Assembly (NCBI GenBank): GCA_950022655.1
Contig: OX465587.1
Coordinates: 24,617,716 to 24,681,715, forward strand
Source of the DNA: Alentia gelatinosa
Lineage: Eukaryota; Annelida; Polychaeta; Phyllodocida; Polynoidae
DNA: 64,000 bases
Direction of reading: 5' to 3'
The notes beneath the pieces were generated by a model. That model did not search any database, was not told where the DNA came from, and saw only the letters and a program-made list of their open reading frames with translations. A program made the position numbers and the translations under genes. Position 1 is the first letter of the stretch. The number at the start of each line of letters is the position of its first letter. Shown here piece by piece: positions 1 to 64,000 of this stretch.

Positions 1-465
1 TTGATTGGTGGAGTATGTGACCTCACCATCAAGGATGCTGCAACTAAAACAGTCACCTTGCGAGTTAGTAACCCTGAAGAAGCACGACACGTGATGAAAC
101 AGCTCTTACTTGACCTGGACACGCGCATTAAAACACTTTACCCGTATGTTCATGTTGTATACGGTACCTTTTTTGGGATAGAACTTGCCACCTACAACAA
201 GCACTACACGGAATTCGCTGAACAGAATATCTTGGACCTCTCAGCTATGGAGATGAACAGAGCGATTATTGATCATAATCAAGGAAACTACTTGGCTACG
301 CCACATGTGGGTACGCTTGTCTACATGAATCATTCAAAACCCAAAAAGACATCGGTGCTATACAGCAAGCTGCATGACGGATGTCACTTGGATCGGTATT
401 GGTATGACAAACTAGTGCGCATTATCCTACGTCCCATCTCTATTTGTATCCAAAACTGGCATTGA
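1..465 (+). CDS. LINE ORF1-like protein, C-terminal part (probable SGNH/esterase domain), cut by window edge
   Basis: The frame is open from base 1 to a stop at 463-465 and lacks its beginning. It starts with LIGGVCDLTIK, resembling the G-x-N/C-D-L-T block of SGNH hydrolase-like ORF1 proteins carried by CR1-type LINEs. It ends with LHDGCHLDRYWYDKL, where the D-x-x-H pair resembles the last catalytic block of SGNH hydrolases followed by a typical helix. It lies about 1 kb upstream of an intact ORF2 on the same strand, so I infer it is ORF1 of the same element. In such LINEs ORF1 is thought to bind RNA or membranes; its exact role here is unknown. The family call rests on two motifs only, and an unrelated host exon cannot be excluded. 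Confidence 0.45.
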   Translation: MIGGVCDLTIKDAATKTVTLRVSNPEEARHVMKQLLLDLDTRIKTLYPYVHVVYGTFFGIELATYNKHYTEFAEQNILDLSAMEMNRAIIDHNQGNYLATPHVGTLVYMNHSKPKKTSVLYSKLHDGCHLDRYWYDKLVRIILRPISICIQNWH

Positions 466-499
466 AAAAATCTTTTTCTGTTTCCTGAGTACCAGCATA

Positions 500-1301
500 G
501 ACCGAAAGGCTCACTGACCAGAGAGACAACCAAGTTCAATGCTAGAACCGGAAATAAGTACCCTTGGATGAAGTATTCCCAGAGACCGTAAGGCTCACTG
601 AACTAGTTTCGACTCTGTCTATGTGTTTCTTATCTGCAAATAGACTTCGTTGCCCACAAGTTAACACTGGAAAGACTTACACTTACTCAGAGACCGTAAG
701 GCTCACTGATCAACAAACTTATTCTAATTATTTCCTAGGCTTTGTGTGTTCATGTTGCATGCTATTATTTGGTAACCTGCTTACAAACCAGCTGTCCAAT
801 GAACTATTATGCACAATTATGAACTATGAATCGTTGACTCACTTTATGCAGTATCAATTTATTGATTTTACTGTCTTTCTCCTTTATATCGTGATTTATC
901 ACATATACGATCTCGGATAATAAAGACCGCAAGGCTCACTGTTGAATGAACTGCGAACTATTATGCACTATCATGAACTATTAACTACTGAACTTTAATT
1001 CGTACGTGCCATTTGACTTACTCGTCCGTTTCCTGACTTGTGTATTAGTACCTTTAATATCTTGAAATACAGAGACCGTAAGGCTCACTGCAATTTGAAC
1101 GGACTGCTGTCTCACACTTTTGAAATGTTTTCTATTTAACTCTACTACTCTATATCGGTGATTATGAACTATTACACACTATCATGAATTATTATTTACT
1201 GAACTTTAACTTATACATGCCAAGTGGTTCACTATTCCGCTTCCTGACTAGCGTATTAGTAATCTTAATATCCTGGAATACAGAGACCGTAAGGCTCACT
1301 G
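500..1301 (+). repeat. Inter-ORF repeat block with six copies of GACCGTAAGGCTCACTG
   Basis: Near-identical 17-mers GACCGTAAGGCTCACTG occur at 500-516 (one change), 584-600, 692-708, 925-941 (one change), 1074-1090 and 1285-1301. The last two copies sit at the same place in a longer unit of about 211 bases, which also shares TATTAGTA, a GAACTTTAA word and a trailing CAATTTGAAC. The block lies between the ORF1-like end and ORF2 of the LINE. It may be an internal promoter or RNA-structure array of the element, or a satellite captured by it. Confidence 0.8.
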
Positions 1302-1552
1302 CAATTTGAACATACCGTTACCACACACTTTTGGAATGTTCTCATTTCCTTTTCACCTTTCTCATTTGTCTTTCGTTTCTTCACCCCCCCAAATAAGTCC
1401 AGTGGCGGTCACAAACCTCAATTATTACTTATCACCCCCAGTGCAAGTGAGGCTGACTTGACCTTACACTTGTACTGTGTGCTGGCTGGGAATCCCCACC
1501 ATCTCACAAACTACTACATCCACTCATCTCATATATATACCATCCCAATTGT

Positions 1553-4390
1553 ATGCCTAGCAAAGGCCTCAGTCTAGTCCATGTGAATGTTAGGAGCCTT
1601 TTTCCAAATTTAGACCAAGTCTCTTTACTATTTGGGAAGGATGACATCATTAGCATATCTGAGACCTGGATTGACAGTCGGTATGCTGACAACTTAGTAC
1701 ATATTGAAGGCTACTCTTTGTTCAGGCAGGATAGGGAGAATAGAATTGGAGGTGGTATCGCATGTTATATAAAAACGGATTTTGGAGCATACGCTACGAA
1801 GGAAGCCCGCATGTCTGGGACCACGGATGAACTAGAGTACTTAACAGTAACCATCAAAAAGCCTAATTTTAGGAAACTAACAATTATCACGTTATACAGA
1901 CCACATAAGACTAGTATGGCTGTAGCAGTAGATATTTTAGAAAGTATATTAACCTCGGAGGCCGTAAGGAATACCGAGATATGGTGTCTAGGTGATCTTA
2001 ATTGCAATCTTCTTGACAAAGCTGACCATCATAGGGAAAAACTTCTACATTTCAGTAAAGAATGGGGACTTAAGCAATACGTTCAGGATATCACTAGACC
2101 TAACGAAAATGGTGGTTCGATAATCGACCTTCTATTCACTAATTGCCCAATAGTTAAAGAAAGTGGAGTGCGCTCACATTTAATTAGTGATCACCTACCA
2201 GTCTATGCAACACGAAAGAAAACGCAATCAAATGCCAAGAAAGCGGAGTTTCATGGTCGCAGTTACAAATTGTATAGTTACGACTCAATGGCTGATTATC
2301 TAAATGGTATTGACTGGTGTCCCTTTTGGGAAATGACCGATGTTAACGACATGTGGAGATTTATAGAGAAAAGTATCCTGTCTTATCTAGATAAGACCTG
2401 TCCTTCCAGGCATATGAAATATGTGAAAAAGAAAGAACCCTGGGTTAGTGACGATATCTACGACCTGATAGAGGAACGCCACCAAAAGATGACGATGTTT
2501 TCCTCCACTAAGGACCCAGTTTACCTGAAGGAGGCGAAAAAATTGAGTCATAAACTAAAAAATGCATTACGCTCTGCACGAAACGAGTTTTGTAAATCGC
2601 AAATCGAGAACTCAAGATCGAACCCTAAAGAGTTCTGGCGGTTAATTGGTGGCTTACTGAACCCTGGTGATACCCTGAGCGAGTGTTCCCTGGTTGACGA
2701 TTGCACTGGCGAGGAAATTTCCTATGATGAAACAGCAGAATTTATCAATGACTATTTCTCAACAATAGGCGAAAAATTATTTGCTAACAGGGATCGAACT
2801 GCATTTGATAATAACCTAGAATATCTAAAAAACGTACGCTCCGAAAATGACCCCAAAGAACTTGTAATCGTGAAAGTTGACTTTCTGAAGTTTGTCAAGG
2901 AAATATGTATACACAAGAGCTCTGGTATCACTGGAATATCCATGAGAGTGATCAAAGACGCAATGCGCATCTTGGTAGATGAATTCGTCCTTCTCATGAA
3001 TGTATCGTTAAACAGGGGCATAGTCCCTGAAGCGTGGAAAACTGGTACGGTAATCCCGATACCCAAGGGAGGGAACCTTAAAAGTGTCGTTAACTGGCGT
3101 CCCATCACACTGTTGTCAGCCCCTGCAAAGATTTTAGAAAAACTTGTGTACTGCGAATTATATACATATGTTGATTCTAACTCACTGCTAACTGGCAAGC
3201 AACTTGGGTTTAGGAAGAAAGTAGGGACGATAGATGCCGTCTTTCAATATGTTAACGACTTATACACGGCCAGGAACCAAAGTCATGTTACCGCTGCTTG
3301 TTATGTCGACCTGCAAAAAGCGTTCGACTCTGTCCCGCACTCACTCCTACTAGCTAAACTAAAGTACCAAATGAATATACCAGCTAAACTGGTCACCTGG
3401 TCTTCAAACTATCTAAAAGACAGGAAGCAGTGTGTAATCATGAACCAGAAAACTTCAGCCACATCTGCAGTTAACTATGGTGTACCCCAAGGATCGGTCC
3501 TGGGGCCTCTCTACTTCATCCTCTTTATTAATGATATGTGCCAGGGTCTATCTGACTCAACTTATATTCAGTATGCAGACGATCTGGTCTTCTATACGTC
3601 TGGACTCAATCAATTAGATGTTGCATCAAAAATGCAAAAATCGTTGGATGTTATCGCAACCTGGTGTAATACCAACGGCATGACAATAAACTCCGGCAAA
3701 ACTAAATGTGTATGGTACGCGTCTAGTCGTAGAAAACCCCACTTGCCCGATCTTAAACTTAACTGTAACAACAAGGTTCTCAGCACTGTCGATAAATATA
3801 AATACCTCGGCGTAACCATCGACTCAGGCTTGATGTTCAAACAACATATCAGGGAAATGGTTAGGAATGTACACAGTAGGTTATTTAAGTTAGCAAAGCT
3901 CAGACAAAAAATTAGTTGTGATGTCGCCCTACAGATCTACACCTCAACGATAAGACCCATGCTTGAATACTGTTCCTTTGTTGTGGACGGAGCATCCGTG
4001 GCGGAAATACACCATTGTCAAGTAGCTCAAAACAGAGCATTACGAATAGTTCAGGGCTTCACTGTCAGGTTTCAATCAAATGACACGCTACATGAAAAGT
4101 TTAAGATAGATTACTTAGACTGCAGAAGAAATATTCAGTTACTGTCTCTAATGCACAAAATGTCTCAGAATCCGGGAAGCTTGGATGTTCGAGTAAGAAG
4201 GACACGTAGTGACAGTCGTATCAAGTTCAAAGCACCTAGAATTAAAAGTAGTCACTATCAACGCTCACCAATATATCGGGGTACTAGGTCTTGGGACATG
4301 CAGACTGAAAGCATACAAAAGGCTACTTCAAAAGGGGAGTTCAAGCTTCTGGTTAAGAGGAAACTCTCTGTATATGAGTGGATGGCATAA
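1553..4390 (+). CDS. LINE ORF2: AP-type endonuclease plus reverse transcriptase, 945 aa, intact
   Basis: This polyprotein nicks target DNA and reverse-transcribes the element RNA at the nick. The N-terminal endonuclease-exonuclease-phosphatase domain (about residues 1-230) shows LVHVNVRSL, SISETWID, LGDLNCNL, SIIDLLFTN and SDHLPVY. The reverse transcriptase (about 460-760) shows NWRPITLLS, VDLQKAFDSVPH, YGVPQGSVLGPL, the catalytic YADD, and YLGVTID. The C-terminal part is a thumb-like region ending before the stop. Length fits CR1/L2/Rex-type ORF2 proteins. No stop or frameshift interrupts it. The frame stays open upstream to 1457 and the residues just before the first Met (HPNC) look coding-like, so the true start could be upstream or use reinitiation after ORF1. 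Clade assignment (CR1-like) is by overall motif style and is less sure than the function. Confidence 0.95.
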   Translation: MPSKGLSLVHVNVRSLFPNLDQVSLLFGKDDIISISETWIDSRYADNLVHIEGYSLFRQDRENRIGGGIACYIKTDFGAYATKEARMSGTTDELEYLTVTIKKPNFRKLTIITLYRPHKTSMAVAVDILESILTSEAVRNTEIWCLGDLNCNLLDKADHHREKLLHFSKEWGLKQYVQDITRPNENGGSIIDLLFTNCPIVKESGVRSHLISDHLPVYATRKKTQSNAKKAEFHGRSYKLYSYDSMADYLNGIDWCPFWEMTDVNDMWRFIEKSILSYLDKTCPSRHMKYVKKKEPWVSDDIYDLIEERHQKMTMFSSTKDPVYLKEAKKLSHKLKNALRSARNEFCKSQIENSRSNPKEFWRLIGGLLNPGDTLSECSLVDDCTGEEISYDETAEFINDYFSTIGEKLFANRDRTAFDNNLEYLKNVRSENDPKELVIVKVDFLKFVKEICIHKSSGITGISMRVIKDAMRILVDEFVLLMNVSLNRGIVPEAWKTGTVIPIPKGGNLKSVVNWRPITLLSAPAKILEKLVYCELYTYVDSNSLLTGKQLGFRKKVGTIDAVFQYVNDLYTARNQSHVTAACYVDLQKAFDSVPHSLLLAKLKYQMNIPAKLVTWSSNYLKDRKQCVIMNQKTSATSAVNYGVPQGSVLGPLYFILFINDMCQGLSDSTYIQYADDLVFYTSGLNQLDVASKMQKSLDVIATWCNTNGMTINSGKTKCVWYASSRRKPHLPDLKLNCNNKVLSTVDKYKYLGVTIDSGLMFKQHIREMVRNVHSRLFKLAKLRQKISCDVALQIYTSTIRPMLEYCSFVVDGASVAEIHHCQVAQNRALRIVQGFTVRFQSNDTLHEKFKIDYLDCRRNIQLLSLMHKMSQNPGSLDVRVRRTRSDSRIKFKAPRIKSSHYQRSPIYRGTRSWDMQTESIQKATSKGEFKLLVKRKLSVYEWMA

Positions 4391-4590
4391 GTTACTTTGT
4401 TTGTCAGACCATTTCTCATCCACCATCCATCAATATTCATCAATCACTACTGTACAAATATTGTCCTAGTGTTAAGGATCTTGATGTATTACGTTGACGG
4501 CTGTAATGATGATTGTATTCCACTTTATACTTCCAGTGGAAGATCTGTCCTGATGTGACAGAACTGGTCGCAATAAAATAAAAATAAAAA

Positions 4591-5627
4591 GTCTTGTTAT
4601 CATCCACGTAAAATATACATTTTGTTGGCCTCCGCACATGTTTTTTAATTGGGCAGCGGATTTACCTGCAATGATATCACGCCTTACCTTCATATCCACG
4701 TGTGATATATTGCAGCTCTATATGTTTCACATCATCACCATACACTTTACTATACATTTATATAAACATATAACATGTAGACATTAGATGACTCTCTCTA
4801 CAGAGGACGTACATATGCCCAAAGACTCCACATTAGGCATACACATGTACCTGGGGGCCGTTGAATAAACTGCGAGCGACAAAAATGCATCCAGAAGTGT
4901 CTTTGGGGCCATAGTGTTGTATAAAATAATGTGCTGCAAAGAGAAGACAATAAAAGTAATCTAAACCCCGTACAAGGTGCTGTATACAAATACGTTAATT
5001 CAGGAAATATCTTCTCTTTTGCCATACAACACTGAATGTAAAAGGATCGTCCAAATATCGTTTATCGTTGGAGTTATCGTATCGTCCAGCACAGCACCAG
5101 AAACGAACGAACTTAATTCAAAAGCCTCCAGTATCTTTAGACTCTCTACATCGGCCACGCATTCGCGAATTCTCCTCTATATCTAGACAGGTAAATCCCT
5201 GAGAACCCCTCCATTGTCCGAGTACTTTGCAAATTGCCTACAGGACTTGGGGATAGGGCCAGAAGCACCAGTAAAAGACGGATTAACGTTGAGTGCTTTT
5301 ACATGGGTACGTTAGCACCCCTCTCTCCTGCTTCATCGCATCCTGAGCTGTCGCCGCATACCTCGCCCCCGGCTTTGTATAGGTTCCCCTGTGAGAAGGC
5401 CAGGGTACCCCTGCCTCCACCATTACAGTCCCCCTCAACCCCCTCCATCCACTTGACCACAACTCAAGCAAACCACCATTGGCATAATCACCATGAGTTG
5501 ATTCTTGGAGAACCACCTGGTTAGATCCGCTAGGAAAACAGCAGCCTCACAGGTATAGTGAGGTCATTATGTGCTTGAGCATAACCATGTTGTAACATCC
5601 GGAGGGGAGGGGACTCAGTGAGAGGTA
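4591..5627. other. Unassigned intergenic segment
   Basis: Open frames here are short and low in complexity, with no motif I recognise on either strand. The part from 5230 to 5520 is C-rich and gives a proline-rich frame, but there is no splice context or domain that supports an exon. Confidence 0.5.
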
Positions 5628-6385
5628 TGGGCATATACATTACTAACACATATACATTACTAATACATATTTACATTACTAACACATATACATTACTAAT
5701 ACATATATACATTACTCATACATATACATTACTAATACATAGACATTACTCATACATATCCGTTACTCATACATAGACATTACTCATACATATTCATTAC
5801 TCATACATATACATTATTAATACATATACATTACTAATACATAGACATTACTCATACATATACATTACTCATACATAGACATTACTCATACATATTCATT
5901 ACTCATACATATACATTATTAATACATATACATTACTAATACATAGACATTACTCATACATATACATTACTCATACATATGCATTACTCATACATAGACA
6001 TTACTAATACATATACATTACTAATACATATACATTACTAATACATAGACATTACTCATACATATGCATTACTCATACATATGCATTATTAATACATAGA
6101 CATTGCTAATACATATACATTACTAATATATATACATTACTAATACATATACATTACTCATACATATAAATTACTCATACATAGACATTACTCATACATA
6201 TTCATTACTCATACATATGCATTATTAATACATAGACATTGCCAATACATATACATTACTAATATATATACATTACTAATACATATACATTGCTCATACA
6301 TATAAATTACTCATACATAGACATTACTCATACATAGACATTACTAATACAGATATACATTACTCATACTATACATTACCCATAT
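5628..6385. repeat. Minisatellite, 16-17 bp unit like TACATATACATTACTAA
   Basis: About 45 tandem copies of a 16-17 base unit alternate between variants TACATATACATTACTAA and TACATAGACATTACTCA. A higher-order order is visible: blocks carrying TTCATTACTCATACATATACATTATTAA-type runs recur around 5790 and 5900, and again with changes around 6060-6240. It is AT-rich and non-coding. Confidence 0.95.
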
Positions 6386-8990
6386 ATAGTTCTAGAAGGA
6401 CAACACTCATCTATAGGCCTATGGGGATATCGTATATCTATTTGCATATAATCATATATGTCTGTATAAAAGTACTACTCATACATATAGATCTTTAAGT
6501 ACTTTACTCGCGGGTACACATACGTTTGATAGGGTCATCAATCACTGATAGGTCCATATGAACATCAAAGCAGATCTGGATCTATTTCGACATCTCTCAT
6601 TTTAGGTCTATGGAGATGCATCCAGGTATGCTATCGGTGGCTAATCGCCCGTCTATTGTGGATTATAATCATTCTGTAGGGTAGAGTTTAATTATGGGCC
6701 GTGAGATGGGGCAAGGTTTAACAGTCATTGAAGTGGACAGTTGGCTGGTACAGTTGGGAAGATTTAGGCGGGAGGGGCGTAGTTACTAATTCGGAAGTGA
6801 CTAATAATTTTCATATTAAATGCCTAGTCAGTTTCCCCTTGTTAAACACCTTGAAATATTATAGATTAATAAGATATTACCTGTAATCCTCATTTGAAGG
6901 TACAATTTAGGCATGCAGAGCTGGGCCGTACGACGGAGTACAGCACACGGGGAGGTTCACCATTTTTACGATATAGGGAGCAAAGTTTGCCTTTGCAGAG
7001 CTTTCGAAGCGGAAAATTTTCTCATAGAAAATACGCAAAGAATACATACGGGCAAAACATGCAGCAAAATATGCACTCTAAATAATTTATAAAGAACCTT
7101 CACACAGAGTACAAGTTATTTCCTAACTCTATTTTAGAGAGATTATAATTCTAAGTTGCTGTTTCCGTCAAATTTCAAAATATTAAGTGGGGATCCTGTG
7201 CTCAATTTTGAATATTACATGCTCGTTTCTGTGGCAACAATCATAGGAGAGCCAGAAATGGCAGCTTCCCTTGGAGTGCCAAGAATTTGCTAATGCCATC
7301 AGGCCCCTTGTCTGTTGCCTTAGATCATGAAAGCTTCACTAACACTGTTGGTGTTTCTAAAGTGTCAAATCCCAGAATCATATGAAGTATTTCTATTGAG
7401 TTGTTGGGTCATTGATTACTGCTGATCTACATTATTAAGAAACGTGACATTGATCTATACATAGGATCAGATTGTGCTCCAGTAAAGAGGGTAATGCCAA
7501 ATCTAAACCTCACCCTTCAAGATGTAGCCTGAGGACCTTGCAAGCTCTGAGACAGCTGTAGCACTGAAAAGGTGCAATTCAATGACAGTTTTCCTGAAGC
7601 TCATTCAAAATGCACCAAAGTTCAAAGATGAATGAGCACACTAAAAGAAACTGAGATGTTCATGTGAGCAAATTCTTCTGAAATCAATATCCATTGAGAG
7701 TATAGATGAGATGAAAGGACTGTTTTGACCCTATTCCAGAGAATTGACAAGGGGAATTAGTGAAGAATCACATCAGAAAGATTATCACAGATAGCTAGAC
7801 AAGCAAAAGTCCAACATCAATACCAGTTCCAAAACACAAAGATATAATGACCTAAAAAATGCTGGTCACTATACTGCTCAAGTCCGGTCATTCTTCCCTC
7901 AACATAAGTATCAGAAATAAGAAATCTAAGTAGTGAAGGGAAGAGGGCGACGTGAATCCACAAGTTTTGCCTTGTCTGAATGACTCTTAGTTAAACTGCA
8001 TAGTCAACAAAGGTTATACTTACCATATATTATCGGTGATCAGGTTATTATACCCTGAGGCATCATTTTCCCAAATCTACAAATCAAACATTGGGTTTCT
8101 TTTGGTAATAGAATGGGAAATAATTGATCAACATAGATTTTTGGGTGGGGTAACCAGAAGCACACCTTTTTACTTTAGAAACATAAAAACCACAATTTAT
8201 CGGCGACAAAATAACATCTGAAGGAGGTGGTTCACTAAACATTGCCTGACCCTTGCCTAGCTGTGATACATCTACCGACTACGGCGGACTCCATAAGGAT
8301 GCCTCGCCTGAGACAAATTACCGTCCGTTTGTTGCCGACAAAGGTTAATATATGTCTAAAATCGGTAGATATGTATTGGGCTTAACGATTATAAATGCGC
8401 GCTGATTAGTTTTCAAATAGATCCACCCACCGACCTTTCTACAGGGTGCCTGTAATCGGTGGCCTTTTCGAATGCAAGTAGAAATGGTATAAACATATAT
8501 TCTGCTTGGTCACTTGACAATATAAGCTCCACTAAAAGGACCAACAGACTACCAGACCCATTACTTAAGTATGCGTAAAATGTATAGTAAAAAGTCAGTT
8601 TCGGCTGGTGTAGAATGTAGAGTTCTGGAGGTAAAGACATCCTCTCAGCACGAGTTACTCAAAGGGCAAAAGAAACAATACATAAAAAAAGACATACAGA
8701 CTTTTATTATTGTTAATACAATACATCTGCCTAGAGGAAAATAATATAAGTTGTTCTTATTATCTACGATGGCGGATTCCGTATGTAATTAATAAGGTTT
8801 CCTGTTTTTAACTAATTGACGAATTCATCCCCCATCAAACTGCTGCAGACATAGAGGAGTCATGAAGACATCGCCATGACCGTACGATGAACTGGACCTG
8901 CTCTGGGACAACAGTCACGAACTTATAGATTCCCTGTCAAAGCATTGGCTGTGAAGCATTGTCGTCCTTATTGTGTGTGGGCAACGTCAA
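6386..8990. other. Unassigned intergenic segment
   Basis: No gene, RNA or transposon end is supported. The stretch 7200-7950 has a more even base composition than its flanks and could be a decayed transposon coding region, but every frame is broken and no family motif is readable. Confidence 0.45.
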
Positions 8991-9007
8991 TCTGGGCTCG
9001 CATACAT

Positions 9008-9150
9008 ACACAATATTGACTGGTTTCAGATACAAGCGGTCGTATGCTCTCAGTATACACGTAGTAATATCCGAGCGCATATGATAATAGTGCGTTGCCA
9101 ACTCCGATAAGCATAGAACCGCTTTTTTCTGAAACCAGTTTATGTTGTAT
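9008..9150. repeat. Foldback element, P family (copy P1)
   Basis: Imperfect inverted arms (CAATATTGACTGGTTTCAGA at the left, its complement near 9129-9147 at the right) surround a core with GTAATATCCGAGCG. The right flank ATTCATTACCCACC matches the right flank of the related copy at 39.4-39.5 kb. Confidence 0.7.
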
Positions 9151-9644
9151 TCATTACCCACCTTTATCCAACTGGATATTTAAATATTAGTGAATCATAT
9201 CAAATTATACATGCAAAAATGATACATTTTTGCAGACCTACTGTAATAATTGACACATATTGATGAAAGTAATATGTGCTTTAATGACCGGTGCTGTTCC
9301 CTCTATCAATAATACGTTGGTGATTTATATTTTGGTGAGCGTTTTTCGGCTGTTTCTGCACAGTAGAATATTTTCCACTTGGGTAGTTATGATCCGAGAA
9401 TCCGGAAAGTTACATCGAGTTTGTATTCCATATCAGTAATACCGAATATGAATTCCACGTCAACAAAGGTCATAGCCAAATGGGCACACTTCAATAGGCG
9501 ATTGTAAATCTGAAGTCGTTGAAATTCATGTGGACATAATCTGAAGTGTTATCGTTTATATTGGCTCCTGCTTGCATAGCTCTTCACTGTGGCAGAATAC
9601 TCACGCCGGGTAAGTCTCTTGTTGTTTTGGTTTGTAGATAGTTA

Positions 9645-9926
9645 GGCCCAGCGTCTACCTACTACGATATGGCTCCGATATAGTCTACGATGCACCTCCC
9701 GATAAAAAATCAAAATCGCGTCAGAAGGTCAGTTGATATCGGGGCAGTTGACCACGTTTCTGCTATTAGACACCGATAAAAACCCCATACAATGCATGGT
9801 GGATTGGCATGTCTAGACATATGTCTACGATTTTGCACCTTCCCGATATGTCTCCGATATTGACTTTTTGTATCGGAGCCATATCGGTAGGTCTAAATTT
9901 CTATCGTAGTAGGTGGACGCCGGGAC
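9645..9926. mobile_element. MITE with Harbinger-like ends (copy M1), TSD TTA
   Basis: Terminal inverted repeats of about 25 bases share the core GCGTCYACCTACTACGATA. The copy is flanked by TTA on both sides (9642-9644 and 9927-9929). A 3-base TWA-type duplication and G-rich tips fit PIF/Harbinger. The interior is built from CGATA-containing words and carries no ORF. Copy M2 at 38.8 kb has the same ends. Confidence 0.75.
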
Positions 9927-9929
9927 TTA

Positions 9930-10950
9930 CTGTACTTTTTGAAGCAACTTAAAGGCATATCTTACAATTAGCAGTGGTGCCACCTGGTGATATTTAAACA
10001 TTCCCATTTATACATTGAAATTGGCAATTTGTGGCATTTTCCAAACTGAAATGAGCAAAATTTAAGTTTTGTTTAGTTTGACCGAACCCATTAAGTAAAA
10101 TAGGCCCATTTTCATTTGCTATATTTATATAGGAAATGTACTGAAAAGTATAGTTTTCTTCAATTCTCTCAAAAACAAGGAATGTTTTTTAAAATTCCAA
10201 TTGTAGGATCATACATCTACTATATTCTGTGAAAGTTTGGAGAAAATGACATTGGTTTTATCATGTGTAAAAACCTAATTTAAAAAAATTCTATGTGTTC
10301 CAATATAATTCTAACATAATCTCTATATCAAAAAATAGCACGGTGACCCCAACGTTTAAGTTATCTGTTTGATCTATAACACTTTGAGCTCATCGTGTTC
10401 AGATGAGAATGACATGAGTTTTGATTTTCAGACCATATTGTCTGATATGCCTTCATAATTTATATAATTATGCAAAAGAATAGCTTCTGAAACTAAGCAC
10501 AGTCATTACAGATAACATAGGTCTATCAATTATGCGACTCATAGCCAGTCTAATAAAATTATATCTCAGTTCTGGTGGGTGTCATGGCAATGGTATTACT
10601 CAGTATTTCATACATTGTACATACAAAGTGTCTGGATACAGTAGAATCTACCGATTTTATAGTATTTCGTCTAAACGGCCAAGGACAACTGAAATAGGTA
10701 TTTCACTTTGGAGGGACACCTTATCAGATTTGAGAGGGCTGTGCAGGAACAAGGCTACAGATTATCTGAATTTTTTGTGTATGGTATGCATGTGTACTTG
10801 GTAGACCGGGGTACAAACAATCTGCCCATAGGCAACGGCCTGTGCAGGTCCCTGTAGGCGTCAGGTAGGCGTCATGTAAGCTGTCTGTGTGGTTATATCA
10901 GCGTCTACCCAAGGTATGCCATGATATATAGCCTAACCATTGACATACTG
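9930..10950. other. Unassigned AT-rich segment
   Basis: Short frames only; I see no domain, RNA gene or repeat border here. Confidence 0.5.
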
Positions 10951-10952
10951 AA

Positions 10953-11015
10953 AAACCCTGCTTAAGGGGGCAACCCGCATAAGAGGTATCGACGGTGACC
11001 CCTTTAGGCAGGGTT
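10953..11015. repeat. Short palindrome with AACCCTGCTTAAGGGG arms
   Basis: The left arm AACCCTGCTTAAGGGG pairs with the right arm CCCCTTTAGGCAGGGTT around a 30-base loop. The right-arm tip GCAGGGTTCTACT recurs at 44272-44284, so this is a dispersed repeat end and not a chance palindrome. Confidence 0.5.
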
Positions 11016-11034
11016 CTACTGTAAGGCCCGGCGT

Positions 11035-11061
11035 CCACCTACTACGATAGAAAATAAGACC
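11035..11061. mobile_element. Solo end of the M-type MITE (M3)
   Basis: A single terminal repeat GGCCCGGCGTCCACCTACTA continuing CGATAG follows TAA, as in M1 and M2. No matching right end was found downstream, so this is a truncated copy. Confidence 0.6.
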
Positions 11062-11361
11062 ATAATTATCTGAGCCTAATGATACATGCAATGTGCTAAG
11101 GGTGACCTATATGATCTGGAAAAATAAATGTAATAGTGTGAAAATATGAAGTTCACCACTGCAATTCGAGATCAAGTTTGCAATGAATGAAAAGAGGCGT
11201 AATTATAAAATGTAGTTCTAGCATACAGGGTAGTCTGTCAGTTCCAGTAAGTCTGACCTATGCCTTCCTCCTCTAAGATCCATACACCTCTCATCGCAGT
11301 ACCCTCTGCCTCCAGCAGCTCCCTATCCAAGAACCCCCTCCACGACTAGAGTGGTTTCACC

Positions 11362-11600
11362 GGTCAGCCTCAAGTGTGGCTCCTTTAATTCGCGTCCCTG
11401 GAGAGGCAGGGAGCGCCACTTGGATCTCCCTGGACCTGCCTGAGACCACCTGCTCGGAGCTGCTCGCTGAGCGGCTCAGGGAGCAGCTCGTCCACACTCA
11501 GCCCCTCTCGCCGCAGCTGTGGCCGTCCAGCCCGCCACCGGCGCGCCCGGCAGAGATCGGCAGATTAATACAGCATTGTGCAGACCTGTCGAGGCAATGG
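11362..11600 (+). other. Possible coding exon, GC-rich, family unknown
   Basis: A GC-rich segment in AT-rich surroundings has an open frame reading RVPGEAGSATWISLDLPE, then a leucine/glutamate-rich helix-like stretch ending LLAERLREQL, then a proline-rich part. The pattern would fit the edge of a ubiquitin-like or RA-type fold. A weak acceptor CCGGTCAG lies at its left. There is no start codon or second exon that I can connect, so it could equally be a CpG-rich non-coding patch. Confidence 0.25.
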
Positions 11601-11714
11601 GTAATCCCTTTGATTTGGCGTATCGTATTCGGCTTATTCACCATTACCCGCCTCCTCTGTCTTTGTATTTCTCGACTCCGGATAATGCAGCTCCTCCAGT
11701 GCATATATTTATAG

Positions 11715-12028
11715 GGGACCTTAATCAGGTGCTGGCCACAGTTGCGAAATAGATTTTTTGCTATGAAGAGAATAATTGGATAAGTACTTCAGGCGTTATT
11801 TCTACATTTTAGAATTTAATGCAGACTTTTTATAAAACTGGTTTATCGAATCTGTGGGCTTGTAGGTCATGTCTGACCTGTTTTACGCAGATACAAAAAG
11901 AGGCATACATAAAACAGTGCAGTACCATAAACGTGTGGTGATAACCATTTGGAAATTTGCTGTTTCCATTGATTATCATATTCCGTTCGCTACGTTGCAT
12001 AATTATATAGAACTGTATCGAGAATTGT
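11715..12028. other. Unassigned segment
   Basis: Nothing recognisable beyond AT-rich sequence leading into foldback element E1. Confidence 0.4.
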
Positions 12029-12350
12029 ATAAATAGACAATACGAGTTTGGATGGGCCGCAATCGTCATCGAGGCGAAGCCGAGTGACGATTACGACCCA
12101 TCCAAGCGAGTGGAGTTTTGTCTATTTTATGATTCAAGTACGGTTCTGGATTTATCTCACCCCTTTTTATGACATTAAATATCATCAAAATTTCACAATA
12201 ATTAGAATATACTTAGCAAATCCATATGACGTCGTCTCCAATTCACTACGCCACGGCCGTGGTGTATTATTGTCACTCTACGGGGGTGATCGTTGTGTAT
12301 TTTTTTCTAATGTTATTCCTGTGGCTAAATTTGTACCAGGGGTGAGATAA
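12029..12350 (+). mobile_element. Modular foldback element E1 (TCTCACCCC subfamily)
   Basis: Inverted arms ATAAATAGACAA / TTGTCTATTTTAT and GGATGGGC / GACCCATCC close on a hairpin with apex ATCGAGGCGAAGCCGAG followed by TGACGAT. After the hairpin come TTATCTCACCCC, a spacer with the mini-palindrome CGCCACGGCCGTGGTGT, and GGGGTGAGATAA. This is the same architecture as E2-E10 but with the boundary pair changed on both sides. No ORF. Confidence 0.75.
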
Positions 12351-12916
12351 TGCTAAATACACACCTTGAAATACGCCGTTGAATCATTGTTACCTACTGT
12401 GGTACGATGAGTTTCACAGTTTGACGTCATCATGTCACAACTCCAAGGTAATTCAAAATAGTTGGATTTTACTCAATATATAAAAAAGAACTGTTATCTT
12501 GTTGTAATTTCGATGGAAAATATCATCAAAATATTCGGATTATTTCATTAAAAAGTAGCAATTACTAAAGTTCTGAAATGATGCATCAAGGCCGCATAGC
12601 GTATTACGCCCCGAAATGCCTCGAGGCAACATAGCGCAGCCCAAGGTATAACTGCGCCAAGAATGTACGGGCGGCCAGATCAATTCAATGTTGGTGTAAG
12701 GAGTTTGTTAGCTGAAGCTGATAATGTGTGTATAGGGGATTGTGGATAAAGCTTTTTATCTTTTATCTATTACATTGTTGTATATCTACGCTGACGTATG
12801 TATGGAAACACAGTAGATACCGCCTATACGAGCATCTATGCCATTATGTAAATATTGATAACCCCACATGTTCATCCTATGAAGATTAATGCCTATATTA
12901 TGGAGGAAACCTATGA

Positions 12917-13193
12917 AAGTTTAGGGTCTGAGCTCGTATCCCATCGAGTTTGAATCACGTAGTAATTCACAAGGCGAAACCGCGTGAATTACGTAGTGAT
13001 GGGATCGAGATGGGATCGAGCTCTGACCCTAAACTTGAATTGGTTTCTGAATTTATCTCACCCTTAACATTGACTAATGGGCTAACATTTGGCATAATCC
13101 CCTATTGGATGTTTTTCCTAAATATCTAATGGGCGTTAGATACGAGTTCCCAATGTTAAGTCTATGGAGAAAAAATACCAGGGGTGAGTTAAA
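12917..13193 (+). mobile_element. Modular foldback element E2 (TCTCACCC subfamily)
   Basis: Arms AAGTTTAGGGTCTGAGCTCG and CGAGCTCTGACCCTAAACTT pair, and a second pair GTAATTCAC / GTGAATTAC closes on apex AAGGCGAAACCGC. The spacer runs from TTATCTCACCC to GGGGTGAGTTAAA and contains the shared CAATGTTAAGTCTATGG. The arm word CTCGTATCCC reappears inverted in the spacer as GATACGAGTTCCC. Confidence 0.75.
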
Positions 13194-13214
13194 TATTGAA
13201 TACCACCGTTGGTT

Positions 13215-13513
13215 TTTATCGTAAAACTGGATGAGATTTAATCTTGGCCACCGTATGCCACGACTGGAGTTTGGCATAGTGATTTCACGAGGCGATGCCG
13301 AGTGATGTCCGGAGCCAAAACTCCAGGAGTGGAATGCGGTGGCCATGATTAAAACGAATCAGGTTTTGATTTTATCCTACCCTGTCTCCTCGAATATTAT
13401 GTGATAAACATTCTGTATGCCACTAGTGCATATAAAACTCCGTATGCCAGGTAGCGTGGCATACGGAAACTCAATGTTAAGCCTATGGGATTTTATATAA
13501 GGGGTAGGATAAA
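13215..13513 (+). mobile_element. Modular foldback element E3 (TCCTACCC subfamily, CCGTATGCCA arms)
   Basis: Arms with TTGGCCACCGTATGCCAC and, on the other side, GGAATGCGGTGGCCA fold over apex TTCACGAGGCGATGCCGAG. The boundary TTATCCTACCC opens a spacer with CCGTATGCCA and TGGCATACGG, then CTCAATGTTAAGCCTATGGG and GGGGTAGGATAA. Copies E7 and E9 belong to the same arm family. Confidence 0.8.
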
Positions 13514-13599
13514 TACAACTACGCGACGATCACAAATCCTGATACAACACTGGCTGCTGGAGAAACGGAGGAAAAACCTAAATTAGCCTCATCTGACAC

Positions 13600-14420
13600 C
13601 CAATGCCGTCCCGATGTGTTCCCCTCTTCTCGTCAAGGTCGAATCTGCGTGAGAACACACGTGAGGTCAGGCGAGATCCGAGAGAGACCTGACCAATCAC
13701 AGGCCTCGTCTTATACGGCTGCCGGTACTGGAAGGCGGAGGTCGGCCATCTTCGTATCGTCGTCAAGCAGTGGCATTACACGCAGGGTGCTCCATGGAAT
13801 ATCTAACGATGCCACAACCCTGCCGGTATTAAGTCTATAACTCTGTACTGAGCAGTCACATTTCCGCGCCTATTCACGCAAATAACCACTGTAATTTAAA
13901 CACATTATTGGCGCCTAATCGTGTTCCTTCTCCTATCAATTGCAGTCTTTCAGCGCCGTGCGCCGCCACTATATGATATTACGCCGCCCATTCAAACAGC
14001 AAAGCAGCCGGGCAGACGACAATGACGACTTTCCCGCGCTTTTCATGGCGAGAAAGCTCCGAGCCCGCTAGACGGAGCCACCAGGGAGAGACGCACGGGG
14101 TTGATTGCGGATGGAGAACCAATTAGAAACGAAAAGCAAATCTGGCCACAGTCTGTCAGAACCAAACATCAATGGCGCCCGTCCCCTATGACGCTGCCAC
14201 TTCCCCCCTCCCCTCCCAAAACCTCCCGCCATCCACACCAAACGCGCACGCACGCTTGCAGACGTGCGATTAGACCTACCCACCCATCAGCCTTCCCGCC
14301 GAAAGCCGGGAGAGTCAGCGGACGTTATACGTTTTCCAATCACGTATCAGTGTACTATCCGCGCTGTATTGAGGGCTTGGGGTTGGGTGGGGCAGGCACC
14401 GCCGCTCCAGCATCGATACC
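13600..14420. promoter_or_regulatory. CpG-rich segment, possible promoter region
   Basis: CpG density rises well above the surroundings between about 13.6 and 14.4 kb, with GACCAATCAC near 13690 and AACCAATTAG near 14118 as CCAAT-like words. No first exon can be picked with confidence on either strand. It may be a promoter or only a CpG-rich patch. Confidence 0.3.
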
Positions 14421-14719
14421 GACAATAGCAATCTGAAAATTGCTTTATCTGTTGGGTGCGGTCAGTGACTTTGCCTTCAGGGGGGTTGTAGTACTGGGCT
14501 TAACTTGGAAGTAATTGGACAAATACTCTCGTGTCCGCCGGCATGTTTCGTAACCATACAGGCGGTGTCTGTGAGATGATCCAGCCCACAGAATGCAGAC
14601 TATGTGTGATTGTATTAACCCTTCAGGCACGATGACTGCTAGCTGATACTATAGGCTGATGGAAGAAGAACAAAGGCAGATTATGCAGATAAAGCAATGT
14701 AACTGTGTATCAAATGAAT

Positions 14720-15004
14720 ATTATCAAGAGACCTCACGAGTTTGAATCTGAGTTTATTTATGCCACGCATTTTGTTGGCTCCATAATTTCACGAGTCAAA
14801 GACGAGTGACATTCCGGAGCCAACAAAATGAGTGGCATAAATAAGCTCCAACTCAAACGAGTGGCGTCTAGATTTTATCCTACCCCATTTCCATATTTTT
14901 TCAGTATCAGAAAGTAGTGGCATAAACAACACTTTATGTCACTACCCGTGACATAAACAAATCCCATTTTAAGCCTAAGGGTTTTTTATTAGGGGTAGGA
15001 TAAT
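14720..15004 (+). mobile_element. Modular foldback element E4 (TTTATGCCAC arms)
   Basis: The left arm (GAGTTTATTTATGCCAC, TTTTGTTGGCTCC) pairs with a right arm (GGAGCCAACAAAATG, GTGGCATAAATAAGCTC) over the apex TCACGAGTCAAAGACGAGTGA. The spacer lies between TTATCCTACCCC and GGGGTAGGATAA and holds GTGGCATAAAC, TTTATGTCAC and GTGACATAAAC. E6 and E8 are close copies on the other strand. Confidence 0.85.
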
Positions 15005-17450
15005 ATAGCATACATCAGGTAGAAAGATATCTGGTGATTTATTTACAAGCACACTGGTCATGTTTGCGAGAATGTATTTGGACACAGTTTACAGCTCGGT
15101 AGGTAGTGTACCAAATGGTTGAATATATCATGTTTTTTTAAGGAGTTCTTTGGTGATCTTTATTTTGAATGTACCACATGTGGCCCTTTTCTGTTGGGAT
15201 ATTTGTTTTAAATGATTATCAAACTGTGATTATCAAATTATTTCTAATACAAGATAAACCAATTACTTTTATTCTGGTTCGTAACCCAACACTGGTATTT
15301 ATGGGCTATATTTGGTTAATCTCACTTTGGGCTAAATTAACCCCCTCACCCCCACCCCTCAACCCCATATCTCACAAGGTGAAACTAATTTGATCACCTT
15401 CAACACCCCTTTAGTGCCATACCATGCCTGATGAGCCAATCCCAGGAGAACACAAAAAATGCAAACTATTTTCGTCGGCCCATGGAAACGAGCCTTATTT
15501 TGGGCATTGTTTTCTTAGCCAAAATTCTTTTTTATCGGTTATGCCATTAGTTTCCAGGCATTTCCCCTGGCAACACAGGGAGAGCAGGTGTGAAATCACC
15601 TTGTGATGTCACACTCACCAGTACTCATGGTTACGGTGGTAAGGTGAAGATCGTTTACTGTTATTCAAGGTAGCATCAGCATAAGGAACGGGCGTCGCCT
15701 CGTCATACATCAGAATATATCGTGTTCACAATAGATAATTTCTTAAGCAGTTTTGTGAAACATGTTCTATTGTGTTCAGTCAGAGATTAAAGAGCTAGAT
15801 GTGCTGCTGTCTCGTGGAGTATACACTTCACATCGATATTGGACCATCAGGTAGTATTTCGGGTTACATATGTACATAATGTTATCAATCAGAACAACTC
15901 AATGTACATGAACATATTTACATTTATCATATCATTATATACCCATGCAGTATATTTGATAATTACGCACTGTTGCTCCTCACACAGTATAAATTGTATG
16001 CTGAACCCTGTGCAGTACACTGTTATACTGAACACGTTGAAACATTAGCAGTGTGTGGCCTTCACGTAGAAATGTCGTTTATGCCAATATATGATAAGAT
16101 TTGATTAATTTTGGGTATATGATAAATATATAACGATCTACAATGCTTGTACATGCTACAATCCTCGGTGAGAATTGATGTTTTTACATAACTCGGCCTG
16201 GGACCTCGTTCTGTAAAAAGCAACAATTCTCCGTCTTGTTCTGTACAGCATGGTCAGGTCGTTCTATATAAATATATTCAAATGGTTGTAGTATCACATT
16301 AACCCTATTTATCTTTCAACCGTTTTCCATGTGTCCCTGCATATTTACAACTATAAAATCAGAGCTAAATCTCTTATCAGCGTCTTAGATGTACATCAAT
16401 CCTTCAACGAATCAAATTTTCCGTGATAAATTCAGGTGAATATAGATTATGTCTTATTCACCAAAGGGGTCGCCCATTCACACCCTCATCCACATGTAAA
16501 CAACAAGTTTTCGATTCGATTACAATTCAATGCCCACGTAATTCCAACCTATCATAACGATAATCGTGGGATTGCGACCATCTCTTTGAGCCACGTTTCA
16601 CCCTTCGTCAGCACACTTACGACCTCTGGTGGCTGTCACGCATACTTCCTGATTGCGTCCAGCCTATTGTATCCCAGGTTAATAACAACTGCTGGATGAT
16701 ATCTCTAGACCCAGCATGCCTTATCTCCGATTCCCGCCATATTCTGCCTGCTGACTTGCGCCGCCACCGTAGAGACCACCTTATCTATCTCACGGTCACT
16801 TTGTCATCCGGTGGGCACCCTTCATTATTTACCCTGGCCACAGAGGGTACGGCATTGGGCCCCGGTGGGTAAACTCCCCCTCCTCCACTCACCTCCACAC
16901 CACCACTGGAGGAAAGACGCCTCCACCAGGAAAACAATGGGCAGGGTAGGGAGGCTGGGGAGTCCGGACTCAGGGTCAGGGCTTGACGATCTGCCGATAT
17001 GGTTCCACTTTAGGAGGAGTGAGTGTTTCGATGGAGAGGGAATTATCGTCGTGTGATTCGTGAAGGCAATAGCAACAAACAAGGAAAAGTCGCAGCAACT
17101 ATCTACCTCAAGGCAGATTCTCCTCCTGATCGTTCATTGATAAGGCAACTAATCTTTAGATATTATCAGTAAGTTGTTGTTGTTTAGAATGTTGTTGTGG
17201 AAAGATAGGTTGGGCGTCAGGTCCTACGGCTACTGAGTGAAATACATGTAACTGTAGTCTTTCATCAACTGCTACTGGGGCAACATTGTGATAGAAAGAT
17301 GTATATCTTTACTAAATTATGAATGCAATTGCACATACAATTTACAAGAGAATCACCTTTCGTTGAGGGTGTTATGCCAATATGAAGAATATACTCCAAT
17401 TCATCTCGCCGACAATAGTTCTTACATTGTTTCTTGTAATACCATTTTAA
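15005..17450. other. Unassigned intergenic segment
   Basis: No gene or repeat end is supported. Open frames are short; the GC-rich part at 16.81-17.06 kb is open on both strands but shows no domain. Confidence 0.5.
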
Positions 17451-17745
17451 AGGCGGGCGTCCACCAACCACGACAAGGCTACGACCATGGCATTCCGACA
17501 AGGTCCACGACAGGCCTACGATTGGAGGAGTTGTCGTAGCCTTGTCGTGGTTGGTGGACCCCAGTTACCGACAAGAGTCTACGACAAGGCCACGACAGGC
17601 TGCGACTGGGAAGCTTGTCGGGTGCCTTCCGACAAGTTTACGACAAAATCGAACATGTTCCATTTTTCCTACCGCTGGACCTTTGTCGTGGAGTGTCATG
17701 GCGTGTCGGAAGCGTGTCGTAGAGGTCTACGATAGTTAATATATG
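17451..17745. repeat. M-like palindromic element built from CGACAAG words (M4)
   Basis: At 17458-17566 a near-perfect palindrome begins GGCGTCCACCAACCACGACA and ends with its complement. Its tip GGCGTCCACC is shared with M1-M3, but the following word is CGACAAG in place of CGATA. The next 180 bases repeat TCTACGACAAG, CTTGTCG and similar words and end in GTCTACGATAG. Left flank is TTTAA and right flank of the palindrome is GTTA; a clean duplication is not visible. Confidence 0.6.
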
Positions 17746-18414
17746 AATACACCTGAATATATTAATAATATTATGTTCCACATATATAAAAGTATACATT
17801 CATTGAACTACATTATATCAAATGTAAAGTATATACATTATATGCCATTGTATTGGTGGACGACTGGCTGTATAGCACACCATATGGCAGCAGTCAATTA
17901 ATGGTAAGCGGCCTTCGCGTGGTTCAGTGTTGGGAAGCGCCTGTCGTTCACGCCCAACTCTCCTCTCCCCAAACCATATGTAAGTATCGATCCGGAAACC
18001 TTGTGCCCCCGCCGGCAAGACGCCACCTCGCGGCCACTGCCGACTTAATTCGAGAGGTACATTTTTAAGCCGATAAAAATTGCGCCCCTCGCCAACGGCC
18101 ACCAGCATCCTCGTCTGCTCTCGCCCGCCCAAGTATGTGCTTCGATCGATCCTCTGAGGTTCGGACGTGGTCGGTGCGGAAGGCAAAGATGAGAAAAAAT
18201 TCTGGCGTGGAAAATTGACCTGCTATCATCCCGGTGTATATAATTAAATGCAATTTCTTCTCGGTTCGAACGTCGTGTCGCTTCATAGAACAGTGACTGG
18301 GAGCTGCTCGCCAGGAATCCTAGAACAGCTCAGGATCAATGGTCAAGGATGGCACAGGGCACTGGTCAAAGCTGACCCACATCTGCAGTCGCTCGCGTAT
18401 ATATATGTATAAAG
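17746..18414. other. Unassigned segment, partly GC-rich
   Basis: 17.88-18.20 kb is GC-rich and open on both strands, but no domain, splice site pair or RNA structure stands out. Confidence 0.4.
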
Positions 18415-18633
18415 CCGGAGACACACCAAGCGAGTCAAGGTGGCGATCTCTGGAATCGCAAATACAAAATAGTATATATCTGAGATATTTTTTCATAGTA
18501 ATATCTCCCACGGATAATTTAGCGTATCAGAAGCAATAATCAAGGGAAATATGAAATAATAGCTCACATATACACGCCATTTCGTGTTGGCGATTCCAGA
18601 AATCGCTGCCTTTCTCGCTTGGTGTGTCTCCGG
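18415..18633. repeat. Foldback of about 220 bp with CCGGAGACACACCAAGCGAG arms
   Basis: The left arm CCGGAGACACACCAAGCGAG pairs with CTCGCTTGGTGTGTCTCCGG at the right end, and an inner pair GGCGATCTCTGGAATCGC / GGCGATTCCAGAAATCGC extends it. The loop is AT-rich. It sits about 110 bases left of E6. Confidence 0.75.
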
Positions 18634-18746
18634 TATGAAGCTTCACAATACTCTGCCTACCCGACATCTCCCACACTCACCAATGCGCCAGGTATTATTT
18701 CATCATAAATACCATAATCAACCCACACACCCACCCGTAAAATACT

Positions 18747-19030
18747 TTATCCTACCCCTAATAAAAAACGCCATAGGTTTAACATGGGATTTGTTTATTT
18801 CACGGGCATGACATAAAGTGTTGTTTATGCCACTACTTTCTGATACTGAAAAAATATGGAAACAGGGTAGGATAAAATCTAGACGCCGCTCGTTTGAGTT
18901 TGAGCTTATTTATGCCACTCATTTTGTTGGCTCTGTAATGCCACTCGTCTTCGACTCGTGAAATTATGGAGCCAACAAAATGGGTGGCATAAATAAACTC
19001 AGACTCAAACACGTGACGTCTCTTGATATT
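18747..19030 (-). mobile_element. Modular foldback element E6 (TTTATGCCAC arms)
   Basis: On the minus strand this has the E4 layout: hairpin with GACTCAAAC / GTTTGAGTT arms and TTTTGTTGGCTCC stems, apex CGAGTCGAAGACGAGTG, boundary TTATCCTACCC, spacer with GTGGCATAAAC, and GGGGTAGGATAA. Confidence 0.85.
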
Positions 19031-19275
19031 ATGACCATCTCTATACTTCTCGAGTCCACAGACACTATTCACCATATAAAGCACCTACTCCTCGAACTCC
19101 CGTACACTAGCCTGCCCACACACCACCTCCTAAGAGAGTGTCCGTACACGAGTCTCCACACAACCTTGTCATACAAACAGCCAACGCTGAATACTCAAGT
19201 TTTATATAAGAGAAAGTGTGTACCACATAACCTATTTCCCTAGTTTTTTCCAAGATGGGTTCGTCTAGGACATCA

Positions 19276-19584
19276 GGGACCTGTTTCACTAGACAGTGAC
19301 ATGTCTAGATGGCGTCTAGATGGTGTGTCCGGTTTCATAAGAACTAGACATTAGATTTCGTTTTGTCCGTTCTTGCTTGCACTGTTGGTGCCGCTTTTCA
19401 TATCCGTCTAACACTTTTGTCACAGAACTAGTGAAACAGGTCCATGATGTGTCTAGCTTTGTCTAATTCTTATGTTTGGGGTCTGTATTTCCTAAGGGCA
19501 GCTACTTGTGGTGTCACGAAACTAGACAAACCCAATGTCTGTATGGTGTCACAGACATGTCACGAGACTAGTGAAACAGGTCCC
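19276..19584. mobile_element. MITE-like element with GGGACCTGTTTCACTAG ends
   Basis: The left end GGGACCTGTTTCACTAG is matched in inverse at 19568-19584, and the similarity runs about 35 bases in through GTGACATGTCT. A second copy of the right end lies inside at 19428-19443, so two elements may be nested or share a left end. No duplication is obvious and there is no ORF. Confidence 0.6.
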
Positions 19585-19993
19585 AGGTCTATAAGTGTGT
19601 CCATTGTTCTATTGATAGTCCTGAGGCCAAGACGCCATGACACCATGCATTGAAAGCTCCATTTGGTTAGGTACTCCAATATCCTTTTACAGAAATACTG
19701 AACAAGTGGGTTTATTTGACTGTAAGATTATTTCCCTTTGCAAGGCCTTCAAGTGGTACGGTCACAGAGTTAATGTATGCATCCATATGATGGAATTACA
19801 GGTACACATACTAGATGATCTATATGTCATATAGATGATACCTCACAGAGGCACAGAACATATAACCAAAAGGTAATCATGATGGAAAAGACTTGGGGCA
19901 TGACCTAAAATGGATCTGGTGAGTAACACCGCAACTGCCAATAACTGGTCCGCGAAGATGCACATACAACCTTGAACATTATAAAAATTACAA

Positions 19994-20340
19994 TTTTTTT
20001 TTTTTTTTTTTGAATTGCGAGTCAGTGGCTACGGCCATTCCACTTCTACACGTGCACCCCCCTCCCACAGACGTAGCCTACCTCGGTGATTACACCGAGC
20101 CCGCGGGTACACACACACAGGCCGGCTAACCCCTGGGTGTCATTTCTCATTCCGCCTCGCCTGCTGTTGAGCATAGCCAACTGTGTTTTTGACACAGCCC
20201 GTTTGAAGCCCGTCCCCCTGGAGGACCCCTCCACGGTGCCCCACGTACTTAGCAATCTACAGGGCCCCTCCAGAGGCCCCACACTGGAGGAAGAAAGCGA
20301 GGCGCCCGGGAGGCCTCACGGGGCTCCGGAGACTTGACTT
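19994..20340 (-). repeat. Possible retroposed sequence on the minus strand with a poly-A tail
   Basis: A run of 18 T on the plus strand (19994-20011) borders a GC-rich segment of about 330 bases. Read on the minus strand this is a GC-rich body ending in poly-A, as in SINEs or processed retrocopies. No clear A and B box and no ORF of a known family were found. Confidence 0.3.
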
Positions 20341-20344
20341 CTTT

Positions 20345-23300
20345 AATTTCCTCCTGAGTGTAGAGAGAAGGGTCTAAGCGCTGGTTGGTTTCAAGTGAAA
20401 ATTTAAGATGACAACTCGTTGGCCTTTTCTTTGGCCTAGTGTGAGGCCGACAGGAGAGGATACGAAGGCCTGCGGAATCTTCTCGCAAGGATAGTATTGC
20501 ATGGCCAGCCCGAGTGTGCAATGCAACTGCAGCGTTTGAAAAGCTTTTTTGATTTTAATGGGCTTCAAATGCGACCTTAACTTATTCTTTTTATACCACC
20601 ACAAGATTTTATGTGTGATTTGGATTATGTCTTCCAGTATTTTCCCCTTTTAATCCCAAGGGAAATACTAAGGTCGAACCAAAGACATTACGGGTTTTAC
20701 TATACAGAATCGTTTTACACAGAGCCAGAGTTTAGTGTAAATTGCAGTGAGATTATCTTCTCAGTGTCATAGAACGTTTCCAATTAGCATTTCCTCCTTT
20801 AAGGCTTGTGGAACCCATGAAATTATTTGTTGTGCTTCCATGCAATGCTTTTACTGTTTATTTGGCACTCCCAGCAAGACATCTGAAATATAGATTCAAT
20901 GAGAGGTGATCTCTTTTGTTAATCTATACATGATTCAGTGTAAAATATTTATCGTTTAATGGTGGCCTCCAAGTGTCTAAGGTTTGGTTTCTAGGCTTCG
21001 TTGAATCGATTCACAGTGAGACCAGAAAACGGTTATTTACTAATCTTCCATGAGCGATGATGCATAACAGAACTACTTCCGTAGCTAACTCAGGATTACC
21101 AATCTCAGTTAATATAAATATATCAATCATATATCAATTATTTATCATTAACATATATATGCATGTATATATATATATATATATATATGTATCTTCCCCA
21201 TGCTATTGTATGTACTAAATTATTTGCTTCGCTTATTGTAGTAGTTAGCCATATATAATAAGAGCGATCGTTCTCATTCTACCACTACCAACATGCAGAA
21301 GGTAATGTACAACCGTCTTATATGTGAGATGAAGCATGTTCAATACAAGAACATCCTAATACCTGTTGCGTGCCTATTCACTGACTGTGCTCTTCAGGTA
21401 TAACACCAAGATATACTGACCAACTTTCGCAACTGACAAGGCGTAAATATCGCCCTGCTTCAGTTCAGGCATAAGTGGTTGTGTATTGTGAGGGGGCTGT
21501 AATCTTCAGCTGGTCGAGCAAAATGTTAGATGGAAGATTCTCCACACAACAGACATACCTCAGTTAAAAAGCATCGTCTTCAGGCGGCTACCTGCCCACG
21601 TGCAGTCGGCCACATCGCGCCATCGTGGTCTCAGAAGTATTCCCCGGCAACTTATTTTTCCGCATGGATGGCGATAACCTTCACAGTAGACAGGTGTGTG
21701 GGATGTATGGAGGACATTCTCTGGGAACCAGGTGTGCAGAATCATCAGGCAGAAATAGATTAGGATAAAAGAGATAGCAGACCGGATTAATTTTCTGCGC
21801 AGGAATTACTCAGTTGGAGAACAACATGCAGACTTTGCGTCCCCATGCGATTTCAGTATTTTATCCAAGATATTTGGGTATTGAACCAGAAATATGATGA
21901 TAATAAATGTACTAAGTAAAATGTTCATTAGATATAGAATGTCGATGGATGTTACCATCGGAGATGAGAAATATCTCCCTTATCATATGGATAAGACCAC
22001 TAGCATTTTAGTAAAGTACACATACTCACAGGCAAGGCTGTTATTGGGGGTACCACATTAACTCTATAATAAATTTATTTCTGTATTCCGATGCTCTTGA
22101 GAAATAATCAAACTTGTATCGGAATGCAAGACAGACTGATTATTTTTTTCAAAAGTTCCCAAACTATATTTACGTGCTATGAGTGCGTGTGATTTGGCTT
22201 TGAAATCTGAAGGTTTAACCTTTGAGGTGATGAAATTTGTTTCGTTCTGTATCATTTGTCTTGGATTACGGGGATTGGAACTTCAGACCATGGCAGCTAT
22301 ATTGGAATAATGAGTAATCAGCTGGTGTAATAATTTCCCAAGACGTCATTATAATCTTTTGATATTCTTTTATTCTCTTAATGACATGTAACTAAGTGAG
22401 CTGATATTATTTATGGGATGGGCATATTGGTGTTATGTGAGGGCTCATAAATAAGACCTATCTTGAATGGCCGTCAGGAGTGGGCCACCTCTTCTAATCC
22501 AGTGATTCAATGTTCTCCAATAGAATAAAAGGAGTGCAGCGAACCATGTAGCAATCAAATACTGAATGATTAATGTTCAGCATTGAATATATAGACCGGT
22601 GACGCACCTATTAATCTTTAATTTAATTAAAGCATGCTTGATCACATTGTTCACCACATGTGTCTTTGCACATGACTGTACCTGTTCATTTTCCTACAGG
22701 CCTCCATCCGTGATTGCTCTCTACACAGGAGGAATCGGTGGGAGTAAAAACCGGGAGTGGGGGCTGGCCGCGAACCCACCCGGCTGATACACCTAGAGAG
22801 CAGGGAGATTGGCCACCTGTCAGTCCAACGAATTCCCCAGCACAGATCTCTGTCCCACAGTTCCCCAGCTGCCCAGCAGATGGCGGGTCGGGCATGGTGG
22901 CGTGGCACAACACTATGACTTGAGAATCGGCAGCTGGTCGTACCCGCCACCACCGCTAATGCAACATAAAAAGACAGCTGGGGGACTTGAAAGCGCGTGT
23001 GTGAGGAAGGCTGGAACCAGCACCATCGTTTGGTATAGCGATAGCGCCTGGGCTGAAAGAGACTGATAGAGTGCTCTCCAAGAACAAGCGAAAGTCTTGT
23101 AATAAGTTGCTGGGTGGGGAGACTGTTCAGAGGGTGCTCTGTGGGAGTGTAAAGGTGGTTTATGGGCATTGAGTTGGCGCCAAATAGACGTATAAGATAT
23201 GGATGCCAGGGGACCATGCCCCCCCCCCCCCCCCCCCCACCCGGTCCGCTTTTAAAAGAAAGGGGGTTCATTTTATCCATTTCTACCCATAACCTTCATT

Positions 23301-24356
23301 TTTGAAAATATCCCTAAAATTTGAGAGGGGAGAGGCATATGTTCACCTTTCAGTAACACTATACCACAAGTACACCCCGAGGACGGAAAATCCGCCCAGG
23401 TACCCCTTGCCCTCTTCTGATTGGACGTTGGTGTTGGTCGATGTCTCTTTTCATTGGCTAAAATCGCTTATTTACTTAAGACGATATAGTAAGTGTTAGC
23501 CTGGCTGCTTATAAATCTTTTAGTCTAACCACAAAGACTACAAGGGATATCTCTGAATCTTTTGAGTGCGTCTTTCTTGATCTCATAAGCATCATATGAT
23601 AGAATATAAAAAGGAGTAATTATTGCATTCATGATTTGTTATTTCATGTGAAGTTCTATTTGTCAAATCAAATTTAAGTTTTAATCTTTAAATCCTTCTC
23701 ATCCTAGAGGTCAGAGAAACTCCAATTGACAACAGTGTAAACGTTTTATCTTTTATAATCCACTTGATCCGAAATCGCCGTGGAAAACGCATAGGGAGTG
23801 TGTGAGGTTAGAACATCGGTGTATCCTCTTAGGAAAATACATGAAAAAGAGCGTGAAACACCACATAGCATGCAAAGTAGGGCGTCAGACGATCGTTGGG
23901 CATTTTGTCTTTCCTTCAGTAACTTAAATTTGCAATGCTGTAAAATAAATGATACTAAAGAGCGCATCCTCCTCGTAGTTCGCTTACGCTCTGATATTAC
24001 AATGCGATTCGTATTTACGAGTACATGATAATTAGCAATTGTTACCAACATAATGACTTACAAACGTCAGTAAACTAAACAGGTGTTTTCAAACAATTCA
24101 GAACATGATGGAAGAGAAATATAACAACTAATGCCCCTTTTCTATGCGTGTGGAAGGGGGGGGGGGTGTCTTTCCAGCACGAGTCGGTAAGAGTGGAGGT
24201 GATGATATCACAATGTGCAGAAAGTCCACCAGGGGACGTAGGGGATGCCGACTTGCACGACCAGGCAGATGCTAGGAGCGAGTCTGCCGTTAGGGTCATT
24301 AAAACTCACCCAGTTCGCCACAAGTACTATTAACGATGTTTACATCCTGTGCTTTC
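20345..24356. other. Unassigned intergenic segment with simple repeats
   Basis: It contains an (AT)n tract near 21166-21188, a C20 run at 23219-23238 and a G11 run at 24156-24166. A GC-rich patch at 22.69-23.06 kb gives open frames on both strands without a domain. No gene supported. Confidence 0.5.
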
Positions 24357-24360
24357 TTAA

Positions 24361-24756
24361 CCCTTTCACAGCAGGAGGATGCCTTAAGGCATTACCGCTA
24401 TATGGGAGGAGGATGCCTTAAGGTATTACCACTGTACGGCAGGAAGATGCCATAAGGCATCTTTTTGTGGGCTTTTTTTCAAACTCATTTTTTTTAAATA
24501 TATAAGATGAATTCGCAAAATTCCTTCAGGTTATCAATATCATTAAGGTATTTAAGGGGTTCAATATTATTAAAAAATATGGAGAATTAAATTGAATAAA
24601 TCATCAATTTGTGGAGAAAATGGCGAAAATCACAGCAAAACATGCCTGCCGTTCACACGTTCACTATGTAGCGTTTTCCTGCCTCTAGTATAGGCGAACG
24701 TCGATGGTAGCGCTGCCTCTGCTTTCCGGCCTGTGAGGCGTGCGGCCGTTAAAGGG
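24361..24756. mobile_element. piggyBac-like MITE, TSD TTAA
   Basis: The ends CCCTTTCACAGC and GTTAAAGGG are inverted, start with CCC, and are flanked by TTAA on both sides (24357-24360, 24757-24760). This is the hallmark of piggyBac insertions. The left part carries three copies of GGATGCCTTAAGGCATTACC-like words. At 396 bp without a transposase it is non-autonomous. Confidence 0.75.
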
Positions 24757-24760
24757 TTAA

Positions 24761-27620
24761 TTAGTATCCTGCCGATTGCATTTGCATATGATGCTCCTTG
24801 TACGGAATAACATTTCAGAAGTTCGAAATATACACTTAAAGGGAAAAAATCAACAAAATATAGAATATAATCTTTCGTACAATGCTAATACATTATTGCT
24901 AGTATATCAATTTGACAAGGCACTACAAAATATTTGTCTTATATGCATGGGAAATTGACCTACGAATAGGTCTCCCTGTGGGAAAGGTAAACAATACCCG
25001 CTGAAAGGTTGATATGGAAATGTGATGATCATTAATACATAATAAAGCTGTCATAAATATGACGGACGTTGATGTATAGTGCATGGTGTTGTGTGTGTAG
25101 CGGGGCATACATGGTTCAACTCCTGTCCACTCAAAATGACCTCGATCAGTATTCGGGCTAGATTGGCCAACAACTCTGTCTCCACTCTGTTTCAACTATG
25201 ATCTTGGTTGGGTCCACTCTCATGTGGTATCTGCGGTGAACGCCTCAAACCAAGTACTTTTGTTTTATGTAGGTTCTTAAAGCAGAATTAGTTAAGAGGA
25301 AAAATTCCTAACTTGATAAATTGATAATGAAAATTAGCGTTTTGTTCATAATCTTTTTCTAAACTATACACAAAGGGAAATAAGAAAATGCTAAATTGGG
25401 TCCGAGAGTACAGAATGACACACTCACCAAGCAGTGCATACATATTTACAACCTGAGTGGAGACATTTTCTGTACATGATTACAGCTACTAGATCAAGGT
25501 GGCCGTGGATCCCCCCCCCCCCCAACCAGAGCTTAAGAACTGATGAAAAGGAAACATGATATCAATAGAGAAGATGGGGGGAAAAGAAGTAGTGTAGCTC
25601 TGGTTGCCAGTGTATATTAGGGCTCCCTGCTTGGTCGTTCACAAATATATCATTAGGGGGCGTTGGTGTTGTCTCGCAAATGAAGCACCATTCCAAAATA
25701 CAGGCACAATTATCAGTGGTTTTGTTTATGGACGGTCGTATGGACCGAAATGTTGACCCGTGGTAATACACGAGCAGAACGTACCTTGTGTATTTCGTCA
25801 TCACATAAACACTTATACATATGATATAATGCGCAGCAAATGATTGCAATTTTTCCTGTCCTTTTTCAGTTGATTTGGATTTATCGTGAAAAACGATATT
25901 TCACATCAGTGCAGAAATGTCACTTACGTGCTGCGTGTTTATAGTCTGATACTATGGCAGTTTGTCATATACAATTTGTTCATTGTTAAACTGTAATATC
26001 TTAATCATAAAGTACATTTCTCGTCAGAAGCAGGACCTTGCATGCATGGCACCATGTGACTCAACAACTCGAAGCACATCAGCTATACAGATATATTCTG
26101 TTATTTTATGAGTTCCTGCTGGTAAGAGGGGGCTCCCCGAAATATGGAACACCTGTACATAGGGGTTGCTATTTTCAGACCTGATTGATTAATTTCACTC
26201 ATTTTTAGGAGAAGCACCTTACACATCGCACAGTGGCCAGTTCAATAATCAGTTTTTAATTTCGGCTTCTTTATCAGTTAATGATGCTTGTACTGTAGAA
26301 ATGCCTATTTATCCTGTTAATGTTTTGTAAACCAGAGAGAATAAGTGTTATCTTGGCGAGATTTAAAAGCATGTACAGCAGTTATATTCACTGTAAATTC
26401 TGCTGGGGAGTTGCCTTACTTGTAGGGTGGGCAAAACATGACACTACATACATATAGTACAAGCCGTATGCAGGATACAACTGCACCAGTAGATAGCAAA
26501 CAGACATTCTAAGCGTACTCTTGCCCAAATGATGCTGCAAATGTAAATCTTGCGAATAATGGTTGTCGTAAATAGGTCGAGTAATGGCAGGTTATGCGAG
26601 TGGGCTGAGCAGAAGTCAATATGTAGATGGACCTGACATGGTCCGCATACAAATGGGTAAAGTATAGCTAGATGTACAAAGGGATGAGACGCAAAATGTT
26701 GCTCTGTGACCTTTCCTGGAATCGCCGCGAGTGAGTGGGTTTGGGAGAATGTAGTCCTCAATAACTCTTAGTGTGATGGTTCTGAGTATCCAGCTTCTCC
26801 TATTTTCCCAAATGTAAATATCGTATGGAAATTGATATAGAATATCTCTCACAAAATAGACTTTCCCTAGAAATTAGAAGACAATTTTACATCTATTCTA
26901 TTCAGTAGTCAGGGTTCCCCTGAGTGAATGTATATCATTTTGTTTGCGGGTTTTATCTAAAACATGCGTCGTTTTTGGCTCACTATAATTGAACTTTATA
27001 TAAGCATAAGAATTTATATTTCAACGCTTGTGTTTTCTTAGATATTCTTATTGCACAATGTGACGAAGCACAATTTTAGAATGCATAAGTTAATGAAGCT
27101 ATTGTTCTAATATCTGCATTTAAGATATTTGCTTGACTCCAAGTATAGGGTTGTAAAATATTGTGAGCTATAATTATGTTATACATTAATTCACAGCAAT
27201 TACAATTCATTACAAATGTCCGTATGTATTATTCCCGTTCCTGGTACGATATGCTGGGGCTTATTATGTTGATTAGTCATCATTCATATCGTTAAGACAA
27301 GCATCGTGCTCAGAATATGATTATTTTACTTGCTCTACTTCTGGGTTCTGGGTCATTGAATTAAAACAGAATTTCCATGAGGTGAAACTCAATCCATCAT
27401 CAGCTGCATCTTTTCCTGTATCTCTCATTCAACCTTTATCATTCCATCTCTATCGCGATCAAACTAACTATGGTGAATAATTCATAAATATATCTCTCAG
27501 AAACGCTTTAGACAGTATCAAAGGATGCTTAATTAAGGCAACCTACCCTGTCATTGAAATGATACCTCTATCCATACACCATACATATCCATCCAGCCTC
27601 TTATGGTTATTCATGAAATA
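24761..27620. other. Unassigned intergenic segment
   Basis: AT-rich, with a C13 run at 25511-25523. No gene, RNA or repeat border is supported. Confidence 0.5.
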
Positions 27621-27873
27621 CTATCAAGAAACGTCACGAAATTTCATACAATTGTTTATATGGCATGAGTTGTATTCGCGGAATGATATCACGAAGCGGA
27701 GCTGAGTGATATCTGTAGCAGAAGACAACGACAACGTTTAGATTTTATCCTATCCGGTAACATGTTTTTAATTTCATATTTCACCTGTGGCATATAAATG
27801 TTATATGGCATAACCGTGGCATACAGTCACTCCATGTTAAGTCTATGGAGATTTATATGAGTGGTAGGATAAA
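27621..27873 (+). mobile_element. Modular foldback element E5 (TATATGGCAT arms)
   Basis: It begins like E4 (TATCAAGAAACGTCACGA) and has the apex ATCACGAAGCGGAGCTGAGTG. After TTATCCTATCC the spacer contains GTTATATGGCATAAC and GTGGCATAC, then CCATGTTAAGTCTATGG and GTGGTAGGATAAA. The arm word TATATGGCAT recurs exactly in the spacer. More diverged than the other copies. Confidence 0.7.
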
Positions 27874-30769
27874 GTCTGCTTTGCATTTATCAGGTAATTG
27901 TATGCCTATCTTCCAGCGAGTATGGATTCTTCTGACTTTCTTATGCTTTCCCCAACAGTACTGCTGAGTAATACTGAGTAGTTTCTTTTTCTTAGCATCT
28001 CTAAGAGTGTATAAGAGTAATCAATGAGTATGGAGACACGTTGGTGTAATGTAAGTTCCCGTTCTACATGGACTTGCACTGAATATGCTCTCACATATTA
28101 ATTGTCATAAAGCACTGAAGTAATGATGATTGGAGTGTGTTTGGACCATGCAAAATCCATGCAAAATCAATTTTCACTAGTATTTCTGTCTTTATTACCT
28201 GAAATGCGAAAAAAAAGAGTCGGGCGATACTCTGGAGTCACTCCTATTCTCAGACCATCTGTTTCTCGAGCTAAGAATGTCATTTGTTCTTTCACTTTTC
28301 GTGATCGTTGACTGTTTTTATCCCCGGCTGATTAGCCCGTCACCCTGCCGCATGCTGATTGGTGGAGCTAGCACGACCAGAATAGTAATATGGGCATTGC
28401 TGCTTGCCCCGCCATCAAGCGGCAGTCTGCTGAACTGGTCGGCTCAGATGGAGCTGCTCATCATGGACTCAGAGTAGCTCCTGACAGAGGAGACCGCCAA
28501 CAAATGTAATGCATTTATAATTAAGTCAGACTTGTTGGCATTGTGAGCGCTGCATCAGTAAGGCGGAATCGGGTCGCGCTGGTTGGGGTACAACAACAGG
28601 GTTAGTTAGCTAGGTAAGGGAGCCTATGCTCGGATAAATGACCCATACATGTTTAGAATAGCAGGTACTATGAATCTTGGTTGTTTACTTCCCCATTTGC
28701 GTTCAAGGTATATCTGAGTGAGTAGCTAGGGATATACAAACCGGCTATTGGTCGGAAATAACAACCAGAGCTGAATGAATATAATAATGATATCAGCGCC
28801 TGATTTATATGAATATTCTTGTGGTGGTGGTAACAGTAGAGACGGCCTGAGGTGAGATCCAATTGATATTTATGCAACAAGGCATGCGCAAGTAGCATTC
28901 CTATATACCTATGGGTGAACAATCTATGATTACTTAACGCTTCTGGGGATGGAATATCTTGCGTACTGCTCTAGGTTGAAGTATACTATACAAGGTTGGC
29001 GTATACTTCCCAAGGTTGACATTTAGACCAATCAGATCGTCTCTTACAAAACTCATATCAAAAACGCAGTGGTGAGAAAACATAGAGTGTTAAGTTACGC
29101 AATGAGGTTGGATCTGGCTATGGGTTTGATGGTGGGTGAGTAAATAACGCTAATTATCGCTATTAAACCACATTTGAAGGTATATAGGAATAGAGAAACC
29201 AAGTTTCCCTCTGTTCCCCGTGACGCGGTAGTCAAGCCAAGCAGTATCTGCTGAGTTGCTTAAATCCAAATTGATTCTCACCACGGGTCGTTTAGTATCT
29301 ATCCAATCCCGTCTACACAATTTTAGATGGAATGAATAGCTGCATAAAAATCATTTTATGCCATGTCCCATTAAATACTCGGTGTTAAACCTATGGGTGT
29401 TTCTTACTGGAGGATACATAGTACGGCATAACGCAATCTGGGGCCCGTTTAATAATCAAGGATCGTAGAGGAAGATGCTTTTCTGTAACTTGTACAAGGG
29501 TTATCGTTTAATGATATTCAAGTCTCATCGCTAAGACAGTATTAGCCATCCATGAGGTCGTCTATAAGTGTTGAATAAAGTTGACCCACTTCGTTCTTGG
29601 GTCTCCTTGGCGTACAGAAATGGGTCTACATGTACAAGCCTAGATATTTAAATAGGCCCCTGGGTCCCTGAACCATGGTACGTTTATTATTTTTTATGAA
29701 CATTTAATTTAGGATGTGATGGTCGTCAGTGTCCTTTTTTTATAAAGTCCATGTCCACCGTTATGACATCGATGTCGCAGTTGTATGAGAAATATTTAGT
29801 GAGAGGTGGAGAGAGACACTACCATCTAAAGTTGGTGTTCGAACAACCTGTGGCCTGCTGAATAATCCAGGATGTATCGTAGGGCTGGACGGTAAGACCT
29901 AACTCAAGACGAAGGAGCTCTGGGACGATCCACTCCAAATATCGTTTCATAAATGAGATTCCTGGTGGACAGAAAAGTCTCTCTTGGAAATTGGCCTAGT
30001 GCGTTGAACACATCTCATCAGGACAAGTCCCTTGAGCCTTAGCCTGAGGCCCCATAGACTTGGGAAAATTACTGTTGAACCTTGACGAGGGGCGATATGG
30101 GTCACCCGCACGATACATTATTAGACGCTAACGGACGATACCTCGTGTATCGTCGGCTATAACTGTTCTTCCCCACGATATCCTTATTGAATTACTAAAC
30201 CGAAACCCTCGCAAGAGTTCTCCCATGACCATATACTCTCGTTGGCATAGAAAATCAAAAAGGCATCTGGGAGGTATTTTTGAAACTAGGAAAGTATTTT
30301 TGTCTTCGTTGAATTAGGTCGATTTTCCCGAAATTTACTAATACCAGTTATGCAATGGACATACACTCAGATTCAAAGCGATTCCATCACGAATACTGAT
30401 GCAAATTTATCTCCTCAATTCTGCAACACTTATGAAAATATTTCCAGCAAGAAAAGACACTGCCGGTGGGTGACTTATTAGGACGAAATAAGAAAAAAAA
30501 AACGATTTCCATCCCGATTTCTAAAACATCATTGTTAAGTCTCTTCGACCGTCCGTTCTAACTAGAGTTAACCGGGTTAGAGGCCATTTCCGCTAGGAAA
30601 CTACCGGCTTCACTCAGCTATGCACTTTCTCCATTCAAATTGTTTTCAAGGACCCATTTCGTCCTTGAGGTCCATGACCCTGGCCTGCCTATTTCCCGAG
30701 GAACGCTAGCAGGGCCCATCAACCTGTCCCCGAGATCGTCCATACACTGCGATGTGTGCCCCACTCGCC
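27874..30769. other. Unassigned intergenic segment
   Basis: No gene is supported. A decayed tail of a modular foldback element is listed separately at 29298-29408. Confidence 0.5.
29298..29408 (+). mobile_element. Decayed modular foldback tail (E11)
   Basis: TATCTATCCAATCCC resembles the left boundary, and CGGTGTTAAACCTATGGGTGT followed by GGAGGATAC resembles the shared tail. No hairpin is readable. Confidence 0.35.
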
Positions 30770-31025
30770 CTAACCACCCCCGGGTGACCGGACCATCAGT
30801 ATTCTCATCGGGAGACCGAATGCACGGGCTACGTCGCCGGGCGGAACTTTGCGAGATTCCAATATGGCGTCACAGGTCTCGCGAGGAAGTGCGAGATGTG
30901 TGATGCGATAGGCAGCGCCCCCAGGAAGGAGGCGGCGCGGGCGCGCACTATCGACGGGCCCGACAAGGCTGATGGTACGCATGCGCAGATGCCAGTAGTT
31001 GAGTAAAGGGCGCTGATTGGTCGAC
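30770..31025. promoter_or_regulatory. CpG-island promoter with NRF1, TCTCGCGAG and CCAAT motifs
   Basis: A sharply CpG-rich segment in AT-rich DNA carries CCAATATGGCGTC at 30859-30871 (YY1-like), TCTCGCGAG at 30877-30885, GCATGCGCA at 30979-30987 (NRF1-like) and an inverted CCAAT box ATTGG at 31016-31020. In animals this combination marks TATA-less housekeeping and often bidirectional promoters. The first exon is not certain: an ATGGCG lies inside the YY1-like word on the plus strand and opens only 15 codons before a stop. Confidence 0.55.
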
Positions 31026-33376
31026 TAGATGTCACTGTGGGGGTGTCTTAGAAGGCAACAGATGCGGAGAACCTGTCACGTGATTTATAAAATTAACTGA
31101 AGACTTACATCCAACGTCAATTAAGTTTTCTTTGTGGTGCTCAACGGTCATTTAACTGGACATGATGAGTTGAAACTGAGCAATGAACACACAGTATTTG
31201 CATGGATTATTCGTTTGCTGCACCTGCAATACTTTGAATGTAATATTACGTTTTAAGCGTCCATTTAAAAAAAAAAATTCATATATATATTTTTGGGGGG
31301 GTTGATTCGATAGTACAAGCCTCCGATCTGCCATCATACCCGTGTAATAATTATATATACATTTCCATACAGAGTTATCGTACTTATGAATCGCTTATAT
31401 TTAAGGACTTATAGAGGGACTTTCTGTATTCTACATTTAACAGAAGGAACAGAATGGTGTATTTATTAGAATCCAGACATCATAGTAGCATTGGACAGAT
31501 TAAGCAGAGCTGAAACCAATCTAACTACATTCTACAAAACAAATAAGGTCCGCATCACAATCAGAGAAAATACTGTTTTCCTTTTAAATAAGTTCTTCTA
31601 TTCGTGCCATGAACGACTAATATGTTTAAAGACGGTAACTTTATGGCTTCTTTAAGGATTCCGAAATCGTAAGGGTTAACTTCAGCCAATAAAAGTGACC
31701 TCACAAGTCTTTCTCTTCCCCTCTAATTATAAAACCGTGTAAAGGCAGTCCTCCTTATGTTGAGTGCACTTGGGTCACGGTCAGCCTAAATGTTGGAGTA
31801 TAAAGACAGGGTAGCGTCAGGACAGTTGGCAAAGGACCTTCCTTGTGTACTCACTTTAGTTTGATGAAGTGAGGGTGAAAGTACGTTTACCAAAACGAAA
31901 TCACGGTGTCCCGGTATTATCACTACAGTAGGCTAACTATACCAGGGGATCTTTGAGGAATATTACCTCAATGGATATTGGCTGTTTCTACTACGTTGGT
32001 AAAGGCGCGTATTGACTTGGAAGAATCTGAACACAAAGATATCTCCATAATCTCTTTAGGCCACATGTACATGCTTTGCATCTCTGATACATTTATAGGG
32101 TAAAGATATGAAAAATAAATTATTTCAAGGAAAATAAATCGACCGTTCTGTGCCCAAATTCGACTGAGAGTGGCTCCTATTATTTAGATAAGGTTAATAT
32201 ATGAATGTTTTTGAGGTATGTAGTAAAAATTAAATGATTCCAGTTTTGTGTATAATAATGAGACATAGTGAAGGTGCTGAATGGAATCTGTTCCTTGTTG
32301 TTTTTGCTAGAAATACAAAACTCGTTCTTCAACCTCGGTTTGTATTTCCGACACAAAATATCACGGAACGGATCCCATTCTGGCATCCTAAATATGTCTC
32401 CATATATTCTAACATGGTATGAACATCAATCATCATGGTACGTTCTACGAAACAACCACTGCAGAAGATTGATCTGAAGATAGTTGTGTCAGTGAAGATC
32501 AATTGAAAAGGTCTGGCAGCGAATCCAGCTGATGCTTGACTGGATAATGACATATAGGTGAGATAAATGTTAGAGAGTGAAGGTCAAATTGAATGGAATG
32601 TTCAAAATGCATTATCTCTTGTTGCTATAGCGTACCACTGCAATGTCCATGCAACATAACCGGTATATTTCAATGAAACATGGTGTTAAGAACTATAGCT
32701 ACAAGATTGAAATTAAATTGAAACATTCTACCTGAATTCGAAATAATTCCCTGAAGCCTTTCCACAGGCTGCCCGATCACTATCACAGCCGCCGATAACT
32801 CCTCATCATTTATTACACTGAATGGTACAAAGTTCAGGTCAATGCCTCCTTTCACTACCCTTCAATGCGTAGGACTCAAACATGCATGTAAATGATAAAT
32901 TGTAAAATAGTGTGTCACGATCAATCTTTTTGTCCTTCATTGTTCCTATTAGACATAGTTCGCCTCCTTACAAAAGTGGTCTACCACTATACTCATTGGC
33001 CCTGGTTTTACGTAACAAATAATAGTTTGTCGAAGGTATATCAATGCACGATATATTTCAGGGACATGTACATGGGAGAACGCCACATTGTTATGCTGAA
33101 TACACACATTTGTTATTAAACACCTGAATAAAAAAGTAAAAGACATTATGTATATATAACTATATTTGTTATTATCCAACTAATGCGAGGTCTCCATACT
33201 GAACCCATAGCACCTCCAGGTCACTACTGATTAGAACACAGAAAGCCGCATTCTACTCAGTAGAAAACGGGGGGAAAAGTCCCCAGTGCGCAAAGTGATG
33301 CGTGAGAAGATCAGCGGATATCACGTCTTTCCTTTGATAACTTGTATTTAGAATGATGAATGATGAATACAAATTT
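31026..33376. other. Unassigned intergenic segment
   Basis: Nothing supported beyond short AT-rich frames. If the CpG-rich segment to the left is a promoter, small downstream exons could be hidden here. Confidence 0.45.
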
Positions 33377-33487
33377 ACCATGATTTTTATATTAATGGTC
33401 GCATTCTTATTGTACTTGACACGACGCAATATCCTCGCATTCGCTTGGATATTACTATGCGTCACAATACAGATCAAAATCATGGTT
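33377..33487. repeat. Foldback element, P family (copy P4)
   Basis: Ends ACCATGATTTT and AAAATCATGGT are inverted, and the core CGCAATATCCTCGC / CTTGGATATTACTATGCG matches the core of the P copies at 39-40 kb. Confidence 0.6.
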
Positions 33488-34894
33488 ATTTTTTTGTGTA
33501 CGCACAGATTGGCCAAGACTCTTCTTCACATGTGTAATCTCTACATATCTTAAAGTGATAGTTTTCACACCAGGATGCACGAACATGTTCACCATCTGTG
33601 CCCTTCTACAATTTACTCGGCGTTAGTAAATTATATCTCATTAGTATGGCGCTTTGTGTCTTTCTTTCCCATAGCCAAAAAGAAAACTGAAAACGTTGCT
33701 CTAATAGAGAATTACATTGACGATGAAGGGTTTCCTATCAGTTCTGTACTTCTTTTAATAGAACTTCCTACCGTCCAATCTTGCATTGACCTGTCGTTGA
33801 ATGGATCTTTACGAAGGTTAGCTCCGACTGCTGAAATTCCTTTGCAACTGGCGAACAAGAAGTTGTTCAAATCGCTCATTACCCGCCATTCAGATAGCTC
33901 AATGAGGTTCCAATGCTCTGTCATAAAAGACACTGTCTTTCAGAGACAAAACAAAAAAAAGGGAATCTCATCTGACCTGCGGAGTCTCTCCTTCATCGAA
34001 AATTGGTAATTTCTTGTTGGCCCGACCTAAAACCCGTTTTAACGTCATTGAATAACAATGAAATGTCACAATCATCAAGAGAGGCACAGATTCAGCTCCA
34101 GAAAAGAACAGCAAATACCAGGCTTCAAGCGGATTATTTCCTGACCTGCCACTGGAAATGCTTCACGAGGCTGTTGTTCTGTCTCACAATGATGAGTCAA
34201 TATTTTCTTTCATTTCCAAAATCAAATGCGTGACTGCAAAGAAAGCATGGAAATATCAGATAAATCAATTCGTTGGTGACAGCTGAAAATAGCTAAGCGG
34301 CAGTTGGTTGTGTTCACGAATATAGCATCAATCTTTTCCGGAGACGATTTCAGAAATGTGACATACCGCTCATATGAAAAAAGAAAGTTTACGAATAAAT
34401 AAAAAATAAAAAATAAATGAATAAGTATTACGCACCAAATATCATACTGAATGTGGTCTAAGAACATAGAATATGGTATTTATTAATTCTAATTAGGTCT
34501 AACCAAGTATGCAAGGTCATGCTAGGATTGCTATCATCAAAGAAATAGTCATTCAGGTTTTGCCTACGCTATACTTTGTTCAGTCCCATCCAATTATATA
34601 GAGTGATGATTTGACAGCAATGCAAAGGCTACGATGATGCTACTGAATGATATCAAACAAATCTAGGCCGTAACATAACTTTGAAATCCTCTATAAAGTA
34701 TGCATACCTCGATGAATGTATATACATCTATACCGATTGGGTGTAAATCTGCCCGATCTATGCTCAATTGAGCGGTTTATAACATCGCGTTTCATGTTCA
34801 CCTTAGCATACACACAGCTATTGTTATGTCCCATAATGATCTATTTTTCATGAAAGGAGAACAATAACCCGTGTTGTCAATTACTTCAGCACCT
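33488..34894. other. Unassigned segment with one 144-codon open frame
   Basis: A plus-strand frame at 33575-34009 is open for 144 codons, but it has no signal, domain or splice context that I recognise, and the start is arbitrary. It could be a decayed transposon fragment. The rest is AT-rich. Confidence 0.35.
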
Positions 34895-35330
34895 ACAAGG
34901 AAAGTAGGTAGGTAGCTAGGATGGAAAGGTCAGTAAGTAGGTAGGATGGGTAGGTAGGCAGGATGGGAAGGTTAGTAAGTTGGTAGGGTCGGTAGGTCGG
35001 TAGGGATGTAGGGAGGGGTATAAGTAGGTAGAGTGAAAAGGTAGATACAGCGGTTAGGTAGAGTCTGTAGATATTTCGGTAGGGTTGGTAGGTAGGTGTC
35101 TGTGGTGATTTGGTAGGTATGTAATTAAGATAGGGTAGGTAGATGGGTAGATAGGTAGGTAAGTTGGTAGGTAGGTAGGTAGGTAGGTAGGTAGGAAGGT
35201 AAGCAGGTAGCTAGGTAGATAGGTAGCTAGACCTGTAGCTAGCGTGATTTGTTAGGTACCTATAGGTAGGTAGGTGAGTAGGTATGTAGGATGGTAGGTA
35301 GGGTGGTACGGAACGATGAGAATCCTCGAA
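34895..35330 (+). repeat. GGTA-type microsatellite (degenerate GTAG tetranucleotide)
   Basis: Degenerate GGTAGGTAGGTA runs fill about 435 bases, purest near 35150-35200. It faces an inverted counterpart at 35385-35855. Confidence 0.9.
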
Positions 35331-35384
35331 GCACTGGCCTAGGAGAGGAAAGAGATGTAGACAAATAGACAAATATTTTTGTTA

Positions 35385-35855
35385 CTCTATCCTACCTACG
35401 CTATCTATCTTACCTACTCTACCTATTCAACATATCCCACGTATCCTACCTACCTACCTACCTACCCTTACTAAATACCCTGCCTACCCTACTACTATCT
35501 ACCCTACCTTTCCTACCGACCTTTTCTACCTACTTACCCTACCCTATTTACCTACCTAACCATCTTATCTACCTTTCCTTCTACTTACCTCCCTCCCTAA
35601 CTACCTACTGACCTACATACCTATCTACCTTACTGAATATACCCACTCACTCTACCAACCCAATCTACCTAGCCTATTTATCCTACCCACCCTACCTAAT
35701 CTACCTACCCTTACTACCCTACCTACCCTACTACTACCTGCCATTCCTACCTTTCCTACCTATTCTAACTACCCTACCCTACCTATCTTTCCTACCTTTC
35801 CATATTCTACCTACCCTACCTACATATCTACCTACCACCCTATCTACAACCCTCA
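35385..35855 (-). repeat. TACC-type microsatellite, inverted partner of the preceding repeat
   Basis: Degenerate CTACCTACCC runs fill about 470 bases and are the complement of the GGTA repeat on the left, separated by about 55 unique bases. Confidence 0.9.
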
Positions 35856-38339
35856 GACTAAGATCCTAACTAGGATCTAATGCCATTTCCATTCACATTG
35901 GAAGGATGCGGTACATCTAAATAACTTCATCAAATATAAGTATGAGGATATCCTGAGAAATTATTGTATTTGATCAAGAATCAACCGAGATCAAGAATTA
36001 ACCCGGAGAATGGATTTGATAGCTGTTTTTAAGTGTCACTTTAAAAAAGTAATATTAATCTAGATATAGAAATATATATGTGTAAACAAATCGAAATTAT
36101 TAATGTAACTTATTTCTGGTGTTGAAATCAAGTTATACTATTGCCTCAAAAATATCTCTTATTCAAGTCCTATATGGGTCTGAGTTTGACAGATTGTATG
36201 TCAGACGAATTCAATTTGGAGGAGCTGATTATGTATGGGTCTCCCTGTCCCTGTAATAGCTATTGTTTGAATGCTGTTTAGTTTAAGCCAGTCCCATCAG
36301 ATGCTTCAATGGGCATAGAGAATGGTCTGTCCCATTGGAAGTTCCATTGCTACACAGTCAGGTCTGTCCAATCAGATCTGACAATTCGAAATATACATGC
36401 ATTGTGAAGTTCAAGTGGTAGCAGAGAAGCGAGCCCGACCGAACAGGCTCTTAGGTGTACCTAATTGGTCAGTAGAGGTAGATAGGGAGTGGTTGTGGGA
36501 GGGGAGGGCATGGGGATATTCTGTCATGACTGTAAACTGGAGTGGCTTAAGGCCCAGAGTGTTATGAATGAGTATATGGGAGTAAAGTGCTGATTCCACC
36601 AGCCTAGAGGCTTTATCGGAAGGTTCTGGTGTCTTTGGAATGTATCAAAGAATATTTTATATGGTGAATTTTCTTGTATATTTTACTAGCTATGTTTATA
36701 TGATATTTCCCGATCTCCATTTTGGGAAGTTTTGGTTGCTCGGTGGAATAGGCGCTTAAAACTGGTTTTTCAGGTCTGGGCCAAGTTGGTTTGAATAACA
36801 AGTCTGTCCCATCAGATTTGGCAGTCTAGATGCATTACATTTATGTCTGTCCCATCAGATATGAAAATGTAAATACCACATTCAGTCACTATTATCAGCT
36901 ACTTGTTTCCTTTTCTAGTAGCAGATTGCATTATCCATAACTGAGTGTTTATCATTTAAGTACAGGATTGACATGCTGAATCAAGTGAATCCTTTGTCTA
37001 AAAAAGACTATTAACAAAAATGTCTATTTCTAGAAACCAAGTCAGTGGTGGAGCAGGGGATATGGTAAGGCTGGATACTGGACCCCTGCTTATTTTCCAG
37101 GCCTTTATAGTTGGCACATGAATAGTGAAGGGTTAGGTTTTTTGCAGTAAGCTGGAAGTATATACGAGTCCATTCTAACCTCTAGGTGACGTATATGATC
37201 GCGTTTTCTACGCTCAATAATTAGCTGTGCTTCTATAGTGATATTTCCATAGCAAGAAGACCATGATTCTCCCTATGATGACCTCCTTTTATCCAACTAA
37301 TGTCATCCTTATTCTTGAGCCTATCACTATTGAACATGTTTACAGCAAACACAAATCTGTTCACCGCTCACTCAGGTGCATGGTATAAACCTTAAGTATT
37401 CTTGTGGACATCTTGATCATGGGAAGGTCGTAGTACAGTGGTGCCACCTCCTGGCATGTTACAACTTCATTCACCCTTCTCTTTTAAAATCTGATGATTA
37501 TCACAGATCATAAGCACATAAAAGTTATATGGATATCTGCTAACACAAGTTTCTGTATTTTAGTATTTAAAAGGTTTCAGAAAATTCCACCGATACTACC
37601 GATAACACAACAGATCTGCTATGAAACAAAGCCCTAGTCAGCTCTAGTGAAAGTTGACGTGGAGATTTCAGTGGAGTGGACCGGGATGTATGTTGCGCCA
37701 TCTTCTGAACAGTGACAATAGCAGGGCCCAGACAACGTCCACATCCACACAGGATCACATCCACTCACTATAAATGATTATGTAGAACGCCCTCGGGACA
37801 TACCGAAATGTTAATATACTCTCATGAATCGTATGTCAAGGTAGCGGTATCATATCTCTCTGTTTTATTGTAATCCGTTTTCCAATGATAGCAACTGTGC
37901 CTATTTATTTACTTGAGAGAGACTTTTGCATATTGTCACGTTATGTAATTGTGTCTTATAGAGAGAACATGTCCGGTTAGATCAAGGCACGCATAATAAA
38001 CCCAGGTAAGGGAAGTTTTATTTGTTTATTATCTATTTATCTATTTATACTGTAAAGACACTGGTATGTACACGTGTCCTAACTATGGACGTTGATTCAC
38101 CCATACTCAAACATACATAAAGTTTAATCTTGTGCATGTGCACAAACTTATTGTACACACGGTGTATCAGAATAGGAAATAAATATGTTACCTTTTTGCA
38201 TGCCAGAATATATTATTCTGAGTTGTATCTAAATAAATCATAGTCATGAATAATAAACCAGAGAAGGGGGAGAGAAATTTGTGACTATGATAATTTGGGG
38301 TATGGACAGGGAACAAGGGACAAAAATAGTAAATAGTAC
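35856..38339. other. Unassigned segment with a dispersed CTGTCCCATCAGAT word
   Basis: CTGTCCCATCAGAT or a one- to three-base variant occurs near 36288, 36329, 36365, 36801 and 36844. No coding region is supported. Confidence 0.45.
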
Positions 38340-38445
38340 AGTTCGGCTTACGAAATCTAACCATATCATCCATTAAAACGAGGAAAAAGAGTGGGCCTGA
38401 AATTGAGCCCTGTGGCACGCTATACTCAATACGCTTGACATCTGA
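38340..38445 (-). pseudogene. Reverse-transcriptase relic of a LINE
   Basis: On the minus strand the frame reads SVPQGSISGPLFFLVLMDDM, the conserved block of non-LTR reverse transcriptases just before the catalytic YADD. Similarity stops after DDMVRF and no YADD follows, so this is a short truncated copy of a different element from the one at the left edge. Confidence 0.7.
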
Positions 38446-38697
38446 TTATCGATTATCAACTATGTGGGGTTTTTTTTAAATCTGATAATTAGTTATCCCT
38501 TCCTCGATTTATCCTTTGTTACCTATCTTAGCTTATTTTTTAGATAACATTATGACTTTTGCTTGATCGATAAATGTAACCAAAGAAACCAAGTACATGT
38601 ACATGTATATATATACACCTTCTAAATCGATATTTCAAGAGACTTACACGCACTATACCTCTGGGATGACAATGGTTCTTCGATGTATTTGTCTGGG

Positions 38698-38765
38698 CGC
38701 TGGTGGGGTGTCGAGTTAAAATCAGTGGTAATCAGAAGGTTCTGGGTTCAAACCTCAGACATGTT
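38698..38765 (+). repeat. Possible tRNA-derived SINE head
   Basis: GGTTCTGGGTTCAAACCTC contains a good B box (GGTTCAAACC), preceded by a G-rich segment without a clear A box. It ends in a T-rich stretch just left of MITE M2. Confidence 0.3.
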
Positions 38766-38815
38766 GATTTTTTCTATTCAGATCTTATCATTTAACGGCA
38801 AATAAGGCCTGGCGT

Positions 38816-39024
38816 CCACCTACTATGATAGAGATTTATCGTAGACATATGTCTAGAAATGCCAACCCACCACGCATTGTATGTGGTTTTTATCGGTTTC
38901 TAATCGCAGGAACGTGGTCAACTGCCCCGATATTAGGTGACCTTCCGACGCGATTTTGATTTTCTATCGGGAGGTGCTTCGTAAAGCATATCGGAGCCAT
39001 ATTGTAGTAGGTGGACCCCAGGCC
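38816..39024. mobile_element. MITE with Harbinger-like ends (copy M2), TSD TAA
   Basis: GGCCTGGCGTCCACCTACTA at the left pairs with TAGTAGGTGGACCCCAGGCC at the right, and TAA flanks both ends. The interior shares long words with M1 (AGACATATGTCTAGA, ACGTGGTCAACTGCCCCGAT) in the opposite orientation. Confidence 0.8.
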
Positions 39025-39359
39025 TAAATGTATTATTTGCAAATGATTGCTAGAAACTCTGAAGAATACTATCCAAGCGAGTGCATTGAATACATAGTGG
39101 TTAGTAGTGGTTACCACAGCATCAGGAAGGACACCTATTGGGATGTCCTTCCAAAAGGAGTTTTTACGATCGAGGTCAGGACAATGACAGATTTATAAAC
39201 AGCCTGGTAGGACATTCCAAGTCTCCATCATTCTCCCTGCCCTTTGAAAGGGCAATCCATGTTTATTTAACTTGGTCGTCCTATGGCATTCCTAGGACTA
39301 GTCCTAAGACCTAGGTCCTAGGACTAAGAGAATCCCTCCAGATATCAAACTGTTCCCGG

Positions 39360-40295
39360 GTATATATACACAATAATGACTGGTTTTGTGTATGAGTGGC
39401 TGTAATCTCCGAGTAGTTGACGCATAGTAATATCTGAACGATTAGCGAGGATATTATGTGTCAACTACGAGGAGATTACAGTCAATCGTACACAAAATCA
39501 GTCATTATTGTATTTATTACCCACCTATAAGATTAATTACAAATAAAAATGTTTCTGTTTTGGTTCCAGGCACCACAGCACTGTCAAGCGTGGCAGTAAT
39601 TCGGTGTAGACTTATACCAATAATATAGTTCGCCATTTCCCCATGATTTTAACATGCAAAGCATGTTATGACAGTGATTTCTGATCGTAAATGAGATTAT
39701 TATGACTGATTATAAATAATTTATATTGAATGACCATTCAAGAAACTTATTTTGAAGGACATAATAATTTGACCTCATTATGTATGTTTATTGCCCACCT
39801 ATTACGGAGTCTCCATAGGAAATGTATAGGGCACCTGGAATTCGCTACCCAGAGATTCTGGCATGTCAGAATCTCCTGCAGGAGATTTCTGAAAAAATAG
39901 TCCTGTCTATAATGAGGTCGAATCATCATGTACTTCGAAATGATGTTCTTGAATGTTCATTCAATATCAATTATTTAGAACCGATCATAACAATCTAATT
40001 TACCATCAGAAATCACACTTTGCATGGTTAAATCACAGGTTAATGGCGGACTATATTGTTGGTGTAAGTTTCGTAGTTGACGATGTAATATCCTCGCTTG
40101 TAGCTCGGATATCACTACACGTCAACAACTCGGAGAATACGGCCACTCGTACACAAAACCAGTCATTATTGTGTATGACTTTCTTGCCGGAACCTGCAGG
40201 AGATTCTGACATGTCACAATCTCGCGGTAGCCGATTCTAGGTGCCCTATACATTTCCTAGGAGACCTATTTGGTAGGTAATAAATCGAAGGCATC
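39360..40295. repeat. Large imperfect inverted repeat of about 0.9 kb (P and Q families)
   Basis: The left arm 39360-39745 (ACACAATAATGACTGGTTTT near 39369, GTAGTTGACGCATAG, then GATTTCTGATCGTAAATGAG) is matched in inverse by 39940-40180. A second sequence pair, GGAAATGTATAGGGCACCT at 39819 and AGGTGCCCTATACATTTCC at 40239, also lies in opposite orientation. No ORF. Confidence 0.8.
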
Positions 40296-40714
40296 TCCTT
40301 ATCTGGAGTAATTAAGAACTAGTATGTACTTGTATTTACATTTATACGTATGCATTTTTTTAGGTGAAATCCGTAATAAAACACAGGGAAATAAAAATGA
40401 AAGAACTCTTCAATGTAATATAGAGATAATATGAACTAACAAAATGACTTTCTATTTTAGAGAGTGCCATCTGATAATTGAGATGGTCCTATACATGAAA
40501 TTGCATATTTGTCAATCTCACGGTAAGATAGATGTTGATGAGCAGCAGCCAAATAAAACAGTATGCAATGGATGCATCATATATCTAGAGAAAATCTATG
40601 ATGTCTCTCTTTGCCACTTGTGTTGTTTTGTTTTCAGACTGGCATGAGATAGAGATGTGATCGATATGATATTGGAGTCTGCTGGACATTTATGTATGCA
40701 TTTTGTCAGAAAAC

Positions 40715-40800
40715 GGCTCGCGTGCGTGCGCATACAGCCACGCGGTGTCTCGCGTGACTCGAGTATGTGACGCTGTTTAATCACCGCCATTTGCACTGCC
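40715..40800. promoter_or_regulatory. Promoter-like CpG cluster with NRF1-like and YY1-like words
   Basis: TGCGTGCGCA at 40723-40732, TCTCGCGTGA near 40748 and, on the minus strand, AAATGGCGG at 40784-40792 lie within 80 bases. The minus-strand ATG inside AAATGGCGG opens MAVIKQRH and continues for more than 40 codons, which could be a first exon, but no partner exon is identifiable. Confidence 0.35.
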
Positions 40801-41852
40801 GTCGTAATTTGGCACCAGTGTTACAAGGCCTATTAAACAGATTTTTATACGTGCCAGCATTTAGAATTATAATCACTGATTTATAATGATTCATTTGTAG
40901 TCTATTGTCTATCAACGCTAAACCAATGATTCAGTACCTCAGTTCTGTTTGAGAACAGCTCAAGTAAATAAGTATATCTGAGATAAAAAATAAACATATG
41001 ATTGATAGCTTTCTACTATTTGATTTTATCATTATATGAATTAGATGAATGTAGAATATGAGCATATAATTTCTACACCAAGAGCTCCGATAGAACTTTG
41101 ATGTAAAGTTTACTTTTCTTATCACCGTAATACCCACAACAGCTGACTATTCACCGGTTCTCTAAATCGTACCAAAATCTGGTTTATCCACTTTTACCCT
41201 GTGTACTCTGTATTAATCAACAAGTTAACTAGTAAAGAGGAAACCTAGGCTCCTAAAAGATACTTAGAAAAAGTGAAACCATTATAAATTTGTTATCTAT
41301 TTTTAGGAAAGATTCATAATAATGTCTGAATTTAAACTTATTTTTACCTATATCCGTCTATCATTTTACTAATTCCTAATGTTGTAGTTTCTGCAGACCC
41401 TGCTGTGGGTTTTATTTCAGAAAACTCATAAAAAGTACAATTATTAAAACATAAACAGAGAAAACAAATACGATTTTTTTCGATTCCGTAAAATTTCACT
41501 GCTGCCAAACTGAATTACCATATCTAATTTAGCCTGGAGGATGCTGATAACACACATATAAAGTAACAAAAACAATAAACGACACTTGTGCCCAATACAG
41601 GACTGATCAATCAAACGACCTTTCAGTTCCGGGTCAGAGGCGCCGACCCGGGCGCCCTCTGTTGTGGCAGTTATGAACCTTTGTACCGCGCTTTTTATTT
41701 GCCACGCTCGGTGGGAATCAAGATACTTCACAGAATGTCGTCTGCCTCAGTATTTTTTATGTCACCAACGCCACAAGTGGTGGGATGGCGTTTTGCACAC
41801 CCACACACCCACCCACACAGACAAACACGCCTCTCACGCGGTGGTCATCTTG

Positions 41853-42037
41853 ATGGTGGCGTGCGTTTTGCGTATGTTGGTGATAAACTCCATCCTGCCT
41901 GCGGCGAGTCGACGTTTCGTGGCTGCCTTCAGTGGAACCAGCGTGGTGTCGCAGCCTCGGGCAGCGCCAACTTTCCGCCAGTGTGCGTCCGCCTCCGTAG
42001 ACGGCAGTCGTGCATACGCGACTGTTGAGGAATTCTC
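41853..42037 (+). CDS. Candidate first coding exon with a mitochondrial transit-like peptide
   Basis: The frame from ATG 41853 (context CTTGATGG) starts MVACVLRMLVINSILPAASR and continues through AAFSGTSVVSQPRAAP and RAYATVEEF. It is rich in Arg, Ser and Ala and lacks acidic residues until DGSRAYATVEEF, as in mitochondrial presequences. A donor-like GTAGGT follows TTCTC at 42038, giving a phase-2 end of 61 codons plus two bases. The region is GC- and CpG-rich, fitting a promoter-proximal exon. No downstream exon could be joined: the acceptor at 43690 is out of frame with it. The opposite strand is also open here, which lowers confidence. Confidence 0.35.
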
Positions 42038-43689
42038 GTAGGTACATCTACTAACTATAAGGAGCACACATATATGTATATGTATTCTGCTTTAAGATGC
42101 TACTCACATAGTTTGTTTGTGAGACGTTAGGGTCTCTGTAAGGACATGGAGGTGCGGATCAGTTAGGTATGGATCTGGAGTCATACAAGGTAGGTGTTTC
42201 ATTTGCGCATTTCCGTCCGTATCTTTTTTGCCTCTCATTCCCTGGTGGTTCAACTGCTTTCATTTCTTTTATCAATATCTGTTTTATGTTTGTACATATG
42301 GATACAAACATTTCCGAGTCTTTTGTTTTGTTAACATTTGAGACAGTATTGCGCCCAGAAAGCGTGGATGCAGACACATATTATAGACAAAGATTACTTA
42401 TCAGATCACGTTCAAGTAGTATCATGATAGACCACGTACGGTAAAAAAATTTCTATCGACAATAACTCACACCTCCAAGGGCGAAGCGGGTAGAACCAGT
42501 AAGGGGAATGACTTTTTTCAATTAAAATTGTACCTTGCCCCTTGCCAGCCGTCCCTATAGAGGGTAAAAGTTCGAACAACAACCAGAAATTTCATTTTTA
42601 CTTCATTTGTACTCCAAACATTAGATAAAGGCATCTACTTTACAGTGAGAGTGTGAGGAATGATAGATAATTGTTTGTCTCGTGATCCTATTGATATTGG
42701 GATTATAAAGATATCATCAGTTCACGGAACGAATATAATTTGTCATCATTGAATCGAGTAAGTATAGAGATTTCCAAATATTGACAGATATCATTATTTC
42801 AATTGCTGTCAACGCTATTTCAAAGAATGTCTGTCATTTTTGAAAATACCAGGCAGGCAGTTTTGCCTAAAAATGGAAGATATCGTTGTGTGTCACGAAC
42901 GATAGGCATATAACAAAAAATCTTTTAAAAATCAAATAGAGTCGCTAAGAATTATTTAAGTCCTCACCGTTCCTTCGAGTAGCATGGTACAGCGAACGTT
43001 TAACAAAAGAAATACCCACATCATAATTCAGTCTCCCTATCAAAATGTCACATATGTGCCATGGCCATCCTTTAAAAAAAATGCAAGCTGTGAGAAAGCC
43101 AAAGTTTAAGGTGACAGCTGCTGTGGATACAGCTGTTGTAGACAGCAGAAGAATGTGTCACCGTCACATTGGAATATGTTAAAGAATTAATGATCTAGCT
43201 CTGTCGTTGTGCTATCAATTGAACTTCTCAGAAGTCTGGGTTAGTACTTGTTTACTTTGTGCTTCTATATAAATCTAGCATAGACTATAGAGAATGGAAT
43301 TTGTACTATGGCTCTTGGCCATGTCATACATATGCATGACATTGAAATGTGCTCCTCTCTCATCCTCCTGTCGGAATTACCCAAGGCTGTGCACTAGGAC
43401 AATATTTATTATCTTAAATAATTTATAAACCTACAAGTATGGATTTTAAACTACATTTCATTGCATCCGGCATTCGTTGATTTCACTTCACTCAGAGCAT
43501 ACTGAGAGCAATATCAAGGCAGATACCCAAGCTCCATTGATAGATTTGTTTGTATGCTTTCGAATTTTCCTATAAAACTTCGGTGTTCCAGGCCTGACTT
43601 CCCGGCCCGATATGGGTGTGGGAATAAGTTGGTGTCAAACGATTGTTTTTACAATAAGTTCCCTTCATTGACTTGCTGCTCCTTTACAG
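42038..43689. other. No exon identified; presumed intron or intergenic space
   Basis: AT-rich sequence left of the LPMO gene. The LPMO's upstream 5' UTR exon should lie here or further left, because its first coding exon begins at a splice acceptor. Confidence 0.4.
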
Positions 43690-43700
43690 GGCCTCCAGTG

Positions 43701-43874
43701 ATGGGTGCGGTACACGGTTGGTTCACTTTGCTGACGATGGTGGCGCCAGCGCTGCATTTGGTTTCCGGTCATGGCCGCCTGATGGAGCCACCGTCCCGAG
43801 GCAGTATGTGGCGGCAGGGTTTCCCAAGTCCAATCAACTACGCCGACAACCAGCTCTTCTGTGGGGGGTTCAAG
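43701..43874 (+). CDS. LPMO exon 1: signal peptide and histidine-brace N-terminus
   Basis: The acceptor TTTACAG ends at 43689 and leaves 11 untranslated bases before ATG 43701, so an upstream non-coding exon is implied. The exon encodes 58 residues, ends GGFK, and stops at a GTGAGT donor in phase 0. The longer open frame from 43554 crosses this acceptor and is not used. Confidence 0.9.
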
Positions 43875-46800
43875 GTGAGTTCGATCTGGTACAGTCTTTT
43901 CTATTTGGGTAAATATTCACGCTATATTACAAGGATATTACAAAATACCGTAGAAGATACCATTGATCATTGACCCCCTCTAAGATGCACCCTTAGATGT
44001 TCGATTTTGCCTGACTTAAATAGACTTTTTGTCCCCGGACTGAGGGTGTCCCCTTAAAGGGGGTGCTCCACCAGGCCGATTTCTCACCCGATCAATTGTT
44101 CCTGGGCCCTTAAGAGGAAGCTCACCTATTATAATTTATTTAATTCTGACAATAATAGTTTAATAAATGACCATTTTCAAAGATTTGAGAAATTCTAGGG
44201 CATCCGATAATTATCGGCGATTGTCTGGCTACGAAATCGGTTACCGTCGGTCAAGTGGAACCAACCCTTAAGCAGGGTTCTACTTTACTTACGTACACAA
44301 ATATGTGCATACATGGTTGAGCTCTTATAATAGTATGTATAAATGTTCCGTGGTCGAAAATATATTATTTCATATGCCGCTCATGCCTTGCTAGATAGGG
44401 TCTGTCGCAATTCCATAGTTTCGGAACTTCAGTTATGTGAGTATTTGGGATTATGAAAGTCTGATCAAAGATGATATATATGGCTCTACACCAACTTTCA
44501 CAAAGACAGGTATGATGATAAGTAACAGCAGCAGATTGCTTTGATAGGGGGGATATTGACATACCCCTTCACTGCTTCTCATTTGTTATATCAAGATGTA
44601 AAAAGACAAAATCTGATGTGTGAGTGTCTGTTCTGTTTGTTACTGATTACAAACTTCTACCTTATGAGTTCAAGGACACTAAAGGTCATGGAACTTTGCC
44701 ACTCATGAAAGGGTCACATAGAGGTGGGTCAAGGTCAAAGGATTACCAAGTGCAGGTCAATGTCAACGCTGTATCACAGCTGTTGGGGCTGAAAGTCAAA
44801 TGCAGGACATAGTAAAAACCTCCACCCGTTTGTAAATGACTATTATAGTATCATGAATGATTTTCTAAATTTACTTTTTGGTTTAAATTTCTATTCATGA
44901 TCTATATGGGCACTGATATGAAATGTTGGAAGGTAACTGATTACCCTATGAAAAAATTGAAGTTTTTTTTTCTATGAGCAGAGATCCACATACATATTGA
45001 TATGTATCTTATGTAAAGGGAAGGCACATGCACCATTCGCAAACAGATTCTATAGTATTACGAGAATAGGTGACCAGTCAACAGCCTCTATCTATATTTA
45101 CGACCGACACGATGCAACAATAGATTGGAAAAGAATTATTCCTTTATTTCTTATCCATAATTATTCTGTTTCCATGGCAACAGCACCAATGGGAGGACCA
45201 AAATGGCCGCTGTGGCGTCTGTGGAGACCCGTATGACGGACCACGTGACCACGAACCTGGCGGGAAATACTACACGGGAATAACGACCAAAACGTTCACC
45301 AGGGGTCAGGTCAGTAGGAGGACAGTACATCTATGAGATCAGATTTACTGCATTCTCTTTTTCTATTATATATCTGTTCACCAATACAGATTTGTGATCA
45401 TTTCTATCATACAGCACAAATACGAAAATTAATGTATGCTTTATGGGATGTAAGTTTTGATATAGACCTGATATTTGATGTCAGATATGAATTACAAGAT
45501 AGCCAGTTTTTCATTTTAGAATATTCTAGTATAGGAAAAAGGAAATAGTTTCGTCAACTTTTTCAAAGGGAAGTATTTGTTATTTACTTTCTTAGTGTTA
45601 ATAACTAATATAATGGATCATTTAATGCTGCAGATTATAGATTTCAAGGTGGAGTTGACTGCATTTCATTACGGATACTTCGAATTCCGTCTATGCCCCC
45701 TGGAGTATCGGAACCAAACTGTTGGACAGGAGTGTTTCGATAAACACATTTTAAAAATAATCACTCCTTCTGAATCAGGAGTGACGACCAGATACGTAAG
45801 TATAAAGTTTTCAGCGAATTTAGGTATATACAAATTACTTATAAGTGTGATCCTGGAAATAGATTTAATTACATTTCCTAATTGGATGAGGGTGGCTTTT
45901 ATCGGTGGTACCTTTTAAAATAAACGTACAGTAAAACATCAGTTGCGTAGATGTCTGTTTACAGGGCCAGTCTACAGCTCAAACGCTTAGACTTGGGGCA
46001 GAATGCGTTGTCTCTCTATCAAATGTCCCCCTCATGTAGCCACTCAATAACACGGGCACCATGTTTGTATAGCGATATTTCTCGTAACCGAAGAAAAAAA
46101 TCATGTTATCAAGAAATTGTTATGGTGGTTAGAGGGCAATCGGGACAGATAAATGTCGATTAGGTCCATCGATTATGATATTTAACACCGCCGAATGATT
46201 ATATGATATAGTATACATATGTGTTTCTTCAGATGATATGTTAATTCAATTAAAAAATACTACTTAATGTGCCAAAATAGAGATCTTATGCTATAAGTTG
46301 AAAAAAAAGCTTAATTGGAGCCACATGGACTTTAAAAGAGTAAGGAACAGCATTCTGATATTAGGGGAATATAGCAAAACATATATTCACCAAGGTCCAT
46401 TCATGTGGAAAACAACTACCAACTTATTTTCTATTTTCCAATAGAAACTGCCGTCCGACCCCTCGATCCGAATGGTGAAGTTAAAGACCCTCTTGCCAGG
46501 CAATGTTACTTGTGAACAGTGTGTCCTCCAGTGGAAGTATCATGCTGGTAAGTCAACGCCTTCATTTACTGCCAGGTTTGTAGTGCTGTTCAGCATTAAG
46601 ATAAGGGTGTTTCCTTGAGAAGGATATAGACTATAATCGAGAGGTCGACGTGTGTGCCTTTGTCAACTTCGAGTGGTCTACAGGGCCACTTTCCAAAAAC
46701 CATCGATTCTTATATTTCTTGCCCATGGTCATTGATAAGAACATCTATTCCTAGAAATTCCACAATAAGTTTGGAAAAGCCGTAAACCATGGATGGCGTT

Positions 46801-48999
46801 TATGGCAACTAATAAAGAATGAGTAGCGGCCTGACATCAACCATTCTCTTAGAAAATACTTATGTCGAGAGGATACAATCTGGGGGATAATTTCGATTCC
46901 TTGTCATAGGAAATGGCCGCACCTTGAGATGTGGAAATCACCCATAAACTACCAAAGGAAATACAAGAAATTGCTGACATATCATACTTCAAGATTCACA
47001 GAAAAGGTCATATACTAGAAAACCGACACCTACGGTTTAAATAAAAGATAACTTAACTAATGCTTGGCCAGCAAAGGCAAAGGCAAATAAATGTTCTTAG
47101 CATAGTATTACAATTAGAAACATTCTTTATTGTACTGCCCTACTGTATTGACTAATCATCTCTCTGTTTGCTGAACAGTTAATTGTACTTGTTGTGTTGT
47201 CGACTGCATATAAAAACGCCTGATAGGGGAATGTACGTCTTTATACTGAGTAATAAAACAGATTACATAAGTGAAAGGTTCGTTAGATTCTTAATTGAAT
47301 ATAGATGGCGACATAGTTATAATGTGATCCGCAAAAAATCTGAAGCAACAGTTTCGACCTCGGGTCGCTATTCTGCAATCCACAAAACGTGGAGCAACGC
47401 CCCCCAGGGGTGAGATAAAACAATTTATATCAGTTATTTGGGACACTTACTTATTGCACTATGAGACACAGCCTTCTTTTGTTCAGTGGATTCTTCTTTT
47501 TTTTTGCAGCAAACAGCTGGGGAGAAGAAAAATCAGGACGGGGATGTGTCGGGTGTGGGCCTCAGGAGGAGTTTTATGGCTGCTCCGATGTCCAGATCAT
47601 TGAGCCAGGTGGCGCTACCACGACACATAATGCCCACAGAAGCGCCATACACAGTAAGCCTGCTACAAACGTAGGTTCAGTCCAACAGGGCAAAGCTGCT
47701 CAAAAGTCTTCCCCAGAATCCTTGAACAATAGAGTGATAAAGGGTGAGGAGCACCAGGATGATTGGGGACCATGGAGCCGTCCCACTTACGAGAGGCCAC
47801 AGAGCAATGAATGGCAGGGCTTCAAAAAGCAGCCTGCATCAGTGGTAGAGCCAAGGTCGCTGGACTCGTTAAAGGACATGAAGGCAAGTCTGGTGGGGAA
47901 TTGCCACGCGACTGGAGCATGGAAGGGCCAGGCTTCTATGGATGACTGGTGTGAGGTGAACTGTGAGAGGGGACACTGCCCTAAGTCCCACTGCCTCTGT
48001 GTGCAGCAGAAGAAAGCCCCTGTAGGGTACTCCCCCGAGCCTCTTGGGCGGCCTGCGACACAGCAGCAATGGTCGCCAATTCCCAAGCAGACTCCTCGGA
48101 AATATGACCAGCATCCACAGCAGGGCGCGTCATCAACGACCAGGTTCAATGTGTGGGAATTCCCACAAAAACAGCGCGCGGCAGATTTCCAGATTCCGGG
48201 CAGTTATTATATCGGTTCACGCCCGCGAGCGAGGAAGGCGAGGTTCCCGGGGGAGCACGTGACTGGGGTGGGGAGAGCCCACAATGACGTGCCGTACTGG
48301 AGTGGAGAGGGAGGTGACGCCGGTCCTAGTCAGAGGTACAGGAGGAGGCTCAAGGGGGAGAGGAAGGCCAAGAATAAAATCAGGAGAAAGGAAAACATTG
48401 ATGATATTCTCGCCTATAGCCAGGAGACCTTCTACAGCATCAAGGATCAGGCTGAAGCTGCCTACAGGTCACTGACGGGCAAAGATGTCCCGGACTTCCC
48501 CGCTGGCTTCCTTGATGAGTACAGGAATTTCGGTGAGCAGCATCCTTCTAGGAATTCTCTGTTTACCTCGCCGGATGACTTATATAAAGCTGACGGCTAT
48601 GGCCTGACAGGACGGCTTGGAGGCCACACCAGGCAAAATACCCACTATACATGGAAGCCACACGGGCGTTCTGGACCTGTCTATAAGAAATTCCACGTTC
48701 AGGAACCAGGGAACTTCCCAAAAGGGAATCATCACTCCTACAACAGACGGCGCAGTAACTATGGCGATCGTGACCTAATCTCCAAGGCGCAGTTCGTGGA
48801 TGATAAACTAGGTGTCGCTACGACTCGATGGAGGCCCGAGGGCAAAAAGGCGTCACTGTCACAATCCGGGGACAGGGATTTTAGAGGGAGACATTGTGTT
48901 GCTGCTGGGGCTTGGACCGGTCAGGCGCCGATGACAAAGTGGTGTCAGGGGAACTGTGCTCTGGGAAACTGTCCAGCGACACACTGCAAGTGTACATAA
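43701..48999 (+). CDS. AA15-type lytic polysaccharide monooxygenase, five coding exons, about 684 aa
   Basis: Secreted copper enzyme expected to cut chitin- or cellulose-like polymers oxidatively. Coding exons are 43701-43874, 45184-45309, 45634-45795, 46445-46547 and 47510-48999; all junctions are GT-AG and the frame closes. A 23-residue signal peptide (MGAVHG..HLVSG) precedes HGRLMEPPSRGSMWR, so cleavage exposes His24 as the N-terminal copper ligand. The second ligand is His112 in TAFHYGYFEF. Family blocks CGVCGDPYDG, GGKYYTGI, ANSWGEE and CGPQEEFYGC follow in order. The catalytic domain ends near residue 220. A basic Ser/Gly/Arg-rich region of roughly 430 residues follows, with Cys-rich motifs at 320-352 and 651-683. 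Similar C-terminal motifs occur in lophotrochozoan and amphioxus secreted proteins. Substrate is not shown by the sequence. Confidence 0.93.
45184..45309 (+). CDS. LPMO exon 2
   Basis: Forty-two residues from HQWEDQNGRCGVCGDPYDG to FTRGQ, between acceptor GGCAACAG and donor GTCAGT, phase 0 on both sides. The paired Cys of CGVCGD are conserved in AA15. Confidence 0.88.
45634..45795 (+). CDS. LPMO exon 3: second copper-ligand histidine
   Basis: Fifty-four residues between acceptor GCTGCAG and donor GTAAGT, phase 0 on both sides. VELTAFHYGYFEFRLCP holds the second His of the brace; NQT is a possible N-glycosylation site. Confidence 0.9.
46445..46547 (+). CDS. LPMO exon 4
   Basis: KLPSDPSIRMVKLKTLLPG through CEQCVLQWKYHA, between acceptor TCCAATAG and donor GTAAGT, leaving one base (phase 1) to complete the codon with exon 5. 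The WxY stretch precedes the conserved NSWG of the next exon. Confidence 0.9.
47510..48999 (+). CDS. LPMO exon 5: end of catalytic domain, long basic tail, two Cys-rich motifs
   Basis: It follows a strong polypyrimidine acceptor TTTTTGCAG and runs to TAA 48997-48999. It opens with NSWGEEK, GCVGCGPQEEFYGC and SDVQI, the last AA15 block. About 430 residues of low-complexity, Arg/Lys/Ser/Gly-rich sequence follow, with the two Cys-rich motifs. That this whole tail is one uninterrupted exon is unusual next to the short exons of the catalytic part. Confidence 0.92.
47902..48000 (+). other. Cys-rich motif 1 of the LPMO tail
   Basis: Thirty-three residues with the pattern C-x2-G-x-W-x-G-x3-M-x2-WC-x3-C-x3-x-C-x3-HC-x-C (CHATGAWKGQASMDDWC then NC, HC and CLC). 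It has six cysteines and may bind carbohydrate or form a small disulfide knot; its function is not established here. Confidence 0.8.
48895..48993 (+). other. Cys-rich motif 2 at the LPMO C-terminus
   Basis: CVAAGAWTGQAPMTKWC, then NC, NC, HC and KC repeat the spacing of motif 1 exactly over 33 residues. Only one residue (Thr) follows before the stop, so it forms the very C-terminus. Confidence 0.8.
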
Positions 49000-49096
49000 C
49001 AGTGGCTGTTTTCGTATATGGTACATGTGTATATACCTGCCATGTTCGTCAAGCTCAGTTTTGAATCTGACCTTTTGTACTTGGTGTTTCGCTTTA

Positions 49097-49102
49097 AATA
49101 AA
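49097..49102 (+). terminator. Polyadenylation signal of the LPMO gene
   Basis: AATAAA lies 98 bases after the stop codon, followed by a T-rich stretch. Confidence 0.7.
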
Positions 49103-49481
49103 GATATTTATAATTGGAGGTGTATCTCTATTATTCCTTTTATATATTCCTTGAATTAATGTTTTGAATATGTAAATCTATGTACAAACGAAAATAGTTG
49201 GCTATAAATCCTCTTCCTCTAAGGAGTTTTTCTCTTCCTCCACATGGGGATGGTGGGATGAATTTAAGGGGAAACATTTTTAGCAATCGCTCAAGCTGAT
49301 GCAACGTCGTTTTCAATAAACTGGTATAGTTATTGCATGAGGTTTTCCCATCATCTGTTAGGTACAATACACGATCTCTAAGCTCACACATGTAGTACAC
49401 ATGAGGGCGGCAACGTGCTTACTTCCGGTAAGGTGTCTTGAGTGTCATTGATCAAAACTAGGGCATCAAGTAGATTCGGGT

Positions 49482-49631
49482 GGGGAACTTAGCTAAGTGG
49501 TTAAGAGCATAATTGATCATAATTATTAGACTCTGTGTGTTCCAGTCCCGCTGCAGCCACTGTTCTCCTTCATCCCCAGCAGTGGTGGATTTACTGCTAT
49601 ATCAAAAGCCAGTTATCTTCAAAAAAAAAAA
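49482..49631 (+). repeat. tRNA-derived SINE with poly-A tail
   Basis: TAGCTAAGTGG at 49490-49500 fits the A box and GTTCCAGTCC at 49539-49548 fits the B box with tRNA-like spacing. The body of about 80 bases ends in TTATCTTC and A11. It lies about 0.4 kb downstream of the LPMO polyadenylation signal. Confidence 0.6.
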
Positions 49632-52110
49632 TTTTCAGAAATTTATCTATTAACTATCTCTTTCGCCAACAAGGCGTTTTCAAAGCAATAGTCGTATGAC
49701 TATAATGCAGTTTGGAAATGATGTATACAGGCAGCGTAAGGTCTCCTTTATATCAGAGACAATCTGTTAATTCATAATCATTTATTTGTTCACCAAATAC
49801 CAGTTTGTTGTCAGCGATGAGCTACATATATCAATACTAATCTTCACAGGTGGTTATAGTCTTTACATCACTTGGTACTGTACCTTCTTATCTTAATCAT
49901 CTACAATATATAATTATGTTTAGCATCTCTTATTCAAACTAATAGTGGCATATTTGGTCGCTCGACCAACGCATATTTCATATAAACTATTTCTCAGTAC
50001 ATGAATTCAATCTTTCCTGTCTGTCTCATATCCAATGAAGGATAAACTATATACAGAACATATATAGTATTGATTGTCCAAAACAACACAGTTACAAACA
50101 AATTGCGAAATACAGAGATACTTTTGAGGACAGAATGCGTTGTTATCTCCCAAGATGATTGTCTATCAACGCCTAGCAAGTGAACATGTCAGCACTACTA
50201 TCAGGATTTGTTCTAATCTCGTTATTTCTATCATACCAATAACAATCAAGTAAACATTATCTATGTAATCTATATGATAACATCCAAATAGCTGTAGGTT
50301 CTTACATTATCTAAAGAAATATCATAAAAATCATCAAAAGTTCCACAGAATCATATTTGTTTTTGGCCACTAAGATTTCTGTTAATTCATTGTTAATTTC
50401 ATATTTTTAATTAAATTTATAAATGTCTATATGATGTTGGTAGTAAGATAACTCTCGCCTCGCTAAATGTGTAGAAGGAATATATCTACCTGAATTCATC
50501 ACATAGGTTCGATCACCACCCTTCTGGTATAAAAGCAGTTAGAAGTTCAACCTTGAGAAAGTCTCCAAAGGGAATGTCATGGTTGATTGGACGTTAAATC
50601 AAATCGATAATCAAACCTTAAGTAGAATCCGCCGGTGTTAAACTCATAAAACATCTTAAAGTGACCCATGAGTGAAATTCTTTAGTATCTGGTCAGTTTC
50701 ACTTTATCAAGTCGAAGGTTCATGGTATTCCACTCAGTATTAAGGCAGATATAATATCAGAATGTGCCGGCGAACTTTTCCTTTTTACAACGAGGCCATG
50801 CACCCTACGGCCAGCATCATTAATCTATAAACGGAAGGAAGTTCAATTTCTCTTACAAGTTTAGAGTCAACTATTGCCTCTAAATGCTCTTTTTGTAAAT
50901 ACACATTTATGAAAATATTGAATCCAGAACACTTGCTTACAAAGTACATTTATTTACAGATTAAGATTTATGTACATTTGATTATATGAATATACATGCA
51001 CCAATAAAAAATGGGGGGTTGAATCTTAAGCGAACCTAGCTATAGGACTATAAATCTGTTTACAAACATAATCCCATCTCTAGTGTGCTCTGTTCATTGT
51101 AACATAACATGTCTCATATGGCGCCATATTGTTTCTATGGCAAAAGTACAGATGTCGTTGATATTTATCATTCAATAACCATGTCATTCTCTGCACACAA
51201 AAAAGACATAAATCTTGAAATTGTAATTGTTGGGGTTCTTTCATTCACATATAACCGTCTGTTAGCACGAATTCCGACCGGCTGGGACCAGGGCCACGAC
51301 CTGTGAATAAACAGAAAATTTGTCAGATGGTCTTATTTTTTATTTTCTATATTAATAGTCACGTCTCGTGATGGAATGCAGTGGCAACATAGCGGGGATT
51401 GATATCCCTTTAATTGTCATTTGTATTCGAATGCCATGGATCCTGATTTGCGCCATATTGTGGAAAAGTAATGCTTTCCCTTCACTTACTTGAATGGTTC
51501 ACGGCTTAATCAGGAGCTCGTTGAGGTTGTATTGAAATTTGTCGCACCATGATAGTTAAACTGCCTATCAACGCGTCGAAATATGACCATGTGTTTAATC
51601 TCCCATGCATTTGGTCTCAAGTAAAGGAACAATACGAACAAGCATCCCATGTTCATAAATCTATATATCATGCTAGGATGGCATTCATAAAGTACGTACG
51701 CAGAATTTCTGAAATATTGGAACCCCACCCCCTGCCAAACTTGTACGCAATAGAACAAAGAAGGAGCAGACGCACAATTTCCAAAACTTTTGACCCCCCC
51801 CCCCCCGCCTTAGTGCGTACATACCTTATGCATGGCCTCTAGTTCGTTGTACATGGATAGTGTTTTAGACAGGTTTACAAACAAAAACGGAATGAAAGAA
51901 ACCTCAGTATTTTGGTATCGCACGAAGCATAACGGTCACACCATTAAACATCAGTCTCAAGATAACCAATGAAGAATCATTGTGAGACCTTATTGTAGTG
52001 GAGGAACCAGTAAGCGTAAAATAATCTGTAAAACCTAGGCCTTTGTGAGAATTACTTTTATCATTGCGTAACTTGTTCTTTTGACTTGAGGCGAGACTAG
52101 GATTTAATAC
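49632..52110. other. Unassigned AT-rich intergenic segment
   Basis: No gene or RNA is supported. A C13 run occurs at 51794-51806. Confidence 0.5.
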
Positions 52111-52403
52111 TTATGCTACCCCTAATATGATATCCCATAGGCTTATCATTGAGTTTCCGTTTGCCACGCTGACTGGCATACGGAGTTTTGTATGCCACTA
52201 GTGGCATACATAATTGTTATCACGTAATATTCCAAAATCGAGGAGACGGGGTAGGATAAAATCAAAACCTGATTTGTTTTAATCGTGGCCACCGCATGCC
52301 ACTCCTGGAGTTTTGGCTCTGGGCCGCGCCTCGTGAAATCACTATGCCAAACTCCAGTCGTGGCATATGGTGGCCAAGATTGAAACTCATCCAATTTTAC
52401 GAT
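52111..52403 (-). mobile_element. Modular foldback element E7 (CCGTATGCCA arms)
   Basis: Minus-strand copy of the E3/E9 type: GGCCACCATATGCCACGAC arm, apex TTTCACGAGGCGCGGCCCAG, boundary TTATCCTACCCC, spacer with TATGCCACTAGTGGCATAC, and the CCTATGGGATATCATATTAG tail ending GGGGTAGCATAA. Confidence 0.8.
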
Positions 52404-52900
52404 AGTATCTATTTCCATCTGGCTCCAACGGCCTGGGGGTATAGAGCTCCAGGAACAGAATCGCAGGGGAAAAGACAGCATGATTTATCGCATGCGATTC
52501 GGGCCCTTCCGAGGTACAATTCATTGCAAACAAATTGTACCCTCACCGGGGGGCAATCTCAGAATCTCAGAGCCAGAAATCGCAAGCTAACCCCCACTGG
52601 GCGATTCTGGATAGAGGGGCCATTTATCGCAGGGAAAAGAACAAGAATCGCCCAGCGGATTCAGGCTTAAATTGACTCCCAAATTTCATTGATATTCGAA
52701 GGTATGTAAGAATAGAGAAACCAATCCCAAGAGGAAGAAGTCAAAATTAAAAAGTAACGATCGGAAAAATTGCCGATCCTTACCTTGTGACTTCCTTTCA
52801 CCCGGGACCAGTTTCCCTCTGATCCATACAACACTCATAATGACTATTAGAGACATACAAACCGTGGCAGATCTTGTACTGATATCCTAGTACCCTCAGA
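52404..52900. other. Intergenic segment left of the CTCF-like pair
   Basis: CATGCGATTCGGGCCCTTCC and GGGCGATTCTGG / GAATCGCCCAGCGG words between 52480 and 52670 look like pieces of another palindromic repeat. No gene. Confidence 0.35.
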
Positions 52901-52905
52901 AGGAG

Positions 52906-52917
52906 GCCATCTGGCGG
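52906..52917 (-). promoter_or_regulatory. CTCF-like motif 1
   Basis: Minus strand CCGCCAGATGGC matches the CTCF core CCASYAGRKGGC with one change. It lies 46 bases from a full match in the same orientation. Confidence 0.45.
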
Positions 52918-52962
52918 CCAGCGTAGGGATTATACACGGAATGTTCACTCAGTTCCGGTATC

Positions 52963-52977
52963 GCGCCCTCTGGTGGC
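52963..52977 (-). promoter_or_regulatory. CTCF-like motif 2, full core match
   Basis: Minus strand GCCACCAGAGGGCGC contains a full match to the CTCF core CCASYAGRKGGC plus the following RC. It sits in the space between the converging LPMO (+) and receptor (-) genes, next to NRF1-like words GCATGCGCG and CTGCGCAG. Confidence 0.6.
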
Positions 52978-53579
52978 TTCCCTGCGCAGGTAGAGGTCAA
53001 AGGTCGCGGGGCATGCGCGTCAGGACAGGGAGAGGGATGAGGGAGAACAGCATGCAGGAAAGCAAGGGAAAGGGGGCTGGTTAGTAGCATCGTCATACAG
53101 TTATGAAATAGACTACGAACATATAGCGGGTATAAAGTATAATTATTGAGCAAATGAGTTAAGGCAACTACAATATATATATATAACTGTGATGTATGGT
53201 ACTCGTCTTGTAAACCCGTTATGTGTTATCTTTGACTGCATTATGGAAGATCGCTTCTACTATTGTGAATAATGTATGTCGTTAAATCATGTTATCTGAA
53301 TAAAAAAAATTAAAAATCTATGAACAAAAGTGTACCACCAGATAATCCTTATGTTAGATGTGGTAAATAAGAGAGACATTTATATCATTATCATCAATAG
53401 ACATATATGTTTTATTAACATATATATGTGAAAATACCACCCGCTGCTAGGGGTGCAGTATGAATTATCTTTGAGCTCACCATAGACTATGCTTTGGCTC
53501 ACTGAGATGTAGTGAATGAGCTATGAATCGATGCCTTACTAAGTGAATAAAACTTCGTATTTTACGTTCTCTTTTCTAA

Positions 53580-53706
53580 AACGTAGTGACTGAGCCCGTA
53601 GGGATGCCATTCGAGACCGGCCTTTTATTCCATAAGATTACTTTATAAATTACTACCATATTTCATGGGACAAAAGACCGTAAAGGGTCACCCCTCCGGG
53701 CTCATC
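53580..53706. repeat. Palindromic repeat, R family (copy R1)
   Basis: TGAGCCCGTAGGG at the left pairs with CCCCTCCGGGCTCA at the right. The left end AACGTAGTGACTGAGCCCGT is matched on the minus strand at 62619-62640 (R2). Confidence 0.6.
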
Positions 53707-54320
53707 ATGAAAAGTTTCTTTTAATTGCAACGTACCATGATAACCTTCATAATCTCTGAACTAGAAATATATGACTTTTTTTCACCTTTACTATGTGGTA
53801 CGTGACGTTCAAATGCATACCCTGATCGGCATGTGTACATGTATAAGTTTTAGTAGTGTTAGTTACTCACATTCCCGAATTACTGCATCTACTGGCACCT
53901 TGCAACGGTTTCCCCGGGACACTAAATGGATATGCATTCAGGGATGATGACATGAGGCATTGCCAGGAATATCAAGCGAAGTTTACGAGTGTGTTTTAGA
54001 GTCAAGTACTCGTATTTGATTTACCTGGAACACATTTAATCAAATATGATAACCTAATAGTATGATAAGCAAGCATAGGATGTATATTTAACGTAGATAA
54101 TAATATAAATACACGAATCCACGTTAAGCAATTTAGACATGGGAATTACATGAATACCCCCGAATTGACACATGCAGGAATTGTTGCGGACCTCCACCTG
54201 CTACATACCAGTATGCACGGAGTATGGGTAGGGGAATAAAGCCAGGCTTCATACCAAGATCCAACATTTGCTTAATGACAAATAACCAAAACATTTCCAA
54301 TGACCACTCCTTATACATAC

Positions 54321-55353
54321 CTACAGAGGAGGGCTTGTTTTTTCGTGATACTGTGAACTCCTCTCTGTAAGGATCACTGAAGCTGATCCTGGTTTTTTGT
54401 GGCGGTCCCGTCAGATCCAGCATCTTTCTAAAGAACATCAGAGTCAATGTACAGGAGGCACTGGTTGTGATGGCTATACACGTAGCTGGGTTAGCATACT
54501 CCTCATCACCCAAGGTATAGACTAGAGCCCAGGTGAAGAGAGTGACAGCGATACATATAACACTACTAAAAACATACACTGACTCGTGCTGAAAATGTCT
54601 GGCTTTGACAGTCCGTAATGATACTCCAAATGCGATGAGTAAGAGTAGGAATACGTATGAGGCTGACGCTACTAGACCGTGACGGGTATGGGAGCATCGC
54701 CATCGTATGACGTATAATGGGTAGTGTCCTTCTGAACTGATATCATACAGGTAGGATTCTGTATTGGGTGGCGCTATGATAAGCCATTGTGCTCCTAGGA
54801 CAAGCTGAATCCCTGAGAGCACCAATACAGCCAGACACTGGCTCGGTCCACTGATAGCTGCTGCCTGCTCCTGGCCTTCCTCAGCCATGCTATAACGATG
54901 GACCCTGACGGCTCGCACCAGCAGCACATTGACCATGGTCACATAGAGCAGGCCAAAGGTGAAGCGCCTGATGCTGCAAGTGACTCGGTTCTCCGAGAAC
55001 AGGAAGGCGAAGTTGAGGAGGTACAAGAAGATGAGAGTCAGCAGGAGGAGGACACTGACGCTACACGTGGCGCCTCTCACTACCGGGTGCTGGAACTTGA
55101 GGATGAAGAAGATGATGATGACCAGAGAAAAGATGATGCCCATCACAGTGAAGGTGAGCACCAGGACCCCCCAGATGGTCCGGTGGGCGGTGAACTTGAG
55201 CGGAACGGAGGCACTGTCAATGAGGACCTCGCTCTTGGAGCAGTTACATGTGCCTGGACACTCGGATTTGACCTTGACCACTGTGCCCTCTGCGTTGTAC
55301 ATCTGTATCAGGGATAGGTTCACATGAATGGCGCCCGACGTCCATCTGCCCAC
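54321..55353 (-). CDS. Receptor exon: linker 3 and seven-transmembrane domain
   Basis: 344 residues. Linker VGRWTSGAIH with CPGTCNC (residues 32-38), then TM1 60-87, TM2 95-119, TM3 126-150, TM4 173-194, TM5 225-248, TM6 258-281 and TM7 289-309 by hydrophobicity. TCSIRRFTFGL at TM3 and WRCSH in loop 2 supply the conserved class C disulfide (Cys126-Cys220). The tail FRKMLDLTGPPQKTRISFSD is cytoplasmic. The donor GTATGT after TCTGTAG ends the exon in phase 1. The 7TM domain is intronless. Confidence 0.92.
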
Positions 55354-58300
55354 CTGCAGGGTGAAATGAAATAAGCGTAATATTAGTATTTCTCCATGCG
55401 AAACTTTAATCATATATTAAAGGAATACTGAATTGATGACCAATTTTTATATGAATTTACTGGTCTCAGGTATAATACTTTATTGAACGGCAAAACTACA
55501 ATGGGTTAGGAAAATTTATGCGGCTTTTAAAGCCAAATGGATCATGCGATATTGCCCTTGCAGGAATCACTAGGTCTGCAGGAGTTATATTTTGTGATTT
55601 TTAATAATATGTACTTGGAGTTGGGAAAGTATAATTTTTCTGTGCAGGATTTCCATGGGAAAGGAAACAACCATCGGGATTGAAGCACACACTTCACTTT
55701 AAAGACCAGCAGACTCCATCATACTGATAATTTAAGACATTTACATTCTGGTTACGTTTCTCGTTTCAGTCTTTAGAGAAATATTAGGACCAAATGACTG
55801 TAGAAGCCAACCTGTACATGTTCTTACAGTACAGAGATGATACAATGGGTAGATAGCACGATATTAATGACAACAGATCAGAATAACTAGTAATACAGCG
55901 CGTTTGCGTTCTTTCCTCGAACGTAATAACTGCATTAATACGGTTTTTCCCCCAAATTCAGAATGTTTTTCCATGTCTGATGTAACAACCATTTACCTCC
56001 TCGTAGCCTTTAGTTTGTGTCGATATCCTTTCCATTTGGTAGTTGAGGATTCTATATCTGCCGGGACCATTGCCGGACTGAGTGAACTGAAACAGGTTGC
56101 CATCGGCGCCCGTGAACTTCACGTTACTGATATAGTCATAGACGAGGGCGCTCGTCCGCGTGCCTCCCCTCAGGATATCACACGGCGGTATCACCACACC
56201 GCCGCATCGCTCGTGGAACAGCCGCGAGAGGCCATACGCATAAGAATACACAGCGTTAATAGTGTTAATCACATAGGGATTCGACGAAAACGTCGCGTTT
56301 TCTAAGGATTCCAGACCAGTGCAGGCCCGTCCGTACCGCCCGCCATAAGCTAGATCACACTTGAAATGATTTTCCCAGAACTCCTTCACCCAAGGGTTAT
56401 AGTTGCTATGGCCTAGAGTTAACCTCCGCATGTACAGATCAAAATAGATATCCTTAGTCGTTGCTGGTACTATGGTGTAGGCCCCTCTCGCGACATCATC
56501 AAAGCCATGGAATAACTGATCATCCAATCCCCACAAATCCGTCCCGATCAAGACAAACTTTCCAACTGCATTGTTCCTCCTGATGGCAGCGAGAAGAGCA
56601 ATTGTTTTTTCTTTGCCAGCAATGACGACGACGCCAACTGCTCCCTTCGCAGCGAGCAGCTCACGAACGATCCTGTCGTAGGACTTAAGGTCCTCGGGCT
56701 CTTTGAGGCTGAGCTTGGAGGCCATGCAGAGACCATTGCTGTACATTAGTTTCTCCACTAGGAGGTTGAGCTCCTTGTCATGAGAAGAGGCGTCAAACAC
56801 AAGCCCAACGTAGCTCCACTGTAGGGCGTTTATGAGAGCCACCAGAGCCTGGGCCTTTTCTGTGTCAGGAGCGATTGTTCTCAGAAAGCGGCTGTATTTC
56901 TTTCTATCTGTGAGTGATTCAGAAGAAGCCCCTGGACTTATCTGAAAGTAAATAAATTAAAACTGCTTTTGAAATATATCATGACAGGGACGTGCATAAA
57001 CGGGCCGGACGATTGTGAAGTGATGTAATTCACTGAAATGTGGATACGCAGAGTTCCATACTTAGTAGAAACCAAACGAGAGTTAGCTACGTTGGGCTTG
57101 TGTTATGAACATTGACATGGCTAACTCGAGTTTGGTTTCGTATTTATCCTACCCCATCTCACCGATATACAGTGAAAACTTTGTAATTATCCATGTTAGT
57201 AGCATGTTGACACTCATGGGAGGATGGCCGCGTTTATCAATACTGCTGGATCTACTTTCGTTACCTCGTCCCTGATTGGTCCGTTTTTTTTATTCACCTC
57301 AGTGCATAAATAACAGTTTATTCAACAATCAGTCAAATACACTGACTCAATGTTAAACCTATGGCGTTTTATATTAAGGGTAGGATAAATACTCCTCCCC
57401 CACCCCACCCAGCAGTACTTATATAGAACGTCCTGACCATGCTGTACAATTCACAGAACGAGATGGTAATTCATGGTTTGTATGGACTGAGACATTTATG
57501 CCGAGTTCCATACAAACGGTAAATTATCCTACCCCTAATAAAAAACGCCATAGGCTTAACATGGGATTTGTTTATGTCACGGGTAGTGACATAAAGTGTT
57601 GTATATGCCACTACTTTCTGATACTGAAAAAATATGGAAACGGGGTAGGATCAAATCTAGACGCCACTCGTTTGAGTTTGAGCTTATTCATGCCACTTAT
57701 TTTGTTGGCTCCGTAATGTCACTCGTCTTCGACTCGTGAAATTATGGAGCCAACAAAATGTGTGGCATAAATAAACTCAGACTCAAACTCGTGACGTCTC
57801 TTGATATTATCATCGAGTGACTTGTACAAGCATGGTTGGACGTTATATATTTACTATATACCCAAATTTAAAAAAAAAAATCATTAATTTAATTTTTAAC
57901 AACCGATATGTTAATAAACTTGTATCGCAAGATGGTCCGTATTTTAGTGTACGGACCAGCGGTCCGTACAGTATTTTTACGTCATATGGTCATACGTCAT
58001 ATGGTGTCAAACGGTGCATATTTACAGTATATACGGCATGGGTATATAGTAAACGTTCACAGTGAGACTAAGAGAGTCAGTGAAGCATACACAGTGCACA
58101 GAATCGTTATGTATACTGTGTACAACCAGCAGCACCAGTCCCCAACTCGTGACTCCGATCCCATACCTCAGTATAGGACGATCCTAAACTTCAGTATAGG
58201 ATTCATCAAGTTTAATTGACTAAGCTAATTCATCTTTAAGGGTTCATACACATTGCGTTACTAACCTGCACAAGATGCTGACCATGCATGCTAGATTCAT

Positions 58301-61300
58301 GGAGAACCTTGCTAACATCATTCCCGATCCCACCAACAAACGCTTGCACATAGGTGATAACTGGCAACTGTGAAGACTGGCTGAAGAACCTCAGACTCCT
58401 GTCAAAGGCATTGAAGGCTACCTTGGCTGTATTGGCGTCAGAACAGGTGTCGAAGATCATGTAGCCCAAGGTGACGTTGCCTAGTAGGTGAGGATCGAGG
58501 TTTATCCGTTCTATGGCGTATTTAAAGGCCATCAGGGTTTCAAAGCCTTCCTGACTACGGAACTCGGTGCAGTGTTCACCCCTTGGACCTGCCTTGTGTA
58601 CAGGGAAGTAACCTAGGAGTGTCAGCCGGTCGTACCTGTTTTGTTTCAAGAAAGTGGTATTCATAACTGAAAATGGCTTTGTATTGGATCATTTACCAGA
58701 TCGCGTGTGTTAATTCTATGTAGTGTGAAAACGTAACAAGTAGATCAAAACCACAAAAACTAGCACAGTATCATTCATCTCAAGATGACAAATTTGGTTC
58801 ATGAATGCTAAAACAACGAAGAACTATCGATTTTAGAGGGGAAATGTTCATAATATACTATACTTTTACAAGGCAATAGAGGACTCTTAGGTGCCTGTTT
58901 TTCTGAAATGATTTCAGCAGCAACATTATCGCACGATCAATTGGCCTTTTAAATAGTCAACTACCCAGGAATTTGCCTGAATCATTGTAGGTTTACTATT
59001 CAATGTCGAGGTATTATTCCTGAGACCTTGCCAGTAAGTTTCATATCAAAATTGGTCCTCCAAAAAGCACACAACAGTATTCTAGATTTTGATAATTACC
59101 TAAGTTCGTATTTCAGGTCTGTGACACTTTGACTAGAGCAGATACACGGCTGGTTCTCGGTGTGTACGCAGTGTGACGTCACTGACGTCACATGACCCGT
59201 GACGTTCTGAAAGGATATCCCCACGAAATCTTTGCGTCGGATGTTGAGGCCTTGATTTAGCTGCCAAGAACCAACCTGAAACAAATAAGTTATGGTTTAG
59301 AGCGATAGATACTCTCTGTGGAACTCCATTAACTGTAGAATGCAACTGTGATATTAAAGTTGTGAAACATTTAGAATATGAAAGGATATATATATGAAAG
59401 AAGAACCCGCTAAGGAAATTATTGACTATATTTTACTCTCCTGTGGGCGATAAACCTTTCATTGTGAACCCTTGCACATATTTCTACGAGTTACTTCATG
59501 TTCTGGGGCAGGCAGTATAAACTTTGCACTGCAACTGTGTGCAATAATTGTAGTGTTCTGTGCTTTGAAACACAGGAGAGAAAACGCTGCTATCCGTGCA
59601 GGATGTGTCATTATGACATTGTCTTGACATAACTGCACCAAACAACCTGTGTCGCTGAACAACAGATGCTAACTGAATGACAACAAACCTTGAGCAGTCT
59701 TGTCATAGTATATCAGTTATTCGGGTAGCTTTGTAATTGCCAGGAAGAAATATATATGTTGCAGTACAGCTGTTAATCTTTCAAGTGTTAAGTCATGGTA
59801 ACTGTCTTTGCACTACCCCTATACTCCTCTATCCTCCCCTATTAATGAATAAATTGTCTGCATAGCCAGTGGAATGATGGAATAAAACATCAACATTACC
59901 TTAACGTATTCATGAACACCTTTAGATGCCTCCTGAAAACTAAAAATATCGTATTGAGGCGTGGCACTGCCGAGCTTATCGAAGGACACTGCAGTCTTGG
60001 TAATACCGTTGTAGAAGTGCATCTGTTTGATATAAGTATGAAGCTGGGCTATTCCACTCCTAGCATGCCTACACACTCCTCTATAGTTCACTCCGCAAAG
60101 ATCTGTTAGGAGATTGTGAAGTCCAAGTGCCGTCGCATACACAGCGTCGATTACCAATGGAACGTGAGTTGCCATGGTAATATAGTCGTTTTCCAGCGTG
60201 TGTGAAGGACTGCAGGACGTGTTGTAAATTCTCGCGAAATCTCCCGTGAGGTAGCACCGAAAGTAATGCTGCCAGTATTCAGCAAACCAAGGGTTTCTGT
60301 CGTTCGTCCAGGGTTTTCTACTCTGGAAATAGGTCAGGAAGTCGGGTATCAATTGCGTGGAGAAATCCAGAGTGATGGCCTTGCTCAATAAGGTCTCGTA
60401 CCCCGCAGTCACTGACTTCCTCTTTCCCCATTGGTCCGTGGCTAGCCAAATGAGGTCATGTGACCCACGCCGACCAACCAGCGAGCTCAGAGACTTGAGA
60501 ATCTTCTGCGCATGCTTATCAGTGACGAACAATACCACGACCTTGGCTTCGACGTAGGCTTCAAGGAGGTAGTACTGAACAATATTCCTCATGGCCACCG
60601 TATTATGGGTCAGGTAGTTGTCGAGTCTGACCTGGGTGGCTATACAGATGTCAGTGCCCTCCAGAAGGTTGAGGAAGTCCTTCATGGCTGAGTTGCCGTA
60701 TGCGTTATTGGAGTAGATGACCTTGACGTAGGTCCAGTTGAACACACGTAGAAGATCCTGTACAGCCTGCACCTGGTTGAAGCCAGAACCCACAGTACGT
60801 AAAAATGTCGGGTATAGTTCTTTATCGTCCAGCTCTGTTGCCGAAGCCGAGTAACTTATCTGAGTTATTTGCAGAGGTGCCAATAGTCTCCCTATGGCCA
60901 TGCTGACGTCACTGGTGGCGCCACCTATCGTAGCTATTGGACGAACTCCTTTGCGATCAAATGACCGCAACTGGAATGTCAACAAGAAAGAAAAATGAGT
61001 GTAATATTAGAACTGTACATACATGTATTTTGATGATAATAAATTCAAATATAATTGAATATGATTGAAAATTGATAATTGTATGAGCTGAACTGAACGG
61101 TAAGTTCCTCCAAACTGATAGTGTAAGCACTAGATATAGATCGGCGAAGAACCAGCTCGCCATGGAATCTGGTAAATTCTGAACTCTTATTACTAATTCT
61201 TATTACAAAGTCCAAACACTAATTTGGCAACTTGGACTACACACCTTTGAGATATAGGTCAAGGCTAATATATTCTATATAACTCATGTATGCAGGTTGT

Positions 61301-63900
61301 AGTCCAACTACCTTAGCTGCATTTATATACAGGATGCTGTAGTATAGAGGATATCAAACCCTAATTTTTTTTATTCATTCTAATTTGCAGTGTAGTTCTT
61401 CAATAGATTACATATTTCAGCACGTTAGCGAGCGTATAACGGAGTCAAACTTGAGTTGTTTACAAAGTTGCCTATCGACAAAGCCATCGATTGTTTCATT
61501 TATTATCCATCTTCTCGAAAAAGATTAAGCCAAAGAATGATGACATTATATGGTATATCATTAGGCACAGTTATATTTTTTTGCTCTCCAGCAAAAATGA
61601 TCTATCAATAGCTTTGTGGCCGTAATCAATGGGTCCAAATCCTTAATCAATAGTTACGACATCTGACATCTTAGAAAGAGTGGGTAGTGGTTTACAGTGG
61701 CCCCACACATTTTTAACGGGGACTTTTTAGTCGATGGAGATCCAAACAGAGTGTACTATCATCAAAGTCAGGTCACTTATAGACGGGTCATAGATATGAG
61801 ATATATCCATATCAATATTGTTACCTGCACCTTCCCGCTGAGTAGGTTCTCGGTGTGGCGGACCGCCCTCTCCGGGCTCTGGCAGGAGTCGAAGGTGGCG
61901 GCCCCGAGTCTCACCCCGGGGAGGATGTCTTTGTCCTCGTTGACCAGGTCGATGGCGTAGTACAGCGCCTCCATGGCCTGCACAGCCTCGGCGTCCGGCA
62001 CACCCCCGCACTCACTCACCAGCGAGTGGTCTCCTCCAGGGTCCGCCTGTCGCACTGCGTTACCCCCGTGAATGTCGAATATCCCCTGGAGGACCAGGTC
62101 GCCACCCTCCATGACGCCGTACCTAGTGGGGAGTCAAACTATGGGTGAATTGATTTATCGACACAGGGTTGTCATGATGCAAAGATGAAACACGAATGTA
62201 TTGCGAGTGGGGAATGAAAAGTATTATCGTAAAACTGGATGAGTTTTAATCTTGGCCACCGTATGCTACGACTGGAGTTTGGCATAGTGACTTCATGAGG
62301 CGAATCCAAGTGAAGTCTGTAGCAAAACTCCAGGAGTGGCATGCGGTGGCCATGATTAAAACGAATCAAGATTTGATTTTATCCTACCCTGTCTCCTCGA
62401 TTTTGAAATATTATGTGATAACAATTCTGTATGCCAATAGTGGCATATAAAACTCTGTATACCAGTCAGCGTGGCATACGGAAACTCAATGTTAAGCCTA
62501 TGGGATTTTATATTAGGGGTAGGATGATATATATGGCCAAACGTCTTTGAAATACTACCAATATGGCCTTTGGCGTAGGGACGTATTTTATAGGACAACA
62601 GACCTCGAATATTCAACCCTACGGGCTCAGTAACCACGTTAATTCTTGATGAGATTCGCTGAAATTACAGTGGTCTCTCCTTCAGCTATAAACTAGTATA
62701 GAGTATATCCAGAGTTGATGGAATTGTCACTTCGAATGTGCACATGGATATTGTTGATAAAACAATACCCTGTCACACATACATGTAATGTGTTTTCCTC
62801 TTAAGAAAGTAATCCCAGAGATTATACCTGATTTGACACCATAAATACTAGGAAAGAATGTATGATATTTACTATATATATATATGTCGTTTACCAGTAG
62901 AATACAAAGTGCCCAGAAATTAGGACATGTGGTAAATTGGCGTAAGGGGCACATTCTCTCCCAAACACGCATCTTGGCGTAGAATCTATGTTTGGAGAGC
63001 GTTAGATTCTCTCCTACTCAATATAGTCAATGTTCGTTCCTTTTGCAGACTTATTCACATTTCCTGCTTACCATACATATTATTGCTAAGCCCTTACCGG
63101 TCGTCATCGAGCTGATTCTTGCAGACACACTTATAAAGGCATTTGGACGCCGGGTACAGCATGCTGCTACGTCCACTGACGTCATAAACTTTAATTCTCG
63201 TCTGCAGCCTCAGGCCTTTGGCTTCAGTCCAAGTCCCGATCTGGAATAAGTTCAGATTCTTCAAATGATAGTGTAATAGCAGGAAATTCTACACGATAAT
63301 TGTTCACGAGGTCATATATGTTCATAAATAAAATTTAAAGATTGCAAAGTTTTGATCAAGAGACTTGATGATTCATTGCTTAATGTTTTAATCCCCTGAA
63401 TGCAATGTATATTTCATGATACATGCATATAATTGCAAGCAGGATACGAGTTCCCAATGTTAAGATTTTAAAGGCCTGCCGCTCACCTTACGCATGCTGT
63501 ACGACACGCCGTCCAGCTGCACGTTATAAATAGAGAACACCGGAGCCGCCAAGTCGCCGTTCTTGTCGAAGGCCACGATCTGCCCGTCGAGATTGACGAA
63601 GGTGCTGTTGTAGAGGTACCTGATGAGACGCTGAGTGGAGATGGAGGCCAGGTCCGGGCAGAGGCCGGTGAAGTTGGCGCCGCACACGTCGCGGTGGGCG
63701 TCCTTGAAGCCCTGCGCGTACGCGTACACGGCGGCCACCGTCTGCGCCACGCCCGCCGCCTGGCGGTACGTCTGGCGGTACGTGGTCACGTGACCCACGT
63801 CACACGTCTTGTTCACGGTGCAGTTAAACGTCTGCTCCCAGAACTTCCGGAACCAGGGATTGCGCCGGTTGCCGCTCGGCGTGAGGCTGGTGAAGTATTC
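54321..63900 (-). CDS. Class C GPCR (mGlu-like) with at least three tandem Venus-flytrap modules; N-terminus outside window
   Basis: Plasma-membrane receptor; the ligand is unknown. In transcript order the exons are 63900-63487, 63240-63098, 62122-61825, 60970-59900, 59275-59100, 58635-58266, 56941-55997 and 55353-54321, about 1,483 residues in one frame with GT-AG junctions. They encode the end of VFT1, linker 1, VFT2, linker 2, VFT3, linker 3 and an mGlu-like 7TM domain. Each linker starts (I/V)GxW, the end of a VFT fold, and carries C-x(3-7)-C-x-C in place of a nine-Cys domain. Linkers 1 and 2 splice to the next module in phase 2, and no signal peptide or start codon lies between modules, so I read one gene and not three. 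The C-terminal tail after residue PSSV probably continues in an exon not found. Reading through the donor would add a tail ending at 54133. Confidence 0.88.
55997..56941 (-). CDS. Receptor exon: second part of VFT3 (membrane-proximal)
   Basis: 315 residues from ISPGASSESLTDRKKY to TQTKGYEE, acceptor TTACTTTCAG, donor GTAAAT, phase 0 both. LIGTDLWGLDDQ, NPWVKEFWENHFKC and FTQSGNGPGRYRILNYQ are clear mGlu-type blocks. The hinge reads ISPGASSE and the next helix start VFDASSHDKEL, so the Tyr-Gly and Ser-Ala-Thr binding residues seen in VFT2 are not kept. Confidence 0.9.
57066..57391 (+). mobile_element. Modular foldback element E10 in a receptor intron
   Basis: Arms GAAACCAAACGAGAGTTAGC (57068-57087) and GCTAACTCGAGTTTGGTTTC (57120-57139) fold; then TTATCCTACCCC, a long spacer, CTCAATGTTAAACCTATGG and AAGGGTAGGATAA. 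The apex lacks the usual GCGAAGC word. It lies in the intron between the two VFT3 exons. Confidence 0.7.
57524..57810 (-). mobile_element. Modular foldback element E8 in a receptor intron
   Basis: Minus-strand copy of the E4/E6 type with apex CGAGTCGAAGACGAGTGACA, TTTTGTTGGCTCC stems and boundaries TTGATCCTACCCC and GGGGTAGGATAA. It lies about 130 bases from E10. GAGTTCCATAC occurs just left of both elements. Confidence 0.85.
58266..58635 (-). CDS. Receptor exon: first part of VFT3
   Basis: YDRLTLLGYFPVHK through QHLVQ, 123 residues, acceptor AAACAAAACAG (phase 2), donor GTTAGT (phase 0). It resembles the VFT2 start exon but runs about 24 residues further, so the internal intron sits at a different place. 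The loop reads GGIGNDVSKVLHE, with G-N where VFT2 has T-S. Confidence 0.87.
59100..59275 (-). CDS. Receptor exon: linker 2 (mini Cys linker between VFT2 and VFT3)
   Basis: VGSWQLNQGLNIRRKDF then HCVHTENQPCICSS; acceptor TTGTTTCAG (phase 0), donor GTAATT (phase 2). Spacing C-x7-C-x-C is four residues longer than in linkers 1 and 3. NVT is a possible glycosylation site. Confidence 0.83.
59900..60970 (-). CDS. Receptor exon: main part of VFT2 with amino-acid-binding signatures
   Basis: 357 residues, acceptor GACATTCCAG, donor GTAATG, phase 0 both. GGATSDVSMAIGRLLAPLQ and ISYSASATELDD correspond to the mGlu amino-acid-binding loops; YSNNAYGNSAMKDF keeps the Y-G block, and WLATDQWG the lobe-2 Asp. 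NPWFAEYWQHYFRC and CGVNYRGVC follow. These retained blocks suggest that VFT2 can still bind an amino-acid-like ligand; this is inference. Confidence 0.9.
61825..62122 (-). CDS. Receptor exon: start of VFT2
   Basis: YGVMEGGDLVLQGIFDIHGG through NLLSGKVQ, acceptor CCCACTAG (phase 2), donor GTAACA (phase 0), 99 residues. VLQGIFDIH and the AMEALYYAIDLVN helix are the usual first strand and helix of a class C VFT. It is GC-rich, unlike the following exon. Confidence 0.87.
62226..62526 (+). mobile_element. Modular foldback element E9 in a receptor intron
   Basis: Copy of the E3 type with CCACCGTATGCTACGACTGG and GGAGTGGCATGCGGTGGCC arms, worn apex TCATGAGGCGAATCCAAGTGA, TTATCCTACCC, a spacer with TATGCCAATAGTGGCATA and GTGGCATACGG, and GGGGTAGGAT. 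It lies between linker 1 and VFT2. Confidence 0.8.
62528..62645 (-). repeat. R-family repeat (copy R2)
   Basis: On the minus strand AACGTGGTTACTGAGCCCGT then AGGGTTGAATATTCGAG matches the left half of R1 at 53.58 kb. It directly abuts E9. Confidence 0.55.
63098..63240 (-). CDS. Receptor exon: linker 1 (mini Cys linker between VFT1 and VFT2)
   Basis: IGTWTEAKGLRLQTRIK then CLYKCVC and QLDDD; acceptor TTATTCCAG (phase 0), donor GTAAGG (phase 2). The C-x3-C-x-C spacing equals that of linker 3 before the 7TM domain. Confidence 0.82.
63442..63468 (+). mobile_element. Modular foldback fragment (E12)
   Basis: GGATACGAGTTCCCAATGTT followed by AAG equals part of the E2 spacer and tail. Only this fragment is present, 20 bases from the donor of the VFT1 exon. 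Confidence 0.45.
63487..63900 (-). CDS. Receptor exon: C-terminal lobe part of VFT1
   Basis: 138 residues from EYFTSLTPSGNRRNPWF to SYSMRK, between acceptor CACCACTAG and donor GTGAGC, phase 0 on both sides. NPWFRKFWEQTFNC is the mGlu-type lobe-2 block, followed by CGANFTGLCPD. It aligns with the second half of the VFT2 exon, so VFT1 has an extra intron. The earlier half of VFT1 lies beyond the window. It is strikingly GC-rich compared with the VFT3 exons. Confidence 0.85.
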
Positions 63901-64000
63901 CTAGTGGTGTGGAGAAGACGTTTAACAAACGTGTGTTTTTTTGTTTTTTTGTAGGTAGCAGCCAGGGTTTATTTCCTTTACAGATTCATACAAGTCAGTA

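Follow-up and report, generated by a model that had tools for sequence, protein, structure and literature searches.

A probable class C GPCR gene with three tandem Venus-flytrap domains in the annelid Alentia gelatinosa and its apparent multi-Venus-flytrap family

Class C GPCRs are a model for how closure of a Venus-flytrap (VFT) domain drives a seven-transmembrane (7TM) domain, and the usual class C receptor is a dimer of chains with one VFT each. Venus kinase receptors also carry a single VFT. BvgS-type sensor kinases are bacterial and periplasmic, have a histidine kinase output, and are a parallel to the receptor described here rather than its kin. Phrase searches covering the open PMC literature, with subscription papers and preprints outside their scope, turned up no account of a class C GPCR chain bearing several VFTs among the papers listed.

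We analyzed a stretch of 64,000 nucleotides from the annelid Alentia gelatinosa (the window; C9:24617716-24681715 of a 1.23 Gb assembly). The original prediction for this DNA was a chain of at least three tandem VFTs followed by a single 7TM domain. Our finding goes beyond it, since the window gene appears from its sequence to be a short, three-VFT member of an apparently undescribed multi-VFT class C family whose usual form has five VFTs.

Gene model and domain content

The window is intron-rich animal DNA. It had been predicted to hold eight exons in one continuous frame with phases agreeing at every junction, and we found all eight on the minus strand within 54321-63900 (E1-E8, Table 1). 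All have AG/GT borders, and they join as a single open frame of 1483 codons with matching phases. We then read 59 kb of sequence to the right of the window, where minus-strand frames gave five added exons (S1-S5) whose phases fit as well. The start of the gene lies 5.1 kb outside the window, where S1 begins with ATG and MTLFAAALVLLTILMGSTHAQ, a signal-peptide-like opening. From S1 to the E8 donor the whole model comprises 13 GT-AG exons and 1806 codons (coding length about 5.4 kb), with no stops, no broken splice border and one N-terminal signal peptide. E8 ends at a GTATGT donor at 54320; alternatively the same frame reads through to a stop at 54133.

Table 1. Exons of the receptor gene, in window-scale positions
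Feature	Position	Strand	Content and basis
S1	69053-68795	-	ATG and signal-peptide-like start; frame reading
S2	68039-67917	-	frame and phase fit
S3	67649-67483	-	frame and phase fit
S4	66371-66167	-	frame and phase fit
S5	65185-64971	-	frame and phase fit
VFT1 remainder and signal peptide	64971-69053	-	right of the window
E1	63487..63900	-	C-terminal third of VFT1 (NPWFRKFWE motif); phase 0-0, AG/GT borders, ANF_receptor
E2	63098..63240	-	linker 1, three-cysteine mini-CRD CLYKCVC
E3	61825..62122	-	N-terminal part of VFT2; entry phase 2
E4	59900..60970	-	rest of VFT2; four residues (S, S, Y and D) of the five-residue amino-acid motif
E5	59100..59275	-	linker 2, mini-CRD CVHTENQPCIC
E6	58266..58635	-	N-terminal part of VFT3; entry phase 2
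E7	55997..56941	-	rest of VFT3
E8	54321..55353	-	linker 3, mini-CRD CPGTCNC, and the entire 7TM domain; GTATGT donor at end

In a Pfam search the 1483-codon chain matched ANF_receptor along three separate stretches, with a whole-chain E-value of 2.2e-112, and had one 7tm_3 match at 4.1e-36. When the modules were scored apart against ANF_receptor (PF01094, 353 positions), VFT1 covered positions 2-351 of the profile (E 6.1e-41, 141 bits), VFT2 2-351 (E 1.1e-54, 186 bits) and VFT3 3-351 (E 2.3e-47, 162 bits). The 7TM domain covered 5-251 of the 251 positions of 7tm_3 (PF00003) with 129.6 bits against a cut-off of 33.5. Thus the HMM search proposed with the original prediction gave three near-complete ANF_receptor domains and one complete 7tm_3, and trees were run against ordinary class C receptors as had also been proposed. 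The two features that mark a class C GPCR, a 7tm_3 domain and an extracellular VFT, are both present. The domain order, in a single open spliced frame, is signal peptide, VFT1, mini-CRD, VFT2, mini-CRD, VFT3, mini-CRD, 7TM. The nine-cysteine CRD (NCD3G, PF07562) had no match in the chain up to E 0.1 and 0.01.

The original prediction had also called for the locus to be extended rightwards and its VFTs counted. The five further exons completed VFT1, and the total is three. A tblastn search, for which the chain and four ordinary class C proteins served as queries, picked up parts of the missing VFT1 half at window-scale 67.5-69.0 kb and found no fourth VFT up to window-scale 122785. As far as searched, therefore, "at least three" VFTs means three. 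The modules are mutually only 23-28% identical, so that neither a recent duplication nor an assembly error is at work here.

Several other features were noted. Short repeats related to one another were seen by eye at about 52.15-52.68, 57.4-57.7 and 62.17-62.66 kb, inside or beside the introns of the receptor gene. They have open stretches in both orientations and are probably a dispersed element. On the plus strand, a LINE-type frame at 1457-4390 (977 codons) encodes an endonuclease domain and a reverse transcriptase domain. A possible lytic polysaccharide mono-oxygenase gene lies at 43506-48999 on the same strand, where the frame 45535-45918 matched LPMO_10 below the cut-off (E 0.0065) and a long frame at 47419-48999 had no Pfam match. 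COX1 was found on the mitochondrial contig C101 (15,368 bases), whose identified genes all lie on one strand. Their order is cox1-N-cox2-D-atp8-Y-cox3-Q-nad6-cob-L-W-atp6-H-nad5-F-E-P-T-nad4L-nad4-C-G-M-rrnS-V-rrnL-L-A-S-nad1-I-K-nad3-S-nad2, with tRNAs found by ARAGORN, protein genes named by eye from long frames and rRNAs placed from gaps. We take this to be the annelid ground pattern with trnG and one trnL moved, which points to an annelid as the source. ARAGORN did not find trnR on this contig, and a long simple repeat lies at about 4460-4840 between trnA and trnS.

A single chain and its five-VFT relatives

Tandem class C genes are common, and a rival explanation is that two or three adjacent class C genes were misread as one, VFT1 and VFT2 being remnants or secreted VFT genes beside a one-VFT receptor. 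We scanned the introns for an ATG and hydrophobic stretch followed by a GTRAG donor, the one donor type covered. No signal-peptide start with a GTRAG donor of the right phase was found in the seven inner introns of the window. An ATG before a hydrophobic stretch does occur four times in three of these introns (62954; 58802 and 58778; 55935), as separate genes would have it, and none of the four has a GTRAG donor. The scan recovers the real signal peptide but misses its real donor, GTACG. Since the gene's own first donor is of this type and only GTRAG was scanned, starts preceding GTACG-type donors would be missed. The claim that no signal peptide separates the modules thus holds in the form that no start with a fitting GTRAG donor lies between them. 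In addition, there is no 7TM match between the modules, and both VFT2 and VFT3 start mid-codon, each after a phase-2 intron.

We then asked what other proteins share this architecture. A protein search with the 1483-residue chain scored 7993 candidates and returned four class C receptors, all of the ordinary kind. One with VFT3 and the 7TM of the full chain scored 7995 and returned a single match, Pecten maximus LOC117333723. These two word-limited searches yielded no close orthologue or transcript of the three-VFT chain. The Pecten protein has 2804 residues, five ANF_receptor stretches and one 7tm_3, and is 23% identical to the window chain. A search with it gave 56 proteins, the query included, five of which are from fish. 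Among the 51 non-fish proteins (Pecten query counted), exactly five VFTs and a single 7TM were counted in 47; the other four have 4, 4, 3 and 3 VFTs, and one of these is without a 7TM. VFTs were counted with HMMs built in this analysis, whose seeds include the window and Pecten modules, and neighboring fragments were merged by rule. The fish multi-VFT proteins (P0056-P0060) look like fused or 7TM-less gene models and were excluded from the counts.

Named proteins make up 37 of the 51 and come from molluscs (bivalves, gastropods, a chiton and cephalopods) and one nemertean; taxonomy was looked up for four of them. The other 14 come from the source "lgn", and in 13 of these a single frame covers all five VFTs and the 7TM; the contigs concerned measure 8.6-11.1 kb. 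These contigs are presumably transcripts, because they are too short for an intron-rich gene and the annelid five-VFT gene spans about 37 kb. That gene is in the same genome as the window, on the minus strand at C9:50764345-50801453, where each of the five VFTs and the 7TM has a match and the matches are colinear. The occurrence of full-length proteins of this make-up in many molluscs and in a nemertean shows that the multi-VFT architecture is real and old.

The 47 proteins in which a single frame encodes five VFTs and one 7TM, including the 13 from the 8.6-11.1 kb contigs, also count against adjacent genes misread as one. Two of the fish models (P0059 and P0060), with two VFTs and two 7TMs, do resemble such fusions. 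We consider that explanation highly improbable for the window locus; the gene model and the five-VFT kin agree with the original prediction that the modules sit on one chain with a single 7TM.

A decaying pseudogene is, in our view, just as improbable. The long branches in the trees described below and the lack of a transcript among our matches are what such a gene would show. Against it, 5.4 kb of coding sequence in 13 exons is without a stop or damaged splice border, and the cysteines of the linkers and of the 7TM are retained. A VFT2 search of the genome found no near-identical second copy. With its own locus excluded, the best match over most of the module was 31% identical and lay at an ordinary mGlu-like locus; the higher identities (32-45%) were partial matches of 47-229 residues.

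In the databases most of the named five-VFT proteins are labeled "uncharacterized" or "hypothetical", and a few "metabotropic glutamate receptor 3" or "GRM7-like". Labels of the latter kind conceal multi-VFT proteins. Several molluscs have two five-VFT paralogues (P0017/P0036, P0019/P0040, P0026/P0045, P0027/P0041), and in the module trees the members of the Haliotis and Patella pairs fall into separate groups, A and B. On many contigs of the genome we also saw class C loci, many in number, in which one long frame, often of 700-790 codons, encodes a VFT and about half of the 7TM. One-VFT receptors appear to have expanded here.

The relatives share further traits with the window gene. Linkers and motifs were counted in 46 of the 47 five-VFT proteins, the short partial model P0052 having been dropped. 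Exactly three cysteines are present in all three linkers of the window gene and in 225 of the 230 linkers of the 46 proteins; each of four ordinary class C receptors has nine. The motif C-x(2-9)-C-x(1-3)-C follows the VFT in 3/3 window linkers and in 224/230 of the others. C-x-C occurs in the linker before the 7TM in 46/46 five-VFT proteins and in 11 of their 178 motif-bearing inner linkers (184 in all), and it is present in all three window linkers. For the 7TM we aligned 10 of 21 rows (the window gene, four five-VFT proteins and five ordinary receptors). Two features, RRF next to the cysteine of TM3 on its C-terminal side and a gap of two residues following TM6, were each found in all five multi-VFT rows and in none of the ordinary ones. 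RG in TM2 is present in four multi-VFT rows, with KS in Saccostrea. In TM7, four multi-VFT rows have RK(M/L) and Saccostrea has RRV, whereas all five ordinary rows have PKxY. The TM3 cysteine, the second-loop cysteine and the TM6 glutamate are retained in all ten rows.

We defined the family by at least two VFTs with one 7TM on a chain, three-cysteine linkers behind all VFTs with C-x-C in the final one, the 7TM signatures and a VFT1 in the position-1 clade, and the window gene has each of these. Because it has three VFTs, it is a short form and lies outside the five-VFT subfamily. The gene model, the domain count and these family traits are computed results.

History of the modules

Our careful VFT tree had 58 rows and included eight five-VFT proteins and the genome's own five-VFT locus; an earlier quick tree had 72 rows and 13 five-VFT proteins. 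The rows of the own five-VFT locus were patched from matches, its v1 row being partial (281 residues) and its v2 row including some 49 residues that come from the VFT1 area. In the 58-row tree each position of the five-VFT proteins formed one clade (v1 100/99, v2 99/94, v3 100/100, v4 100/100, v5 100/100), and the same position clades were recovered in the quick tree. It follows that the five modules already stood in this order before the sampled molluscs, the nemertean and this annelid diverged. From the own five-VFT locus, v1 and v4 group with mollusc B-type proteins (100/94 and 100/96).

Window VFT1 groups with v1 (99/97), and v2, v3 and v4 together form one clade (100/98). VFT2 and VFT3 fall near the base of the tree and their placement is not settled; VFT1 and VFT3 were flagged as long branches. 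We compared placements by AU tests, in which the clades were picked after seeing a tree and long branches are involved. Holding VFT2 with v2 (p 0.003), v3 (p 0.001) or v4 (p 0.02) was rejected in each case, modestly for v4, and holding it with v2+v3+v4 jointly was not rejected (p 0.22). Neither VFT3 with v5 (p 0.38), VFT3 with v2+v3+v4 (p 0.16) nor VFT2 with VFT3 (p 0.08) was rejected. Placing VFT1 with ordinary VFTs costs 27.7 log-likelihood units and was not rejected at 0.05 (p 0.07). The 7TM tree took in 15 five-VFT proteins and one of the four own loci given, the plus strand alone being read. In it the window 7TM is a long branch between the ordinary receptors and the five-VFT clade, a position that carries a long-branches-meet warning.

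One further locus of this genome was included in the module tree. C9:2501902-2503158 (L026) is a single VFT exon with a 542-codon frame that sits beside v2+v3+v4 with weak support (92/72), and in the 58-row tree its row fell outside the chosen outgroup. It is the one VFT exon seen in the 90 kb read there, and a 7tm_3 match lies about 35 kb off on the same strand at C9:2466132.

The exon structure suggests how the ectodomain could grow. E2-E4 measure 1512 nt and E5-E7 1491 nt; both are multiples of three with phase 0-0, and the phase-0 introns that flank these blocks fall right before (I/V)-G-x-W. The same phase-0 break is present at (V/I)-G before linkers 1 and 2 of the own five-VFT gene, the two linkers examined there. 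Since a linker-plus-VFT block lies between phase-0 introns and its length is a multiple of three, it can be copied without a frame shift. This points to a route by which ectodomains gain modules without a break in the frame.

In the history that we propose, the ancestral gene would have been VFT1-middle-last-7TM, arising by frame-neutral duplication of the phase-0 linker-plus-VFT exon block. The middle module would later have been triplicated in the five-VFT line, and the window gene would have stayed at three. The tests favor, without proving it, a split of the three-VFT line before the triplication of the middle module. The window gene could instead descend from a five-VFT gene through the loss of two modules. 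In favor of this, five-VFT genes are widespread and one is present in the same genome, and phase-0 blocks would let modules be lost without a frame shift. Against it, the AU tests given above rejected VFT2 held with v2, v3 or v4, modestly in the last case. We regard such a loss as unlikely.

Ligand sites, mechanism and known systems

In mGlu1 the amino-acid backbone is contacted by Ser165, Thr188, Asp208, Tyr236 and Asp318, according to a published account (PMC2680970). We scored these five positions, allowing like-for-like changes. VFT2 retains four (all except Asp208), VFT3 three and VFT1 one, and four ordinary receptors retain all five. The original prediction had left the choice between a built-in multi-site sensor and extra VFTs used as spacers, and this motif pattern narrows it. 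Among the 46 five-VFT proteins, at least four of five positions are kept by v4 in 37, v3 in 28, v1 and v5 in 19 each and v2 in 14. Every one of the 46 has at least one such module and 39 have two or more. In total 117 of the 230 modules keep at least four positions; when the columns are shifted by 1-5, no more than 8 of the 230 do so. Multi-site sensing is thus a live possibility in the five-VFT forms.

The alternative is that all VFTs but one are spacers or dimerization surfaces that lift the receptor above membrane or matrix, leaving one ligand site or none. The single motif position left in VFT1 is in keeping with this, as are the low counts for v2, v1 and v5. The four positions of VFT2 and the three of VFT3 speak against it, as do the 39 proteins with two or more motif-bearing modules and the excess over shifted columns. 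We judge the spacer explanation to be rather improbable.

From these results we infer a ligand, a stacking, a mode of signaling and an evolutionary order for the window gene. The His of MATHVP in VFT2 aligns with the Lys of mGlu2 ESKIMF, which we take to be the equivalent of mGlu1 Lys409, a marker of glutamate receptors. With four of five motif positions kept and His against this Lys, our best guess is that the ligand of VFT2 may be an amino acid other than glutamate. The three VFTs would stand as a column, neighbors being pinned by the short three-cysteine linkers. The ligand of VFT2 would be an amino acid or a small molecule related to one, and probably something other than glutamate. When the column closes or rotates, VFT3 would relay the movement to the 7TM, which would then signal via a G protein. 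VFT1, its motif lost, would cap the column, make a dimer contact or hold a site for a different ligand.

Taken together, we think it probable that the window gene is a functional gene for a class C GPCR with three tandem VFTs, that it belongs to the multi-VFT family, and that it has the stacked-column mechanism and pre-triplication history set out above. We put forward more tentatively, as a possibility somewhat short of probable, a family whose chains each bear a column of three to five VFTs and which arose no later than the divergence of molluscs, nemerteans and annelids. Several VFTs of a chain would have kept binding sites and one 7TM would integrate several ligands, the window gene being the pre-triplication form. 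If a conserved family of three to five VFTs is confirmed, a signal can traverse a stack of VFTs and three-cysteine linkers instead of a nine-cysteine CRD, and multi-ligand logic could be tested directly on a single receptor.

The mollusc and nemertean five-VFT proteins resemble the window gene in their tandem mGlu-like VFTs, a three-cysteine linker per VFT, one 7TM and the same signatures; they differ in having five VFTs against three, and identity to the Pecten protein is 23%. Among solved structures the best relatives are mGlu2 for VFT2 and mGlu7 and mGlu4 for VFT3, and the 7TM belongs to the same superfamily. However, mGlu receptors have one VFT, a nine-cysteine CRD and PKxY in TM7, whereas the window gene has three VFTs and three-cysteine linkers. 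GABA-B receptors are class C and join the VFT to the 7TM without a nine-cysteine CRD, as the window gene does, but have one VFT per chain. They were absent among the matches listed (60 of 166 solved relatives), and the module and 7TM trees contain no GABA-B rows. Venus kinase receptors are invertebrate receptors and have an mGlu-like VFT with the same amino-acid motif (PMC2680970), but carry a tyrosine kinase where the window gene has a 7TM. The BvgS-type bacterial sensor kinases, as described in PMC4352136, share with the window gene the arrangement of tandem VFTs on one sensor chain.
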